Source: an uncultured Neomegalonema sp.
GTDB lineage: Bacteria; Pseudomonadota; Alphaproteobacteria; Rhodobacterales; Rhodobacteraceae
Assembly: GCA_938008165.1 (NCBI GenBank)
Contig: CALLLP010000037.1
Location: 1-55,604 of the forward strand
Direction of reading: 5' to 3'
Length of the DNA stretch: 55,604 bases
In this document: positions 1 through 55,604 of the stretch, piece after piece
Numbering within the stretch: the first letter of the stretch is position 1
Layout: each line of letters begins with the position of its first letter
Program-made: the position numbers and the translations under genes
The notes under the pieces: model-generated
The model's database searches: none
What the model saw: only the letters and a program-made list of their open reading frames with translations
Told to the model about the DNA's origin: nothing

Positions 1-2
1 AT

Positions 3-257
3 TTAGTGGAAAGTGAAGAAACGATTGTCAAGGTATCGGGCGTCATAAAGCCTTCTGCGAGCGCAATTGGTGACCTTCTCGACCGAGACCCAAAGCCAAA
101 TTTTTGAAACCTCAATCGATCCCATAAACTGCATTAAGAACACAATGCTGATTGTGCCGCGATCAATTTTGTTGCCAACGTTCTTCTCGTTTTCATGAAC
201 GACTATCACTTCCGGCTTTTCCGATAGCTGGGCATAGGTCAGACTGTTCCGCGTCAA
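3..257 (-). CDS. Hypothetical small ORF in AT-rich left edge
   Basis: An 84-residue open frame ending in TAA close to the window edge. I do not recognise the protein. It has no clear signal peptide or catalytic motif; a moderately hydrophobic stretch lies in the middle (SIVFLMQFMGS). Base composition around it is visibly AT-richer than the adjoining dehydrogenase, and codon use is not that of the neighbouring genes. It could be a remnant of an acquired segment or a chance ORF. No good Shine-Dalgarno sequence was seen before the start. Confidence 0.2.
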   Translation of the reverse strand: MTRNSLTYAQLSEKPEVIVVHENEKNVGNKIDRGTISIVFLMQFMGSIEVSKIWLWVSVEKVTNCARRRLYDARYLDNRFFTFH

Positions 258-384
258 TTCTGAACGGATGAGGTTTTTTTGCGAGCGTTATCCATTCCGC
301 ATCATTGGATACCTTTGTCACATCATCACCTTTCAAGAAATATCCGGCATTGCGGAGCAAGCGCACCAATGCCGTGAAGATTCT
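258..384. other. AT-rich intergenic edge region
   Basis: About 130 bases between the hypothetical ORF and the stop of the first dehydrogenase. I see no RNA gene, terminator or repeat here. The change from AT-richer to GC-rich sequence happens at about position 380, just after the dehydrogenase stop codon, suggesting a composition boundary such as the edge of an acquired segment. Confidence 0.3.
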
Positions 385-1146
385 CTAGAGGGGGGCCAGC
401 GTTTCTGTATGCCCGTCCACCGGGATGACCTGCCCCGAAATCCGCCGCGCGGCGGGGGAGGCGAGGAAGAGGGCGGTGGCCGCGATATCCTCTGCCGTGA
501 CCCAAGATCGCATCGAGACGCCCTTTACATATTGCGCGCGCATTTCCTCGATCGGGCGACCATGGGCGGCGGCTTCGGCGGCGAGGACGCGCTCCATCCG
601 CGCGCCTTCGACAGCACCGGGGGCGAGGGCATTGACGCGGATACCATCGCCGCCAAGCTCCATGGCCAGCGTTTTCGTCAGGCCGGTCAACGCCCATTTC
701 GCCGCATTATACGGCCCGCGCCCCGGATAGCCGAATAAACCGGCGGTCGAGCTGGTGAACAGCAATAGCGGGTTTGTGCCCGCGCGCAGATGCGGGATCG
801 CATGTTTTGCGGTCAGGAATGCGCCGGTCAGATTGACGTCGATACAGGCCCGCCATTCGGCAGCATCCAGCGTTTCCAGCGCCCCGGCAGGGCCGCCTAT
901 ACCCGCATTCGCACAGACGATATCCAGCCCGCCAAATGCCTCCACCGTTTGCCCGATGGCCCCGGCGATGGCGATTTCATCCGTCACATCGGCATGATGG
1001 GCGAGAATCGCCGGGTCGGTGCCGCGCAGGGCCGCGATCGCCTCTGCATCGATATCCGTAACAGCGACCTGCGCCCCCTCGGCCATGAAGGTGCGGGCAT
1101 AGGCATGGCCGATGCCGGAGGCTCCGGCGGTGATGAACACGCGCAT
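385..1146 (-). CDS. SDR family NAD(P)-dependent oxidoreductase
   Basis: A classical short-chain dehydrogenase of about 253 residues. Visible motifs are the cofactor-binding TAGASGIG at the N-terminus, the CANAG segment, the active-site serine in FTSSTAG, and the YNAAK catalytic Tyr/Lys pair, with a typical C-terminus (ISGQVIPVDGH). GTG at 1149 and ATG at 1146 are both possible starts; ATG is chosen. The start overlaps the stop of the upstream cleavage enzyme, so the two are translationally coupled. By context it probably oxidises or reduces a hydroxy/keto acid, possibly supplying the beta-keto substrate of its partner, but the substrate cannot be read from sequence. Confidence 0.85.
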   Translation of the reverse strand: MRVFITAGASGIGHAYARTFMAEGAQVAVTDIDAEAIAALRGTDPAILAHHADVTDEIAIAGAIGQTVEAFGGLDIVCANAGIGGPAGALETLDAAEWRACIDVNLTGAFLTAKHAIPHLRAGTNPLLLFTSSTAGLFGYPGRGPYNAAKWALTGLTKTLAMELGGDGIRVNALAPGAVEGARMERVLAAEAAAHGRPIEEMRAQYVKGVSMRSWVTAEDIAATALFLASPAARRISGQVIPVDGHTETLAPL

Positions 1147-2048
1147 CACGTCACCGGGGCGCGCTTCGTCAGAGCCAGCCGCTCGCGCACCTCCTCAGGC
1201 CCGATCACCCGTGCGCCCATACCTTCGAGGATGGTCACCGCCCGTTCCACGAGCTGGGCATTCGTCGCGAGGACGCCTTTGGACAGGTAGAGATTATCCT
1301 CCAGCCCCACGCGAACATTGCCCCCATGCAGGGCCATGGCGGCGACATAGGGCAGTTCGCTGCGCCCGATGCCAAACCCTGAATAGATCCAGCCTTCGGG
1401 GATGGCGTTCACCATCGCGCCCAGAGTCTGCATATCGTCCGGCGCACCCCAGGGGATGCCCATGCATAGCTGCACGAGGGCCGGGTCGTCGATCAGGCCC
1501 TCTTTCGCGAGCTGCTTTGCAAGCCATAGATGGCCGGTATCAAAGGCTTCGATCTCCGGTTTGACGCCCAGATCGCGCATTCCCGCCGCCATGGCGCGCA
1601 GCATGGCGGGGGTGTTGGTCATGACATAATCGCCTTCGCCAAAATTCATCGTGCCACAATCGAGAGTGCAGATTTCCGGCAGGCAATCGGCGATATGGGC
1701 GAGGCGTTCGGTCGCCCCGGCCATATCGGTGCCCGCCGCATCGGGGGGCAGGGGCTGCTCGACCGAGCCGAGCGTCAGGTCGCCGCCCATCCCGGCGGTC
1801 AAGTTGAGCACGACATCCACATCGGCGCCCCGGATTCGGTCGGTCACCTCGCGGAACAGGCCCGGATCGCGCGATGGAGCGCCCGTCTTCGGATCGCGGA
1901 CATGGCAATGCACGATGGCCGCGCCCGCCTTTGCCGCCTCAATCGCGCTGTCGGCGATCTGTTCGGGCGTGATGGGGACGAGGGGCGATTTGCCCGTTGT
2001 GTCGCCCGATCCGGTGACGGCACAGGTGATGAAGACTTCCCGATTCAT
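1146..2048 (-). CDS. Beta-keto acid cleavage enzyme (BKACE, DUF849)
   Basis: A 300-residue protein of the 3-keto-5-aminohexanoate cleavage enzyme family. These are zinc-dependent TIM-barrel enzymes that exchange acetyl-CoA with a beta-keto acid to give acetoacetate and a new acyl-CoA. Seen here are the N-terminal FITCAVTG strand, the metal-binding HCHVRD motif with two histidines, and the conserved C-terminal GLEDNLY loop. Family members act in lysine fermentation and in carnitine breakdown (dehydrocarnitine cleavage). The coupled dehydrogenase fits a hydroxy acid oxidation followed by cleavage, but no carnitine thioesterase or transporter lies in the window, so the substrate is open. The first residues follow a plausible ATG; length is normal for the family. 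Confidence 0.85.
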
Positions 2049-2122
2049 GGCGGCGGCTCCCGACTCGATTGCACTGGATCAAGCGGTATTGCACGGGTTC
2101 ACCCGATGCAATCGGGGATCGT

Positions 2123-3982
2123 CTACTCCGCCGCCAGATTCAAGAATCCGCCCGATTGCCGGTTCCAGAACCGGGCATAAAGACCACCCTTGGCCAATAA
2201 CGCCTCATGGGTGCCATCTTCGACAATCCGGCCCGCATCGAGCACGACCACCCGGTCGAGATGGGCGATGGTTGAGAGGCGATGGGCGATGGCGATGACG
2301 GTCTTGCCGCGCATCATGTCGGTCAATTCTTCCTGTATTTCCGCCTCGACCTCTGAATCGAGCGCGCTGGTCGCCTCGTCCAGCACGAGGATGGGGGCGT
2401 TTTTCAGGATGGCCCGCGCGATGGCGATGCGCTGGCGCTGACCACCCGACAGCTTGACCCCCCGCTCGCCGATATGGGCGTCATAGCCGGTATACCCATG
2501 AGGATCGGTCAGATCGCGGATGAAGTCATCGGCCCGCGCCTGTCTTGCGGCGGCTTTGGCCGCGTCCATCGCGTCGGGGGCGGTATGATCGCCCGGATAG
2601 CCGTAGAGGATATTATCCAGCGCCGAGCGGTTGAACATCGCCGTTTCCTGCGTGACAACGGCGATTTGGCGGCGCAGGCTTTCCTGTGTCACCGCGCGGA
2701 TATCCTGACCGTCGAGCGTGATGCGCCCTTCCTCGATGTCATAGAGGCGCAGCAATGCGCTGACGATGGTGGATTTTCCCGCGCCGGAGCGTCCGACCAA
2801 CCCCACGCGCTCGCCGGGGGCGATGTCGAGCGTCAGGTCGTTGATGCCGCCGATCTCGCGCCCGTATTGAAACGTGACGCCCTCGAAGCGGATGGCGCCC
2901 GTTGTCGCGGGCAGGGCGCGGGCGGCGGCGGTGTCGGTGATGCTGTGTTTCTTGGCCAGCGTATCGGCTCCGTCCTCGATGGTGCCGATATTCTCGAATA
3001 CGCCGATGGCACTCCATGCCACCCATCCGCTCATCTGAGTGGCGCGCAGGATCAGGGCGATGGTCGCGCCCAGATCGCCAATGGTCGCGCGCTGCTCGGA
3101 CCAGAGCCAGAGCGCCAGCCCGATGATCGCCGCACTGCCGATCGTGTTGACGATGTTCAGTCCGATCCGCACACGCAGCGAGGCTCGTCCGAAATGCAAC
3201 GCGGTATCGTGAAGCCGTGCAAGGCCGTCGCGGGCATAGTCTTCCTCCCGCCGCTCATGGGCGAACAGCTTGACGGTCGCGAAATTGGTAAAGCTGTCGA
3301 CGAAGCGCCCGTTCACTGCGGCGCGCGCCTCCGCCCGTGCCTTTGCCGATGCGCGGATATGCTTGAGCTGCGAGGCGACATAAAAGCCCAGACCGATGAC
3401 CCAGAGCACCGTCAATGCCGCCAGCCATCCGCTCGTGCCCGCCAGAACCAACGCCATGACCGCGACATAGACTGTCAGCAGGCCCAGAGACATGATCGTA
3501 TCCATCGTCGCCGTGACGAGCGACCCGGCGGTCTGCATCTGTTTCGAGGCGATGCGGCCCGCGAAATCGTCCTGAAAAAATCCGAGCGTCTGGCCCATCG
3601 TATGCCGGTGCAGGCGCCACAAGGCCCGGACCGTGAGATTCGGTCCCAGAGAGAGCGACTGAAACGCACTTTGCAAGATATGCGCCCCCGGCCTCAGCAG
3701 GCAAAAGACCAGCGCGGCAAGGGCGATGGACCATCCATGCTCGGCAAAGAACCGCTCCTGCCCGGTCTCCGCCGCCATATCGATCAGGACGCCGAGATAC
3801 CACGCAACCCAGACATCGAGCGCGCCATAGACAAGCGTGGCACAGCCCAGCCCGACAAGCACCCAGCGAAACTCCCCCAGCGCCCAGCGCAGAAAAGGCA
3901 CCAGATCGGCGGGGGGCTGTGGGCGGGGGTCGGATTGAAAGGGGCGAAAGGCGTTTTCGAAAAGGCGGATCATGCGGCTCAT
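2123..3982 (-). CDS. ABC exporter half-transporter (TMD-NBD fusion)
   Basis: A 619-residue ABC exporter subunit. An N-terminal type 1 transmembrane domain of about six helices (residues 40-335) is followed by a complete nucleotide-binding domain: Walker A GRSGAGKST near 397, LSGGQ at 511-515, Walker B ILVLDE at 531-536 and the H-loop histidine near 567. All motifs are intact. An upstream ATG at 4072 is rejected because it would overlap the next gene by 50 bases and add a non-conserved tail; starting at 3982 (or 3973) matches the second half-transporter at 5474-7312 in length and N-terminus. The two share the C-terminal ending QSGGFL and probably form a heterodimer. Cargo is unknown; lipids or drugs are typical. 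Confidence 0.88.
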   Translation of the reverse strand: MSRMIRLFENAFRPFQSDPRPQPPADLVPFLRWALGEFRWVLVGLGCATLVYGALDVWVAWYLGVLIDMAAETGQERFFAEHGWSIALAALVFCLLRPGAHILQSAFQSLSLGPNLTVRALWRLHRHTMGQTLGFFQDDFAGRIASKQMQTAGSLVTATMDTIMSLGLLTVYVAVMALVLAGTSGWLAALTVLWVIGLGFYVASQLKHIRASAKARAEARAAVNGRFVDSFTNFATVKLFAHERREEDYARDGLARLHDTALHFGRASLRVRIGLNIVNTIGSAAIIGLALWLWSEQRATIGDLGATIALILRATQMSGWVAWSAIGVFENIGTIEDGADTLAKKHSITDTAAARALPATTGAIRFEGVTFQYGREIGGINDLTLDIAPGERVGLVGRSGAGKSTIVSALLRLYDIEEGRITLDGQDIRAVTQESLRRQIAVVTQETAMFNRSALDNILYGYPGDHTAPDAMDAAKAAARQARADDFIRDLTDPHGYTGYDAHIGERGVKLSGGQRQRIAIARAILKNAPILVLDEATSALDSEVEAEIQEELTDMMRGKTVIAIAHRLSTIAHLDRVVVLDAGRIVEDGTHEALLAKGGLYARFWNRQSGGFLNLAAE

Positions 3983-4022
3983 ACGGAGGATGTAGCCGCC
4001 GCCGTCGCCGCGTCGAGGCGCC

Positions 4023-4772
4023 CTATCGACGCAAGGCAGGCAAGCCCACGCCTGCCGCCTGAAATCCGCCATCGGTGGCGATGACCTGCCCGGTCACGAA
4101 GCTTGCCTCATCCGAGCACAGGAACCAGATGGAATTGGCGATCTCGTCCTCGGTGCCATAGCGGTTGAGGGGCAGGGCATCGTGATACGCGGCGATGATC
4201 TCCGGCGAATGTACCGCCATGGCCAGCTTGGTCCGCACCGGGCCGGGGGCCACCGCATTCGCCCGGATACCGATCTCGCCCAGCTCGACGGCCTGTTGCA
4301 GGGTCAATTGGATCACGGCGGCTTTTGAGGTGCCATAGGCGATGCGCAGGGTACTGGCGCGCAGGCCGGAGATGGAAGCGATATTGACGATGGCGCCACC
4401 TTGCCGCGCCAGCAAGGGGATCGCGGCCTGCGAGGTCAGGAATACGCCGTCGAGATTGGTGTCCATCACGCGCCGCCACATCGCGAAATCGGTCTCGGCA
4501 ATGGGGCCGAATTCGGCGACCCCGGCATTGTTGACGAGGGCATCGAGCCGCCCGAACCGGCCATCGGTTTCGGCGATCATCCGGGCGACGTCATCGGCGT
4601 TCGAGACATCGGCCGTGATGGCCAGCGCATCCTGACGCGGGGCGGTGGCGGCGGTCAGTTCGTCGCCGTCGCGATCCACCATCACCACGTTCCACCCTTC
4701 ATGCAGGAATCGCCGGGATGTGGCCAGCCCGATGCCCCGTGCCGCGCCGGTGATGAGAACGGTTTTCGTCAT
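4023..4772 (-). CDS. SDR family oxidoreductase
   Basis: A 249-residue classical short-chain dehydrogenase. It has the TGAARGIG cofactor motif, VNNAG, the serine of NIASISG, the YGTSK catalytic pair and a C-terminal GQVIATDGGF. The start at 4772 is chosen over 4793 because a GGAAAG sequence lies about eight bases upstream. It lies between the two ABC half-transporter genes and reads toward the downstream one, 40 bases away, so they may be co-transcribed. Substrate unknown; 3-oxoacyl or sugar-type alcohols are common for this class. Confidence 0.87.
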   Translation of the reverse strand: MTKTVLITGAARGIGLATSRRFLHEGWNVVMVDRDGDELTAATAPRQDALAITADVSNADDVARMIAETDGRFGRLDALVNNAGVAEFGPIAETDFAMWRRVMDTNLDGVFLTSQAAIPLLARQGGAIVNIASISGLRASTLRIAYGTSKAAVIQLTLQQAVELGEIGIRANAVAPGPVRTKLAMAVHSPEIIAAYHDALPLNRYGTEDEIANSIWFLCSDEASFVTGQVIATDGGFQAAGVGLPALRR

Positions 4773-4900
4773 GGTGTCTTCTTTCCATAGCAAAGAACAT
4801 CGGGTGCCATCATGGTATTCTATTCCCGCCCGTTCGGTGCAATGCCAAAACCACCGGCTGGTAACGGCTGTTAGCGATTTTGTGACCCTCGTTGCGGATG

Positions 4901-4915
4901 GGGCATTTTATGCCC
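4901..4915. promoter_or_regulatory. 15-bp palindrome upstream of the YHS gene
   Basis: GGGCAT-TTT-ATGCCC, a perfect six-base inverted repeat with a three-base centre, 35 bases before the YHS start. It lies in the divergent region between this gene and the dehydrogenase, where a dimeric repressor could act on one or both. Function is inferred from position only. Confidence 0.35.
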
Positions 4916-4950
4916 AATTTCCTGCTCGATCATCATCAAGGAGCCGTGCC

Positions 4951-5406
4951 ATGTCTCACCCAAGCCGCCGTATGGTCCTCGCCGGACTCGGCATCGCCGC
5001 ATTCGTGCCAACCGCCGCCTTGGCCAAGGATCGCGTCTACACCTCGCGTCTGTCCAACATTGCCGCGTCCGGATACGATGTGGTCGCGTATTTTACCGAT
5101 AGTCGCCCGGTCGAAGGGTCGAAAAGCTTTACCGCCGAGTATGACGGAGCCGAATGGCGCTTTTCCTCCGCCCAGAATCGCGATCTGTTCGTGGCCAATC
5201 CGGTGCGCTATGCGCCGCAATACGGCGGATATTGCGCTTGGGCCGTATCGCAGGGCTATACGGCATCGACCGTCCCCGAAGCATGGCGCATCGTCGACGG
5301 GAAGCTCTATCTCAACTATTCGACCGGGGTTCAGGCGAAATGGGAAAAGGATATTCCCGGCCATATCGCCAAGGCGGACACGAATTGGCCAAACGTCCTT
5401 AACTGA
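4951..5406 (+). CDS. Tat-exported YHS domain protein
   Basis: A 151-residue protein with an N-terminal twin-arginine-type signal (SRRMVLAG followed by a hydrophobic run ending TAALA). A YHS-type domain follows: GYDVVAYF near the start of the mature part, then FSSAQNRDLF and YAPQYGGYCA. YHS domains are small modules often linked to metal binding or transport; the mature protein should be periplasmic. The start is set by AAGGAG eight bases upstream. It stands between two ABC half-transporter genes but on the opposite strand. A palindrome in its upstream region may be an operator. No enzymatic role can be assigned. Confidence 0.85.
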   Translation: MSHPSRRMVLAGLGIAAFVPTAALAKDRVYTSRLSNIAASGYDVVAYFTDSRPVEGSKSFTAEYDGAEWRFSSAQNRDLFVANPVRYAPQYGGYCAWAVSQGYTASTVPEAWRIVDGKLYLNYSTGVQAKWEKDIPGHIAKADTNWPNVLN

Positions 5407-5473
5407 TCCCGCTGCCGCGACCTCTGGCCTGCTCACCGGAGGTCGCGGTAATCGTGGGGGGGAGGGCTGCGGA

Positions 5474-7312
5474 TCACTCCGCCGCCACCCCCAGAAACCC
5501 GCCCGATTGCCGTTTCCAGAAGCCCGCATAGAGACCATCGCGCTCCAGCAATGCGGCATGGCTTCCATCCTCGACGATGCGTCCGTCATCCATCACGATG
5601 ATCCGGTCGAGATGGGCGATGGTCGACAGGCGGTGCGCGATGGCGATGACGGTCTTGCCCGTCATCAGATCGGCGAGTTCATGCTGAATCTCTGCTTCCA
5701 CCTCTGAATCGAGCGCGCTGGTCGCCTCGTCCAGCACCAGAATCGGCGCGTCCTTGAGAATGGCGCGGGCGATGGCGATGCGCTGGCGTTGACCGCCCGA
5801 CAGCTTGACCCCCCGTTCGCCGACATGCGCGTCATAGCCGGTGCGTCCCGCCGGGTCCGACAGGTCGAGGATGAAGTCATGCGCCCGCGCCCGCTCCGCC
5901 GCTTCGCGTGCCTGTTCGGGGGTCGCATCGGGGCGACCGTAGAGGATGTTATCCATCACCGAACGGTGCAGCAGGGCGGTATCTTGGGTCACGACCGAGA
6001 TATTCGCGCGCAGGGAATCCTGTGTGACGCGCGCAATATCCTGCCCATCGATCTCGATGCGGCCCTTTTCCAGATCGTAGAAGCGCAGCAACAGGTTCAC
6101 CAGCGATGACTTGCCCGCGCCCGAACGCCCGATCAGGCCCACCCGCTGTCCCGGCTCGACGGTCATATCGACATGGCGCACGCCGCCGACCGCGCGGCCA
6201 TACATGAAGCGCATCTCTCGAAAGGCGATGCGCCCCTGCGTCACGGCCAACGGCTTTGCGTCGGGAATATCCACGACCGCACGGGCGCGGGCGATGGTTT
6301 CATAGCCCTCCATCGCGACGCCGATATTCTGGAATAATTGCGTCAGGGACCACATGATCCATGTCGTCATGGCCGAGATTCGCAGCATGACCGCAGTGCT
6401 CGCCGCGACCGCCCCGACGCCGATTTCGCCCATCGACCACAGCCACAGGCCCATGCCGCAGACACCGGCAATCAGCGCGGTGTTGAGAATCAGCAACCCC
6501 GCTTCCATCAGCGATACCAGCCGCATCTGGTCCTGAAAGGTGGTGTAGGTATCGTGGATCGACTCGCGCGCATAGGCATCCTCGCGATCCGAATGGGCAA
6601 AGAGCTTCACGGTCTGGATATTGGTATAGCTGTCCACGATCCGCCCGGTCATCGCCGAGCGCGCCTCCGACATCGCATGGGCGGCCCGGCCCGAACGCGG
6701 GACGATGTAAGTGGCCAATGCGATATAAGCGGCCAACCAGACGAGGAACGGGATCGTCATCCGCCAATCCGCTTCGGCAAGCAGGAACAGCGCCCCAAGC
6801 GTGAAGATCGACGAATACCACAGCGCATCGATCACCGTGTAGACGGCATCGCCCACCGCCGGACCCGTCTGGATGATCTTCTGCGCGATCCGGCCCGCGA
6901 AGTCGTTCTGAAAAAACCCGACCGACTGACGCAGCACATGCCGATGGGTGCGCCAGCGCACCAGCGCGGCCACCGGGGTCAGATATGTGAGATTGATCAG
7001 ATTGATCGCGATGAAATCGACAATCGGGCGCAGAAACAGCGCGATGAAGGCCATCACGGCGATCTCGGTGCCATGGGTGGCCCATAGATCGGCGGGGGTC
7101 GTCTCGCCGAGAATATCCACGAGCCGCTGCACATACCGGAACATCAGCATTTCCAACAGCGCAACCGCCCCCCCGAAGACAAGCGCCATCAGCACGACCC
7201 AGCGCACGGGCCAGATCATCGCGAGAAAGAACCGCGCCAGACTGGGCGGCATGTCGTCGAGGGTTTCGTAAGGTTGAAACGGGTCTACGCGGTTCGCGAA
7301 CCAGCGGAACAT
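5474..7312 (-). CDS. ABC exporter half-transporter (TMD-NBD fusion), paralogue
   Basis: A 612-residue ABC exporter subunit with about six N-terminal transmembrane helices and an intact nucleotide-binding domain (GRSGAGKSS, LSGGQRQR, ILVLDEATSALD, IAHRLS). It is clearly paralogous to the protein at 2123-3982, sharing the order of motifs, the FFQ-DFAGRIA coupling region and the ending QSGGFLGVAAE. Starts at 7330 and 7324 are possible, but only 7312 has a good Shine-Dalgarno (GGAG six bases before). The two genes share a 38-base identical stretch around Walker B. It probably pairs with its paralogue in a heterodimeric exporter; cargo unknown. Confidence 0.88.
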   Translation of the reverse strand: MFRWFANRVDPFQPYETLDDMPPSLARFFLAMIWPVRWVVLMALVFGGAVALLEMLMFRYVQRLVDILGETTPADLWATHGTEIAVMAFIALFLRPIVDFIAINLINLTYLTPVAALVRWRTHRHVLRQSVGFFQNDFAGRIAQKIIQTGPAVGDAVYTVIDALWYSSIFTLGALFLLAEADWRMTIPFLVWLAAYIALATYIVPRSGRAAHAMSEARSAMTGRIVDSYTNIQTVKLFAHSDREDAYARESIHDTYTTFQDQMRLVSLMEAGLLILNTALIAGVCGMGLWLWSMGEIGVGAVAASTAVMLRISAMTTWIMWSLTQLFQNIGVAMEGYETIARARAVVDIPDAKPLAVTQGRIAFREMRFMYGRAVGGVRHVDMTVEPGQRVGLIGRSGAGKSSLVNLLLRFYDLEKGRIEIDGQDIARVTQDSLRANISVVTQDTALLHRSVMDNILYGRPDATPEQAREAAERARAHDFILDLSDPAGRTGYDAHVGERGVKLSGGQRQRIAIARAILKDAPILVLDEATSALDSEVEAEIQHELADLMTGKTVIAIAHRLSTIAHLDRIIVMDDGRIVEDGSHAALLERDGLYAGFWKRQSGGFLGVAAE

Positions 7313-7575
7313 AGGATTCTCCATCGGCATTCAGGGTCAAAGGCACCTGAAGGCGACGGAGGAGGGCGCCTCAGCGCCCTGTCGTCACCGCATCAGTACC
7401 CTTTTGGGGGGAAGCGGAAAAGTTCATGAATGTCTCGGTCCAGTATTAAACATGCGCGGGTCTTAGGGCTTTTCCCTCCTACTCGCAACCCTTCATGGCC
7501 CGCCCGTCTTTCGGTGATAGGGGGCGATGGACCCATGCGTTGCCACAGGGTCGCGGCGACGATAGAAGCGCATGC
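7313..7575. other. Divergent intergenic region before fluC
   Basis: About 260 bases between the divergently read ABC gene and fluC. It holds a hairpin AGGGCGC-CTCA-GCGCCCT at 7363-7380 without a T-run, so probably a leader structure of the ABC transcript or chance rather than a terminator. A GGCGATGG sequence near 7524 recalls the start of fluoride riboswitches, but the rest of that consensus is not present. Confidence 0.3.
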
Positions 7576-7956
7576 ATGATGATCCTAGCCACAGCATGCG
7601 GCGGTGCCTTCGGGGCTGTGCTGCGATACCTGACCGTGACGTGGGCGGCGCGGACCTTTGGTCCGGCGTTCCCGTATGGCACGATGACCGTCAATGTGAT
7701 CGGGTCATTGGTCATGGGGATGGGGGCAGCCTATTTCATGACAAGGGGCGCGCAAGGCCCGACCCCGCTATCGGTTTTCGTCATGACCGGAATATTGGGC
7801 GGATTCACCACCTTTTCGGCCTTTTCGCTCGATGCCCTGATCTTGATGGAGGAAGGCCGGATGATAGCGGCGATGGCGTATATCGGTTTCTCCGTCGCCC
7901 TGTCGATCGGAGCGTTGTTCATCGGGCTCGCGCTGGCAAGGACGGTGTTGTCATGA
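7576..7956 (+). CDS. fluC: Fluoride ion channel FluC/CrcB
   Basis: A roughly 126-residue membrane protein of the Fluc (CrcB) family, which exports fluoride as an antiparallel dimer in the inner membrane. Four hydrophobic helices are seen, with the family motifs GAVLRY near the N-terminus, the NVIGS segment with the conserved Asn in helix 2, and GGFTTFSAF in helix 3, whose Phe residues line the pore. ATGs at 7576 and 7579 are adjacent alternatives. It begins an operon: its stop overlaps the start of the next gene by four bases. No convincing fluoride riboswitch was found upstream. Confidence 0.92.
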   Translation: MMILATACGGAFGAVLRYLTVTWAARTFGPAFPYGTMTVNVIGSLVMGMGAAYFMTRGAQGPTPLSVFVMTGILGGFTTFSAFSLDALILMEEGRMIAAMAYIGFSVALSIGALFIGLALARTVLS

Positions 7957-8975
7957 AGGGCGAGATGATTGCCATCGAGAACGCCGATGACGGGCGCAGG
8001 CTCGACCGTTGGCTGCGCGAGCGCTATCCGCAGCTCAATCAGGGGCGCATCGAAAAGCTGCTGCGCAAGGGGGATATCCGGGTCGATGGTGGCAAGGTAA
8101 AGTCCAATTTCCGCCTGGCCGAATGGATGACCATCACCATCCCGCCCCTATCCGACGATCCCGCCGCCCCCACACGCGGGGGCAAGCCGACGATCTCCGA
8201 GGCCGATACAAGGCTGATTCAGGGGATGGTTCTCTACGAGGACGATCATGTCATCGTCCTCAATAAACCCCCCGGCATTCCGGTGCAGGGCGGCACGGGC
8301 CAGACGCGCCATATTGACGGCCTGCTGCCCGCTCTGGCGGGGGATGGCGAGCGACCAAAACTCGTTCACCGGATCGATAAGGATACATCGGGCCTGCTGG
8401 TTCTGGCGCGTTCGGGCATGGCCGCGCGCAACCTGACATCGGCATTCCGGTCCAAGGCGGCGCGCAAGACCTACTGGGCTGCCGTCATCGGCTTGCCAAA
8501 ACCGCGCGAGGGTACGATCAAGGCGGCGCTGGCAAAAATGCCCGGCTCGCATGGCGAAAAAGTCATGGTCATTGACCGCGACGACCTGCCCTATCAGCCC
8601 GATGCCAAGCGCGCCGTCACCGATTACGCGACGATGGACACCGCGGCCCAATTGGCGTCATGGCTGACCCTGCGCCCGGTGACGGGGCGCACGCATCAAT
8701 TGCGGGTGCATTGCTCGACCATGGGTCATCCGATCATCGGCGATGGCAAATATGGCCCCACCGCCGAGGAGGCCGAACGCCGCATTACCGGGGCCGTTAG
8801 CCGCAAGATGCACCTGCATGCCCGTCACATCGTTATCCCACACCCGGAAAAGGGCCGCCCCCCTCTCGATCTGCGCGCGCCCCTGCCTGAGCACATGGCC
8901 CATAGCTGGGATCTGTTCGGTTGGGATGCAAAACGGACGGATGATGACGAATTTTTGCCGGATTGGGCCGAATGA
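7953..8975 (+). CDS. RluA-family rRNA pseudouridine synthase (RluC-like)
   Basis: A 340-residue protein with an N-terminal S4 RNA-binding domain (about residues 10-75, RRLDRWLRERYP) and a RluA-type catalytic domain. The catalytic aspartate is in HRIDKDTSGLLVLAR, and RTHQLRVH marks the active-site region further on. It isomerises uridine in ribosomal RNA; domain order and length best fit RluC, which modifies 23S rRNA, but RluD-like or tRNA specificity cannot be excluded. It overlaps fluC upstream and the HAD gene downstream by four bases each, so the operon is tightly coupled. Confidence 0.87.
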   Translation: MKGEMIAIENADDGRRLDRWLRERYPQLNQGRIEKLLRKGDIRVDGGKVKSNFRLAEWMTITIPPLSDDPAAPTRGGKPTISEADTRLIQGMVLYEDDHVIVLNKPPGIPVQGGTGQTRHIDGLLPALAGDGERPKLVHRIDKDTSGLLVLARSGMAARNLTSAFRSKAARKTYWAAVIGLPKPREGTIKAALAKMPGSHGEKVMVIDRDDLPYQPDAKRAVTDYATMDTAAQLASWLTLRPVTGRTHQLRVHCSTMGHPIIGDGKYGPTAEEAERRITGAVSRKMHLHARHIVIPHPEKGRPPLDLRAPLPEHMAHSWDLFGWDAKRTDDDEFLPDWAE

Positions 8976-9640
8976 GCGACCTTCGACTGATCGTCTTCGA
9001 TTGTGATGGCACCCTGATCGACAGCCTGTTCGCGATCCAGCACGCGATGGAGCAGGCGTTCGATGCGGTATCGCTGGACCAGCCCACGGCGGAGGCGGTG
9101 CGCGGCATCGTCGGCCTGTCGGTCCCGCAAGCCGTTGCCGCGCTCGCCCCCGACCATGCGCCCGATACCCTTGCCGCGCTCGACCGGGCCTTTCGCGATT
9201 CCGCGCTCGCCTATCGGGAGGCGAATCCGCAGGATAACGGGCGGCTCTATCCCGGCACGCGGGAGGTGTTGCAGCGGTTGCACGCGCCCGAAACGCTGAT
9301 GGCGGTGGCCACGGGCAAGGCGCGGCGGGGGCTGGAGCATACGCTCGATGCCTTTGCCCTGCGCCATTTTTTCACCGCGACGCAAACGGCGGATGATGCG
9401 CCGTCAAAGCCGCATCCGGGGATGTTGCAAAATTGCGAGCGGCTGACGGGCGTTGCCCCGGCGCGCACGGTGATGATCGGGGATACCAGCTTTGATATGG
9501 CCATGGCCCGCGCCCATGGATGCACGGCCATCGGGGTCAGTTGGGGCTATCACGATGTCGATGCGTTGCATGGGGCGGGCGCTCATGCGGTCATCGACGA
9601 TTTCGCCGATCTCGACGAGGTATTGGAGGCGCTTCTATGA
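8972..9640 (+). CDS. HAD-IA family phosphatase (Gph-like)
   Basis: A 222-residue haloacid dehalogenase-like hydrolase. Motif I FDCDGTLIDS has the nucleophilic Asp and the acid/base Asp, motif II is in ATGKA, the Lys of motif III is in KPHPGM, and motif IV is GDTSFDM. A helical cap lies between motifs I and II as in phosphoglycolate phosphatase and beta-phosphoglucomutase-like enzymes. The start overlaps the pseudouridine synthase stop (ATGA), and its own stop overlaps the chaperone start. Substrate unknown; a small phosphorylated metabolite such as phosphoglycolate is plausible. Confidence 0.87.
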   Translation: MSDLRLIVFDCDGTLIDSLFAIQHAMEQAFDAVSLDQPTAEAVRGIVGLSVPQAVAALAPDHAPDTLAALDRAFRDSALAYREANPQDNGRLYPGTREVLQRLHAPETLMAVATGKARRGLEHTLDAFALRHFFTATQTADDAPSKPHPGMLQNCERLTGVAPARTVMIGDTSFDMAMARAHGCTAIGVSWGYHDVDALHGAGAHAVIDDFADLDEVLEALL

Positions 9641-10332
9641 GTCGACCGTGGCAGGAAGCGTTGGTCGAGGGTGACGCGCCGCCCTATGCGATCACGCTGG
9701 GCGGTAGGCCCGTCCGCACCCCAAGAAAACGCGCCGTCACGGCCCCCAGTCGCGCGCTGGCCGAAGCGATCGCCGCCGAATGGCGGGCGCAGGGCGACAC
9801 GGTCGATCCCAAGACGATGCCGATGACCCGCTACATGAATTCGATCCTCGATACGGTGGCCGATCACCGGGCGGATGTGATCGAGCAGGTCGCCGCCTAC
9901 GGGGGCAGCGATTTGCTCTGCTATCGCGCCGAGCGCCCTGACAGCCTCGTCACGCGACAGGCCCAAGAATGGGATGGGCCGCTGACTTGGGCGGCGCAGG
10001 TGCTGCACGCCCCGATGATCGTGACCGCCGGACTGATGGCGATCGAGCAACCCGATGCGAGCCTTGCGGCCCTGCATGGGGCGGTCGAGGCGCATGACGA
10101 TACGGGATTGGCGGCGTTGCATGACCTGACCTCCTTTTCCGGCTCGCTCATCTTGGCCTTGGCGATCAGCAAGGGTCATCTGGAGGCCGAAGCGGCATGG
10201 AAAGCCAGCCGGGTAGACGAAGATTGGCAAATCGAAAACTGGGGCGAGGACGATCTCGCCACCAAGGCCGCCCATGACAAGCGCGCGGCCTTCATGGATG
10301 CCGCACGATTGCTTGATCTATCGCGGCCGTAA
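9637..10332 (+). CDS. ATP12 family F1-ATPase assembly chaperone
   Basis: A 231-residue protein of the ATP12 family, which in mitochondria binds the F1 alpha subunit during ATP synthase assembly and is kept in alphaproteobacteria. Recognised from the N-terminal GRPVRTPRKR, the EWRAQG segment, the DLLCYRAE motif and the C-terminal WGEDDLA. It is cytoplasmic, with no signal or membrane segment. It is the last gene of the fluC operon and starts inside the HAD stop codon. Its role in F1 assembly is inferred from the family; no ATP synthase genes are in the window. Confidence 0.9.
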   Translation: MSRPWQEALVEGDAPPYAITLGGRPVRTPRKRAVTAPSRALAEAIAAEWRAQGDTVDPKTMPMTRYMNSILDTVADHRADVIEQVAAYGGSDLLCYRAERPDSLVTRQAQEWDGPLTWAAQVLHAPMIVTAGLMAIEQPDASLAALHGAVEAHDDTGLAALHDLTSFSGSLILALAISKGHLEAEAAWKASRVDEDWQIENWGEDDLATKAAHDKRAAFMDAARLLDLSRP

Positions 10333-10341
10333 CCGGGGGTC

Positions 10342-10695
10342 TCAGGGGCGATAGGATTGCAGGCCCCGAAAGACGCTTTCCATACGCATCCAGAACAGGT
10401 GCTCGCCCGGATACCCGATGATCCGGCCGATTTCGCGCCCGTTATCGATCAACACAAAAGTCGGTGAGGCGCGCACGTTCTGCAACCATGACAGGTCGCT
10501 CGGTTTCGGTTTGTTGAGGCTGACGACACGCAGGGGGGCGGCTTGGCCTTCGCGGGTCTTGTGATAGTAATCGCCGACCTCATCCATCCAGCGGTCGCAC
10601 CAGTAGCAGCCCTTGGCATCGAACATCACCAGTTCCGCCGCCCAAGCGGGCAGGGGAGCAAGGGTCAGGATCATCGCGAATATCAGCTGTCGCAT
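10342..10695 (-). CDS. Periplasmic thioredoxin-fold protein (SoxS-like)
   Basis: A 117-residue protein with a signal peptide (MRQLIFAMILTLAPLPAWA) and a thioredoxin-like domain. The redox motif is CYWC (in KGCYWCDRW) and the cis-Pro region is RASPTFVLI. It resembles the small periplasmic thioredoxins called SoxS in thiosulfate oxidisers, which keep carrier proteins reduced. No sox genes are nearby, so a general thiol reductase role is just as likely. The start at 10695 has GGGAAG upstream; an ATG at 10710 would lengthen the signal peptide unnaturally. It reads convergently with the ATP12 gene, nine bases apart. Confidence 0.75.
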   Translation of the reverse strand: MRQLIFAMILTLAPLPAWAAELVMFDAKGCYWCDRWMDEVGDYYHKTREGQAAPLRVVSLNKPKPSDLSWLQNVRASPTFVLIDNGREIGRIIGYPGEHLFWMRMESVFRGLQSYRP

Positions 10696-10777
10696 CGAGT
10701 CTTCCCGCACAGTTCAATGGGTGTCTTTGATAGACGTATCACAGTGAACAAACCGTGTAAATCATCGCATCCGACCC

Positions 10778-12367
10778 TCAGAACCCGGCGGCGCAGCCGT
10801 CTTTCCGGGGGTCCGATCCGCCCGCATAGACGCCACTGTCGAGCCGGTGGATCAGTTGTGCGCCGCCAAAGCCGAAGGCGGAATCCGGGGTTTCCAGCGT
10901 GATTGCATGGCCCATTGTCGCCAGCGTGTCGAGCGCGTCTTGGGGCATCGACGTCTCGCAGGCAACGCCCAGACCTTCGGTCACGCGCCAGCGCGGGGCA
11001 TCGGCGGCGGTCTGGACATCCTGCCCCCAGACCTGTGTGCGCAGGATCATCTGGAGGTGTCCCTGTGCCTGCATCGGCCCGCCCATGACGCCAAAGGCCA
11101 TGCGCGGCGCGCCGTTTTCGGTCAGGAAGCCGGGAATGATGGTGTGGAAAGGGCGCTTGCCCCCGCCGACGAGATTCGGATGCCCCGGCTCCAGCGTAAA
11201 GCCGAGGCCCCGGTTCTGGAGGTGAATTCCCGTGCCCGGCACCACAACACCCGACCCGAATCCGGCGTAGTTCGACTGGATATACGAGACCATCATGCCG
11301 TTCGAATCGGCGGCGGCCAGATAGACCGTGCCGCCCCGTTTCGGTGCACCCGCTCCGAAATCCTGCGCCCGCTGCGGATCGATCAGGGTGGCGCGGCCTT
11401 TCAGATAGCCATCGTCCAGCAGATCGGCGGCTTGAACATCGGTCATGGCGGCGGGTTCGGCGACAAAGGCTTCGGCATCGCGCAGGGCCAGTTTCATCGC
11501 TTCCCACATCAGATGCAGCGCGCGGGGATCTTCGGGCGTCAGATCGCGGATGGGTGTATGCGACAGCATCCCCAGCGCCATGCAGGCCGCGATTCCCTGA
11601 CCGTTGGGTGGAATTTCGTGCAATTCCATGCCGTCGAAAGCTTTTTGGATCGTGCCGCACCATTCGGGCGCATTCGCGGCCATGTCATCGGCGGTCAGGA
11701 CACCGCCATGTGCGGCGCAATCGGCGGCGATCCGTTCGGCCAATGCGCCCCGGTAGAATGCTTCGCCCTTTGTCTGTGCGATCAGGCGCAGGGTCGCGGC
11801 GGCATCGGGATTCACGAACCGCTCCCCCGCGACGGGGGCGCGTCCGCCGGGCATGAAATGATCCCGGAACCCCGGCTGGCCTGCCAGATCCGCCGCTCCG
11901 ATCCCCCATAGCTTGCCGATGATGGGCGAGACGGCGAATCCGTGTTCCGCATAGCGGATCGCCGGTTCGAACAAATCGTCGAAGGGGAGCCGCCCGAACC
12001 GGTCTGACAGGGCGACCCAGCCGCCCACCGCCCCCGGAACCGTCACCGTATCCCATCCCCGCTCCGGCATACCGCCTGCAAAACGCTCCGGCGTCCAGGC
12101 GGCAGGGGCGCGGCCCGAAGCGTTGAGGCCGTGCAGCGCCGATCCGTCCCACAGGATCGCAAAGCCATCGGACCCGATTCCGTTGCCCGTCGGTTCCAGC
12201 ATCGTCAGGGCGATGGCGGTGGCGAGGGCGGCATCCACCGCATTGCCCCCGCGTGCCAGCATGGTCAGACCCGCCTGTGTCGCGAGCGGGTGCGAAGTCG
12301 CGACCATGTTCTCCGCCATCACCGCAGAGCGGCGCGAGGCGTAGGGGGGAACGGCGGGAAACTGCAT
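10778..12367 (-). CDS. Gamma-glutamyltransferase family protein
   Basis: A 529-residue Ntn-hydrolase of the gamma-glutamyltranspeptidase family, normally made as a proenzyme cut just before a catalytic threonine. The predicted cleavage Thr is in KRGGTVYLAAAD, about two thirds along, giving a large and a small subunit. Also seen are the N-terminal ATSHPLAT, the GGNAVDAALA segment and the GGKRPFHTIIP motif. There is no evident signal peptide, so it may be cytoplasmic as in the YwrD-type subgroup. It may hydrolyse glutathione or other gamma-glutamyl compounds. It is divergent from fabD. Confidence 0.88.
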   Translation of the reverse strand: MQFPAVPPYASRRSAVMAENMVATSHPLATQAGLTMLARGGNAVDAALATAIALTMLEPTGNGIGSDGFAILWDGSALHGLNASGRAPAAWTPERFAGGMPERGWDTVTVPGAVGGWVALSDRFGRLPFDDLFEPAIRYAEHGFAVSPIIGKLWGIGAADLAGQPGFRDHFMPGGRAPVAGERFVNPDAAATLRLIAQTKGEAFYRGALAERIAADCAAHGGVLTADDMAANAPEWCGTIQKAFDGMELHEIPPNGQGIAACMALGMLSHTPIRDLTPEDPRALHLMWEAMKLALRDAEAFVAEPAAMTDVQAADLLDDGYLKGRATLIDPQRAQDFGAGAPKRGGTVYLAAADSNGMMVSYIQSNYAGFGSGVVVPGTGIHLQNRGLGFTLEPGHPNLVGGGKRPFHTIIPGFLTENGAPRMAFGVMGGPMQAQGHLQMILRTQVWGQDVQTAADAPRWRVTEGLGVACETSMPQDALDTLATMGHAITLETPDSAFGFGGAQLIHRLDSGVYAGGSDPRKDGCAAGF

Positions 12368-12421
12368 GATATGGCTCCGGATGGGGGGTCGATCCCCGAC
12401 CCTACGCCGTATGTCGTGCGG

Positions 12422-12449
12422 TTGACAATTGCGCGCCCCCCGGTATCTC
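12422..12449 (+). promoter_or_regulatory. Candidate sigma-70 promoter for fabD
   Basis: A perfect -35 hexamer TTGACA at 12422-12427, a 16-base spacer, and a weak -10 (TATCTC, 12444-12449). It lies 31 bases before the fabD start, and a CAGGAG ribosome site lies between. Alphaproteobacterial -10 boxes are often degenerate, so this is plausible. Confidence 0.45.
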
Positions 12450-12479
12450 GTCTCGAAGATTATCAGCAGGAGCCGACCT

Positions 12480-13421
12480 ATGCGCGTATTCGTCTTTCCC
12501 GGCCAAGGGTCGCAAGCCCTTGGGATGGGCCGTGACCTTGCCGACCGTTACCCTGTCGCCAAAGCGGTGTTCGACGAGGTGGATGAGGCGCTGGGCGAGA
12601 GCCTGTCCGGCATCATCTGGGGCGAGGATGGCGACGCGCTGACTCTGACCGCGAATGCGCAACCGGCGCTGATGGCGGTTTCGGTTGCCGTGGCGCGGGT
12701 GCTGGAGGCCGAGGGCGGCTTTGCATTGGCCGATAAGGCGAATTACGTCGCCGGGCATTCCTTGGGCGAATATTCGGCCCTGACCGCCGCCGGGGCGCTG
12801 TCCCTGCCCGATACCGCGCGATTGCTGCGTTTGCGCGGGACGGCGATGCAGGAAGCCGTGCCTGTCGGTGAAGGGGCGATGGCCGCTGTGCTGGGTCTCG
12901 ATCTCGATGCCGTGCGCGCGGTGGCCGAGGCCGCCGCCGAGGGCGATGTCTGTGAAGCGGCGAATGACAATGCGCCGGGTCAGGTGGTGGTATCGGGGGC
13001 ACGGGCCGCCGTAGAGCGCGCCGTACCGCTTGCCAAGGAAAAGGGAGCCATGCGCGCGATGCTGTTGCCGGTCTCCGCGCCTTTCCATTGCGCCCTGATG
13101 GCCCCTGCCGCTGCGCGGATGCGCGAGGCGCTCGCCGAAACGACCATCAACGCCCCATCCCCGGCCCTCGTCGCGAATGTCAGTGCGCAGGCCGAAACGG
13201 ACCCTGACACGATTCGCGATCTGCTGGTCCGGCAGGTGACGGGGTCGGTCCGCTGGCGCGAAAGCGTCGAATGGATGGCTGCGCAGGGGGTGAATACCCT
13301 TGTCGAGCTTGGCGCGGGAAAGGTGCTGGGGGGTCTTGCCAAGCGCATCGACCGTTCGATTGCCGGGTCCAGCATCGGCTCGCCCGACGCCATCGACGCC
13401 TTCCTGTCCTCGCTCGAATAA
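12480..13421 (+). CDS. fabD: Malonyl-CoA:ACP transacylase FabD
   Basis: A 313-residue enzyme that transfers malonyl from CoA to acyl carrier protein for type II fatty-acid synthesis in the cytoplasm. Motifs are the N-terminal FPGQGSQ oxyanion loop, the catalytic serine in GHSLGEYSAL, and the active-site histidine in APFHCALM; the family QVVVSG and VSVELGAGKVLGG-like C-terminal parts are present (here VELGAGKVLGG). The start is fixed by CAGGAG upstream; an earlier in-frame ATG at 12429 lies before the promoter. It leads the fab cluster, with fabG 11 bases downstream. Confidence 0.96.
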   Translation: MRVFVFPGQGSQALGMGRDLADRYPVAKAVFDEVDEALGESLSGIIWGEDGDALTLTANAQPALMAVSVAVARVLEAEGGFALADKANYVAGHSLGEYSALTAAGALSLPDTARLLRLRGTAMQEAVPVGEGAMAAVLGLDLDAVRAVAEAAAEGDVCEAANDNAPGQVVVSGARAAVERAVPLAKEKGAMRAMLLPVSAPFHCALMAPAAARMREALAETTINAPSPALVANVSAQAETDPDTIRDLLVRQVTGSVRWRESVEWMAAQGVNTLVELGAGKVLGGLAKRIDRSIAGSSIGSPDAIDAFLSSLE

Positions 13422-13432
13422 AGGCCATAAGC

Positions 13433-14170
13433 ATGTTTTCTCTCGACGGAAAAAAAGCCCTCATCACTGGTGCATCGGGCGGTATCGGCGGCGCCATCGC
13501 CCAAGCCCTGCACGCTCAGGGGGCGCATGTCGCCCTGTCGGGCACGCGTACCGGCCCGCTGGAGGAACTGCGCGACCGCCTTGGGGATCGCGCCTCTGTC
13601 CATCCATGCAATCTGTCGGATATGGACGCTGTGGATGCGCTGCCCAAAACGGTCGAAAGCGCGATGGAGGGTCTCGACATTCTCGTCAATAATGCGGGAA
13701 TCACACGCGATAATCTTTTCATGCGGATGAAGGATGACGAATGGGACGCGGTGATCGCCGTCAACCTGACCGCCACCTTCCGCTTGTGCCGGGCGTCCCT
13801 GCGCGGGATGATGAAGCGTCGCTTTGGCCGGATCGTCAATATCACCTCGGTCGTCGGCACCACCGGCAATCCGGGTCAGGGCAATTACTGCGCCGCCAAG
13901 GCGGGCATTGTCGGCATGTCGAAATCACTGGCACAAGAGGTGGCAAGCCGCGGAATTACCGTCAATTCCGTCGCTCCAGGCTTTATCGCCACCCCCATGA
14001 CCGACGACCTGACCGACGCCCAGAAAGAGCGTATCCTGACAACCGTTCCCTTGGGAAAACTGGGCGACCCGGTTGATGTGGCCGCCGCTGTCACCTATCT
14101 GGCATCGGAAGAAGCGGGCTATATGACAGGTCAGACTCTCCATGTGAATGGTGGCATGGCCATGATTTGA
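13433..14170 (+). CDS. fabG: 3-oxoacyl-ACP reductase FabG
   Basis: A 245-residue NADPH-dependent reductase of 3-oxoacyl-ACP, the first reduction in each fatty-acid elongation cycle. It shows TGASGGIG for cofactor binding, LVNNAGITRDNL, the serine in NITSVVG, and the catalytic YCAAK. The NNAG-ITRD stretch and the ending MTGQTLHVNGGMAMI are typical of true FabG rather than other short-chain dehydrogenases. Position between fabD and acpP confirms it. The longer frame from 13271 overlaps fabD and is rejected. Confidence 0.96.
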   Translation: MFSLDGKKALITGASGGIGGAIAQALHAQGAHVALSGTRTGPLEELRDRLGDRASVHPCNLSDMDAVDALPKTVESAMEGLDILVNNAGITRDNLFMRMKDDEWDAVIAVNLTATFRLCRASLRGMMKRRFGRIVNITSVVGTTGNPGQGNYCAAKAGIVGMSKSLAQEVASRGITVNSVAPGFIATPMTDDLTDAQKERILTTVPLGKLGDPVDVAAAVTYLASEEAGYMTGQTLHVNGGMAMI

Positions 14171-14198
14171 CCCTTGCGGACGCGCCGCTTGCGTTAGG

Positions 14199-14213
14199 TC
14201 AAACACAGTTTGA
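14199..14213. promoter_or_regulatory. 15-bp inverted repeat upstream of acpP
   Basis: TCAAAC-ACA-GTTTGA, a perfect inverted repeat in the fabG-acpP gap, 120 bases before acpP. It may be an operator for a fatty-acid regulator or overlap an acpP promoter. Only the symmetry and position support this. Confidence 0.3.
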
Positions 14214-14287
14214 AATACGCGGAGCGTGTGTTAAGGACGCGCCGGTCGGGGGTCACTCCCGAGCGGTATTTATGGGGCAATGCCCAA

Positions 14288-14313
14288 ACTGGAGCGACGA
14301 AAACGTCGCCAGT
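14288..14313 (+). promoter_or_regulatory. Hairpin in the acpP leader
   Basis: A stem GCGACG-AAAA-CGTCGC extended by four further pairs below a two-base bulge, ending 19 bases before the acpP ATG and just before its GAAGGGA ribosome site. There is no T-run, so it is more likely a leader or mRNA-stability element than a terminator. Confidence 0.35.
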
Positions 14314-14332
14314 CTATGCGAAGGGACATGAA

Positions 14333-14572
14333 ATGAGCGACGTCAACGAGCGCGTGAAGAAAATCGTCGTGAACTACCTCAATGTCGAGGAAGCCAAGGT
14401 AACCGAGAAGGCGAGCTTTATCGACGATCTCGGAGCAGACAGCCTCGATACGGTTGAGCTGGTCATGGCTTTTGAGGAAGAATTCGGCGTTGAAATCCCC
14501 GATGACGCCGCCGAAAAAATCCAGACCGTCGGCGATGCCGTCGACTTCATCAAGGCGAACGCATCCGCCTGA
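14333..14572 (+). CDS. acpP: Acyl carrier protein
   Basis: A 79-residue acidic acyl carrier protein, which carries growing acyl chains on a 4'-phosphopantetheine arm attached to Ser37 in the GADSLDTVE motif. It also shows the N-terminal [12 protein letters not shown] helix and the FGVEIPDD loop typical of AcpP. The correct start is 14333, preceded by GAAGGGA; an upstream in-frame start at 14210 would add a non-conserved tail. It is separated from fabG by 162 bases with its own inverted repeat and leader hairpin, so it probably has its own promoter. Confidence 0.97.
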
Positions 14573-14600
14573 TTGTCATGGCGAATGGACGAATACGAAC

Positions 14601-14635
14601 AAGGGCGCCCGCTTCATTGCGTGGCGTCCTTCTTC
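14601..14635 (+). terminator. Candidate acpP terminator or attenuator
   Basis: A nine-pair stem AAGGGCGCC / GGCGTCCTT (one G-T pair, arms 14601-14609 and 14623-14631) followed by TCTTC. The T-run is imperfect, so it may only partly stop transcription, leaving high acpP and lower fabF expression. Confidence 0.45.
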
Positions 14636-14708
14636 ATGCTTGGATGAAACCGTGCAGGCACCGTATTATTCAGATAACAACGAACGATTGAAATCGAGGG
14701 AGCAGGGC

Positions 14709-15971
14709 ATGAGGCGGGTTGTCATTACCGGAATGGGCATGGTCTCGCCCCTTGCCTGTGGGGTCGAGGAAACATGGTCCCGCCTGCTGGATGGACAGTC
14801 GGGCGCGGGGCCGATCACGCATTTCGACGCGTCGGATCTGTCTTGCCGAATCGCCTGTGAAGTGCCCAAGGGCGATGGCACAAACGGCACGTTCAACCCG
14901 GATGACTGGGCGGAAAAGCGCGAACAGCGCCGGGTCGATGATTTTATTCTCTACGCCATGGCCGCCGCCGAACAGGCGATCCGCGATGCCGACTGGATGC
15001 CCGAAGACGAGGCGAGCCGCGAGCGTACCGGCGTTTTGATCGGATCGGGCATCGGGGGGTTGGCGTCGATCGAGCGCACGGCTATCGAGCTGAAGGAGCG
15101 TGGTCCGCGCAAGGTCTCGCCGTTTTTCATTCCCGGTAGCCTCATCAATCTGTGTTCCGGTCAGGTAGCGATCCGGCATGGCTTCAAGGGACCGAACCAT
15201 GCGGTCGTGACGGCGTGCTCGACGGGGGCGCATGCCATCGGCGATGCGGCGCGGATCATTAAATACGGCGATGCGGATGTGATGGTTGCGGGGGGGGCGG
15301 AAGCGGCCATCTGTCGTCTCGGAATCGTCGGATTCATCGCCTGCAAGGCCCTGTCATCGGGCTATAACGACACTCCCGAAAAGGCATCGCGCCCCTATGA
15401 CACGGGCCGCGACGGCTTTGTGATGGGCGAAGGCGCTGGCGTCGTGATGTTGGAAGAATACGAGCACGCCAAGGCGCGCGGCGCGAAAATCTATGCCGAA
15501 GTCGCGGGATATGGCCTGTCGGGCGACGCCTATCACATCACCGCGCCTGCCTCCGATGGCGATGGTGGCTTCCGGGCGATGCGGGCGGCGCTGAAGGATG
15601 CGGGCGTCGATCCGAAAGATATCGGCTATATCAACGCCCATGGCACCTCGACCCCGTTGGGCGACGAGATCGAATTGCGCGCCGTGACGCGCCTGCTGGG
15701 CGATGCGGCGGAGGGTGCGGTCATGTCTTCCACAAAATCGGCCATCGGCCATCTGCTGGGCGCTGCGGGCGCGGTGGAGGCGATCTTTACGGCCCTTGCC
15801 ATCCGCGATCAGATCGCTCCTCCGACGATCAATCTCGAAAACCTCGAAATCGAGACAACCCTCGATCTCGCCCCGAATGCAGCGAAGAAAACGCCGATCA
15901 CGGCGGCTCTGTCGAATTCCTTCGGCTTTGGCGGAACCAATGCATCGCTTGTGCTGAAAAAGGTCGATTGA
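14709..15971 (+). CDS. fabF: Beta-ketoacyl-ACP synthase II FabF
   Basis: A 420-residue condensing enzyme that adds malonyl-ACP to acyl-ACP. The thiolase-fold catalytic triad is visible: Cys in TACSTGAHAIG, His in NAHGTSTPLGD, and His in KSAIGHLLGAAG. The N-terminal RRVVITGMGMVSPL and C-terminal SFGFGGTNASL are typical. The longer frame from 14454 overlaps acpP out of frame and is rejected; the ATG at 14709 has GAGGGAGC upstream. mltG follows after six bases, an order common in alphaproteobacteria. Confidence 0.96.
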   Translation: MRRVVITGMGMVSPLACGVEETWSRLLDGQSGAGPITHFDASDLSCRIACEVPKGDGTNGTFNPDDWAEKREQRRVDDFILYAMAAAEQAIRDADWMPEDEASRERTGVLIGSGIGGLASIERTAIELKERGPRKVSPFFIPGSLINLCSGQVAIRHGFKGPNHAVVTACSTGAHAIGDAARIIKYGDADVMVAGGAEAAICRLGIVGFIACKALSSGYNDTPEKASRPYDTGRDGFVMGEGAGVVMLEEYEHAKARGAKIYAEVAGYGLSGDAYHITAPASDGDGGFRAMRAALKDAGVDPKDIGYINAHGTSTPLGDEIELRAVTRLLGDAAEGAVMSSTKSAIGHLLGAAGAVEAIFTALAIRDQIAPPTINLENLEIETTLDLAPNAAKKTPITAALSNSFGFGGTNASLVLKKVD

Positions 15972-15977
15972 CGCCTG

Positions 15978-16958
15978 ATGCGCCGTCTCCTTTCCTTGCT
16001 TGTCTCTCTCGTGGTGCTGGCAGGCATCACCGGCGGCGGGCTGTTCTTCTACGGACAGCAGCAATTCGAGGCCCCCGGTCCGGCACAGGCCGCACTGGAA
16101 ATCGATATTCCCCCCGGTTCCGGCCTGAATGCCATCGCGCGCAGTCTGGAAAGCGCTGGGGCCATTGAAAACGCCGATCTCTTTCGTCTGGTGACGCGCA
16201 TCAAGAAAGCCGGGCGGGGTCTCAAGGCCGGGGAATACGAAATCGCCCCCGGCGCATCGATGGCCGATATCCTCACCCTGTTGCAAAGCGGCAAGACCAT
16301 CGAGCGGCGCGTGACCATCCCCGAAGGTCTGACCAGCCTTCAGATCGTCGCGATCCTGAACGGCGCCGATAAGCTGACCGGCGACATCGCGACCATCCCG
16401 GCCGAGGGCAGTCTGGCGCCCGAAACCTATTTCTTTACGACCGGCGAGAGCCGCGAGGCCGTCATCGGGCGGATGCGCGCGGCGCAGGCGGCCATCATCG
16501 ATGAACTGTGGGACAAGCGCGCCGACAATCTGCCCTTTGACACCAAAGAGGAGGCGCTGACCCTCGCCTCCATCGTCGAAAAGGAAACCGGCGTCTCATC
16601 CGAACGCGCGCGGGTCGCCGGGGTGTTCATCAATCGCCTGCGCAAAGGCATGCGCCTGCAAAGCGATCCGACGGTCATCTATGGGGTGGCGGGCGGCGAA
16701 GGGCTGGATCGACCGATCCGGCGGTCCGACCTGAAAGATCGGAATGATTATAATACCTATGTCATCAACGGGTTGCCGCCGACACCCATTGCCCATCCGG
16801 GGCGGGCCGCCATCGAAGCGACGCTCAATCCTGCGGCAACGAGCGATTTCTATTTTGTGGCGGATGGCACCGGCGGGCATGCCTTTGCGAAAACCCTCGC
16901 CGAGCATAACCGCAATGTCCGTCAATGGCGCAAAATCGAAGCGGAGCGCGCGCAATAG
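15978..16958 (+). CDS. mltG: Endolytic murein transglycosylase MltG
   Basis: A 326-residue inner-membrane enzyme of the YceG family. It cuts nascent glycan strands and is thought to set peptidoglycan chain ends. One N-terminal transmembrane helix (about residues 5-27) is followed by a LysM-like part and the YceG catalytic domain. The catalytic glutamate is in LASIVEKETG, and further motifs are GMRLQSDPTVIYG and YNTYVINGLPPTPI. It is joined to fabF by a six-base gap, linking lipid and wall synthesis genes in one transcript. Confidence 0.95.
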   Translation: MRRLLSLLVSLVVLAGITGGGLFFYGQQQFEAPGPAQAALEIDIPPGSGLNAIARSLESAGAIENADLFRLVTRIKKAGRGLKAGEYEIAPGASMADILTLLQSGKTIERRVTIPEGLTSLQIVAILNGADKLTGDIATIPAEGSLAPETYFFTTGESREAVIGRMRAAQAAIIDELWDKRADNLPFDTKEEALTLASIVEKETGVSSERARVAGVFINRLRKGMRLQSDPTVIYGVAGGEGLDRPIRRSDLKDRNDYNTYVINGLPPTPIAHPGRAAIEATLNPAATSDFYFVADGTGGHAFAKTLAEHNRNVRQWRKIEAERAQ

Positions 16959-17021
16959 CGCCTGCGCAAACCCGTATGGTGTGCATGGGTGCCTATCGCG
17001 AAACGGACACGGCAGTCCATT

Positions 17022-17348
17022 TTAGCGCTGTTCGCAGGTTTCCCCAGCGTAATCAAGCGCTTCTAGCAGGTCCATTTCGAGCATCGTCTGAGTCTGCGCC
17101 CAGCCGCTTCCGCAACGCTGGCGCCCGGAATCGAGGGTACGATAGGTGTTTTCGAGCACCGGCACCGCCGCACAGGATTCTTGCGAGTTCAGCACCCGAA
17201 AGCCCTCCGCCGCCATCTGCGTTACATTCGCCGCGATCCGCTCGCAATGCAAAGCGGGCTGTATGTGAATCGGCCGATGTGTCGGTGACTGCGCCTGAGT
17301 ATCTGCCGATCCCATGACGATGACTCCGAGCAATAGAATAATTCGCAT
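17022..17348 (-). CDS. Hypothetical secreted protein
   Basis: A 108-residue protein I cannot assign to a family. It starts with a likely signal peptide (MRIILLLGVIVMGSADTQA), followed by a mature part of about 88 residues with four cysteines, suggesting two disulfides in the periplasm. A perfect inverted repeat lies 27 bases upstream of its start. It sits between mltG (convergent) and uvrB (divergent) and is not in an operon. Confidence 0.55.
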   Translation of the reverse strand: MRIILLLGVIVMGSADTQAQSPTHRPIHIQPALHCERIAANVTQMAAEGFRVLNSQESCAAVPVLENTYRTLDSGRQRCGSGWAQTQTMLEMDLLEALDYAGETCEQR

Positions 17349-17374
17349 TTTGCCCTCCCCGCTTTATACGTACA

Positions 17375-17391
17375 CTGATTAGCCTAATCAG
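17375..17391. promoter_or_regulatory. 17-bp palindrome CTGATTAG-C-CTAATCAG
   Basis: A perfect eight-base inverted repeat with a one-base centre, 27 bases upstream of the hypothetical secreted protein gene and 141 bases before uvrB. The size and symmetry fit an operator for a dimeric regulator. The regulator is unknown. Confidence 0.45.
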
Positions 17392-17531
17392 GTTTCATAC
17401 GCGTAAATCACGCAAAGATTAGCGCTTATTCGACCCATGCACCGGAGATGGCAATCTGCGGCAAACGGGGTATGGGCATGACATCGCGCGATGCGCATCC
17501 TATCTAATCCCCTCAAGACAGGAGCGCCGCA

Positions 17532-19721
17532 ATGGATACCCCCGAACCGATCACCCTGCCCGAAGTGGTGCGCCCCTCCCGCGAGAAGACGGAAGGGGGC
17601 ATCCGGTTCGAGATGGTCAGCGAGTTCTCGCCCGCCGGGGATCAGCCAACGGCCATTGCCGAATTGTCCGATGGCGTGGAGCAGGGCGAGCAGGATCAGG
17701 TTCTGCTGGGGGCCACGGGCACCGGCAAGACCTTTACGATGGCCAAGATCATCGAGCAGACGCAGCGCCCCGCCATCATCCTCGCACCCAATAAGACACT
17801 GGCGGCGCAGCTCTATGGAGAATTTAAATCGTTCTTTCCAAACAACGCAGTAGAGTATTTCGTTTCCTATTACGATTACTACCAGCCCGAAGCCTATGTG
17901 CCCCGTACCGATACCTTCATCGAGAAGGAATCCCAGATCAACGAGAACATCGACCGGATGCGCCATTCGGCCACCCGCGCCTTGCTGGAGCGCGATGATG
18001 TGATCATCGTGGCGTCGGTTTCCTGCATCTATGGTATCGGATCGGTCGAGACGTATTCGGCGATGACGCAGGATCTGAAATCCGGCCAAAGCTATGACCA
18101 GCGCGAGGTCATCAATGCGTTGGTGACCCAGCAATACCGCCGCAATGACGCCGCCTTCGGGCGCGGCACATTCCGGGTGCGCGGCGACAGTATCGAGCTA
18201 TGGCCTGCCCATATGGACGACCGGGCAATCCGGTTGTCCTTTTTCGGCGAGGAGCTGGAAAAGATGGTCGAATTCGACCCTCTGACCGGCGAAACCTACA
18301 CGGGCATCGACACCCTGCGCATCTATGCGAACAGCCATTATGTCACGCCCCGCCCGACGCTCAATCAGGCCATCGAGAAGATCAAGACCGAGTTGCAGGT
18401 GCGTCTGAAGCAACTGGAAACCGAAGGGCGTCTGCTGGAGGCGCAGCGGTTGGAGCAGCGCACCAGTTTTGACATCGAGATGCTGGAGGCAACCGGGGTC
18501 TGTCAGGGCATCGAGAACTATTCCCGGTATCTGACGGGCCGCGCCCCCGGCGAGCCGCCACCCACCCTGTTCGAATACATCCCCGATAACGCCATCGTCT
18601 TCGCGGATGAGAGCCATGTGACCGTTCCGCAGCTTGGCGCGATGTACAAGGGCGACTATCGGCGCAAATTCACGCTCGCGGAACATGGTTTTCGTCTGCC
18701 GTCCTGCATGGATAACCGCCCGCTGAAATTCGAGGAATGGGACGCGATGCGCCCGCAATCGGTCTTTGTCAGCGCGACCCCCTCGAAATGGGAGATGGAG
18801 CGTACGGCGGGTGTCTTTGCCGAACAGGTCATCCGCCCCACCGGCCTGATCGATCCACCCGTGGAGGTGCGCCCGGTCAAGATGCAGGTCGATGATCTGG
18901 TCGATGAATGCCGCAAGACGACCGACCAAGGCTATCGCGCGCTGGTCACCGTTCTCACGAAGCGGATGGCCGAGGATCTGACCGAATACCTGCATGAACA
19001 GGGCATCCGCGTGCGATACATGCATTCGGATATCGATACGGTCGAGCGGATCGAGATCATCCGGGATTTGCGCCTTGGGGCATTTGACGTGCTGGTCGGT
19101 ATCAATCTGCTGCGCGAGGGGCTGGACATCCCCGAATGTGCCTTCGTTGCGATCCTCGATGCCGATAAGGAGGGGTTCCTGCGCTCCGAGACATCGCTGA
19201 TCCAGACCATCGGGCGCGCGGCGCGCAATGTGGACTCAAAGGTCATCCTCTATGCCGACCGCATCACTGGCTCGATGGAGCGGGCCATGGCCGAAACCGA
19301 CCGCCGCCGTACCAAGCAGGTCGCCTATAACGAGGAACACGGGATCACCCCGCAGACGATCAAGAAAAACATCTCCGACATCATGGATTCGATCTACGAG
19401 AAAGACCGCGTGACGATCCAGATCAAGGGCAAGGCAGGCAAGGGCGAGCTGGTCGGCGACAACCTGCAAAAGCATCTCGATCATATGCGCAAAGAGATGA
19501 TCAAGGCCGCTGAAAACCTCGAATTCGAAGAAGCCGCCCGCCTGCGCGACGAGGTGAAACGGCTGGAGGCCGTCGATCTGGTCGTCGCGGGCGACCCCAT
19601 GGCCCGCCAAAACGCCATCCGCCTCGCAGAGGAAGAAGCGGCATGGCAGGCGGGACGATCCACCGCCGGAAAGGGCGGCACGCGCGGCTATAAGGGAAAA
19701 TCGAAACGGAAAATGCGGTGA
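17532..19721 (+). CDS. uvrB: Excinuclease ABC subunit UvrB
   Basis: A 729-residue nucleotide excision repair helicase-like protein that receives damaged DNA from UvrA and recruits UvrC. Walker A is [13 protein letters not shown], the damage-probing beta-hairpin is [16 protein letters not shown], the DEAD-like box is FADESH, and motif VI is in [11 protein letters not shown]-terminal UVR domain ([14 protein letters not shown]) contacts UvrC. It has an extra basic tail ending KGKSKRKMR. Length is at the long end for the family. No alphaproteobacterial SOS box (GTTC-N7-GTTC) was seen upstream. Confidence 0.97.
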
Positions 19722-19772
19722 TGGGCGATAATGAGAGTGTCTAAGAACGATACCAAGCCGACCGCTATCCGA

Positions 19773-20720
19773 TCATAGAAAAAGCAGCGTTGGAATGACG
19801 ACGATGGTGGCTAAAGTTGCCCATGCTCGCCACAGTAACCGCACCGTCGCTTCCACATCCCGTGCCGCGAGCGTGTCTTTCCCATACTCGTTCACGAAGG
19901 GGTCTTGCGTTTGCTGGCCTTCGTATATCCGGGGGCCGGAGAGAGCGAGATCGAGGGAATAGGCGGTGGCCGCTTCGGGCCATCCGGCATTGGGCGAGCG
20001 GTGTCGGGGGGCGTCTTCCATCACGGCATCGAAGCGGCGGGAAAAGGCGGTCAGAGGAGGGTCTGTGCGCCGCCCTGCCTTGCGCATAATTCCGGCAAAG
20101 ACGATCAGCACGGCGGAAATTCTGGCCGGTATCCAGTTGAGCAGATCGTCCAGCTTTGCCGCCGCCCAGCCGAATTCCGCATAGCGTTCGCTGCGGTATC
20201 CGATCATGGAATCGGCGGTATTGACCACCTTGTAGATCATGATCCCCGGCAGGCCGAGCAAGGCGAACCAGAAGGCGGGGGCGACGACACCGTCGCTGAA
20301 ATTCTCCGCCGCCGATTCGATCGCCGCGCGGGCGATTCCGGTTTCGTCCAGCGCCGCCGTGTCGCGCCCCACGATCATCGCAACCGATCTGCGCCCCGCA
20401 TTAAGCGATGTATCGAGGGCTGTCCCGACTGCGCGCACATGGTCCATCAGGCTCCGCTGGGCGAGCAGGATTGCGGCCCCCAACACTTCGAACACGCCGA
20501 AAAAGAGATCCAGCGACAAGAGGCGCGCGATCACCCAGACCGGCAGGATCATCAGGGCGAGGGCGATCATTCCCTTGATCTGCCGTCCATTGCCCCTGTT
20601 CAGCGCCCGGTCGAGCGCATCGATCATGCGCCCCATCAGGACCGCAGGATGCGGCACGCGTTTCCATGCCCAATCCGGCTCGCCTAACACCGCATCGAGA
20701 ACGAGGGCGATCGCCAGCAT
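19773..20720 (-). CDS. cbiB: Adenosylcobinamide-phosphate synthase CbiB/CobD
   Basis: A 315-residue inner-membrane enzyme of cobalamin synthesis that attaches the aminopropanol arm to adenosylcobyric acid. Family features are the N-terminal LDAVLGEPDW, the HPAVLMGRMI segment, ESAAENFSDG, KVVNTADSMIGY, and several transmembrane helices. Its ATG shares one base with the stop of the S9 peptidase gene, so the two are coupled though functionally unrelated. No other cob genes are in the window, so the rest of the pathway must be elsewhere. Confidence 0.93.
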   Translation of the reverse strand: MLAIALVLDAVLGEPDWAWKRVPHPAVLMGRMIDALDRALNRGNGRQIKGMIALALMILPVWVIARLLSLDLFFGVFEVLGAAILLAQRSLMDHVRAVGTALDTSLNAGRRSVAMIVGRDTAALDETGIARAAIESAAENFSDGVVAPAFWFALLGLPGIMIYKVVNTADSMIGYRSERYAEFGWAAAKLDDLLNWIPARISAVLIVFAGIMRKAGRRTDPPLTAFSRRFDAVMEDAPRHRSPNAGWPEAATAYSLDLALSGPRIYEGQQTQDPFVNEYGKDTLAARDVEATVRLLWRAWATLATIVVIPTLLFL

Positions 20721-22789
20721 CAGGTCCAGCCGATCTTGTCACGCAGGAAGGCATAGCCCAGCGCGGTAAAGGTGGCCCGTTCGGCATTGTCCTTGCCATA
20801 GCCATGGCCCCCGGCGGGCGGCTCGTACAGCCATGCTTCATGGCCCATCGCTTTGAGCTTGGCGACCATCTTGCGCGCATGGCCGGGATGCACGCGGTCA
20901 TCCTTGCGCGCGGTGGCGATCAGGATGGGGGGGTAGTCGGCATCGGCGCGGGCCGTGTGATAGGCGGACATTGTCGACAGAAAGGCCCAGTCTTCCGGCT
21001 TCTCCGGGTCGCCATATTCCGCCATCCAGCTCGCCCCGGCCAGCAGCTTGGTATAGCGGCGCATATCGATCAGGGGGATCGTGCAGAACAAGGCTCCGAA
21101 CCGTTCGGGATAGCGGGTGAGCATATTCGCGATCAGGTGTCCCCCGTTCGAGCCACCCTCGGCGGCGATGCGCTCCGGCACGGTGACGCCGCGCGTGACC
21201 AGATCGGCGGCGACGGCGGCAAAGTCGTCATGGGAAAGCCGCTTGCCCTCCAGTCGCCCCGCCTCGTGCCAGCGGGTGCCAAATTCCCCCCCGCCCCGGA
21301 TATTCGCGGTGACGGAGACGCCGCCTTTTTCCAGCCAGGTCTTGCCGATGCCGGGGCTGTAGCCGGGGAGCATGGGCACGCCAAAGCCGCCATAGCCGGT
21401 CAGGTGCACCGGCGCGTTGCCGCTTGCGCTCTTGGGGCCGACCTGAACGTAAGGGATCCGCTCGCCATCGGTCGAGAGTGCCTCGTGACGCGTGATTGTC
21501 AGGTCGGTTGCATCGAAATGCGCCGGGGCGCGTTTCAGGATGGCGGGGGCGGCATCGGGGTTTTTTGTTGGGTTGAGATACAGCAGGCTGGCAGGGGTCA
21601 GCGGGTCTTCGACATTGGCCAACAGGCTGCCGTCGGATTCCCGTCGAACGCTGTCGAGGGGCCAGACATGGGCGATGCCGATTTCGGGCAATCCGGTCAC
21701 GTCCTCGGCCACCCAGCCCGCGCCGCGCCGCCGCCAGATCGTATGGACGGGGCGCATATCGTCGAGGGCACAGATCATGAGGGCATCGTCGGCCATCCAG
21801 AAAAAGTGACTGATGGCCAGCCGTTCGCCGGGGGTGAAGACGCATTGAAAATCGCGTTCCCCGGCCAGAAAACGCGCATGATCGATCAACAGAACGCTGT
21901 CGGAAGGATAGGTCTCGCCCCCGATGGTCCAGTCTTCGCGCGGCTTGACGGCAAGGGCGGTTTCGGTCTGCTGCTTTGTGGCCCCAAGGGGCAGGTCGAG
22001 CCGGATTTGGGGTCCGTCGAGCGTGCCGATATGCTCGTCGCTTTCATAGAAACCGATCACATCGGCATAAATCACGAGCGGAACGTCATTCTTGCGGATG
22101 ATCTTGCCGATGCCGCAGGCGAGGTGGTCTTCGGGTACTTCGAACACCACCGGCGCATCCGCAAAATCGGTTCCCCGCCGCCAGATGCGTGCGGTGCGGC
22201 TGTAGCCGGAGGTCGTCGCCATGCCGTCGCCAAGGGTTGTGGCGACCAGCAGCGTATCGCGGTCGTACCAGTCGATATCCGTCTTCGCTTCGGGCAGGGC
22301 GAAGCCATCCTCCACGAATGTCAGGGTCGTCATGTCGAATTCGCGGATCACGGTCGCATCGCCCCCGCCGACCGACAGCATGACCAATGCGCGGTCATGG
22401 GTGCCGGGCAGGGTCTGCGCCCCGGCCCATATCCAGTCTTCGCCATCCGTTGCGGCAAGGGCATCGACATCGATGATGGTCGACCAAGTGGTCGTTTCTG
22501 CCCGAAAAGAGTCTTCATCCGTACGCCGCCACAATCCCTTGGGGTTGTCGGCATCGACCCAAAAATTATAGTAAAATCCGCCCCGCCGCGTGACATAGGG
22601 CAGCTTGTCAGGGCTATCCATGATCGCCAGTAGCGCGTCGCGATCCGCTTCGAATGCCGGGCTGGAAAACGCGGCGCGCGTCTGTGCGCTTTGCGCATCC
22701 ACCCAAGCGACGGCCTTATCGCCCTCGATCTCCTCCAGCCAGAGATGGGGGTCGGTGTCGGGCTGGTCGAGATTGGGCAGGTCTGACAT
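20720..22789 (-). CDS. Prolyl oligopeptidase family serine peptidase (S9)
   Basis: A 689-residue peptidase with an N-terminal beta-propeller and a C-terminal alpha/beta-hydrolase domain. The catalytic serine is in GGSNGGHLIA, the aspartate in RKDDRVHPGHA, and the histidine in GGHGYGKDN. GEFGTRWHEAG matches the prolyl oligopeptidase active-site region. There is no signal peptide, so it is probably cytoplasmic and acts on short peptides. A long opposite-strand frame across this gene is a shadow. The ATG at 22789 is the only sensible start. Confidence 0.92.
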   Translation of the reverse strand: MSDLPNLDQPDTDPHLWLEEIEGDKAVAWVDAQSAQTRAAFSSPAFEADRDALLAIMDSPDKLPYVTRRGGFYYNFWVDADNPKGLWRRTDEDSFRAETTTWSTIIDVDALAATDGEDWIWAGAQTLPGTHDRALVMLSVGGGDATVIREFDMTTLTFVEDGFALPEAKTDIDWYDRDTLLVATTLGDGMATTSGYSRTARIWRRGTDFADAPVVFEVPEDHLACGIGKIIRKNDVPLVIYADVIGFYESDEHIGTLDGPQIRLDLPLGATKQQTETALAVKPREDWTIGGETYPSDSVLLIDHARFLAGERDFQCVFTPGERLAISHFFWMADDALMICALDDMRPVHTIWRRRGAGWVAEDVTGLPEIGIAHVWPLDSVRRESDGSLLANVEDPLTPASLLYLNPTKNPDAAPAILKRAPAHFDATDLTITRHEALSTDGERIPYVQVGPKSASGNAPVHLTGYGGFGVPMLPGYSPGIGKTWLEKGGVSVTANIRGGGEFGTRWHEAGRLEGKRLSHDDFAAVAADLVTRGVTVPERIAAEGGSNGGHLIANMLTRYPERFGALFCTIPLIDMRRYTKLLAGASWMAEYGDPEKPEDWAFLSTMSAYHTARADADYPPILIATARKDDRVHPGHARKMVAKLKAMGHEAWLYEPPAGGHGYGKDNAERATFTALGYAFLRDKIGWT

Positions 22790-22867
22790 GAAGGCCTCAG
22801 GATTATTCGTTTACGGTGTCCGACCTACAAGGTCGCGCCCGATGCGGTCAATGCGAAAGCCGAGCGG

Positions 22868-23461
22868 TCAGCGCCGCCCTTTCTCCAGATCCTCGCCCCA
22901 GCGTTTCGTTGTGGGCGCCTCTAGGTCGAACAGGTCGAGGGCGCGGGTGACGGTCTGCTCGACCAATTCGTCGATGGTCTTCGGCTCGGCATAGAAGGCG
23001 GGAACGGGCGGATAGATGATCGCGCCGTTTTCGCTGGCCGCTGTCATAGCGCGCAGATGGCCGGTATGCAGCGGCGTTTCGCGCACCATCAGCACCAGCC
23101 GCCGCCGCTCCTTCAGCACCACATCCGCCGCGCGGGTCAGCAGGCCCGTGGTCACTCCGGTCGCGATCTCCGACAAGGAGCGCATCGAACAGGGGACGAC
23201 AAGCATGCCAAGCGTCTTGAACGAGCCGGAACTGATCGGCGCGCCGACATCCTGCGCGCCGTAATGGTGAGTCGCGAGGGCGGCGAGGGCGGGATAATCC
23301 ATCCCGGTTTCGTAATTAACCGTCATGCGTCCCGGTTGCGACACGGTTAAATGCGTTTCGACGCCCATTTCCCGCAGAATTTGCAGTGTGCGGATTGCAT
23401 AGACCGCGCCAGAGGCCCCGCTGATGCCGACAATGAGCCTTTTGGGTACGCTGCTATTCAT
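22868..23461 (-). CDS. ubiX: Flavin prenyltransferase UbiX
   Basis: A 197-residue enzyme that joins dimethylallyl phosphate to FMN, making the prenylated flavin used by UbiD decarboxylases in ubiquinone synthesis. It shows the N-terminal flavin-binding VGISGASGAVYAIR, the VPCSMRSLSEIATG segment, and the RRLVLMVRETPLH active-site motif. The ubiD partner is not in the window. It is divergent from the YdcH-like gene with 113 bases between. Confidence 0.94.
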   Translation of the reverse strand: MNSSVPKRLIVGISGASGAVYAIRTLQILREMGVETHLTVSQPGRMTVNYETGMDYPALAALATHHYGAQDVGAPISSGSFKTLGMLVVPCSMRSLSEIATGVTTGLLTRAADVVLKERRRLVLMVRETPLHTGHLRAMTAASENGAIIYPPVPAFYAEPKTIDELVEQTVTRALDLFDLEAPTTKRWGEDLEKGRR

Positions 23462-23479
23462 TTCGTGTTAGTCCGTTTG

Positions 23480-23509
23480 TTGAAAAATGAGCTAAAATCG
23501 AACGATAAA
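23480..23509 (+). promoter_or_regulatory. Candidate promoter for the YdcH-like gene
   Basis: TTGAAA at 23480-23485 and GATAAA at 23504-23509 with an 18-base spacer, in an AT-rich stretch before the small gene. A short inverted repeat ATCAC-N7-GTGAT follows at 23510-23526 and might be an operator. Confidence 0.35.
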
Positions 23510-23574
23510 ATCACATGACAGGTGATCTTTTCGATGATGTACTGAAGGCTCAACAGAGATGAAGGAGAGTGTCG

Positions 23575-23748
23575 ATGAGCATGGCGTCCCATGTAGAATC
23601 CCTCAAGCGAAAGCACCAGAAACTCGAATCCGAGATCGTTGAAACCGCGCGCTATCCCGGCATCGATCATGTCGAGATTGCCGCCCTCAAACGCGAAAAG
23701 CTGCGTGTGAAAGACGAGATCGAACGGCATTCCGCCTCGATCCACTGA
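23575..23748 (+). CDS. YdcH/DUF465 family small protein
   Basis: A 57-residue gene with a strong AAGGAG ribosome site ahead. The product starts MSMASHVESLKRKH and continues as a charged, probably coiled-coil helical hairpin, with the family-typical HLK/KHQKLE-like first helix and LKREKLRVKDEI second helix. This matches the DUF465 (YdcH-like) group of small proteins of unknown function that are common in proteobacteria. It has its own upstream AT-rich promoter region and a strong terminator directly after, so it is a single-gene transcript. Confidence 0.85.
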   Translation: MSMASHVESLKRKHQKLESEIVETARYPGIDHVEIAALKREKLRVKDEIERHSASIH

Positions 23749-23770
23749 CGATCTCTCTCCCGATTATGCG

Positions 23771-23803
23771 AAAGCGCCTGACGGCACCACCGTCAGGCGC
23801 TTT
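23771..23803. terminator. Strong bidirectional intrinsic terminator
   Basis: A 14-pair perfect stem (23771-23784 with 23790-23803) and a five-base loop, running into TTTTTT on the + strand and with a 5' AAA giving T residues on the - strand. It sits between the convergent YdcH-like and amidotransferase genes and can end both transcripts. Confidence 0.92.
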
Positions 23804-23804
23804 T

Positions 23805-24536
23805 TTATTCGGCCTCGCTGCGCTGCGCCCGGCGAAAGAAGGCCACGATCCATTGTGCCAGCAGATCGTTGTCCACCCCGTTCTCCAGCGTCCTGATGGC
23901 CCGCTCGGCGATATCCTCCGGGATGCCGTCACCGCCTTGGCGCAGATTGATGAGATCACGTTCATAGGCGGCATCGAATTCCGGATGCGGCTGGATCGAG
24001 AATGCATGATCGCCATAGGCCAGCCCCGCATATTCGCAGAATTCCGATGACGCGATGACCCGCGCGCCCTCAGGCTTTTCGATCACCTGATCCTGATGCA
24101 TGGCGTGGACCTTCAGGGTGCCCTGTGCGTCGGTCATCCATGGTTCGGACCCTGCCAGCCGATAGCTGTGCACGCCACATCCCCAGCCCCGCTCCGATTT
24201 GACGACCCTGCCGCCCATCGCTTCGGCGAGGATCTGATGCCCAAAGCAGATGCCGACGATCGGCACTGTCGCGGCATAGGTTTCGCGCAGAAAGTCTTTC
24301 AGCGGTTCAATCCAGGGCAATGGCTCATAGACCCCGAATTTCGAGCCGGTAATCAGCCACCCATCCGCGTCATGGGGCGAAGCGGGGATGCGTCCCCCAT
24401 CGACGATATCCCATCCCTCGACCTCGATGGTGGGATCGGCACTGTGCAGGAACCGCCGGAACATGGGGACATATGGTCCATGGGCGGGCACAAGGTCGGG
24501 GTTGACCTTGCCGGTTTCGAGTATGCCGATTTTCAT
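23805..24536 (-). CDS. Class I glutamine amidotransferase
   Basis: A 243-residue stand-alone amidotransferase. The nucleophilic cysteine is in GICFGHQ, and the His/Glu pair is in QPHPEF. This is the GuaA-like class I fold, here without a synthetase domain, as in the YfeJ-type subgroup and gamma-glutamyl-polyamine hydrolases. The substrate is unknown. It is cytoplasmic and 48 bases from the PhaC-like gene on the same strand, so could share its transcript. Confidence 0.87.
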   Translation of the reverse strand: MKIGILETGKVNPDLVPAHGPYVPMFRRFLHSADPTIEVEGWDIVDGGRIPASPHDADGWLITGSKFGVYEPLPWIEPLKDFLRETYAATVPIVGICFGHQILAEAMGGRVVKSERGWGCGVHSYRLAGSEPWMTDAQGTLKVHAMHQDQVIEKPEGARVIASSEFCEYAGLAYGDHAFSIQPHPEFDAAYERDLINLRQGGDGIPEDIAERAIRTLENGVDNDLLAQWIVAFFRRAQRSEAE

Positions 24537-24584
24537 GATCGTCTCCGTTCGCGAATGGCGCGAAGATAGCGTTCGGAAGGGGGT

Positions 24585-25772
24585 TTATCCATCGCCTTCG
24601 CGCAGGAAATCGCGCATCGGTGTCCAGATTTCCTCATCGGCCATGGTGCCCAGGACAACACCCAGATGCCCGGTCACGGGTTGCAGAACGCGCGCGGCTC
24701 CGATGGCGTCGGCGAGGGGCAGGGCGGAGGAGGGCGGCACCACGCGGTCTTTCATGCCCGCGACCACCATCACCGGGGCATCGATCATGCCAAGGTCGAG
24801 GATGCGCCCGCCGATATTCCATGTGCCGTTGATCAGGGCATTATCGACCAGCCATTCGGTAAAGCATTCCAGCGTCACCGGCAGGGGCATCGCGATCCCG
24901 TCATTCAGCCAATCCTCGATGGCCACGAAGCGGCGCGCGGCCTTGTCCATCGGGTCGCCGGTGGCAAAGCGGCGAAACTTGCGCGCGCCCGCCTCCAGAT
25001 CGCGCATCGCGAAGAAGGATTGCACGACCTGCGGCGGGATCGTGCCGAACAGGGCCGCCATGGTCATCAAGGATGCCTCCAGCGCCTTGCGGTTCTCGCG
25101 GAATTTATCGTGTTCCGGAAAATGGGTAAAATCCCACGGGGTGCCCAATGTGGCGACGCGGCCCGTTCCTTCGGGGGCCGTGGCGGCCAAGGCCAGCGCG
25201 ATCGGACCCCCCATGCAATAGCCGACCAGATTGATCCGCGCCCCCCCGCAAGCCCGGCTCACGGCGGCAAATCCGGGACGCAGGCGGTGCTCCAGATAAT
25301 CGCCGATTCGAAAATGCGCCTCCCCCGGCCCCGGATCGCCCCAGTCGAACAGGAACGGGCGAAAGCCATTGCGCGCCAGCCACCGCATCCGCGATTGGCG
25401 CAGCGTCAGGTCCATCACAAAAGCACGGTTGATCATCGAGGGGATGACCAGTAGCGGAATGCCCTTGCCGCCATAATCGAGCACGCGGGTCGAGCCGCGC
25501 GTCCACAGGGTCGGCACGCCGGGCACGGTATGGCGATAGGGATGGCGCTGATACCGGGCCAACCCCGTCAGCACCCCGTTCACTTCCGCCGCCAACGCCC
25601 CCATCTGCGCCGGATCGGCATCGGGATCGGCTGTCATCTCCTGCAGGCGTGTCAGGGCCGTCTCGCGCAGGTAGCGCAACACAAGCGCGGCCCCATCCCA
25701 GCGAAAATCCGGGTGCAGGTCTTCCGGTGAGGGGGGGGCGGTGTCGGTCATGCGCTTTGTTTCGGTCTCCAT
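24585..25772 (-). CDS. PHA synthase-like alpha/beta hydrolase (short PhaC type)
   Basis: A protein of about 395 residues with the PHA synthase lipase-like box GYCMGG, where cysteine replaces the usual serine, an aspartate in MKDRVVPP and a histidine in VTGHLGVV, giving the Cys-Asp-His triad of PhaC. The size resembles class III PhaC subunits rather than the ~600-residue class I enzymes. It may polymerise hydroxyacyl-CoA, or be a related hydrolase. Its divergent neighbour is phaR, which supports a polyhydroxyalkanoate role. Several ATGs are available; 25772 has GGAG just upstream, while 25751 and 25817 are alternatives. Confidence 0.75.
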   Translation of the reverse strand: METETKRMTDTAPPSPEDLHPDFRWDGAALVLRYLRETALTRLQEMTADPDADPAQMGALAAEVNGVLTGLARYQRHPYRHTVPGVPTLWTRGSTRVLDYGGKGIPLLVIPSMINRAFVMDLTLRQSRMRWLARNGFRPFLFDWGDPGPGEAHFRIGDYLEHRLRPGFAAVSRACGGARINLVGYCMGGPIALALAATAPEGTGRVATLGTPWDFTHFPEHDKFRENRKALEASLMTMAALFGTIPPQVVQSFFAMRDLEAGARKFRRFATGDPMDKAARRFVAIEDWLNDGIAMPLPVTLECFTEWLVDNALINGTWNIGGRILDLGMIDAPVMVVAGMKDRVVPPSSALPLADAIGAARVLQPVTGHLGVVLGTMADEEIWTPMRDFLREGDG

Positions 25773-25873
25773 GCGCTCCGCGATGCGGTATCGCTTATGC
25801 GAAAAGTGTTGCTCCACCCATGGTGCGGTGCGATAATACCGTTTAATTCAAGCATCGCCTGACGGAGAACCAC

Positions 25874-26488
25874 ATGTCGAGCGCCAAGGACGGAAAGCGC
25901 GATGCGGGCGGGGGCGATGCTCCGGTCACGATCAAAAAATATGCCAATCGCCGCCTCTATAACACGGCGACCAGCAGTTATGTAACGCTCGATACCCTAT
26001 CCGGAATGGTGAAAGACGGGCAGGATTTCCTCGTCTTCGATGCCAAGAGTGGCGACGATATCACCCGATCGGTCCTGACCCAGATCATCTTCGAGGAAGA
26101 GGCGAAGGGCGAAAACCTGCTGCCCATCAAGTTCCTGCGTCAGTTGATCGGCTTCTACGGTAATTCGATGCAGTCTTTCGTGCCCGATTATCTGGAAATG
26201 AGCCTTGAAAGCCTGACCCGCAATCAGGCGGAATTCACCCGCGCATTCGGTGGGGATGCCGCCGTCGAGGCGATGCAGGCCATGACGGCCAAGAATACCG
26301 AAATGTTTCAGAACGCCATGAAGATGTTCACGCCTTTCGGACAGCTTCCCGGCGTCGCGCCACCGGGCGAAGCGCCCAAACCGGCCACCCAATCCGACAC
26401 GTCCGATCCCGCCGATATCGATGCCCTGCGCGATCAGATCAATCAGTTGCAAAACGCGATCGACTCGATGGCCAAGAACAAGTCGTAA
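25874..26488 (+). CDS. phaR: Polyhydroxyalkanoate synthesis regulator PhaR
   Basis: A 204-residue PhaR-type repressor. The N-terminal DNA-binding domain shows the hallmark IKKYANRRLYNTATSSYVTL, followed by the PHB accumulation regulatory domain (about residues 70-110). The C-terminal part is rich in Ala, Pro and Met and ends in a coiled-coil-like segment. Family members bind polymer granules and repress phasin genes until polymer is present. A GGAGAACC ribosome site precedes the start. It lies about 100 bases from the divergent PhaC-like gene; no phasin gene is present. Confidence 0.92.
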   Translation: MSSAKDGKRDAGGGDAPVTIKKYANRRLYNTATSSYVTLDTLSGMVKDGQDFLVFDAKSGDDITRSVLTQIIFEEEAKGENLLPIKFLRQLIGFYGNSMQSFVPDYLEMSLESLTRNQAEFTRAFGGDAAVEAMQAMTAKNTEMFQNAMKMFTPFGQLPGVAPPGEAPKPATQSDTSDPADIDALRDQINQLQNAIDSMAKNKS

Positions 26489-26590
26489 GGTTTCTTTCGC
26501 TGCGATGCCGATTGTCTTCGAAAAGGGGTTCCCCTGAAATCCCCAAACGCGATAAGGCAGGTCCAACAGGCCAACCGGGGAGATACACTC

Positions 26591-27436
26591 ATGCATCGCG
26601 ATCAGCTTCAGACCGTCATCGACAGCGCCTTTGAGGCGCGCGACGGGGTCAGCCCCGATACCAAGGGTGAAATCCGCGATGCGGTCGAAGATGCGCTGAA
26701 CCTGATGGACCGGGGCGAATTGCGCGTCGCCGAAAAGGCCGAGGGCGGCGATTGGGTCGTCAATCAATGGGCCAAGAAAGCCGTGCTCCTCTCGTTCCGC
26801 CTCAATGAGATGACGACGATTGCGGGCGGCCCCGGCGGGGCGACATGGTGGGATAAGGTGCCCTCCAAGTTCGAGGGCTGGGGCGCGGAGGAATTCGGCG
26901 CCGCAGGCTTCCGCGCGGTGCCAAACTGCGTCGTGCGGCGCAGCGCCTATATCGCGCCGAATGTCGTTCTGATGCCCAGCTTCGTCAATCTGGGGGCCTA
27001 TGTCGACAGTGGTACAATGGTCGATACTTGGGCGACGGTCGGCTCTTGCGCGCAGATCGGCAAAGGCGTGCATATCTCCGGCGGTGCCGGGATCGGCGGC
27101 GTGCTGGAGCCATTGCAGGCCGGGCCGGTGATCATCGAGGATAACTGCTTTATCGGTGCGCGATCCGAAGTGGTCGAGGGCGTGGTCGTGCGCGAGGGCG
27201 CGGTGATCGGCATGGGTGTCTTTATCGGCCAATCAACCAAGATCGTCGACCGGGCGACCGGCGAAATCTTTATGGGTGAAGTGCCCGCCTATTCCGTCGT
27301 GGTCTCCGGATCGATGCCCGGTGCGAACCTGCCGGGACAGGATATCGGCCCCAGCCTCTACTGTGCCGTGATTGTGAAGCGCGTGGATGAGCGCACCCGC
27401 TCGAAGACAGCGGTGAATGAGTTGCTGCGCGACTGA
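26591..27436 (+). CDS. dapD: Tetrahydrodipicolinate N-succinyltransferase DapD
   Basis: A 281-residue enzyme that transfers succinyl from succinyl-CoA to tetrahydrodipicolinate in the lysine and meso-diaminopimelate pathway. The N-terminal part contains [11 protein letters not shown], and a left-handed beta-helix made of hexapeptide repeats spans about residues 115-230 ([37 protein letters not shown]). It is cytoplasmic and trimeric in the family. A GGGGAG ribosome site precedes the start. It is followed by a clear terminator. Confidence 0.96.
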
Positions 27437-27452
27437 CCGCCTCAGACTTCTG

Positions 27453-27487
27453 AAAAAAGCGACGGTATTGAGCATCTGTCGCTTTTT
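27453..27487 (+). terminator. Intrinsic terminator after dapD
   Basis: Arms AAAAAGCGAC (27454-27463) and GTCGCTTTTT (27478-27487), with two further pairs inside, end in a T-run 17 bases after the dapD stop. It separates dapD from the lipoprotein gene. Confidence 0.85.
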
Positions 27488-27544
27488 CGCCTCCTTCGAT
27501 CCTATATCCAATATTGTATGATGCGAGATCGAAAGGGATTTCCG

Positions 27545-28105
27545 ATGGCTATTGGTTTGAATTGGCACCGGATTGTTGCGGCTTTCGGGGTTGCCGCGCT
27601 ATTGAGCGGATGCGTGGCGCAGCAGGCCGCGCAGCCCTATCAGCCGGGAACAGCGCCCGTTTACAGCGATGTGCCGGTTGGGCCGGACTCGTATTATGGC
27701 GAACCCTATGGCTATTACGACCGGCCCTATGGCTATTACGCGCCGGGTTACGCCTATGACCCCTTTCCATTCTATGGGGCGTCATCGGTCAGTCTCGCTT
27801 TCTATGGCAAGCGATACGACGACAAGCGGCACCATGATGGGCGCAAGGCGCATTCCCATGATCGCAAGGCCACAAAGAAAGACCGGCGGGCGCGCCGTGC
27901 CGAGCGCAAACGAGAGGGGCTGACGCAGGATCAGATCGATCGCCGTCAGGCGCGTCGCGACGCTGCGCAAACCGATAAACAGGCCAAACGCAGCCAGCGA
28001 AGCGAGCGCCGACAGCGCGCTCAACGCCGGGTCGCCGCCAGTCGCCGGACCGTTACGGAAATCCCCGTCCCCAAGCGCGGCAGTAACGGTACATCCGAAC
28101 GATAG
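27545..28105 (+). CDS. Lipoprotein with Tyr/Gly-rich and Arg-rich regions
   Basis: A 186-residue predicted lipoprotein of unknown function. A signal peptide ends in the lipobox LLSGC, so the mature protein should be lipid-anchored. Next comes a Tyr/Pro/Gly-rich segment with two PYGYY units, followed by a strongly basic, probably helical tail of about 100 residues rich in Arg, Lys and Gln. The start at 27545 is preceded by AAAGGGA; an earlier ATG adds nine residues before the signal. It might bind an anionic partner such as peptidoglycan or nucleic acid, but this is speculation. Confidence 0.7.
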   Translation: MAIGLNWHRIVAAFGVAALLSGCVAQQAAQPYQPGTAPVYSDVPVGPDSYYGEPYGYYDRPYGYYAPGYAYDPFPFYGASSVSLAFYGKRYDDKRHHDGRKAHSHDRKATKKDRRARRAERKREGLTQDQIDRRQARRDAAQTDKQAKRSQRSERRQRAQRRVAASRRTVTEIPVPKRGSNGTSER

Positions 28106-28108
28106 GGG

Positions 28109-28154
28109 TGAGGGCGCGGGCGGGAAAAGCAATCCTTCCCGGCTCGCGCCCTCA
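28109..28154. terminator. Hairpin between convergent genes
   Basis: A long stem with arms TGAGGGCGCG (28109-28118) and CGCGCCCTCA (28145-28154), continued inward with one bulge. It lacks a long T-run but lies exactly between the lipoprotein and metC stops, so is probably a shared terminator. Confidence 0.5.
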
Positions 28155-28156
28155 TT

Positions 28157-29344
28157 TCAGCCCGCCGCACGCAGACGGTCGAACCCGTCCGCGAGATCGG
28201 AAATCAGGTCGTCTACGTCTTCCAGCCCGATATGGATGCGCATTACCTGACCCTCGGCCACATCTTCGCGCGGCCAGCGGGTCGCGGTTCTGATAGTGGG
28301 AGGATCGACGGGGATCAGAAGGCTTTCAAAGCCACCCCAGGAATAGCCCATCCCATATAACCGCATCGAATCCATCATGGCGGCCAGCGCCTCGGTATTG
28401 CTGAGAGACGGTTTCAGGACAAAGCCGAACAGGCTTGATGCCCCTAGAAAATCACGCTTCCATAATGCGTGCCCGCGATCATGGGGCATGGCGGGATAGA
28501 GCACCTGCGCCACCTCGTCCCGACCCATCAGCCAATCGGCGACCTTCATCGCGCTTTTCCAGTGATGGGGCAGGCGCGCATGGATCGTACGAATGCCGCG
28601 CATGGCCAGAAAAACATCATCGGGAGAGGGGCATATGCCGGTTTCCTGCTGTGCGATCTGAAATGCGGGATAAGCCGCTTCGGTGCAACTGACGCTCCCC
28701 ATGACGAGATCGGAATGGCCGGAGATATACTTCGTGACCGCCTGAACCGAAACATCCACACCATGCTCGAAGGGTTTGAAATACAATGGCGATGCCCATG
28801 TATTATCCATGATGACCGTCGCATCATGGGCATGGGCGACCTCGGCGATGGCGGGAATATCCTGCACTTCGAAAGTCCATGAGCCGGGGCTTTCCACCCA
28901 GACGACCCGTGTTGTGGGCCGCATCATCTCTCGGATTCCTGCACCGATCAGCGGATCGTAATACGTCGTCTCGATCCCCATCCGCCGCAGCATACCGTCA
29001 CAAAACGCGCGGACAGGGCCGTATACGCTATCGGGCATCAACAGATGATCGCCCGAATCCAGATAGGCGAGCAGGGGCAAGGTACAGGCCACCAGACCGG
29101 AACATTGCAACCGCGTCCGATAGCCGCCCTCCAGCGCCCGAATCGCTTCTTCCAGCGCAAAGGTCGTCGTCGTGCCATGGACGCCATAGGTATGCCCGTC
29201 GCCGGAGCGAATCCGCCGTGACCCGCGCAAATCCTCCAGAGTTGGAAACAGGATCGTCGAGGCATGCATGACCGGCGGATTGACTACACCGCAGAAGTCA
29301 TGCGGCTTACGACCGGCATGGATCGCCTTAGTGGCATCTTTCAT
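28157..29344 (-). CDS. metC: Cystathionine beta-lyase / Cys-Met metabolism PLP enzyme
   Basis: A 395-residue pyridoxal-phosphate enzyme of the cystathionine family. The PLP-binding lysine is in AVTKYISGHSD; further motifs are YGVHGTTTT, the aspartate in VIMDNTWASP, and the C-terminal SWGGFESL, which favours beta-lyase over gamma-synthase. It would split cystathionine to homocysteine in methionine synthesis. It is cytoplasmic. It is divergent from aapJ, with a 257-base regulatory region between. Cysteine-S-conjugate lyase activity is an alternative. Confidence 0.9.
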   Translation of the reverse strand: MKDATKAIHAGRKPHDFCGVVNPPVMHASTILFPTLEDLRGSRRIRSGDGHTYGVHGTTTTFALEEAIRALEGGYRTRLQCSGLVACTLPLLAYLDSGDHLLMPDSVYGPVRAFCDGMLRRMGIETTYYDPLIGAGIREMMRPTTRVVWVESPGSWTFEVQDIPAIAEVAHAHDATVIMDNTWASPLYFKPFEHGVDVSVQAVTKYISGHSDLVMGSVSCTEAAYPAFQIAQQETGICPSPDDVFLAMRGIRTIHARLPHHWKSAMKVADWLMGRDEVAQVLYPAMPHDRGHALWKRDFLGASSLFGFVLKPSLSNTEALAAMMDSMRLYGMGYSWGGFESLLIPVDPPTIRTATRWPREDVAEGQVMRIHIGLEDVDDLISDLADGFDRLRAAG

Positions 29345-29601
29345 ATCGAGACAATCTCCCTTAGGGTGAGTGGGTGTCGCAAGGGTATGTTGAGTAAGAT
29401 GTTAAGGTGTTAAGCTGCGAAGGTGTAACAAAGATAGATTTTGTACGATTTGACCAGAACAAACAGATTTATCGCAGCGATTGGAGTTGAAAGCATTCCT
29501 TAAGATGATACAGATTTGCCCTGATCGTGATCGTTGCTAAACGGCGACCGGTTTTCGCGCATCTGATGCGCCAAATAACTAAATCAATAGGGAAGCTACA
29601 T
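29345..29601. promoter_or_regulatory. metC-aapJ divergent regulatory region
   Basis: An AT-rich region of 257 bases. It contains a possible promoter for aapJ (TTGAAA at 29487-29492, TACAGA at 29509-29514), AAGGTGT direct repeats around 29402-29428, and a perfect 15-base palindrome GCGCATC-T-GATGCGC at 29557-29571, 31 bases before the aapJ start. The palindrome would be in the aapJ leader and could bind a regulator or form a short hairpin. No experimental support is available from sequence alone. Confidence 0.4.
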
Positions 29602-30627
29602 ATGAAACTTCATTCAGCCATGGGCGCACTGACCGCACTCGGCATGGTGATGGGCGCCTCCGCCGCCTCCGCCGACACCCTCGCCGATGTCGTCTCTAAC
29701 GGTTCCGTCCAGTGCGGCGTCTCGCAGGGCCTGCCCGGATTTTCGAACAAGGACGACGCGGGCAACTGGACCGGCATCGATGTCGACTACTGCCGTGGCG
29801 TTGCTGCCGCTGTGTTCGGCGATGCGAATGCCGTAAAATTCACCCCTCTTTCCGCGAAAGAGCGTTTCACCGCGCTTTCTTCGGGTGAAGTCGACATTCT
29901 GTCGCGCAACACGACCTGGACCATGACCCGCGATACGCAGTTGGGCCTGAACTTCGCTGGCGTCAACTACTACGACGGTCAGGGCATGATGGTCCCAAGC
30001 AGCCTCGGTGTTACCGCTGCGACCGAACTCGACGGCGCATCGATCTGCACGAACACGGGCACGACGACCGAGCTGAACATCACCGACTTCTTCCGCTCGA
30101 ACAACATGTCCTTCGAGCTCGTCGCGTTTGAAAAAGCCGATGAAGTTGTTGCCGCCTATGATTCGGGCCGTTGCGACGTCTACACGACCGACAAATCCGG
30201 CATCGCGGCCCAGCGCCTGAAGCTTGCCGACCCGAATGCCCACACGATCCTTCCCGAAACGATCTCGAAAGAGCCGCTTGGCCCGGTCGTGCGTCAGGGT
30301 GACGATCAGTGGTTCAACATCGCGCGTTGGACGCTGAACTGCATGATCAATGCCGAAGAAATGGGCGTCACCTCCGCAAACATTACGGATATGATGAACA
30401 GCGACAACCCCGGCATCAAGCGTCTGCTGGGCGTTGAAGGCACCTTCGGCGAAAACCTCGGCATCTCGAACGGCTGGTGTGCGAGCATCATCGAGCAGGT
30501 CGGCAATTACGGCGAGACCTATGAGGCCAATGTCGGCGCCAATACGCCGCTCAAGCTGGCCCGTGATGGCAGCGTCAACGCGCTGTGGACGAAGGGCGGC
30601 CTGATGTACGCTCCGCCAATCCGCTAA
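29602..30627 (+). CDS. aapJ: Amino-acid ABC transporter substrate-binding protein AapJ
   Basis: A 341-residue periplasmic binding protein of the Aap/Bzt general amino-acid transporter. The signal peptide ends in GASAASA, and the mature protein shows GSVQCGVSQGLPGFS, GIDVDYCRGVAAAVFGD and the DILSRNTTWTMTRD segment typical of AapJ/BztA. It captures L-amino acids such as glutamate, aspartate and glutamine and hands them to AapQM. The start at 29602 has GGAAG upstream; the longer frame from 29527 lacks one. It is followed by a partial terminator before aapQ. Confidence 0.95.
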   Translation: MKLHSAMGALTALGMVMGASAASADTLADVVSNGSVQCGVSQGLPGFSNKDDAGNWTGIDVDYCRGVAAAVFGDANAVKFTPLSAKERFTALSSGEVDILSRNTTWTMTRDTQLGLNFAGVNYYDGQGMMVPSSLGVTAATELDGASICTNTGTTTELNITDFFRSNNMSFELVAFEKADEVVAAYDSGRCDVYTTDKSGIAAQRLKLADPNAHTILPETISKEPLGPVVRQGDDQWFNIARWTLNCMINAEEMGVTSANITDMMNSDNPGIKRLLGVEGTFGENLGISNGWCASIIEQVGNYGETYEANVGANTPLKLARDGSVNALWTKGGLMYAPPIR

Positions 30628-30635
30628 GGCGATCC

Positions 30636-30672
30636 GGGCCGCTCCGCATCTTTGGGGCGGCCCTTTTCTTTT
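30636..30672 (+). terminator. Attenuating terminator between aapJ and aapQ
   Basis: Arms GGGCCGCTCC (30636-30645) and GGGGCGGCCC (30654-30663), with one T-G pair, followed by TTTTCTTTT. Read-through would be needed for aapQMP, so it probably sets a high ratio of binding protein to membrane parts, as is common in such operons. Confidence 0.75.
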
Positions 30673-30713
30673 CGTGATTTGAGTGCTGGCATAGTGTGGG
30701 GGGACAGGCTGCG

Positions 30714-31991
30714 ATGGCGTATGACACCGGGCAGAATCAAAGCGGTGACGAAGGTGGCGGCCTTGCCGCGCTGATCTACGATCCGAAGGCGCGGGGCCTG
30801 CTGTTTCAGATCATCCTTCTGCTGGCTGTCGTCGGATTTTTCGCATGGATCCTCGATAATACCGTCAGCAACCTCGCGGCTCAGAACAAGAAATCCGGCT
30901 TCGGCTTTCTTGAGGAAAGCAGCGGGTTCCAGATCCTGACGACCTTGGGCACCTATCTGGTCGAATCCCAGCCGGGTGTTGCGACATATTTTGATATTTT
31001 CTGGATCGGTGTGGTCAATACGCTGGCCGTCGCTATCGTGGGGATCATCCTCGCGACGATCCTTGGCTTTATGATCGGCATTTTCCGCCTGTCCTCAAAC
31101 ATCATCCTGCGCGGCTTCGCGACGGTATATGTCGAGGCGCTGCGAAATATTCCGCTACTGCTGCAAATCCTGTTTTTCTACATCGTCGTCCTGCGCATCC
31201 TGCCGGGCAAGCGGGAGGAGGGATATACCCTCTTCAACGGCGCGTTCGGCCTGAATATCGAGGGGTTATTCGCCCCCTATCCGGTGGTGCGCGAAGGCAT
31301 CGGCAGTGTCCTGCTGGCCTTTCTGGGCGCTGCGGTCCTCGCCTGGGCCGTTGCGTGGCTGGCGCGCAAACGGCAGGAAGCGACCGGCAAGCAATTCCCC
31401 AGCTTCTGGGTCGGTCTTGCCCTGATCATCGCGATTCCGCTGGCGGTGTTCTACTCGGTCGGCGAGCCGATGAATCTGGAATATCCGCGCTTTCTGAATG
31501 CAGGCGATGTGCTGCCGGATGGGCGCACGGTTAGCCGGATCAAGGCGGGCTATGACATCGGGCTGGGCGGCATGGTGATCGTGCCCGAATTCCTCGCCTT
31601 GCTTCTCGCGCTGTCGCTCTACACCGCCAGCTTCATCGCGGAGATCGTGCGCGCGGGCATCCTTGCGGTGCCGAGTGGGCAGACGGAGGCATCCAAAGCG
31701 CTGGGCATGAGCAATGGCCAGAACCTGCGCCTCGTCGTCATTCCACAGGCGCTGCGCGTCATCATCCCGCCGCTGACTTCTCAATATCTGAACCTTACGA
31801 AGAACTCGTCCCTTGCGGTCGCCATCGCCTATCCGGACATCGTCTCGGTGTTTGCGGGAACGGCGCTCAATCAGGTCGGACAGGAGATCGAGATGATCTT
31901 CATGATGATGATGGTCTATCTCGTCATTTCGCTGGTCACCTCGGCCTTTATGAACTGGTTCAACGACCGTATGCGTCTGGTCGAGCGGTGA
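30714..31991 (+). CDS. aapQ: Amino-acid ABC transporter permease AapQ
   Basis: A 425-residue inner-membrane permease of the AapQ/BztB type. An N-terminal helix is followed by a HisM-type permease domain in two parts: [15 protein letters not shown] at the start and the EAA-loop region ([19 protein letters not shown]) near the end. The GTG at 30696 is a possible upstream start; the ATG at 30714 with a G-rich site before it is preferred. It works with AapM as a heterodimeric channel energised by AapP. The aapM gene starts 10 bases after. Confidence 0.93.
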
Positions 31992-32001
31992 GGGGAAACC
32001 G

Positions 32002-34176
32002 ATGAGCGATATTCAATCAGATTTTTCCCGCAGCATCGCCTATGTGCGAACCGAAGAAGCGCCGCTGATGGCGCCTCCGGCCAGCGAGGTCGGGATCGTC
32101 GGATGGGCGCGGCAGAACATCTTCGCTTCGATGAGCGATTTCTCGTCGATTCGGGCGTCCTTTGGCTCGATCGTGATGATCATCCTGACGGCGGCGGTCC
32201 TGTATTGCGGTGTCATGCTGCTCTGGGGCATGGTCAAGTTTACGCTGATCGATGCGGTCTGGACCGATCCCGATGGTCTCAAGCGGGCCGTTTGCACGAC
32301 CATCGCCCAGGGCGGTGTGCATCCGGATGACTGGTTCGGGGCGTGCTGGCCTTTCGTGGATGCGAAGTGGAAGCTGTTCGTCTACTCGTCTTATCCGACG
32401 GAGGAAATCTGGCGCGTCAACCTGACCTTCCTGATCGGGTCGATCGGGGTGGCGTGGCTGGTCTCCGATGCGGTGCCACGGCGCTGGCTCTGGGGCCTTG
32501 TGATGCTGGGCGCGGGCGTAGCGCTCGCATGGTGGTCGGTTCAGCCGATCCCCACCGATGGCGCGGCCCTGCTGAACGACAAGGATGTGATGATCCTCGA
32601 CCCGGCCAAGACCGGCTGGATTCACGATACGGCATTCTACGAGATGTTCATGCGCTTCCCGATCGGGGCGTGGATCCTGATGGCGGTCGGGGTGCTTTAT
32701 ATCGTGCTGGTCAAGCCGGTGGCGCGGGCGACGGTTGCGCTGCTGATGCTGGCGGTGTTTCCGGTTGTGGCATTCATCCTGCTCACCGGGGGCGATCTCG
32801 AAGGGGGCACCGGGTTCTGGTATAATCTCGGAGCTGTTGCCCTGTTCGGTCTGGCTGTCTGGCTTCTCGCGCGGCTGTTCGGTGAGGGGGGAATCTCGGC
32901 GACGCTGATCGCGCTATGCGTCATCGCGGTGGCGGCGTTTCTGCTGCATGGCCTGTTCGAGCCACTGACCGGGATGACCCTTTTCGATTTTGCGCGCACG
33001 GGGTCTGGCATGGTGATCAACCTGCCTGTTCCGGCGGATGCGACCGGCATGCTGCAAAGCGGGCTTGGCTTTTTGGCTCTGATCGGGATTTTGACGCTGG
33101 GCGGAACGCTGGGTCTTGGGATGCGCATCCTCTTGGCCATTCCGGCGGTTCTGATGATTGCGGGCGGCTATGGCGAGGCGGGCACGACATCGCTGCCCTT
33201 GCCGGTCGGTTGGGTTATCTGGCTGCTGCTGCTGCTCGGATTATTCGGGTTTATCCTGATGATGCTGGTCGGCTTTTCGCGGAACGAGTGGCATTCGGCG
33301 ATGTACGGTTTCGGTCGGGGCACGGGCTGGACGTTGTTTCTGTCCGCTCTGTTGATCGGTATTGTCGCCTTTGTCGGCGGCCACTGGTTCGTCGATCTGA
33401 TCGAGCTTGCGGCCCATGGCAAGACGGATGCGTTCCTGTCCGAACCGCATCTTCTGCATCACAATGGCGAGGGCGCGCCCGATTTCGAGATCGAGCGCGA
33501 GCTGTGGCCTCTGCCGGTGGTGGAGACATCTGTGTGGGGCGGGCTGCTTGTGACGCTCGTGGTGGCGATTGCCGGGATCGTGGCTTCGCTGCCGCTGGGT
33601 ATCCTGCTGGCGCTGGGGCGCCGGTCGCAGCTTCCGGCAGTGCGGATGCTGTCAGTCGGGTTTATCGAGTTCTGGCGCGGGGTGCCGCTCATCACGGTCT
33701 TGTTCATGTCCTCCGTGATGCTGCCGCTGTTCCTGCCCGAAGGGACCGAGTTCAACAAGCTGCTGCGCGCCTTGATCGGTGTGGCGCTGTTCGCTTCTGC
33801 CTATATGGCCGAAGTGGTGCGTGGCGGTTTGCAGGCGATTCCGAAAGGGCAGTATGAGGGGGCGGATAGTCTGGGCCTTGGCTATGGCCAGAAAATGCGC
33901 CTGATTATCATGCCGCAGGCCCTGACACTCGTGATTCCCGGTATCGTGAACACCTTCATCGGGCTGTTCAAGGATACTACCCTCGTGCTGATCATCGGTC
34001 TTTTCGATCTGCTCGGTGCGGTTCAGGCCGCGAATACGGATGCGGGATGGGCGACCCCCGTTCAGCAACCGACCGGCTATTTCATTGCCGCCGCGATCTT
34101 CTGGATCTTCTGTTTCGGCATGTCGCGCTATTCGATGTTCATGGAAAACAGGCTCCGTCGCGGGCACGCTAGATAA
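32002..34176 (+). CDS. aapM: Amino-acid ABC transporter permease AapM with large membrane insertion
   Basis: A 724-residue permease. The N-terminal part (residues 1-155, [26 protein letters not shown]) and the C-terminal permease domain (residues 508-724, including the EAA loop [19 protein letters not shown]) match AapM/BztC. Known AapM and BztC proteins are about 380-435 residues. The excess lies between residues 155 and 505 and is a series of roughly eight to ten hydrophobic helices with short loops that I do not recognise. The reading frame is continuous and codon use is uniform, so it is not an assembly fusion at first sight. Neighbours aapQ and aapP are normal. Confidence 0.9.
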
Positions 34177-34188
34177 GGAAACCCGACC

Positions 34189-34971
34189 ATGACAGACACT
34201 CAAACCGTTGATCGGTCCCGGATGCAGGTCGGCGAAAACGTCGCCATCGACATTCGCAACATGAACAAGTGGTATGGCACTTTTCACGTGCTGCGCGATA
34301 TCAACCTGACGGTGCAGGATGGTGAACGCATCGTCATCTGTGGCCCGTCCGGGTCGGGCAAGTCGACGCTCATTCGCTGCATCAACCGCCTTGAGGAGCA
34401 CCAGCAGGGCACCATCATCGTCGATGGGATCGAGCTGACCGGCGACCTCAAGCGCATCGATGAGATCCGGCGCGAAGTGGGCATGTGCTTCCAGCACTTC
34501 AACCTGTTCCCGCATCTCTCGATTCTGGAAAACTGCACCCTCGCGCCGATCTGGGTTCGCAAGATGCCCAAGAAGCAGGCGGAGGAGGTTGCCATGCACT
34601 TCCTCGAACGGGTCAAGATCCCCGAACAGGCGCTGAAATACCCTGGCCAGCTGTCCGGCGGGCAACAACAGCGCGTCGCCATCGCGCGGTCCCTGTGCAT
34701 GAATCCGAAGATCATGCTGTTCGATGAGCCAACCTCGGCCCTCGACCCGGAGATGATCAAGGAAGTGCTCGATACGATGGTCTCCCTCGCGGAAGAAGGG
34801 ATGACGATGCTCTGCGTGACGCATGAGATGGGCTTTGCCCGCCTTGTCGCGAACCGCGTGATCTTTATGGATCAGGGGCAGATCGTCGAGCAGAACGAAC
34901 CGGAAGAGTTCTTCAACAATCCGCAGAACGAGCGCACACAGCTGTTCCTGAGCCAGATCCTCGGGCACTGA
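34189..34971 (+). CDS. aapP: Amino-acid ABC transporter ATP-binding protein AapP
   Basis: A 260-residue ATPase of the polar amino-acid uptake family. It has Walker [10 protein letters not shown], the Q-loop in [10 protein letters not shown], signature [14 protein letters not shown], Walker [15 protein letters not shown] and the H-loop in VTHEMGFAR. It drives transport through AapQM. An AAGGAA site precedes the start, 12 bases after aapM. It ends the aapJQMP operon; the next gene is convergent. Confidence 0.96.
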
Positions 34972-35005
34972 TTTTCGGGCGCGCTTCTGGGGATGGACAA
35001 AGGCT

Positions 35006-35974
35006 TTACGGCTCGACTACCGGCTCCTCGCCATGGGTCTGGGGCCGGGGCCGGACCGGGGTTCCTTCACGCCATGAGACGAAGCCACCGGCAAGGGCGA
35101 TCAGCACCATGCCGGTTCCCGTCGTGACGCTCGGAACGGTGCCCCAGATCAGGAAATCGAAGATCGGCACGATGGCCAGATAGCTGTATTCCAGCGGGGC
35201 GATTTTGCTGGCTTCGGCATGCTGGTAAACATGAGTCAGGGTGATCGCGCCGACGATATGGGTGATGGCGGTCGCCGCGATCATCGCCCAGATCACCAGA
35301 TCAACCCGCGTCCATGGCGCGTAGAGAAACGGAAATCCTGCGACCGCCTGCGCATCCGGTTGCATCATATCGGTGACGATCAGGCCGACCAGCGCAATCT
35401 GGGCAAAGATGACATTCTGCACCGTCGATAACGCGACCGCGCTGTCCTCAAGGCATCGCGCGCGGGTGATGACGACGGCCAGCGCATAGGCCATCGCGGC
35501 CGCAACAGGCAGCAGGATCATCGGCTCGATCCGCTCGCCCCATGGCTCGACGATGACGAGCACGCCCGCAAAGCCCAAGGCCAGTGCGATGATGCGCCTC
35601 GGCCCGACCCGCTCGCCATTGACCAAAGCGCCGAACAACGTGATGAATAACGGCCCGGTGAAAAACGCCGCCGCCGCTTGGGACAGCGACAGGAACGGCA
35701 TGGCGAGATAGAAGCACAGAAATGCCGTGCCCATCAGCAACGAGCGCAAGGCCGCCCATCCGGGATTGACCAGCTTCAACCCATTCATCGGGCGAAACAT
35801 TCCCATCGTCGCGGTCAAAAGGCCAAGTACCACGACCGCGCGCACCAGATAAAGTTGCCAGATCGAAACCGTCTCGCTGACGACTTTGACCATCGTGTCC
35901 TGCATGGCGAAGAACGCCATCGCCATGATTGTCAGAAGGATGGTGTTACGGGCGGGTGTGATCGGATCGGTCAT
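35006..35974 (-). CDS. DMT superfamily transporter (EamA)
   Basis: A 322-residue inner-membrane protein with about ten helices in two repeated EamA domains, such as seen in RhaT/YdcZ-type exporters of metabolites and amino acids. The first repeat starts ILLTIMAMAFFAMQDTMVK, and the typical APLEYSYLAIVPIFDFLIWG lies in the second. Substrate unknown. The C-terminal tail of about 20 residues is hydrophilic. It is convergent with aapP. Confidence 0.87.
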   Translation of the reverse strand: MTDPITPARNTILLTIMAMAFFAMQDTMVKVVSETVSIWQLYLVRAVVVLGLLTATMGMFRPMNGLKLVNPGWAALRSLLMGTAFLCFYLAMPFLSLSQAAAAFFTGPLFITLFGALVNGERVGPRRIIALALGFAGVLVIVEPWGERIEPMILLPVAAAMAYALAVVITRARCLEDSAVALSTVQNVIFAQIALVGLIVTDMMQPDAQAVAGFPFLYAPWTRVDLVIWAMIAATAITHIVGAITLTHVYQHAEASKIAPLEYSYLAIVPIFDFLIWGTVPSVTTGTGMVLIALAGGFVSWREGTPVRPRPQTHGEEPVVEP

Positions 35975-36060
35975 ACCCCTCGGTATCGCTTGTGCACCCG
36001 GCTGGCATGTCCATTCGCGACGTCATCGCGTCGGTTCGGGGCGGGAAAGGGCGGATCGGA

Positions 36061-36633
36061 TCAGCGGTTCATGGCATGATACGCGCCATTGGGCATCATA
36101 TCGGTGCCATGGGCCACGCGGTTCGTGTAATTGAAGAATGCGGCCACGTCGCAGATATCGAAAATATCTTCGTCGGAGAACCCCACGCACCGCAGCGCCT
36201 CGCGGTCTTCTTCGGCGATGTCCTGGGGGGTCTGGCTCAGTTTCCACGAAAAATCGAGCATCGCCCGCTGGCGTGCGGGCAAATCGGCCACGCGGTAATT
36301 GAAGGCCAGCATCTCGCCCAGTTCAGGCTCGCCGGAGAGTGCGCGCACGGCTTGGCCATGGGCGACGAGGCAATAATAGCAACGGTTCGCGGATGAAACG
36401 GCCACGGCGATCATCTCGCGCTCAAGCTTGGACAATCCGGATTCGCCGAGCATCACTTCATTATACATGCGCGAGAAAACGCGCAGCTTTTCAGGGCGCA
36501 GCGCATAGGCGCGCAGCACATTCGGAATCATGCCCAGCTTCTCGTCGCATTTGGCGAGATAGGCCTTGAGATCGTCGTCCAATCCGGTCTCGTCGGCATC
36601 GATCAGACGGGTGACATGATCAGGCTGAGGCAT
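36061..36633 (-). CDS. Carboxymuconolactone decarboxylase/AhpD-like peroxidase-related protein
   Basis: A 190-residue helical protein of the AhpD-like, peroxidase-related family. The redox pair is in RCYYCLVAHG, a CxxC followed by the conserved histidine. AhpD members use this site as a thiol peroxidase or reductant of AhpC, though many homologues have unknown substrates. No signal peptide is seen. It is 44 bases upstream of nothing shared: regA lies on the same strand before it and may be co-transcribed with it. Confidence 0.87.
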   Translation of the reverse strand: MPQPDHVTRLIDADETGLDDDLKAYLAKCDEKLGMIPNVLRAYALRPEKLRVFSRMYNEVMLGESGLSKLEREMIAVAVSSANRCYYCLVAHGQAVRALSGEPELGEMLAFNYRVADLPARQRAMLDFSWKLSQTPQDIAEEDREALRCVGFSDEDIFDICDVAAFFNYTNRVAHGTDMMPNGAYHAMNR

Positions 36634-36677
36634 CGTGCACCCTTCTGTGCGGGCCAGAAGAATGATCGGCGATCATT

Positions 36678-37232
36678 CTAGCGCGGGCTGCGCTTTGCGA
36701 GGATGCGTTGCAGGGTGCGGCGATGCATGTTCAGGCGGCGCGCCGTTTCCGATACATTGCGGTCGCATAGCTCGAAGACCCGCTGGATATGCTCCCAACG
36801 AACGCGATCCGCCGACATCGGATTTTCGGGCGGCGGCGGCTTTTGACTATCCGGCGCCCGCAGGGCGTTTTCGATGTCATCGGCATCGGCGGGCTTGGCA
36901 AGGTAATCCACGGCCCCTGCGCGCACCGCCGCCACGGCGGTCGCGATCGCGCCATAGCCGGTCAGCACGATCACGCGGGCATCCTCGCGCGTTTGGCGGA
37001 TCGCCTCGACCACATCGAGGCCGTTGCCATCTTCGAGCCGCAGATCGATCACCGCATAGGCGGGAGGATTGCGGCGGACATGGGCGATGCCTTCTTCGAC
37101 ACTTTCGAGGGCCGTTGTCTCGAAGCCGCGCCCGTCCATCGCCCGGGAAAGCCGGGTGCGGAACGGTGCGTCGTCATCGACGATCAACAGGCTTGCATCG
37201 CCGCTGATAGGTGGTAGCTCTTTGCTCGACAT
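36678..37232 (-). CDS. regA: Redox response regulator RegA/ActR/PrrA
   Basis: A 184-residue response regulator. The receiver domain has the acidic DDD pocket near residue 20, the phosphoacceptor Asp63 in VIDLRLEDG, and the Lys in YLAKPAD. A proline-rich linker (PPPPENP) leads to a Fis-type helix-turn-helix (NVSETARRLNMHRRTLQRIL) at the C-terminus, the layout and sequence of the RegA/PrrA family that controls respiration, photosynthesis and nitrogen or carbon fixation by redox state. The start is the ATG at 37232. The usual partner regB and senC genes are not adjacent. Confidence 0.93.
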   Translation of the reverse strand: MSSKELPPISGDASLLIVDDDAPFRTRLSRAMDGRGFETTALESVEEGIAHVRRNPPAYAVIDLRLEDGNGLDVVEAIRQTREDARVIVLTGYGAIATAVAAVRAGAVDYLAKPADADDIENALRAPDSQKPPPPENPMSADRVRWEHIQRVFELCDRNVSETARRLNMHRRTLQRILAKRSPR

Positions 37233-37303
37233 TCCAGATTCTCTCCACAAGCCGTTAGAGGCGAAGTAAAGGCGAAAGTGCTCTTGTCCAGTTGTTTCGT
37301 CGA

Positions 37304-38188
37304 ATGAATGTTGAAGAACGGGCCGGGGCGTTCCTCGTAACCATTGCTGCGCCCCTGTTTGTGGTGCTGTGGAGCACGGGTTTCATCGGCGCAAAATTCG
37401 GTCTTCCCTATGCGGAACCGCTGACATTTCTGTCCCTTCGCTTCGCGATTGCGAGCGTGGCCCTTGCGCTGTGGAGCCTGATGTCGCGCAGCCCTTGGCC
37501 AAGGGGGGGCGAATGGGGGCACCTCATGCTGGTGGGGGTCTTGCTGCATGGTGCCTATCTCGGCGGGGTCTTTGTCGCGATCTGGCTGGGCGTTGGGGCG
37601 GCGGTCAGTGCGCTGGTGGTCAGTATGCATCCGATCCTGACGGTCCTTCTCGCTCGATGGGTGCTGGGCGAGACGATGACGCGGATGCAGTGGTTTGGGC
37701 TGCTGCTGGGCATCACCGGGGTTCTGCTGGTGGTGGGCGAAAAGCTGGGTGCCGGGTCTGGCAACATGGTCGGGATTGGCCTGTGCCTGATGTCCCTGCT
37801 GTCGATCTCGGTTGCAACGCTTTATCAGAAGCGGTTCTGCTCGACGGCCCCGATGCGCTCTGGCACGGCCATTCAATTCGCCGCTGCCTTTGCCGCGCTG
37901 GCCCCGCTGGCCCTGTGGTTGGAGACGAACCGGATCGAATGGACCGGGGACTTCATCTTTGCGCTTGGATGGTTGGTGATCGTGCTGTCCATCGGGGCGA
38001 TTGGCCTGTTGATGGTGTTGATCCGGCAGGATTCGGCGGGACGGGTCGCCAGCCTGTTTTTCCTGATTCCGCCCTGCACGGCGTTGATGAGCTGGGCCTT
38101 GTTCGGTGAAACATTTGGAATTGCGGCCCTAGCAGGGATCATTATCGCGGTGACTGGCGTTGCCCTTGTGATGCGCCAGCGATCCTAG
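37304..38188 (+). CDS. DMT superfamily transporter (EamA)
   Basis: A 294-residue inner-membrane protein with about ten helices and two EamA domains (LWSTGFIGAKFGLPYAEP at the start, LMSWALFGETFG near the end). It is unrelated in detail to the EamA protein at 35006-35974. The ATG at 37304 is used; a TTG 12 bases earlier is possible. It is divergent from regA with about 70 bases between, so its expression could be affected by RegA, although this is inference. Substrate unknown. Confidence 0.87.
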   Translation: MNVEERAGAFLVTIAAPLFVVLWSTGFIGAKFGLPYAEPLTFLSLRFAIASVALALWSLMSRSPWPRGGEWGHLMLVGVLLHGAYLGGVFVAIWLGVGAAVSALVVSMHPILTVLLARWVLGETMTRMQWFGLLLGITGVLLVVGEKLGAGSGNMVGIGLCLMSLLSISVATLYQKRFCSTAPMRSGTAIQFAAAFAALAPLALWLETNRIEWTGDFIFALGWLVIVLSIGAIGLLMVLIRQDSAGRVASLFFLIPPCTALMSWALFGETFGIAALAGIIIAVTGVALVMRQRS

Positions 38189-38221
38189 CGGCGTTAATTT
38201 GCGGCTTTGGAGGGATAGTGG

Positions 38222-39535
38222 ATGAGGGTTGGAAAAGGGGTTTTGCTTGCCATGGCCGGTGTTCTGGCGGGGTGTTCGGGAGGATCGGATCTCAACACCC
38301 TTGCCGAAAGCGCCCGGCCCCAGATCGAGGCGCGTGACCCTGTTGTCGTTTTCCTGCCCGGTACGCTGGCTGCGTCCTTGGGGAATATCGAGACGGGTGA
38401 GCGGGTTTGGGGGCGTTATGAGTCGCTGTCGCTCGACCCGCGCGAGGCATCGGGGCTGCGTCAATTATCGCTGCCCCTGTCACCGCCTGAGCCGGGCGAT
38501 GCGGCGGCGGTCGATACGATCCGGCCTGTGGATGCCCTGCGCCGGGCGGGGCGCACTTTTCTGGGCCTGCGCGTGAGTATCCCGGTCTATGAGGATGCGC
38601 TGGCGAGCCTTGGGGTGGCGGGCCTGCCCGAAACCGTGCCGATGGCGATTCCGGCGCGTGGTCCGGCCCTGACACCCTTTCCCTATGACTGGCGACGCTC
38701 GATTGTCGACGGGGCACAGGCATTGGGCCGCGCGCTTGAAGGGCGGGGGGCGGAGGCTGATAAGGTGATGCTGGTCGGACATTCGATGGGCGGGGCGGTC
38801 GCATTGCATTATCTGATGTATGGCACAGCGGCTTTCGATGCGGAGGCGGGTCTGCCCCCGGTGACATGGGCAGGGGCGGCGCAGGTGAAACGCGCCGTCC
38901 TGATCGGTCCTCCCCTACGCGGTGCGGCGGTGGCCCTGCGCAACACGATCAATGGCAATTCGCTGGCCGGGCCACTGATCCCGACCTATCCGACGACGAT
39001 GCTGGCCACCCATCCATCGAGTTTCGAGCTGATGCCACGCGCCGGGGCGGGGGCGATGCTGGGCGAGGGCGGTACGCCGATTGCCGAGGGTGGTCTCGAT
39101 CCGGCGCTGTGGCAAAGGCAGGGCTGGGGCTTGGCGAACCCGCTGGAAGGGCAGGAGCGGCGTTGGCTGGCGGGGGGTGGCGATGACCCGGATGCCCGCG
39201 CGCTGACCCGGCAAGCGGCCCTGATCGCACGGGCGCGCGCGTTTCACCGCGCCACCGATCGCCCGGTGCAGCCGCCAGAGGGTCTGGACCTTATCCTGAT
39301 CGCAGGGAAGGGCCATGACACCCTGAGCACAGTACAAATCGCCGGGGATCACAGGGTAGCGGGGGTCGCGCATACCGATGGCGACGGCACCGTTCCCTTG
39401 TCCAGCGCCATAGCCGGGTTTGAGGATTCGGATCGCCATCCCCGAAAGCGCCTGTCGGTTCTGGAAACGAAACACGCCCGGATGGTATCGGACCCGGCGG
39501 TGTTCTCGATCATTCTGGAGGCGATTGCCCGGTGA
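38222..39535 (+). CDS. LCAT-like alpha/beta hydrolase lipoprotein
   Basis: A 437-residue predicted lipoprotein. The signal ends in the lipobox VLAGC with the lipidated cysteine at residue 18. The catalytic domain shows the nucleophile elbow VGHSMGGAVALHY and a lecithin:cholesterol acyltransferase-like layout, with VVFLPGTLAASLG near the start, a PYDWRR motif before the elbow and a late DGDGTVPLSSA segment holding the acidic residue; the His follows in ETKHARM. It likely acts on lipids or acyl esters at the cell envelope. It follows the EamA gene by 33 bases. Confidence 0.8.
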   Translation: MRVGKGVLLAMAGVLAGCSGGSDLNTLAESARPQIEARDPVVVFLPGTLAASLGNIETGERVWGRYESLSLDPREASGLRQLSLPLSPPEPGDAAAVDTIRPVDALRRAGRTFLGLRVSIPVYEDALASLGVAGLPETVPMAIPARGPALTPFPYDWRRSIVDGAQALGRALEGRGAEADKVMLVGHSMGGAVALHYLMYGTAAFDAEAGLPPVTWAGAAQVKRAVLIGPPLRGAAVALRNTINGNSLAGPLIPTYPTTMLATHPSSFELMPRAGAGAMLGEGGTPIAEGGLDPALWQRQGWGLANPLEGQERRWLAGGGDDPDARALTRQAALIARARAFHRATDRPVQPPEGLDLILIAGKGHDTLSTVQIAGDHRVAGVAHTDGDGTVPLSSAIAGFEDSDRHPRKRLSVLETKHARMVSDPAVFSIILEAIAR

Positions 39536-39546
39536 CGATGCCTTGG

Positions 39547-39633
39547 GTGAAACGCGATCAAATCGGGTCGGGAATTGCGCCAAGAACTGCGCATTTTGCC
39601 GACACTTTGTGGCTCAATCTGATTGCGTTTCAC
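39547..39633. repeat. Nested inverted-repeat structure between convergent genes
   Basis: Outer arms of 13 bases (39547-39559 and 39621-39633, one G-T pair, GTGAAACGC against GCGTTTCAC) enclose an inner GTCGG/CCGAC stem (39567-39571, 39599-39603) and a central TGCGC/GCGCA hairpin (39576-39580, 39589-39593). There is no T-run. It may be a small structured RNA, a miniature element or a shared mRNA end. Confidence 0.45.
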
Positions 39634-39668
39634 TCCAGGCGCATGGTGACCCGGCGTATGAGGGCGCT

Positions 39669-40958
39669 CTATAGGCTCTTGAAAATCTGGTTCGCCGTGA
39701 AGGCCGCCTGATAAAGACGGCTGTAGACCGGCGCGCTGGGCACGGTCGATAACGGGGTGATGGGCAGCGGCAGGTCTGCGCGGTCCATCCCCGCGAGCAG
39801 GTTGGCCATGGCGCGCCCGAACAGCGTGCCGGTCGTGATACCGCGACCGTTATAGCCGATGGCGGTATAAAGGCCCGTATCCAACTCGTAGACGCGGGGC
39901 AGGTGGTCGGGGGTCATTGCAATACGCCCGTGCCAAGCCTCCTCGAATTCCACCGGCCCAAGCGTGGGGAATACCCGCGCGATTTGCTTGCGCGCCCAGC
40001 GGCGCGATAGCCCCTTCTCCGCCGTGCCGATCACTGTGCCCATGCTGCCCACGAGCAGCCGGTCGAAGGCATCCCGGCGGATATTGAACATGATATCGCC
40101 GGTATCCCACAATCCCTGTCTTCCGGGCAGGATATGCGCGGCATCCGGCCCAAGCGGTTTGGTGGCGAACTGGAAATAATGGATCGGCGTGAAGACCTTT
40201 GCGAGTTTTGGCCAGAGCGTATCCGTATAGGCATTGGTGCCGAGAATGACTGATTTCGCGCGGACGATGCCCCGGTCTGTCTCGACCCGCCAGCCGTCAT
40301 TTTGCTTGAGCAGTCGGGTTGCCCGCGCCCCGGTGCCGATGGTGGCGCCTGCGCCCCGCGCCGCGCGGGCCAGCCCCCGACAATAGCCCATCGGGTTGAT
40401 CGTGCCTGCGCGATGGTCCAGCAGGCCGCCGTAAAAGGCATCTGTGCCGGTCAGGGCGACAACCTGCTCGCGGGTCAGAAGATCGACCGGCTCGCCCAGC
40501 CGTTTCCATTCCGCCGCACGCCCTTCCAGATCGAGAACGCCGCTGGGGGCATGGGCGGCGTGGATCGTGCCGGATTTGGTCGCTTCGCACCGGATTTGAT
40601 GCCGTTCGATCAGCGAGAAGACGGCCTCCGGCCCGGACCCGAATTCCTTCACGAAGCGGGGACCGTAGACATCGCCCAGTTTCTTCCGTACCTCCTGAGG
40701 GGGCAACCACAGCGCCGCATTGACCAGCCCTACATTGCGCCCCGATCCGCCGAAGCCGATATGCCGCGCCTCGATCACATGGGCCGAAAGGCCCTTTTCC
40801 ACGCAGTGCAGGGCAGTGGAAAGACCCGTGAATCCGCCACCGACGATGGCGACATCGGTTTTGACATCGCCATCCATGGGGGTGTCGTAATCCGCTTCGA
40901 CGGCGGAGGCATCCCAAAGCGAAATCGGGGTTTTTCGCTTTCCCGGTTCAGTCGTCAT
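39669..40958 (-). CDS. FAD-dependent oxidoreductase (DAO family)
   Basis: A 429-residue flavoprotein of the D-amino-acid oxidase-like family. The dinucleotide-binding motif is [16 protein letters not shown] near residue 35, preceded by a leading segment with SLWDASA; the [10 protein letters not shown] stretch and the C-terminal [13 protein letters not shown] are typical of amine-oxidising DAO proteins such as gamma-glutamylputrescine oxidase and taurine dehydrogenase-like enzymes. Substrate unknown. Its start overlaps the creA stop by 11 bases, so they are co-translated. Confidence 0.88.
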
Positions 40959-41442
40959 AGACGGGTGGTTCCGGCATAAGGCCCTCGGCGCCCCAAGGCG
41001 TTACGGCAACGGCGGAGAGGGAGTTTTTGGGCGATCCTTCGATAATCTTGTCGGAATAGGACAGGTAGACCAGCGCGTTGCGCTTGGGGTCATAGAACCG
41101 CACGACCTGTAGCTTCTTGAACAGGATCGAGGTGCGCTGTTGAAACACTTCCTCCCCCGCTTCCAACTCGTCGAGATATTTGATCGGTCCGACCTGACGG
41201 CAGGCGATCGACGCATCGGAGGTGTCTTCGGCCAGACCGAGCGACCCTCTGATTCCGCCGGTCTTGGCGCGGGACAGGAAGCAGGAGACGCCCTCAACCT
41301 TCGGATCGTCAAAGGCTTCGACAACGATCTTGTGGTTCGCGCCCAACAGCTTGAACACCGTCGAGACCTCGCCGATCTCATCGGCAAGGGCAGGCAGGGC
41401 AAGGGCCGCAAGGGTCGCCGTCGCTAGGACAATACGCTTCAT
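40948..41442 (-). CDS. creA: CreA family protein
   Basis: A 164-residue exported protein of the CreA family, whose function is not known. A signal peptide ([20 protein letters not shown]) precedes the family core: [25 protein letters not shown], and [24 protein letters not shown]. The start at 41442 is set by GGAG seven bases upstream; a longer frame from 41508 has no signal-like start. It overlaps the FAD oxidoreductase gene. Confidence 0.93.
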
Positions 41443-41512
41443 CTGTAATCTCCGGAACACTGTGATCTGGCTACGCTCGAAGATGGGGTGACTTTCTGCC
41501 CGATCCAACCTT

Positions 41513-42229
41513 TCAGCGTTTGATCAGGTGCCACGGGCCTGGCACCGGAGCCTCCTCATGGGGCATTTCGGGCCAGTTACGGGGCTTGCCCTGAAACAAC
41601 CAGACCAAGGCGATTCCGGCGATTCCGGCAACGAAACCGCCGATATGGGCGAAATAGGCGACCCCGCCGCCCTCCATTCCCCAATCTGCGACACCCATGA
41701 CGACCTGAAGCCCGACCCAGCCGCCCAGAACGATCCATGCGGATAGCGGGACGACCTTGATGAAGAATACGATGATGAACAGCACGTCGATGCGCGCCTT
41801 GGGGAACAGCAGCAGATATCCGCCCATCAACCCCGCAATCGCTCCCGACGCCCCGACATTGGGAATATCTGAATAAGGGTTCACCGCGATCTGCGCCGCC
41901 GATGCCCCCAACCCGCATAGCAGATAGAAAATCAGCATCCCGCCATGGCCCAGATAATCCTCCAGATTATCCCCGAAAACCCACAGGAACAGCATGTTCC
42001 CCGCCAGATGCATCCATCCGCCATGCATGAACATGCATGTCAGCAATGTATGCAAATCGATGCCCGCCGTCACCTCCGCCGGGACCATCGCCCAAGTGTC
42101 GAAAATGCCGTAGACTTGCTCCGGCGGCAGAAATCCATAGGTGAGATACACCAGCACGTTGATCGCGAGCAGCGCATAGGCGACATACGGCACCCGGTTC
42201 GAGGGGTTGTGATCGCGAAAGGGAAACAT
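41513..42229 (-). CDS. Rhomboid family intramembrane serine protease
   Basis: A 238-residue inner-membrane protein with about six helices. The catalytic serine is in [13 protein letters not shown], the histidine in AHIGGFVAG, and the [18 protein letters not shown] segment carries the conserved His/Asn oxyanion region. Rhomboids cut transmembrane substrates within the membrane. The longer frame from 42550 lacks hydrophobic or conserved sequence ahead, so the ATG at 42229 is used. Substrates unknown. Confidence 0.92.
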
Positions 42230-42425
42230 CCGTATCGTCCCGCTGGCTTGTTGGTTTTCGACGCTACCGTATTCGTCCCGATATGGGAAGGATGGCGAGG
42301 CGCGATCGGGGCTTGGCACCATCGCGATCCATAAGCCGTTGACATGAAGGCGATCACCCTTCTTTCTTTGCACCGTGACGCGCAAAAAGACGCGCAACGG
42401 GAGAATGATAGTGAAGGAACGATCC
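42230..42425. promoter_or_regulatory. Divergent region before the Liv binding protein
   Basis: A 196-base region holding TTGACA at 42339-42344 as a -35 candidate without a clear -10, and two direct copies of GACGCGCAA at 42378-42386 and 42389-42397 (start-to-start 11 bases, about one helical turn), ahead of a GAAGGAAC ribosome site. The direct repeats could bind a regulator of the uptake genes. Confidence 0.3.
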
Positions 42426-43607
42426 ATGAAGACGATGCTCTGTGCGCTGGCCGCGACGACGATGTTGACCGTGCCCGCCATGGCCGAAGACATCAAACTC
42501 GGCGTGATTCTGGGGTTTACCGGCCCGATCGAATCCCTCACCCCCGCCATGGCCGCGAGCGCCGAACTGGCGATGAGTGAAGTCAGCGATAGCGGCTATC
42601 TGCTGGGTGGCTCGACCGTGACGCCGGTTCGCGGCGATTCGACCTGTGTGGACAGCGCCGCCGCCGTGGCCGCCGCCGAACGCCTCATCACCTCCGAAAA
42701 AGTCAATGCGATCGTTGGGGCGGATTGCTCCGGCGTGACGACGGCGATCCTGCAAAATGCCGCGATGGCCAATGGTGTCGTGATGATCTCGCCTTCGGCC
42801 ACCTCGCCCGCCCTGTCGGATATGGAAGACGATGACCTGTTTTTCCGCACCGCGCCGTCCGATGCCCGCCAAGGGCAGGTGATTGCCGATATTCTGGAAG
42901 ATAAGGGCGTGAAGGAAATCGCGATAACATTCACCAATAACGACTACGGCAAGGGCCTCGCAGAGAGCATCGAAGCGAATTTCACCAAGCGTGGTGGCAA
43001 GGTGACGATCTCCGCCGCCCATGAGGACGGCAAGGGCGATTATACCGCCGAGGTCGGCGCGTTGGCGCAGGCGGGGGGCGATGTGCTGGTCGTTGCCGGA
43101 TATCTGGATCAGGGCGGCAAGGGCATCATCCAAGGCTCGCTCGATACCGGGGCTTTTGATACCTTTGTCCTGCCGGACGGAATGATCGGCGATGCGCTGC
43201 CCAAGGCCATCGGCTCGGATCTCGACGGTTCCTATGGCACCGTGCCGGGCACCGATAGCGAGGGTGCGGATATCTTCGATAAGATGGCCAAGGATGCGGG
43301 CATCTCGCCCGATGCCTTCTCGGCAGAATCCTATGACGCCGCCGCCCTGATCCTTCTGGCGATGCAGGCGGCGGGATCGTCGGACAGTGCCGCGCTGAAG
43401 GATAAGGTATTCGAGGTCGCGAATGCGCCGGGTGAGGAAATCCTGCCGGGTGAGCTGGGCCTTGCCTTGCGTATCCTGCGCGCCGGGGGAGACATCGATT
43501 ATGTCGGTGCCACGGCGGTAGAGCTGGTCAGCGGCGGTGAGAGCGCGGGCAATTACCGCGAGATTCTCGTCAAAGACGGCGAGAACACCACGGCAAAGTT
43601 CCGGTGA
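42426..43607 (+). CDS. Branched-chain amino-acid-type ABC substrate-binding protein
   Basis: A 393-residue periplasmic binding protein of the LivJ type. The signal peptide (MKTMLCALAATTMLTVPAMA) is followed by IKLGVILGFTGPIESL, the usual first strand of this family, then VRGDSTCVDSA and VNAIVGADCSG. It would bind a small polar or branched amino acid or related molecule. The start at 42426 has GAAGGAACG upstream; an ATG at 42375 gives no signal peptide. Two ATPase genes follow, but no permease genes. Confidence 0.9.
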   Translation: MKTMLCALAATTMLTVPAMAEDIKLGVILGFTGPIESLTPAMAASAELAMSEVSDSGYLLGGSTVTPVRGDSTCVDSAAAVAAAERLITSEKVNAIVGADCSGVTTAILQNAAMANGVVMISPSATSPALSDMEDDDLFFRTAPSDARQGQVIADILEDKGVKEIAITFTNNDYGKGLAESIEANFTKRGGKVTISAAHEDGKGDYTAEVGALAQAGGDVLVVAGYLDQGGKGIIQGSLDTGAFDTFVLPDGMIGDALPKAIGSDLDGSYGTVPGTDSEGADIFDKMAKDAGISPDAFSAESYDAAALILLAMQAAGSSDSAALKDKVFEVANAPGEEILPGELGLALRILRAGGDIDYVGATAVELVSGGESAGNYREILVKDGENTTAKFR

Positions 43608-43619
43608 TCATCACGCGCA

Positions 43620-43693
43620 GCCCCGGATTCGCTCCGGGGCCAGCATGCGACTGTCTCTGCGTCTACCGGCCCCGGATGACCTTCCGGGGCCGG
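43620..43693 (+). repeat. Two related palindromes between binding protein and ATPase genes
   Basis: GCCCCGGA-TTCGC-TCCGGGGC (43620-43640) and an 11-bp stem CCGGCCCCGGA/TCCGGGGCCGG (43666-43693) share a CCCCGGA core. They lack T-runs. They resemble REP-type intergenic palindromes that stabilise or attenuate mRNA and could account for higher binding-protein output. Confidence 0.6.
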
Positions 43694-43704
43694 AGGTGTG
43701 TCGC

Positions 43705-44481
43705 ATGATTACCGTCGAGAATCTTCACAAGCATTTCGGGGGCATTCACGCGGTCGATGGGGCATCGCTGACCATCGCGGGTGGCTCGATTACCGGCTTG
43801 ATCGGGCCGAATGGCGCTGGAAAGACGACGCTGTTCAATGTCATCGCCGGGGTTTATCGCCCGACATCGGGGCGTGTGTTGCTCGATGGCGAGGATATTA
43901 CCGGTCTGCCGCCCCATGAATTGTTCGACAAGGGGATGCTGCGCACCTTTCAGATCGCCCATGAATTTTCCAGCCTGTCTGTGCGCGACAACCTGATGAT
44001 GGTCCCCCCCGATCAACCGGGCGAGCGGCTGTGGAGCGCGTGGTTCCACCCCGCCGCCGTGCGCGAGCGCGAGGCCGAAATCCGTGCGCGGGCCGATGAT
44101 GTGATCGAGTTCCTCGAAATCGGGCATGTGGCCGATGAGCTGGCCGGAAATCTGTCGGGCGGTCAGAAAAAGCTGTTGGAATTGGGCCGCACGATGATGG
44201 TCGATGCTAAGATCGTGTTTCTCGACGAGGTGGGTGCCGGGGTCAACCGTACTTTGCTGGGCACCATCGGCGACGCGATCCTGCGGCTGAACCGTGAGCG
44301 GGGCTATACCTTCTGCATGATCGAGCATGATATGGAGTTCATCTCCCGCCTTTGCGACCCCGTGATCGTGATGGCCGAAGGCACCGTTCTGGCGCAGGGC
44401 AGCGCGGCGGAGGTGCAATCGAATGAAGCGGTGATCGAGGCGTATCTGGGCACGGGTCTCAAGAACAAGGCCACGGCATGA
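43705..44481 (+). CDS. livG: Branched-chain amino-acid-type ABC ATPase LivG
   Basis: A 258-residue ATPase of the LivG type. Walker A is GPNGAGKTT, the signature is LSGGQKKLLELGR, and Walker B is KIVFLDEVGAGVN; the H-loop is in MIEHDMEF. The glutamate and following residues differ slightly from the usual FLDEPxAG in having V where P is common. It would energise a permease with LivF. Its stop overlaps the livF start by four bases. Confidence 0.92.
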   Translation: MITVENLHKHFGGIHAVDGASLTIAGGSITGLIGPNGAGKTTLFNVIAGVYRPTSGRVLLDGEDITGLPPHELFDKGMLRTFQIAHEFSSLSVRDNLMMVPPDQPGERLWSAWFHPAAVREREAEIRARADDVIEFLEIGHVADELAGNLSGGQKKLLELGRTMMVDAKIVFLDEVGAGVNRTLLGTIGDAILRLNRERGYTFCMIEHDMEFISRLCDPVIVMAEGTVLAQGSAAEVQSNEAVIEAYLGTGLKNKATA

Positions 44482-45182
44482 GCTTTCTTCTGGGGCAATC
44501 CATGACCGGCGGCTATGGCGGGGCCGATATTCTGCATGATTGTACCATCGGTGTGGAGCGCGGCGAGATCGCGGTTGTTGTCGGGCCGAACGGCGCGGGC
44601 AAATCCACCGCGATGAAGGCCATTTTCGGGATGCTCTCCCTGCGCAGCGGCAGCGTGACGATGGATGGCGAGGATATCACCACGCTCGCCCCGCAGGCGC
44701 GCGTCCGCAAAGGCATGGGCTTCGTGCCCCAGACCGGGAATGTCTTTCCGTCCATGTCGGTCGAGGAAAACCTGGAAATGGGCGCGTTCATCCGCGAGGA
44801 CGATATCGCCGAGACGATGGCGCAGGTCTATGACCTGTTCCCCATCCTGCGCGAAAAACGCCGACAGCCTGCGGGCGAATTGTCGGGGGGACAGCGGCAA
44901 CAGGTGGCGGTGGGCCGCGCCCTGATGACCCGCCCCTCCGTGCTGATGCTCGACGAGCCGACTGCCGGGGTCTCGCCCATCGTGATGGATGAGCTTTTCG
45001 ACCGCATCATCGAGATCGCGCGCACCGGCATCGCCATTCTGATGGTCGAGCAAAACGCGAAACAGGCGCTCAATATCGCCGATAAGGGCTATGTGCTGGT
45101 TCAGGGGGCGAACCGATACACCGATACGGGCGCGGTCTTGCTGGCCGACCCGGAGGTGCGTCGGGCGTTTTTGGGCGGATAA
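44478..45182 (+). CDS. livF: Branched-chain amino-acid-type ABC ATPase LivF
   Basis: A 234-residue ATPase of the LivF type with Walker A GPNGAGKST, FVPQTGNVFPSMSVEENL as the Q-loop region, signature LSGGQRQQVAVGRALM, and Walker B VLMLDEPTAGVSP. The H-loop is in MVEQNAKQAL. It forms the second half of the ATPase pair. The permease genes livH and livM, expected next, are absent; the next gene starts 74 bases on and is an exporter-like protein. Confidence 0.93.
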   Translation: MSFLLGQSMTGGYGGADILHDCTIGVERGEIAVVVGPNGAGKSTAMKAIFGMLSLRSGSVTMDGEDITTLAPQARVRKGMGFVPQTGNVFPSMSVEENLEMGAFIREDDIAETMAQVYDLFPILREKRRQPAGELSGGQRQQVAVGRALMTRPSVLMLDEPTAGVSPIVMDELFDRIIEIARTGIAILMVEQNAKQALNIADKGYVLVQGANRYTDTGAVLLADPEVRRAFLGG

Positions 45183-45255
45183 GGGCCGCATAAAACGCCT
45201 ATTGATTGCAGGCCGATGCGGGTATGCTCGCTCGTGGAGATTATGCGGGGGGCAT

Positions 45256-47886
45256 ATGGGCCGGGGCGATCCTATCGATCAGAGCATGTTTCGCTTTATC
45301 TGGCGGTATTCCCGGCGCGATCAGGTGTCGATTCTGGTCATTGTGCTGCTGTCGTTGCCCTTCTATTTCCTCGCGCTCGACCTGCCCAAGACCATCGTAA
45401 ACAAGGCCATTCAGGGCGAGGGGTTCGAAGGGGGGCAAAGTCAAAGTGCCTTTGGGATCGGCTTGCCCGCCCTGCCGCCGTTCTGGGACAATGATGTCGT
45501 TCTGTTCGGCGGTTTCATGCTGGAGCGTGTGCCGTTTCTCGTCTGGATGAGCCTGCTGTTTCTGGCCCTCGTCATCGTCAACGGCTTGTTCAAATACACG
45601 ATCAACACGGCCAAGGGCCGTCTGGGAGAGCGGATGCTGCGCCGTTTGCGCTTTATGCTGTTCGACCGCATCCTGCGATTTCCGCCCGAACGCTATGGCG
45701 GGATGAGGGCGTCCGAACTCTCGACGATGATCAAGGATGAGGTGGAGCCGCTGGGCGGTTTCATCGGAGATGCCTATGTGCAGCCGGTTTTTCTGGGCGG
45801 GCAGGTCATCACCGCGCTGGCCTTTATCTTTCTTCAGAATGTGTGGCTGGGGGTTGTGGCGGGTGTCATCGCGCTGATTCAGGCGCTGTTGATCCCGCGC
45901 CTCCGGGTGCCGATTCTGGCGCTGGGGCGCGAGCGGCAATTGACCGCGCGGGCGCTGGCGGGGCGCATTGGCGATGCGGTTGACGGGATCGCGGAAATCC
46001 ATGTCAACGGCACATCCGCCTATGAGGGGGCGGCCATTGGCGGGCTGCTGGGGCGGATTTTCACGATCCGATTCAGCCTGTATCAAAAAAAGTTTCTGGT
46101 GAAATTCATCAATAACCTGCTCGCCCAGATGACCCCGTTCCTGTTCTTTCTGGTGGGCGGATATTTTGCGATTATGGGGCGGCTCGATGTGGGCCAGCTT
46201 GTAGCGGTCATCGTTGCCTATAAGGAACTTCCCGGCCCGATGAAGGAGTTGATCGACTGGGATTTGCGGCGGCTGGACGGGGCAATCAAATACGAGCAGG
46301 TCGTTTCGCAATTCGCCGCCGCCAAGCCCGTTCCCGTTGGGCCGCAGCAGACCAAAGAGACCGATATCGGATTGGGCGCGTCGCTGGAAATTGCGGATCT
46401 TGCGATTGCCGAGAACGATCAGGCCCTTATCGATCCCCTCACGATCACGCTGCCCCTTGTCGGAGCCACGGGGATGAGCGGCGCAGGGGCGGGGGCGTTG
46501 CTGGAGACCCTCGCGCGGCTGCGGATGCCTGAGCGCGGGGCGATCCGGTTCGGGGGGCGCACCCTCGCCGAGATTCCGGCCCCCTGCCTTGCCCGCGACA
46601 TCAGCTATGTCGGCGAGACGGTTCATCTGGGCGGGGGAACGGTGTTCGATACGCTGGCTTATGGCCTGTTCCATGCGCCTCCGCAGGCCCCTGACGATGC
46701 GACGGTGCGCGAGGCGCGGCGCACGGGCAATCCGGTCAGCGGGGCAGAGGGTGACTGGATCGATTATGCCCGCGCCGGGGCCGCGACACCCGATGCGCTG
46801 AAGGCTGCGATGATCGATGTGATGGCGGTCGTGGAATGCAAGGCCGATCTGTATTCATGGGGTCTCAATCACCCGGTAGATACCCTGATCGATGCGCCGC
46901 GTATGATGCGCGCGCGCCGTCTGGTCGCCGATTCCATGCAGCGTTCTGGCTGGACCAACCTTGTCGAGCGGTTCGATATCGATGCCTATAACCGCAATGC
47001 CTCGATCGGCGAGAACATCGTCTTTGGGGCCGTGTCCGGCGCACCGTTCGGACAGGGGAATCTGGCGTCGAATGACTATATGCTGTCTGTCATGCGGGCA
47101 TCGGGGATGCATGATGCGCTGATCGAGACAGGGCGAGAGATCGGCGCGATCATGGTCGAAATCTTTGCCGGTCTGTCGCCGGATAACCCCCTCGTCGAGC
47201 AATTCAGCGTTGTTTCGGGCGAAGAACTGCCCGACCTAAAGGATACGCTGGCGCGCAAGACGATGACGCAGGGGGATCGGTTCCGATTATTGGCGCTGGC
47301 CTTCCGATATTGCGAGGTCCGCCATCGCCTCGACCTGATGACCCCTGCGCTAGAGGCCGGAATTTTAAAGGCGCGGGCGCTGTTCCGGTCCGGGTTGCCG
47401 GAGGATCAACGCGATGCCGTCAGCTTCTACGACCCCGAACGCCCGACCACCGGCGCGCTGATGATCGACGATATTCTGTTCGGCAAGATCGTCGGGGATG
47501 CCGCCCATGCCCGCGAACGGATCGAGGCATTGGTCCATGATGTTCTCGATGCGGAGGGATTGCTGGATGTCGTGCTGGAGGCCGGTCTGTCGAGCGAAAC
47601 CGGAAACCGGGCGCGGCATCTATCGACATCGCAGAAGCAGCGCCTTGCCGTGGCCAGAGCCTTGCTTCGGCGGCCTCGTCTGTTGCTCATCAACCGCGCG
47701 CTCGCCACGCTCGACTCCGTACAGGAGGCGCGTATCATGGAAAATATCATCCGCCATCTTGAGGGCCGTGCCGTGATGGCCAGCCTTGGCAGCATAATTT
47801 CCGACGACGTGTTTGACCGGCATGTGGTACTCGGAAAATCAGGGTCGCAGCGTCAGGCGAGAGAGGGGCACGATGGGATTGAATGA
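45256..47886 (+). CDS. ABC-exporter-like membrane protein with degenerate NBD
   Basis: An 876-residue protein. Residues 20-335 are a type 1 ABC exporter transmembrane domain with about six helices. The nucleotide-binding part is abnormal: the Walker A-like GATGMSGAGAGALL (404-416) lacks the lysine, the signature is LSTSQ (789-793), and Walker B reads LLLINRALATLD (809-820) with Asn-Arg in place of Asp-Glu. An insertion of about 350 residues separates the Walker A-like strand from the signature. It is thus probably unable to hydrolyse ATP. The start at 45256 has GGGGGG ahead. It overlaps the cNMP-binding gene by 14 bases, linking the two in one unit. Confidence 0.85.
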   Translation: MGRGDPIDQSMFRFIWRYSRRDQVSILVIVLLSLPFYFLALDLPKTIVNKAIQGEGFEGGQSQSAFGIGLPALPPFWDNDVVLFGGFMLERVPFLVWMSLLFLALVIVNGLFKYTINTAKGRLGERMLRRLRFMLFDRILRFPPERYGGMRASELSTMIKDEVEPLGGFIGDAYVQPVFLGGQVITALAFIFLQNVWLGVVAGVIALIQALLIPRLRVPILALGRERQLTARALAGRIGDAVDGIAEIHVNGTSAYEGAAIGGLLGRIFTIRFSLYQKKFLVKFINNLLAQMTPFLFFLVGGYFAIMGRLDVGQLVAVIVAYKELPGPMKELIDWDLRRLDGAIKYEQVVSQFAAAKPVPVGPQQTKETDIGLGASLEIADLAIAENDQALIDPLTITLPLVGATGMSGAGAGALLETLARLRMPERGAIRFGGRTLAEIPAPCLARDISYVGETVHLGGGTVFDTLAYGLFHAPPQAPDDATVREARRTGNPVSGAEGDWIDYARAGAATPDALKAAMIDVMAVVECKADLYSWGLNHPVDTLIDAPRMMRARRLVADSMQRSGWTNLVERFDIDAYNRNASIGENIVFGAVSGAPFGQGNLASNDYMLSVMRASGMHDALIETGREIGAIMVEIFAGLSPDNPLVEQFSVVSGEELPDLKDTLARKTMTQGDRFRLLALAFRYCEVRHRLDLMTPALEAGILKARALFRSGLPEDQRDAVSFYDPERPTTGALMIDDILFGKIVGDAAHARERIEALVHDVLDAEGLLDVVLEAGLSSETGNRARHLSTSQKQRLAVARALLRRPRLLLINRALATLDSVQEARIMENIIRHLEGRAVMASLGSIISDDVFDRHVVLGKSGSQRQAREGHDGIE

Positions 47887-48343
47887 AGAGGTTGCGATTT
47901 TATCGACAATCCCGCTGTTTTCCAAGATCGCCATGCCGCAGCTCAAGCTGATCGCTTTTTCCTGCCAGCGGGTCATTTTTCCGGACGGTCAGGAGATTTT
48001 TCGTCAGGGCGAGGCGGGCGATTGCGCCTATATCTTTTTGTCGGGCTGTGCCGATGTGTTTTTTGAAACGCCGGAAGGATCCCGCAAGATTTCGTCGATT
48101 CGGATGCATCAAATCACGGGTGAAGTGGCCGTTCTGGCCGATGTGCCGCGCACGGCGACCGTGCGGGCGACTGGCGAGGTTGTCGCGCTGAAGCTCGAAA
48201 AGGACGTTCTGCTGCGCATCATGGAGGATTTTCCCGATGTGGCGATCAAGATCACCCGTTTGCTCGCCTGGCGGCTTCATAATACCATCGAGCATATGCG
48301 CACCGATGCGCCGGTGGAGCCGACAGAGGGCACTTCACAATGA
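47873..48343 (+). CDS. Cyclic nucleotide-binding domain protein
   Basis: A 156-residue protein that is essentially one cNMP-binding domain (about residues 15-130), with LFSKIAMPQLKLIAF, the FRQGEAGDCAYIFLSG glycine-rich part, and the phosphate-binding GEVAVLADVPRTATVRA with the key Arg. It has no helix-turn-helix, so it is not a Crp-type regulator by itself. It should sense a cyclic nucleotide and act on a partner, most simply the coupled membrane protein. It overlaps that gene and lies 111 bases before the cyclase gene. Confidence 0.92.
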   Translation: MGLNEEVAILSTIPLFSKIAMPQLKLIAFSCQRVIFPDGQEIFRQGEAGDCAYIFLSGCADVFFETPEGSRKISSIRMHQITGEVAVLADVPRTATVRATGEVVALKLEKDVLLRIMEDFPDVAIKITRLLAWRLHNTIEHMRTDAPVEPTEGTSQ

Positions 48344-48454
48344 AGTCATCGGGGTACGTGCAATTCGGGGTTGATCGGGGCAGCCGATATTGCACCTTGA
48401 AAATTGTATGTGAAGATGGTGACTTTTTCAGTAGTTCGCGAGTGTTGGTGTTAG
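48344..48454. other. Gap before the cyclase gene
   Basis: A 111-base, AT-richer gap between the cNMP gene and the cyclase gene. I see no terminator and no strong promoter; an AT-rich stretch (TTGAAAATTGTATG) near 48397 might be part of a promoter. Confidence 0.25.
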
Positions 48455-51400
48455 ATGCAATATGAAGCACAGCCATGTGCATCCTGTGGCGAGGCGATTC
48501 CCGCCGAAGCCCGCTTTTGTTCGTTTTGCGGCGCGCCAGTTGCGCGTCAGCAGCGATCGACCGCCATCGATAACAGCGGAGAAAACCGCCAACTGACCGT
48601 CATGTTCTGTGATCTTGTCAGTTCCACAGCCTTGTCCAATCAGCTCGATGCCGAGGATTTGCGCGATCTCATTCGCGCCTATCAGGAAGTCTGCGCCGAT
48701 GCGATCGAGGCCTATGACGGCACGATCGGGCAGTATCTGGGCGACGGTGTGCTCGCCTATTTCGGCTATCCGAAGGCCAGCGAAAGCGCGGCGCTCCATG
48801 CGGCGGATGCGGCGCTCGATATCGTTAATGGCGTCATCGAGAAAAGCACCGCTCTGCTGCGCCGCCACGGAGTCGAGTTGTCGACCCGCGTTGCGCTGCA
48901 TACGGGCCGTGTCCTGATCGGCGAGATGGGCGCGGGGCAGACGCGCGACCGCCACGCCCTGACCGGAGCGACGCCAAACCTTGCCGCCCGCATTGAACAA
49001 ATCGCGCCCGTCAACGGCATCGCCATCAGCGCCCAGACCGCCGCCCTCGTCTCGCGCGCCTTCGAGGTTCAGACCTTGGGCCATCACGATCTCAAGGGAT
49101 TCGCGGACCCGATCGAGGTCTTTCAGGTCATGCGGAGGCGATGGGTCGTGCCTGTCCTGCCGGAGCGTAATTGCCCCTTGATTGGCCGGGATAACGAGCT
49201 TGAACAGCTTATGGCGGCCTGGACCAAGACGAATAAATCCTGCACTGCGCGCGTTTCGGTAATCGCCGAGCCGGGCATGGGTAAGTCCAGCATCGCCGCC
49301 GCTTTCATGGCGTCGATTGACCTGTCGCGGGATCGCGTGATCGAGATCAACGGAACCCTGCGCGACCGCAATACACCCTTTGCCTGCCTGCGCCGCGCCC
49401 TTGAGCGCTGGACCGGGCTTGGGGCGATTCATGCGGGGACATCATCGGAGGAACAGATTGCGCGCTGGTTCGGGGTGGAGACGCTCGACTCCTCGGTTCA
49501 TGCAACGACACTCTATCAGATTTTGACCGGCGAGATGGAGGATGGGAAAGAAGGGCGCGCCCGTGTGCTTGCCGCCTGTCGTGCCAGAATCGACATCATC
49601 CAAAAACCGATGGTGATTCTGGTCGAAGATGCCCATTGGGTCGATCCGTCCACGGCGGAGATGGTCGAGCATATCGTCGAGACAACGACAGGGGTGATGC
49701 TGCTGCGATTGTCGCGGCCCGATGCGGCGCCCTCTCCCAAACCGGAGCAGGAAACACGGATCGTCCTCTGCAAACTCGAAGCCCTTGCCTGTCGCCGGTT
49801 GATCGAGAATGTGGCGGGTGGTCCCGTTGAGGCCGAATTATCCAAGCGGATTACCCAAGTGTCTGACGGATTGCCGCTGTTTGTCGAGGAATTCACGAAA
49901 TCCCTGATTGAAAGCGCGGCAGTGATGCGGGTGCGCGGGGTGTTTCGACCGACGAACCTGCATACCCGGATCGCGACCCCCGCCTCGATCCTTGACCTGA
50001 TTACCGTGCGACTCGACTCCCTCGGCGGGGCAAAATCCCTCGCGCAGGTCTGCGCGGTACTGGGGCGCAGCTTTGACCGGGCCGCGCTTGCCGCCGTCAG
50101 CGGTGAGCAGGTCGATACGCTCGAAGCGATGCTGGGGCGGCTGATCGATGCGGGAATTTTGCTGCGGGAATGGAGCGGTCGGCTGACCTTTCGCCACGCG
50201 CTGTTCCAGACCGCCGCCTATGAAAGCCTCGTCAAGAGCGAGCGTCAGGCCCTGCATGGGCGCTTTCTCGACTGGCTGCATGAGCGCCCGAACCGGATGG
50301 AGGCGACGCCTCCCGAAACGATGGCCTTTCATCTCGAAGCCTGTGGGCGGGTGCGGGAGGCGATCGACCGCTATATGGAAGCGGGTATTCTGGCCGACCG
50401 TGCCTCGGCCAGCCTCGAAGCGGCGACGCATTTCAAGAAATGCTGCGATCTGATCCCAACGTTGCATAAGCGGGAGCGGATCGGGGCGCTTGCGCTCAAG
50501 GCGCAGGTGATGCTGGCCGGAGCCTTGCTGTCGGCGCGGGGGGCCGGGGCATCCGAGACACGCGATGCGTATGACGCGGCAATCCGCATCGCCGAAGGGT
50601 TGCCGGAATCCGAATGGCATTTCGCCGCTTATTGGGGATGGTGGCGCGTCTCCGAAAGCTTTGCCATGATGGCGGAGCGCGGAAGCTGGCTTGTCGATAA
50701 ATCCCGCTCGATGCAAGGGCTGGAATTCAAGCTTCAGGCCCAGCATTGCCTCTGGGCGAACGCGTTTCAGATTGCCGATTTCGACGCGTCGATCCGCAGT
50801 GCGCAGAACGGGCTGGAGCTTTATGAGGCGGGCCGGTTCTACGATAATGCGACGCTCTATGGCGGCCATGATTGTAAGGTCTGCGCCCTTGGGGAAATCG
50901 GCTTGGCGACATGGTTACAGGGCGCCGGGGATGAGGCGGTCGTCTCCGTCGATCAGGCAATTGCCCATGCAGAGCATCTGGATCATCTCGGATCACTGCT
51001 GCACGCGCTCGATATTGCGGTGATGCTTCACCATTACCGGCGCGATACCGACAGCACCCTGAATGTGGCCGAACGCCTGATTGCGTTGGCGACCGCCAAT
51101 GATCTGGAAGAATACCGCGCCAAGGGCGAAATCTTCACCGGCTGGGTGCAGGTGGAGCGTGGACATCGATGCAATGGCCTGAAGCGCATCGATAGGGGAT
51201 ATGCGATTCTGGAAGAGATCGGCACGCCGGAGGACTTTCCAGTCTATCAATCCATCCGTGCCCATGCCCTGTCGCATATGGGCGAGTTGGATCAGGCCCA
51301 AGGCGCTCTCCAGACGGCACAGGCCGTGATTGCCACCGAAGGGGTGAATTACTGGGGTGCAGAAATTGCGCGTTATCAAGCGGTTATCGAAAGCATGCGC

Positions 51401-51649
51401 CCCGAAGCAGATGGGGCGGCGATCCATGATCATCTCGATGATGCGTGCAGGCTAGCGCGCCAACAGGGGGCGCTGGCGCTGGAATTGCGGGCATGTCTGA
51501 CGCGGTTGAACTGGGCACGGCAAATGCGCGAGCCGATGGGCGATGCGTTGAAGGCGCTGCGCATCGTCCGGGATCGCTTTTCCACGAGCGCGAAGGGGCA
51601 TGAACTCGATGCCGCCGACGCCGCCCTCGCGTGCAGCACCATGGCATGA
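48455..51649 (+). CDS. Zinc-ribbon, class III nucleotide cyclase, NTPase and TPR-like protein
   Basis: A 1064-residue protein in four parts. A zinc ribbon (Cys8, 11, 22, 25) is followed by a class III cyclase domain (about 45-225) with metal-binding Asp53 (VMFCDLVSST) and Asp97 (LGDGVLAYFG) and the transition-state pair Asn175/Arg179 (PNLAARI). An AAA/STAND-like NTPase has Walker A AEPGMGKSS at 271-279 and Walker B ILVEDAHWVD near 390; a long helical TPR-like C-terminus follows. The positions that select adenine or guanine (Gln93, Ala168) are non-standard, so the product is unclear. Its stop overlaps the YcaO start (ATGA), tying it to the following pathway. Confidence 0.9.
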   Translation: MQYEAQPCASCGEAIPAEARFCSFCGAPVARQQRSTAIDNSGENRQLTVMFCDLVSSTALSNQLDAEDLRDLIRAYQEVCADAIEAYDGTIGQYLGDGVLAYFGYPKASESAALHAADAALDIVNGVIEKSTALLRRHGVELSTRVALHTGRVLIGEMGAGQTRDRHALTGATPNLAARIEQIAPVNGIAISAQTAALVSRAFEVQTLGHHDLKGFADPIEVFQVMRRRWVVPVLPERNCPLIGRDNELEQLMAAWTKTNKSCTARVSVIAEPGMGKSSIAAAFMASIDLSRDRVIEINGTLRDRNTPFACLRRALERWTGLGAIHAGTSSEEQIARWFGVETLDSSVHATTLYQILTGEMEDGKEGRARVLAACRARIDIIQKPMVILVEDAHWVDPSTAEMVEHIVETTTGVMLLRLSRPDAAPSPKPEQETRIVLCKLEALACRRLIENVAGGPVEAELSKRITQVSDGLPLFVEEFTKSLIESAAVMRVRGVFRPTNLHTRIATPASILDLITVRLDSLGGAKSLAQVCAVLGRSFDRAALAAVSGEQVDTLEAMLGRLIDAGILLREWSGRLTFRHALFQTAAYESLVKSERQALHGRFLDWLHERPNRMEATPPETMAFHLEACGRVREAIDRYMEAGILADRASASLEAATHFKKCCDLIPTLHKRERIGALALKAQVMLAGALLSARGAGASETRDAYDAAIRIAEGLPESEWHFAAYWGWWRVSESFAMMAERGSWLVDKSRSMQGLEFKLQAQHCLWANAFQIADFDASIRSAQNGLELYEAGRFYDNATLYGGHDCKVCALGEIGLATWLQGAGDEAVVSVDQAIAHAEHLDHLGSLLHALDIAVMLHHYRRDTDSTLNVAERLIALATANDLEEYRAKGEIFTGWVQVERGHRCNGLKRIDRGYAILEEIGTPEDFPVYQSIRAHALSHMGELDQAQGALQTAQAVIATEGVNYWGAEIARYQAVIESMRPEADGAAIHDHLDDACRLARQQGALALELRACLTRLNWARQMREPMGDALKALRIVRDRFSTSAKGHELDAADAALACSTMA

Positions 51650-52869
51650 TCCCGGATCGGAAGGGATGGCGCGCGGGGGGGCGGCGGGCATGTGACCCCG
51701 CGCAGACCTGGGCCAAGCTGTCGCCCTTGCTGCCCGTGATCGGAATTTCGCGGGTGGCGGATATTACGGGTCTCGACTGTATCGGCATCCCCGTTTTTAC
51801 CGCTTGCCGTCCCAATTCGCGGTCCCTGTCGGTGTTTCAGGGCAAAGGGGTCAGCATCGATGCCGCCCGCGTTTCCGCCGTGATGGAAGCCTATGAAACA
51901 TGGTGCGCCGAGCGCATCGACCGACCGCTGAAACTCGCCAGCATCGACGAGATCGTGCATTCCCATTCGCTCGTGGATGTGTCGCGCCTGCCCTTGATGA
52001 CGCCGGATGGGGTGGACCCGGCCTTGCCGTTTCTGTGGATCGAGGGGGAGGACATGCTTTCGGGGGCGCGCAAATGGCTGCCCTTCGAGATGGTCCATGC
52101 GAATTATGCCATCCCGGAGCCGCCCCATTCCGGCGGGTTTGCCGCGACGACCAATGGTCTTGCCTCTGGCAATACGCGTGAGGAAGCGGTGCTGCATGCG
52201 ATGATGGAGGTCATCGAGCGCGATGCCGTTACGCTGTGGAAGCTGGGCGAAAATGCGTGGGGCAACGAGACGGCGCTGCGGCTGGAAACGGTGACTGATC
52301 CCGCATGTGGGGCTGTGCTGCGCCGCTTTGCGGATGCGGGGATCGCTGTGGCGGTCTGGGATATGCGCTCCGATACCGGGGCGCCGTGTTTCCTGTGCCT
52401 GATCGCCGAACCGGGGGGCGAGACGGGCATGGCGGAATTTGGAGCGGGCGCGCATCCCGCACCCGAAGTGGCCCTCATGCGAGCCTTGACCGAGGCAGCG
52501 CAGGCCCGCACGACCTTTATCGCCGGAGCGCGGGAGGATATTCCCGATGCCGATTATGAGCCCGAAGCATTGGCCGAGCGCCGGGTGATGGCTGAAGCGT
52601 TGATGGGCGGTCTGACCCCGGAATGCGATTTCGCGGCGATCGCGTCGATGGAAACCGAGGATTTCGCCGGGGATATTGCGGCGACGCTTCAGGCGTTGCG
52701 CAAGATTGGCATCGGGGAGGTGATGGCCGTCGATCTCGACCACGCGCATCTGCCTTTTGCGGTTGTGCGCGTGGTCATACCGGGGTTGGAGGCGGCGCTG
52801 GAGGGGCCGTCATCGCCCTATGTCCCCGGCGACCGCGCATCGCGTTTGTTGAGGGAGCGCGACCGATGA
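51646..52869 (+). CDS. YcaO-type ATP-dependent peptide-modifying enzyme
   Basis: A 407-residue YcaO enzyme. The family uses ATP to activate peptide backbone amides, forming azolines or, with TfuA, thioamides. ATP/Mg-binding motifs are FQGKGVS, SAVMEAYETWCAE (paired Glu), NGLASGN, and EVIERDAV, and the C-terminal part reads RVVIPGLE then YVPGDRAS, typical of TfuA-associated YcaO proteins rather than azoline ones with Pro-rich ends. The start at 51646 overlaps the cyclase stop by four bases and the stop overlaps tfuA likewise. Its target is inferred to be the repeat protein at 54898. Confidence 0.92.
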   Translation: MIPDRKGWRAGGRRACDPAQTWAKLSPLLPVIGISRVADITGLDCIGIPVFTACRPNSRSLSVFQGKGVSIDAARVSAVMEAYETWCAERIDRPLKLASIDEIVHSHSLVDVSRLPLMTPDGVDPALPFLWIEGEDMLSGARKWLPFEMVHANYAIPEPPHSGGFAATTNGLASGNTREEAVLHAMMEVIERDAVTLWKLGENAWGNETALRLETVTDPACGAVLRRFADAGIAVAVWDMRSDTGAPCFLCLIAEPGGETGMAEFGAGAHPAPEVALMRALTEAAQARTTFIAGAREDIPDADYEPEALAERRVMAEALMGGLTPECDFAAIASMETEDFAGDIAATLQALRKIGIGEVMAVDLDHAHLPFAVVRVVIPGLEAALEGPSSPYVPGDRASRLLRERDR

Positions 52870-53609
52870 CGATTTGCGTCTTTCTGGGGCCGAGCCTGCC
52901 ACGGGCAGAGGCGGAGGCGATCCTGCCTGCGATCTATCTGCCGCCCGCCCGGCGGGGCGATGTGCTGGCCGCAATTCGCGCGCATGACCCCAAAGCCATC
53001 GCCTTGATCGACGGATATTTCGAGCAGGTGCCGTCGGTCTGGCACAAGGAGCTTCTCTGGGCGCTCGATCAGGGGGTTCGGCTCTATGGCGCGGCGAGCA
53101 TGGGGGCGCTGCGGGCGGCGGAACTGTCGCAATTTGGCATGAAGGGGATGGGGCGGATCTTCGATGCTTATATGGCCGGGCGGTTCGATCCGTTCGACGA
53201 CCCCTTCGACCGCGATGACGAGGTGGCGGTCGTTCATGGCCCGGCCGAAATCGGGTATCCGTCTTCCGAGGCGATGGTCGATATACGCGCCACCCTCGCC
53301 CGCGCATCACAGTCGGGCATCATCGACCGCGCCACGATGCACGGCCTGGCGGCGACGGCCAGCGCGATTTTCTACAAGCATCGCAGTTGGAAAACCGTTC
53401 TCGACAATGCGGATGTGCCCTCGGCCACGGTTGCCCCCCTGCGCGCATGGATTGCGCAGAACCGCATATCCCAAAAGCGCCTCGACGCCGCCGCCCTTTT
53501 GGGTCACCTTACAGATCGGGATTGGGATCGGGGTCGGGATTTCGAGATTCCTGCTTTTCGCTTCGAGCAGACATTGCTCTGGAACGATGCTGTTTCCGGT
53601 ATGGATTGA
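52866..53609 (+). CDS. TfuA-like protein
   Basis: A 247-residue TfuA-like protein, named from the trifolitoxin locus. TfuA proteins partner YcaO enzymes to deliver sulfur for thioamide formation. Seen are VFLGPSLPR at the N-terminus, ALIDGYFEQVPSVWHKE, GAASMGALRAAEL, FGMKGMGRIFDAY and the DDEVAVVHGP stretch, all hallmark segments. It overlaps ycaO by four bases and precedes the peptidase gene by 12 bases, with GAGGGGG as its neighbour's ribosome site. No nearby sulfurtransferase was found in the window. Confidence 0.93.
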   Translation: MTICVFLGPSLPRAEAEAILPAIYLPPARRGDVLAAIRAHDPKAIALIDGYFEQVPSVWHKELLWALDQGVRLYGAASMGALRAAELSQFGMKGMGRIFDAYMAGRFDPFDDPFDRDDEVAVVHGPAEIGYPSSEAMVDIRATLARASQSGIIDRATMHGLAATASAIFYKHRSWKTVLDNADVPSATVAPLRAWIAQNRISQKRLDAAALLGHLTDRDWDRGRDFEIPAFRFEQTLLWNDAVSGMD

Positions 53610-53621
53610 GGGGGTGCCGGG

Positions 53622-54848
53622 ATGAGTTTCTCACTCAATGATTTTTATCGACCCGGTGGAACGCGGTTCAGACTCTATGCCCAATCGCCCGTCTTGCCGG
53701 ATTTCAGCGAGCCGGAAATCGTCTGGGTCTCGTCGCCCGCCGGGTCGCTCGGTCCCGGCCCGTCCGATTTTCGCATGTTCGCGGTGCAGCCGATCGACAA
53801 GAAACCCTATGGCGACGATGCGCAATCGCCTTATCGCGGCCCCCGCGAAGCCCCGGCAATGCCCGGCCATGGGGGGCATTTCGATCATATTGCGCCCGGT
53901 GATCCGGCGTATCCTTGTGTCCATATGTTCGGCTCCGTTCGCCGGGTGCTCGATGTCTGGGAAACGTATCTTGGCGGCCCGGTTCACTGGCATTTCAACA
54001 TCACGCATCCCCGGCTTGAACTGATTGCGCATGTGCCATGGGATAATGCCCATTTCGGCTGGGGCTTTATGGAATGTGGCGAGGGCGCGGATGACAAGGG
54101 CGTGCAGCGTCCCTTTGCCCTGAATTTCGACATTCTCGCCCATGAAACCGGCCATGGCATGATCTTCTCGATCGTGGGAATGCCGACGCCCGAAACGCTG
54201 ACCACCAGTTATCGCGGCTTTCACGAATCCGCCTCCGATTGTGTGGCGATGATCTCGGCGCTGCATTTCGATCGGTTTGTCGATCATGTCTTGCGGGTTT
54301 GTCAGGGCAATCTCTATGTCGAAAACGAGATGAACCGGATCGGCGAGTTGTCGAAGACCCGGCAAATTCGCAAGGCATCGAACGCGCTCAAACTGTCCGA
54401 TGTGATCAGCGTGGATACGCCCTCCAAGGATGTCACCGGCAAGCAGGTGCACCAACTCGGACAGCCGCATACGGGCGCGATCTTCGATATCATGGTCGAG
54501 TTCTATCTGGATCGGCTGGTTTCGTCGCGGGTCGTGTCGCGGGAGATGGCCGATCATCAGCGCGAGGCGGCGCGTCAGGGCCGCGCGGATAAGGCCGATT
54601 GTGGCCGGTTTGCCGATGCCTTTGCACGTGAACCGGAGGTCTTCCGGCATGCCCTATGCGATGCGCGCGACATGCTGGGGCTGCGTCTGGCGGAGACATG
54701 GCGCCGGTTGACGCCCCATGACTTCGTATTCGGCAAGGAAATCGCGACCTTGCTGAAAGTAGATGCGGAGTTGAGCGGTAATCGTCACCGCCAGATGATA
54801 CTGGATTGTTTCGAATGGCGGGAAATTTCGATTAGCCTTTCGCGATAG
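53622..54848 (+). CDS. Zinc metallopeptidase (HETGH, gluzincin-like)
   Basis: A 408-residue protein with HETGH at residues 174-178 (two histidines and a catalytic glutamate) and FHESASD near 200-206, where Glu202 fits the third zinc ligand of the gluzincin pattern. It has no signal peptide, so it probably acts inside the cell. A histidine-rich part (GHGGHFDH) lies near residue 84. I do not recognise a named family beyond this. Placed directly between TfuA and the repeat protein, it is a good candidate for leader removal or cutting between repeats; other proteolytic roles are possible. Confidence 0.82.
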   Translation: MSFSLNDFYRPGGTRFRLYAQSPVLPDFSEPEIVWVSSPAGSLGPGPSDFRMFAVQPIDKKPYGDDAQSPYRGPREAPAMPGHGGHFDHIAPGDPAYPCVHMFGSVRRVLDVWETYLGGPVHWHFNITHPRLELIAHVPWDNAHFGWGFMECGEGADDKGVQRPFALNFDILAHETGHGMIFSIVGMPTPETLTTSYRGFHESASDCVAMISALHFDRFVDHVLRVCQGNLYVENEMNRIGELSKTRQIRKASNALKLSDVISVDTPSKDVTGKQVHQLGQPHTGAIFDIMVEFYLDRLVSSRVVSREMADHQREAARQGRADKADCGRFADAFAREPEVFRHALCDARDMLGLRLAETWRRLTPHDFVFGKEIATLLKVDAELSGNRHRQMILDCFEWREISISLSR

Positions 54849-54897
54849 ACGTGTGTAATTTGTGCTAGCAGATGATGCGATCTGAAGGGGCAGCACC

Positions 54898-55604
54898 ATG
54901 ACCACCACGGGTTTGACGCCGAGTAAAACGCTCACCCTCTACGGCAAGAGCGTGGATGCCCTGTTCGGTGCCAGTGCGGTTCCGCCTTCGATGCTGGCGG
55001 GCAATATCACCAAGAAAACGATTTCTGGGGCAAAATCTGCGGAATATTTCGATGGCGCTCTCGTGCAGGTCAGCGGGTATCGTCATGGTGACGAGGGCAG
55101 GCCCGTAAAACTGCCGAAACCCGTTATGATGCTTCTGGCCGGTGCTCCGAAGGACGAGTGTGACGAGGAGGATCCGGCGGAAAAGGTCTTTCCGGTTAAA
55201 AAATATCACCGATGGACGATCGATCACGATGCGGAAACGGTGGCGTTCGATCTGCTGGAAACGGATATTGCCGGGGCGCTTGGTGGCGGCAATGTCGAGG
55301 ATGATTTCGACGGCGCTGCGGCCGCGGCGGTGGTTGCGGGCGCTGGCGCGGGTTTTACGCTGCGCGGGGCCGATGGGCGGCTTTATTACGTGCCGGAAGG
55401 GTTGGACCGCTATGAAGTGCTCGATAACGCGGATCGGTCACCTTTATTAATCGCACCCGGTCACGATCGCGATGACCTGACGGTCCGTGAGTTGATCGAT
55501 GACGGTACCGGAGGAGCGATCCAATCCCGCGCGATGATGCAGAGCCGCGCGATGATGCAGAGCCGCGCGATGATGCAGAGCCGCGCGATGATGCAGAGCC
55601 GCGC
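54898..55604 (+). CDS. Repeat-tailed protein, candidate multi-core RiPP precursor (3' partial)
   Basis: An open frame from the ATG at 54898 (GAAGGGG ahead) that runs off the window, so the C-terminus is missing. Residues 1-210 form an acidic, mostly soluble-looking part with no recognised domain; it contains YFDGALVQVSGYRHGDEG, a single Cys at 88 and an Ala/Gly-rich stretch at 139-152. After DDGTGGAIQS the protein becomes perfect RAMMQS repeats (from residue 211), four complete within the window. No signal peptide is seen. The leader-plus-repeats layout beside YcaO, TfuA and a peptidase is what a multi-core modified-peptide precursor would look like; a structural repeat tail is the alternative. 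Confidence 0.75.
   Translation, partial: MTTTGLTPSKTLTLYGKSVDALFGASAVPPSMLAGNITKKTISGAKSAEYFDGALVQVSGYRHGDEGRPVKLPKPVMMLLAGAPKDECDEEDPAEKVFPVKKYHRWTIDHDAETVAFDLLETDIAGALGGGNVEDDFDGAAAAAVVAGAGAGFTLRGADGRLYYVPEGLDRYEVLDNADRSPLLIAPGHDRDDLTVRELIDDGTGGAIQSRAMMQSRAMMQSRAMMQSRAMMQSR
55528..55604 (+). repeat. 18-bp perfect tandem repeat coding RAMMQS
   Basis: Four identical copies of CGCGCGATGATGCAGAGC at 55528-55545, 55546-55563, 55564-55581 and 55582-55599, then five bases of a fifth at the window end. The copies are in frame with the protein starting at 54898 and have no synonymous variation. Array length is unknown. Confidence 0.97.

What the first reader, a model, noticed from the sequence alone, without database searches (positions are those of the whole stretch)
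51646..55604. YcaO-TfuA-metallopeptidase-repeat protein cluster: candidate new multi-core thioamide RiPP pathway
Seen: YcaO and TfuA overlap by four bases, a HETGH peptidase follows after 12 bases, and a protein with perfect hexapeptide repeats follows after 49. Known: YcaO with TfuA installs thioamides on peptide backbones (methanogen McrA, thioamitide-type and thiovarsolin-type products, the latter with repeated cores). Inferred: the repeat protein is the substrate, each RAMMQS being a core, and the peptidase releases or trims them. A Met-rich repeated core with a ~200-residue leader and a gluzincin maturase would be new to me.
Basis: partly seen in the sequence, partly recalled or inferred. 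Interest (0 to 1): 0.93.

Follow-up and report, generated by a model that had tools for sequence, protein, structure and literature searches.

The report
Repeat-core thioamide peptide operon with peptidase
This operon sets genes for a YcaO-TfuA enzyme pair and a zinc peptidase beside a protein whose tail repeats a short motif, and it is predicted to make families of short sulfur-containing peptides by modifying and then likely cutting those repeats; the same gene set recurs in many Pseudomonadota with different repeats.

Summary
YcaO, TfuA, a zinc peptidase of predicted thermolysin/fungalysin fold (PEP) and a repeat protein (REP) lie head to tail; the contig ends inside the repeat array. Of the 80 PEP loci kept, 67 have YcaO+TfuA and 64 of those have REP; the other 3 are cut by a contig end. 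In 147 related genomes PEP and leader-bearing REP occur in the same 15. REP is a conserved leader domain, predicted folded, plus a tail of tandem repeats, predicted disordered, that differ between species (SRAMMQ, SGARV, SARGM, GMNV). Repeats are under purifying selection (pN/pS 0.12, 56 arrays). 22 of 25 unit types share [G/R]-x-x-[M/V/L/I]; linkers of 0-3 residues explain periods 4-7. I read REP as a multi-core precursor, thioamidated by YcaO-TfuA and cut by PEP; both steps are untested. Against: two Rhizobium plasmids carry PEP+REP without TfuA on that replicon, 15 of 71 REPs show no array, and 18 other YcaO-TfuA loci lack both genes. Papers searched describe repeat-core thioamides (thiovarsolins) but not this family: a new variant of thioamide RiPPs.

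The parts
45091..47886 (+). ABC transporter, membrane and ATPase domains, possibly same transcription unit
   Evidence: PF00664 and PF00005; a similar-looking protein occurs in 3 of 85 related loci
47813..48343 (+). cyclic-nucleotide-binding protein (likely start 47873)
   Evidence: PF00027, E 1.5e-17; related cNMP-binding proteins in 11 of 67 YcaO-TfuA loci
48455..51649 (+). CYC: class III nucleotide cyclase + AAA_16 + long C-terminal region; overlaps YcaO by 4 bases
   Evidence: PF00211, PF13191; TIGR03903 E 3.2e-84 but below its cut-off; a cyclase lies within 4 kb of PEP in 54 of 67 loci
51646..52869 (+). YcaO, predicted ATP-dependent backbone thioamidation enzyme
   Evidence: PF02624 268.7 bits; best NCBIfam model TIGR03266 McrA thioamidation, below cut-off; best PDB match MJ1094 6pe3, E 3.6e-31
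52866..53609 (+). TfuA, predicted sulfide-delivering partner
   Evidence: PF07812 145.3 bits; PDB 6xp8, E 9.4e-25; Ser78 and Lys204 invariant in 65 of 65 rows
53622..54848 (+). PEP: predicted M36/M4-fold gluzincin without a Pfam match above cut-off
54898..55604 (+). REP: repeat precursor protein, cut by the contig end
   Evidence: homologue in 64 of 67 YcaO-TfuA loci
54898..55500 (+). REP leader domain (boundary approximate)
   Evidence: alignment A3; leader of relative L115 predicted folded, residues 1-111
55527..55604 (+). tandem array, 18-bp unit CCGCGCGATGATGCAGAG, encodes RAMMQS
   Evidence: 4.3 copies, 100% match

Best explanation
The repeat protein is likely a multi-core peptide precursor: its predicted folded leader domain would hold the substrate while YcaO and TfuA are predicted to replace backbone oxygen by sulfur (thioamide) in each repeat, and the neighbouring thermolysin-like zinc peptidase would then cut the tail into short peptides. 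Shown: gene order and co-conservation, purifying selection on the repeats, the shared [G/R]-x-x-[M/V/L/I] motif, and invariant residues in YcaO, TfuA and the zinc site of PEP. Model results: the folded leader, the disordered tail and the fold of PEP. Inferred: that REP is the substrate, that the change is a thioamide, and that PEP cuts REP. The cut is most likely just before the fourth, hydrophobic motif residue, because thermolysin-like enzymes prefer a hydrophobic residue after the scissile bond (recalled); that would release units such as M-Q-S-R-A-M or V-S-G-A-R. The cyclase next door would put the operon under cyclic-nucleotide control (inferred).
For: Co-occurrence: of the 80 best PEP loci (of 192 found), 67 have YcaO+TfuA; 64 of those 67 have REP; in the 3 without, the contig ends within 400 bases of PEP. 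Whole genomes: PEP in 15 of 147 relatives, leader-bearing REP in the same 15, TfuA in those 15 plus 3; in 385 genomes of the class (a set that overlaps the first), TfuA 21, full-length PEP 8, REP 7, each set inside the former, the missing REP lying off a contig end. Two database proteins carry TfuA and PEP in one chain (P0024, P0069; 120 of 544 hits listed). Purifying selection: pS 0.652, pN 0.081 over 56 arrays. Motif: 22 of 25 unit types at spacing 3, shuffle mean 9.1, 0 of 2000 as high; spacings 1, 2, 4, 5 not enriched; within arrays motif positions 1-3 vary 0-1.5%, linkers 7.3%, position 4 7.6% but 28 of those 30 changes stay within V, I, L, M. Five of 25 consensus units have no Ser, Thr or Cys (list), so azolines could not form within them, which favours thioamidation. 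Leader folded, tail disordered in the model of L115. YcaO nearest to the methanogen thioamide enzyme.
Against: No chemistry seen. R. etli CFN 42 p42c and a plasmid of R. leguminosarum CB782 carry PEP and a repeat-tailed REP with no TfuA on that replicon; CB782 has a TfuA on another plasmid, other replicons of CFN 42 were not checked. 15 of 71 REPs gave no array: 3 are cut by contig ends, the rest have few, degenerate or no repeats. 3 of 25 unit types lack the motif, and I found it by eye on the same data that I tested it on. A related PEP clade of 12 loci has no YcaO, TfuA or REP in the DNA held. No exporter recurs next to the cluster: one ABC ATPase group occurs in 20 of 85 loci but 2.4-9.6 kb away. 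YcaO and TfuA score below the cut-offs of the thioamidation equivalogs.
Confidence: 0.68

Rival explanations
1. REP stays whole: YcaO-TfuA thioamidate it as a protein, as with McrA or uL16, and PEP is a quality-control or unrelated peptidase.
For: Known YcaO targets include whole folded proteins (PMC5589413 and PMC13063428, passages); the leader is predicted to be a folded domain; no exporter recurs next to the cluster.
Against: The tail is predicted disordered and its sequence changes between species while repeats within one array are held constant; PEP is tied to REP and its zinc-site residues are invariant.
Confidence: 0.14
2. The repeats form a structural pentapeptide-type beta-helix and are not cores; YcaO-TfuA act on something else.
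For: Source annotation calls some REPs pentapeptide repeat proteins; L074 scores 38.1 bits on PF00805, above its 20.2 cut-off; L115 and L087 fall below it.
Against: Periods of 4, 5, 6 and 7 in homologues; the window protein and L034 have no PF00805 match; repeats of L115 predicted disordered; leader-bearing REP was not found in a genome without PEP among 147 and 385 whole genomes.
Confidence: 0.07
3. YcaO here makes another backbone change (azoline or amidine) rather than a thioamide.
For: SagD-type and other YcaO models also match, less well; 20 of 25 consensus units contain Ser or Thr (list).
Against: TfuA adjacent; best matches are thioamide enzymes; 5 of 25 consensus units lack Ser, Thr and Cys.
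Confidence: 0.08

Closest known systems
Thiovarsolins (Streptomyces varsoviensis var cluster; PMC6511847, passages read)
   Same: YcaO+TfuA, repeated cores in one precursor, family ranging from no repeat to five; products are N-acetylated thioamide tripeptides
   Different: No specific protease in the var cluster according to the paper; here a dedicated peptidase gene, a predicted folded leader domain, a nucleotide cyclase, up to 15 copies, and a [G/R]-x-x-[M/V/L/I] rule; amidinotransferase and ATP-grasp genes were not noticed among the 40 largest neighbour clusters, which were mostly not annotated
McrA glycine thioamidation by YcaO-TfuA (PMC5589413, passages)
   Same: Nearest YcaO and TfuA models and solved structures
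   Different: Substrate is one enzyme subunit, not a repeat protein; both models score below cut-off here
uL16 thioamidation by E. coli YcaO (PMC13063428, passages)
   Same: YcaO thioamidates a protein; site Met82 next to Arg81
   Different: No TfuA; recognises a folded surface
Fungalysin (M36) and thermolysin (M4) peptidases
   Different: Sequence below Pfam cut-offs; the window N-terminus and the six printed show no obvious signal or propeptide (read by eye)
TfuA-related clusters counted by Malit et al. 2021 (PMC8120280, passages)
   Same: More than a thousand such clusters in Proteobacteria, so some of these loci were probably counted
   Different: Main text holds no 'repeat' or 'metallo' by word search; supplements not readable here

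Membership tests
TfuA-YcaO thioamidated RiPPs | adjacent YcaO and TfuA genes | tested here: met
   4-base overlap; PF02624 and PF07812 far over cut-off
TfuA-YcaO thioamidated RiPPs | precursor gene beside them, conserved leader and variable core | tested here: met
   64 of 67 loci; alignment A3; 25 unit types. That REP is the precursor is inferred
TfuA-YcaO thioamidated RiPPs | thioamide in the product | not testable with these tools
   needs mass spectrometry
McrA-type thioamidation equivalogs (TIGR03266, NF033432) | score over the curated cut-off | tested here: not met
   236.5 against 365 and 198.4 against 235.2 bits
thiovarsolin family | repeated cores with YcaO-TfuA | tested here: met
thiovarsolin family | amidinotransferase, ATP-grasp and heme-oxygenase-like genes | tested here: inconclusive
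   not noticed among the neighbour clusters, not searched for one by one
Peptidase M36/M4 (gluzincins) | HExxH, third-ligand Glu in ExxxD, catalytic His, thermolysin-like fold | tested here: met
Peptidase M36/M4 (gluzincins) | Pfam gathering score | tested here: not met
   14.3 against 23.3 and 14.1 against 22.4 bits
Pentapeptide repeat proteins (PF00805) | Pfam gathering score, window protein and hexapeptide relative | tested here: not met
   no match for the window REP or L034; L074 of the 5-residue kind is over it
TOMM kinase/cyclase fusion (TIGR03903), for CYC | score over cut-off, kinase domain | tested here: not met
   283.7 against 705.75 bits, match starts at model position 277; no kinase domain listed

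The most novel reading that the evidence does not exclude
A large uncharacterised class of multi-core thioamide peptides in Pseudomonadota: one folded leader carries up to 15 copies of a tetrapeptide [G/R]-x-x-[M/V/L/I], the hidden unit behind repeats of 4, 5, 6 and 7 residues, and a cytosolic fungalysin-fold peptidase clips every copy before the hydrophobic residue, so that one enzyme set makes thioamide tetra- to heptapeptides under control of a dedicated nucleotide cyclase.
Probability: 0.35. Interest if true: 0.87.

Novelty: new variant of a known kind. Interest (0 to 1): 0.75.

Why it matters
It would give thioamide chemistry in Gram-negative bacteria a defined substrate family with 25 or more natural core sequences, a ready-made test set for what YcaO-TfuA accepts, and a dedicated protease that the thiovarsolin cluster was reported to lack. 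Strains named in the records (Roseobacter insulae, Labrenzia alba, Hoeflea poritis, Mesorhizobium waimense, Aestuariispira insulae) make it testable, and the tie to a nucleotide cyclase points to a signalling role.
Full report
What is there. Searches confirm every coordinate in the finding: YcaO 51646-52869, TfuA 52866-53609 (overlap 4), peptidase PEP 53622-54848 (gap 12), repeat protein REP from 54898 (gap 49) to the contig end. The window is contig C37 of an assembly of 56 contigs; the array, 18 bp x 4.3 at 100% match, runs off its end. Upstream, a cyclase gene overlaps YcaO by 4 bases and is preceded by a cyclic-nucleotide-binding protein and an ABC transporter. Named near relatives are uncultured Neomegalonema; the window genome itself is unnamed.

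Co-occurrence. A profile of 20 PEPs found 192 loci in named genomes, of which the best 80 were kept; the other 112 were not seen. Of the 80, 67 carry YcaO and TfuA; 64 of the 67 carry REP; in the other three (L043, L065, L107) the contig ends 377, 240 and 0 bases after PEP. One further contig (L074) begins at PEP and has REP. Twelve have none of the three in the DNA held (L094 has only 214 bases upstream) and form one side of a branch (support 100/99), 11 of them outside Pseudomonadota. In whole genomes, PEP is in 15 of 147 relatives, leader-bearing REP in the same 15, with three extra weak hits (E 1.3e-4 to 3.5e-4, model positions 95 and later) in genomes without PEP, and TfuA in the 15 plus three. 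In 385 genomes of the class, a set that overlaps the first: TfuA 21, full-length PEP 8 plus three weak partial hits, REP 7; the PEP without REP sits 84 bases from a contig end. The 18 YcaO-TfuA loci that have no PEP beside them show neither PEP nor REP within about 4 kb, while two positive controls show both. Two database proteins carry TfuA and PEP in one chain. These counts treat related genomes as separate rows, so they show linkage, not independent events.

REP anatomy. Homologues share a leader domain (alignment A3; consensus around FARIYGFSY.G.YYEL..PVLFLVHG and W.YD..D.T.RLDV..G.FE..LL). In the model of relative L115, residues 1-111 are folded (ten-residue means mostly 84-95) and 117-157 are under 50, that is disordered. 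No solved fold matches well. The tail is a tandem array in 56 of 71 loci: period 5 in 34, 6 in 20, 7 in 1, 4 in 1, with 3 to 15 copies. Within arrays, synonymous difference is 0.652 and non-synonymous 0.081, ratio 0.12, so the peptide sequence is held by selection and copies are not just recent DNA duplications. Between species the unit changes: SRAMMQ, SRAAMQ, SRAVMA, SRMAMA, SRGDMT, SGARV, SGSRV, SGAKV, SARGM, ARGAN, SGYSL, SGANL, GGGKV, RGASV, GMNV and more.

A hidden unit. Of 25 unit types, 22 contain G or R followed three places later by M, V, L or I, read around the repeat; shuffling residues inside units gives a mean of 9.1 and never 22 in 2000 trials, and spacings 1, 2, 4 and 5 give 7, 6, 3 and 2, no more than chance. 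Exceptions are SRSAAA, SARGM and ARGAN. Within arrays, positions 1-3 of the motif differ from the consensus in 6, 0 and 6 of 395 places, position 4 in 30 of 395 (28 of them exchanges among V, I, L and M), and linkers in 41 of 561. So a constant four-residue core with a linker of 0, 1, 2 or 3 residues accounts for periods 4 to 7. I saw the pattern first and tested it on the same sequences. Of sequences read later, an R. etli REP fits with GGAL, GGVM, GGFI, and P0151 fits in four of five units. Five consensus units have no Ser, Thr or Cys, so azolines could not form within them.

Mechanism. The best reading is a multi-core precursor, thioamidated by YcaO-TfuA on each core and cut by PEP. The hydrophobic fourth position is what a thermolysin-like enzyme prefers after the scissile bond (recalled), so I place the cut between positions 3 and 4; this is inference. 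Which bond is thioamidated is unknown. A cyclase lies within 4 kb of PEP in 54 of 67 loci, the nearest being long (900 residues or more) in 26 and shorter in 28; cyclase hits number 59 in 473 kb near PEP against 5 in 575 kb further out. A long one has cyclase and AAA_16 domains, a short one cyclase and TPR. A GNAT-like protein sits within 200 bases of a cyclase in 19 of the 20 loci of its cluster (two members tested, PF13302), which recalls the N-acetylated thiovarsolins, whose acetylation the authors ascribe to an endogenous enzyme (PMC6511847, passages).

Results against. R. etli CFN 42 plasmid p42c and an R. leguminosarum CB782 plasmid have cyclase, PEP and a repeat-tailed REP but no TfuA on the whole replicon; CB782 has a TfuA on a second plasmid. 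Eight other rhizobial plasmid loci that I opened have YcaO and PEP in the usual order, seven with an annotated TfuA between them and one (L218) without; the REP candidates read in seven of the eight show no repeats. A Nostoc plasmid has PEP with none of the others. Microvirga and Labrenzia/Roseibium (L090, L100) REPs also lack repeats. Some 5-residue REPs score as pentapeptide repeats and some are so named by their sources.

Known work. The papers searched (listings; passages in 19, 30, 31, 34, 35, 36, 103-105) describe thioamide RiPPs with repeated cores and more than a thousand TfuA-related clusters in Proteobacteria, but in what I saw none describes this leader family, the peptidase or the motif. 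Many subscription papers and all supplements were out of reach, so an earlier count or figure cannot be excluded. Verdict: a new variant of thioamide RiPPs, well supported as a gene system, unproven as chemistry.

Noticed in passing
L211 (R. etli p42c) 4028-7940 and L212: Cyclase, PEP and repeat-tailed REP without TfuA on the whole plasmid record; PEP relatives occur on 125 plasmid records, 115 of them Rhizobium.
   Followed up: partly
L213 (Nostoc plasmid) 6001-12190: A PEP homologue followed by ferritin-like, radical SAM and ferritin-like genes: the peptidase family may serve another pathway.
   Followed up: no
L192 5753-6668 and L204 5938-8113: Other YcaO-TfuA loci without PEP have long 15-residue (DDSQRHAANFIGTTP) or 10-residue tandem arrays next door; reading frame not settled.
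   Followed up: no
L057, L059, L064, L076, L090, L100, L214-L220: A repeat-free branch of REP; many share a PG.RSP..YA stretch and several end in HR.G[R/K]L, others in APQR.RD. In Microvirga PEP is convergent to REP-TfuA-YcaO-CYC.
   Followed up: partly
L077, L081, L084, L089 against L034-L037, L045: Within Neomegalonema two unlike versions of the cluster occur, SGARV/SGSRV and SRAMMQ, in different genomes.
   Followed up: partly
L049 and L069, TfuA C-terminus: Many TfuA proteins are about 430-460 residues long instead of 250; the extra part of the two tested has no Pfam match.
   Followed up: partly
L191, L192, L195, L197, L198, L227: Other YcaO-TfuA loci also sit beside a Crp-type or cNMP-binding protein and often a cyclase, so the cyclic-nucleotide tie may be wider than the REP system.
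   Followed up: no
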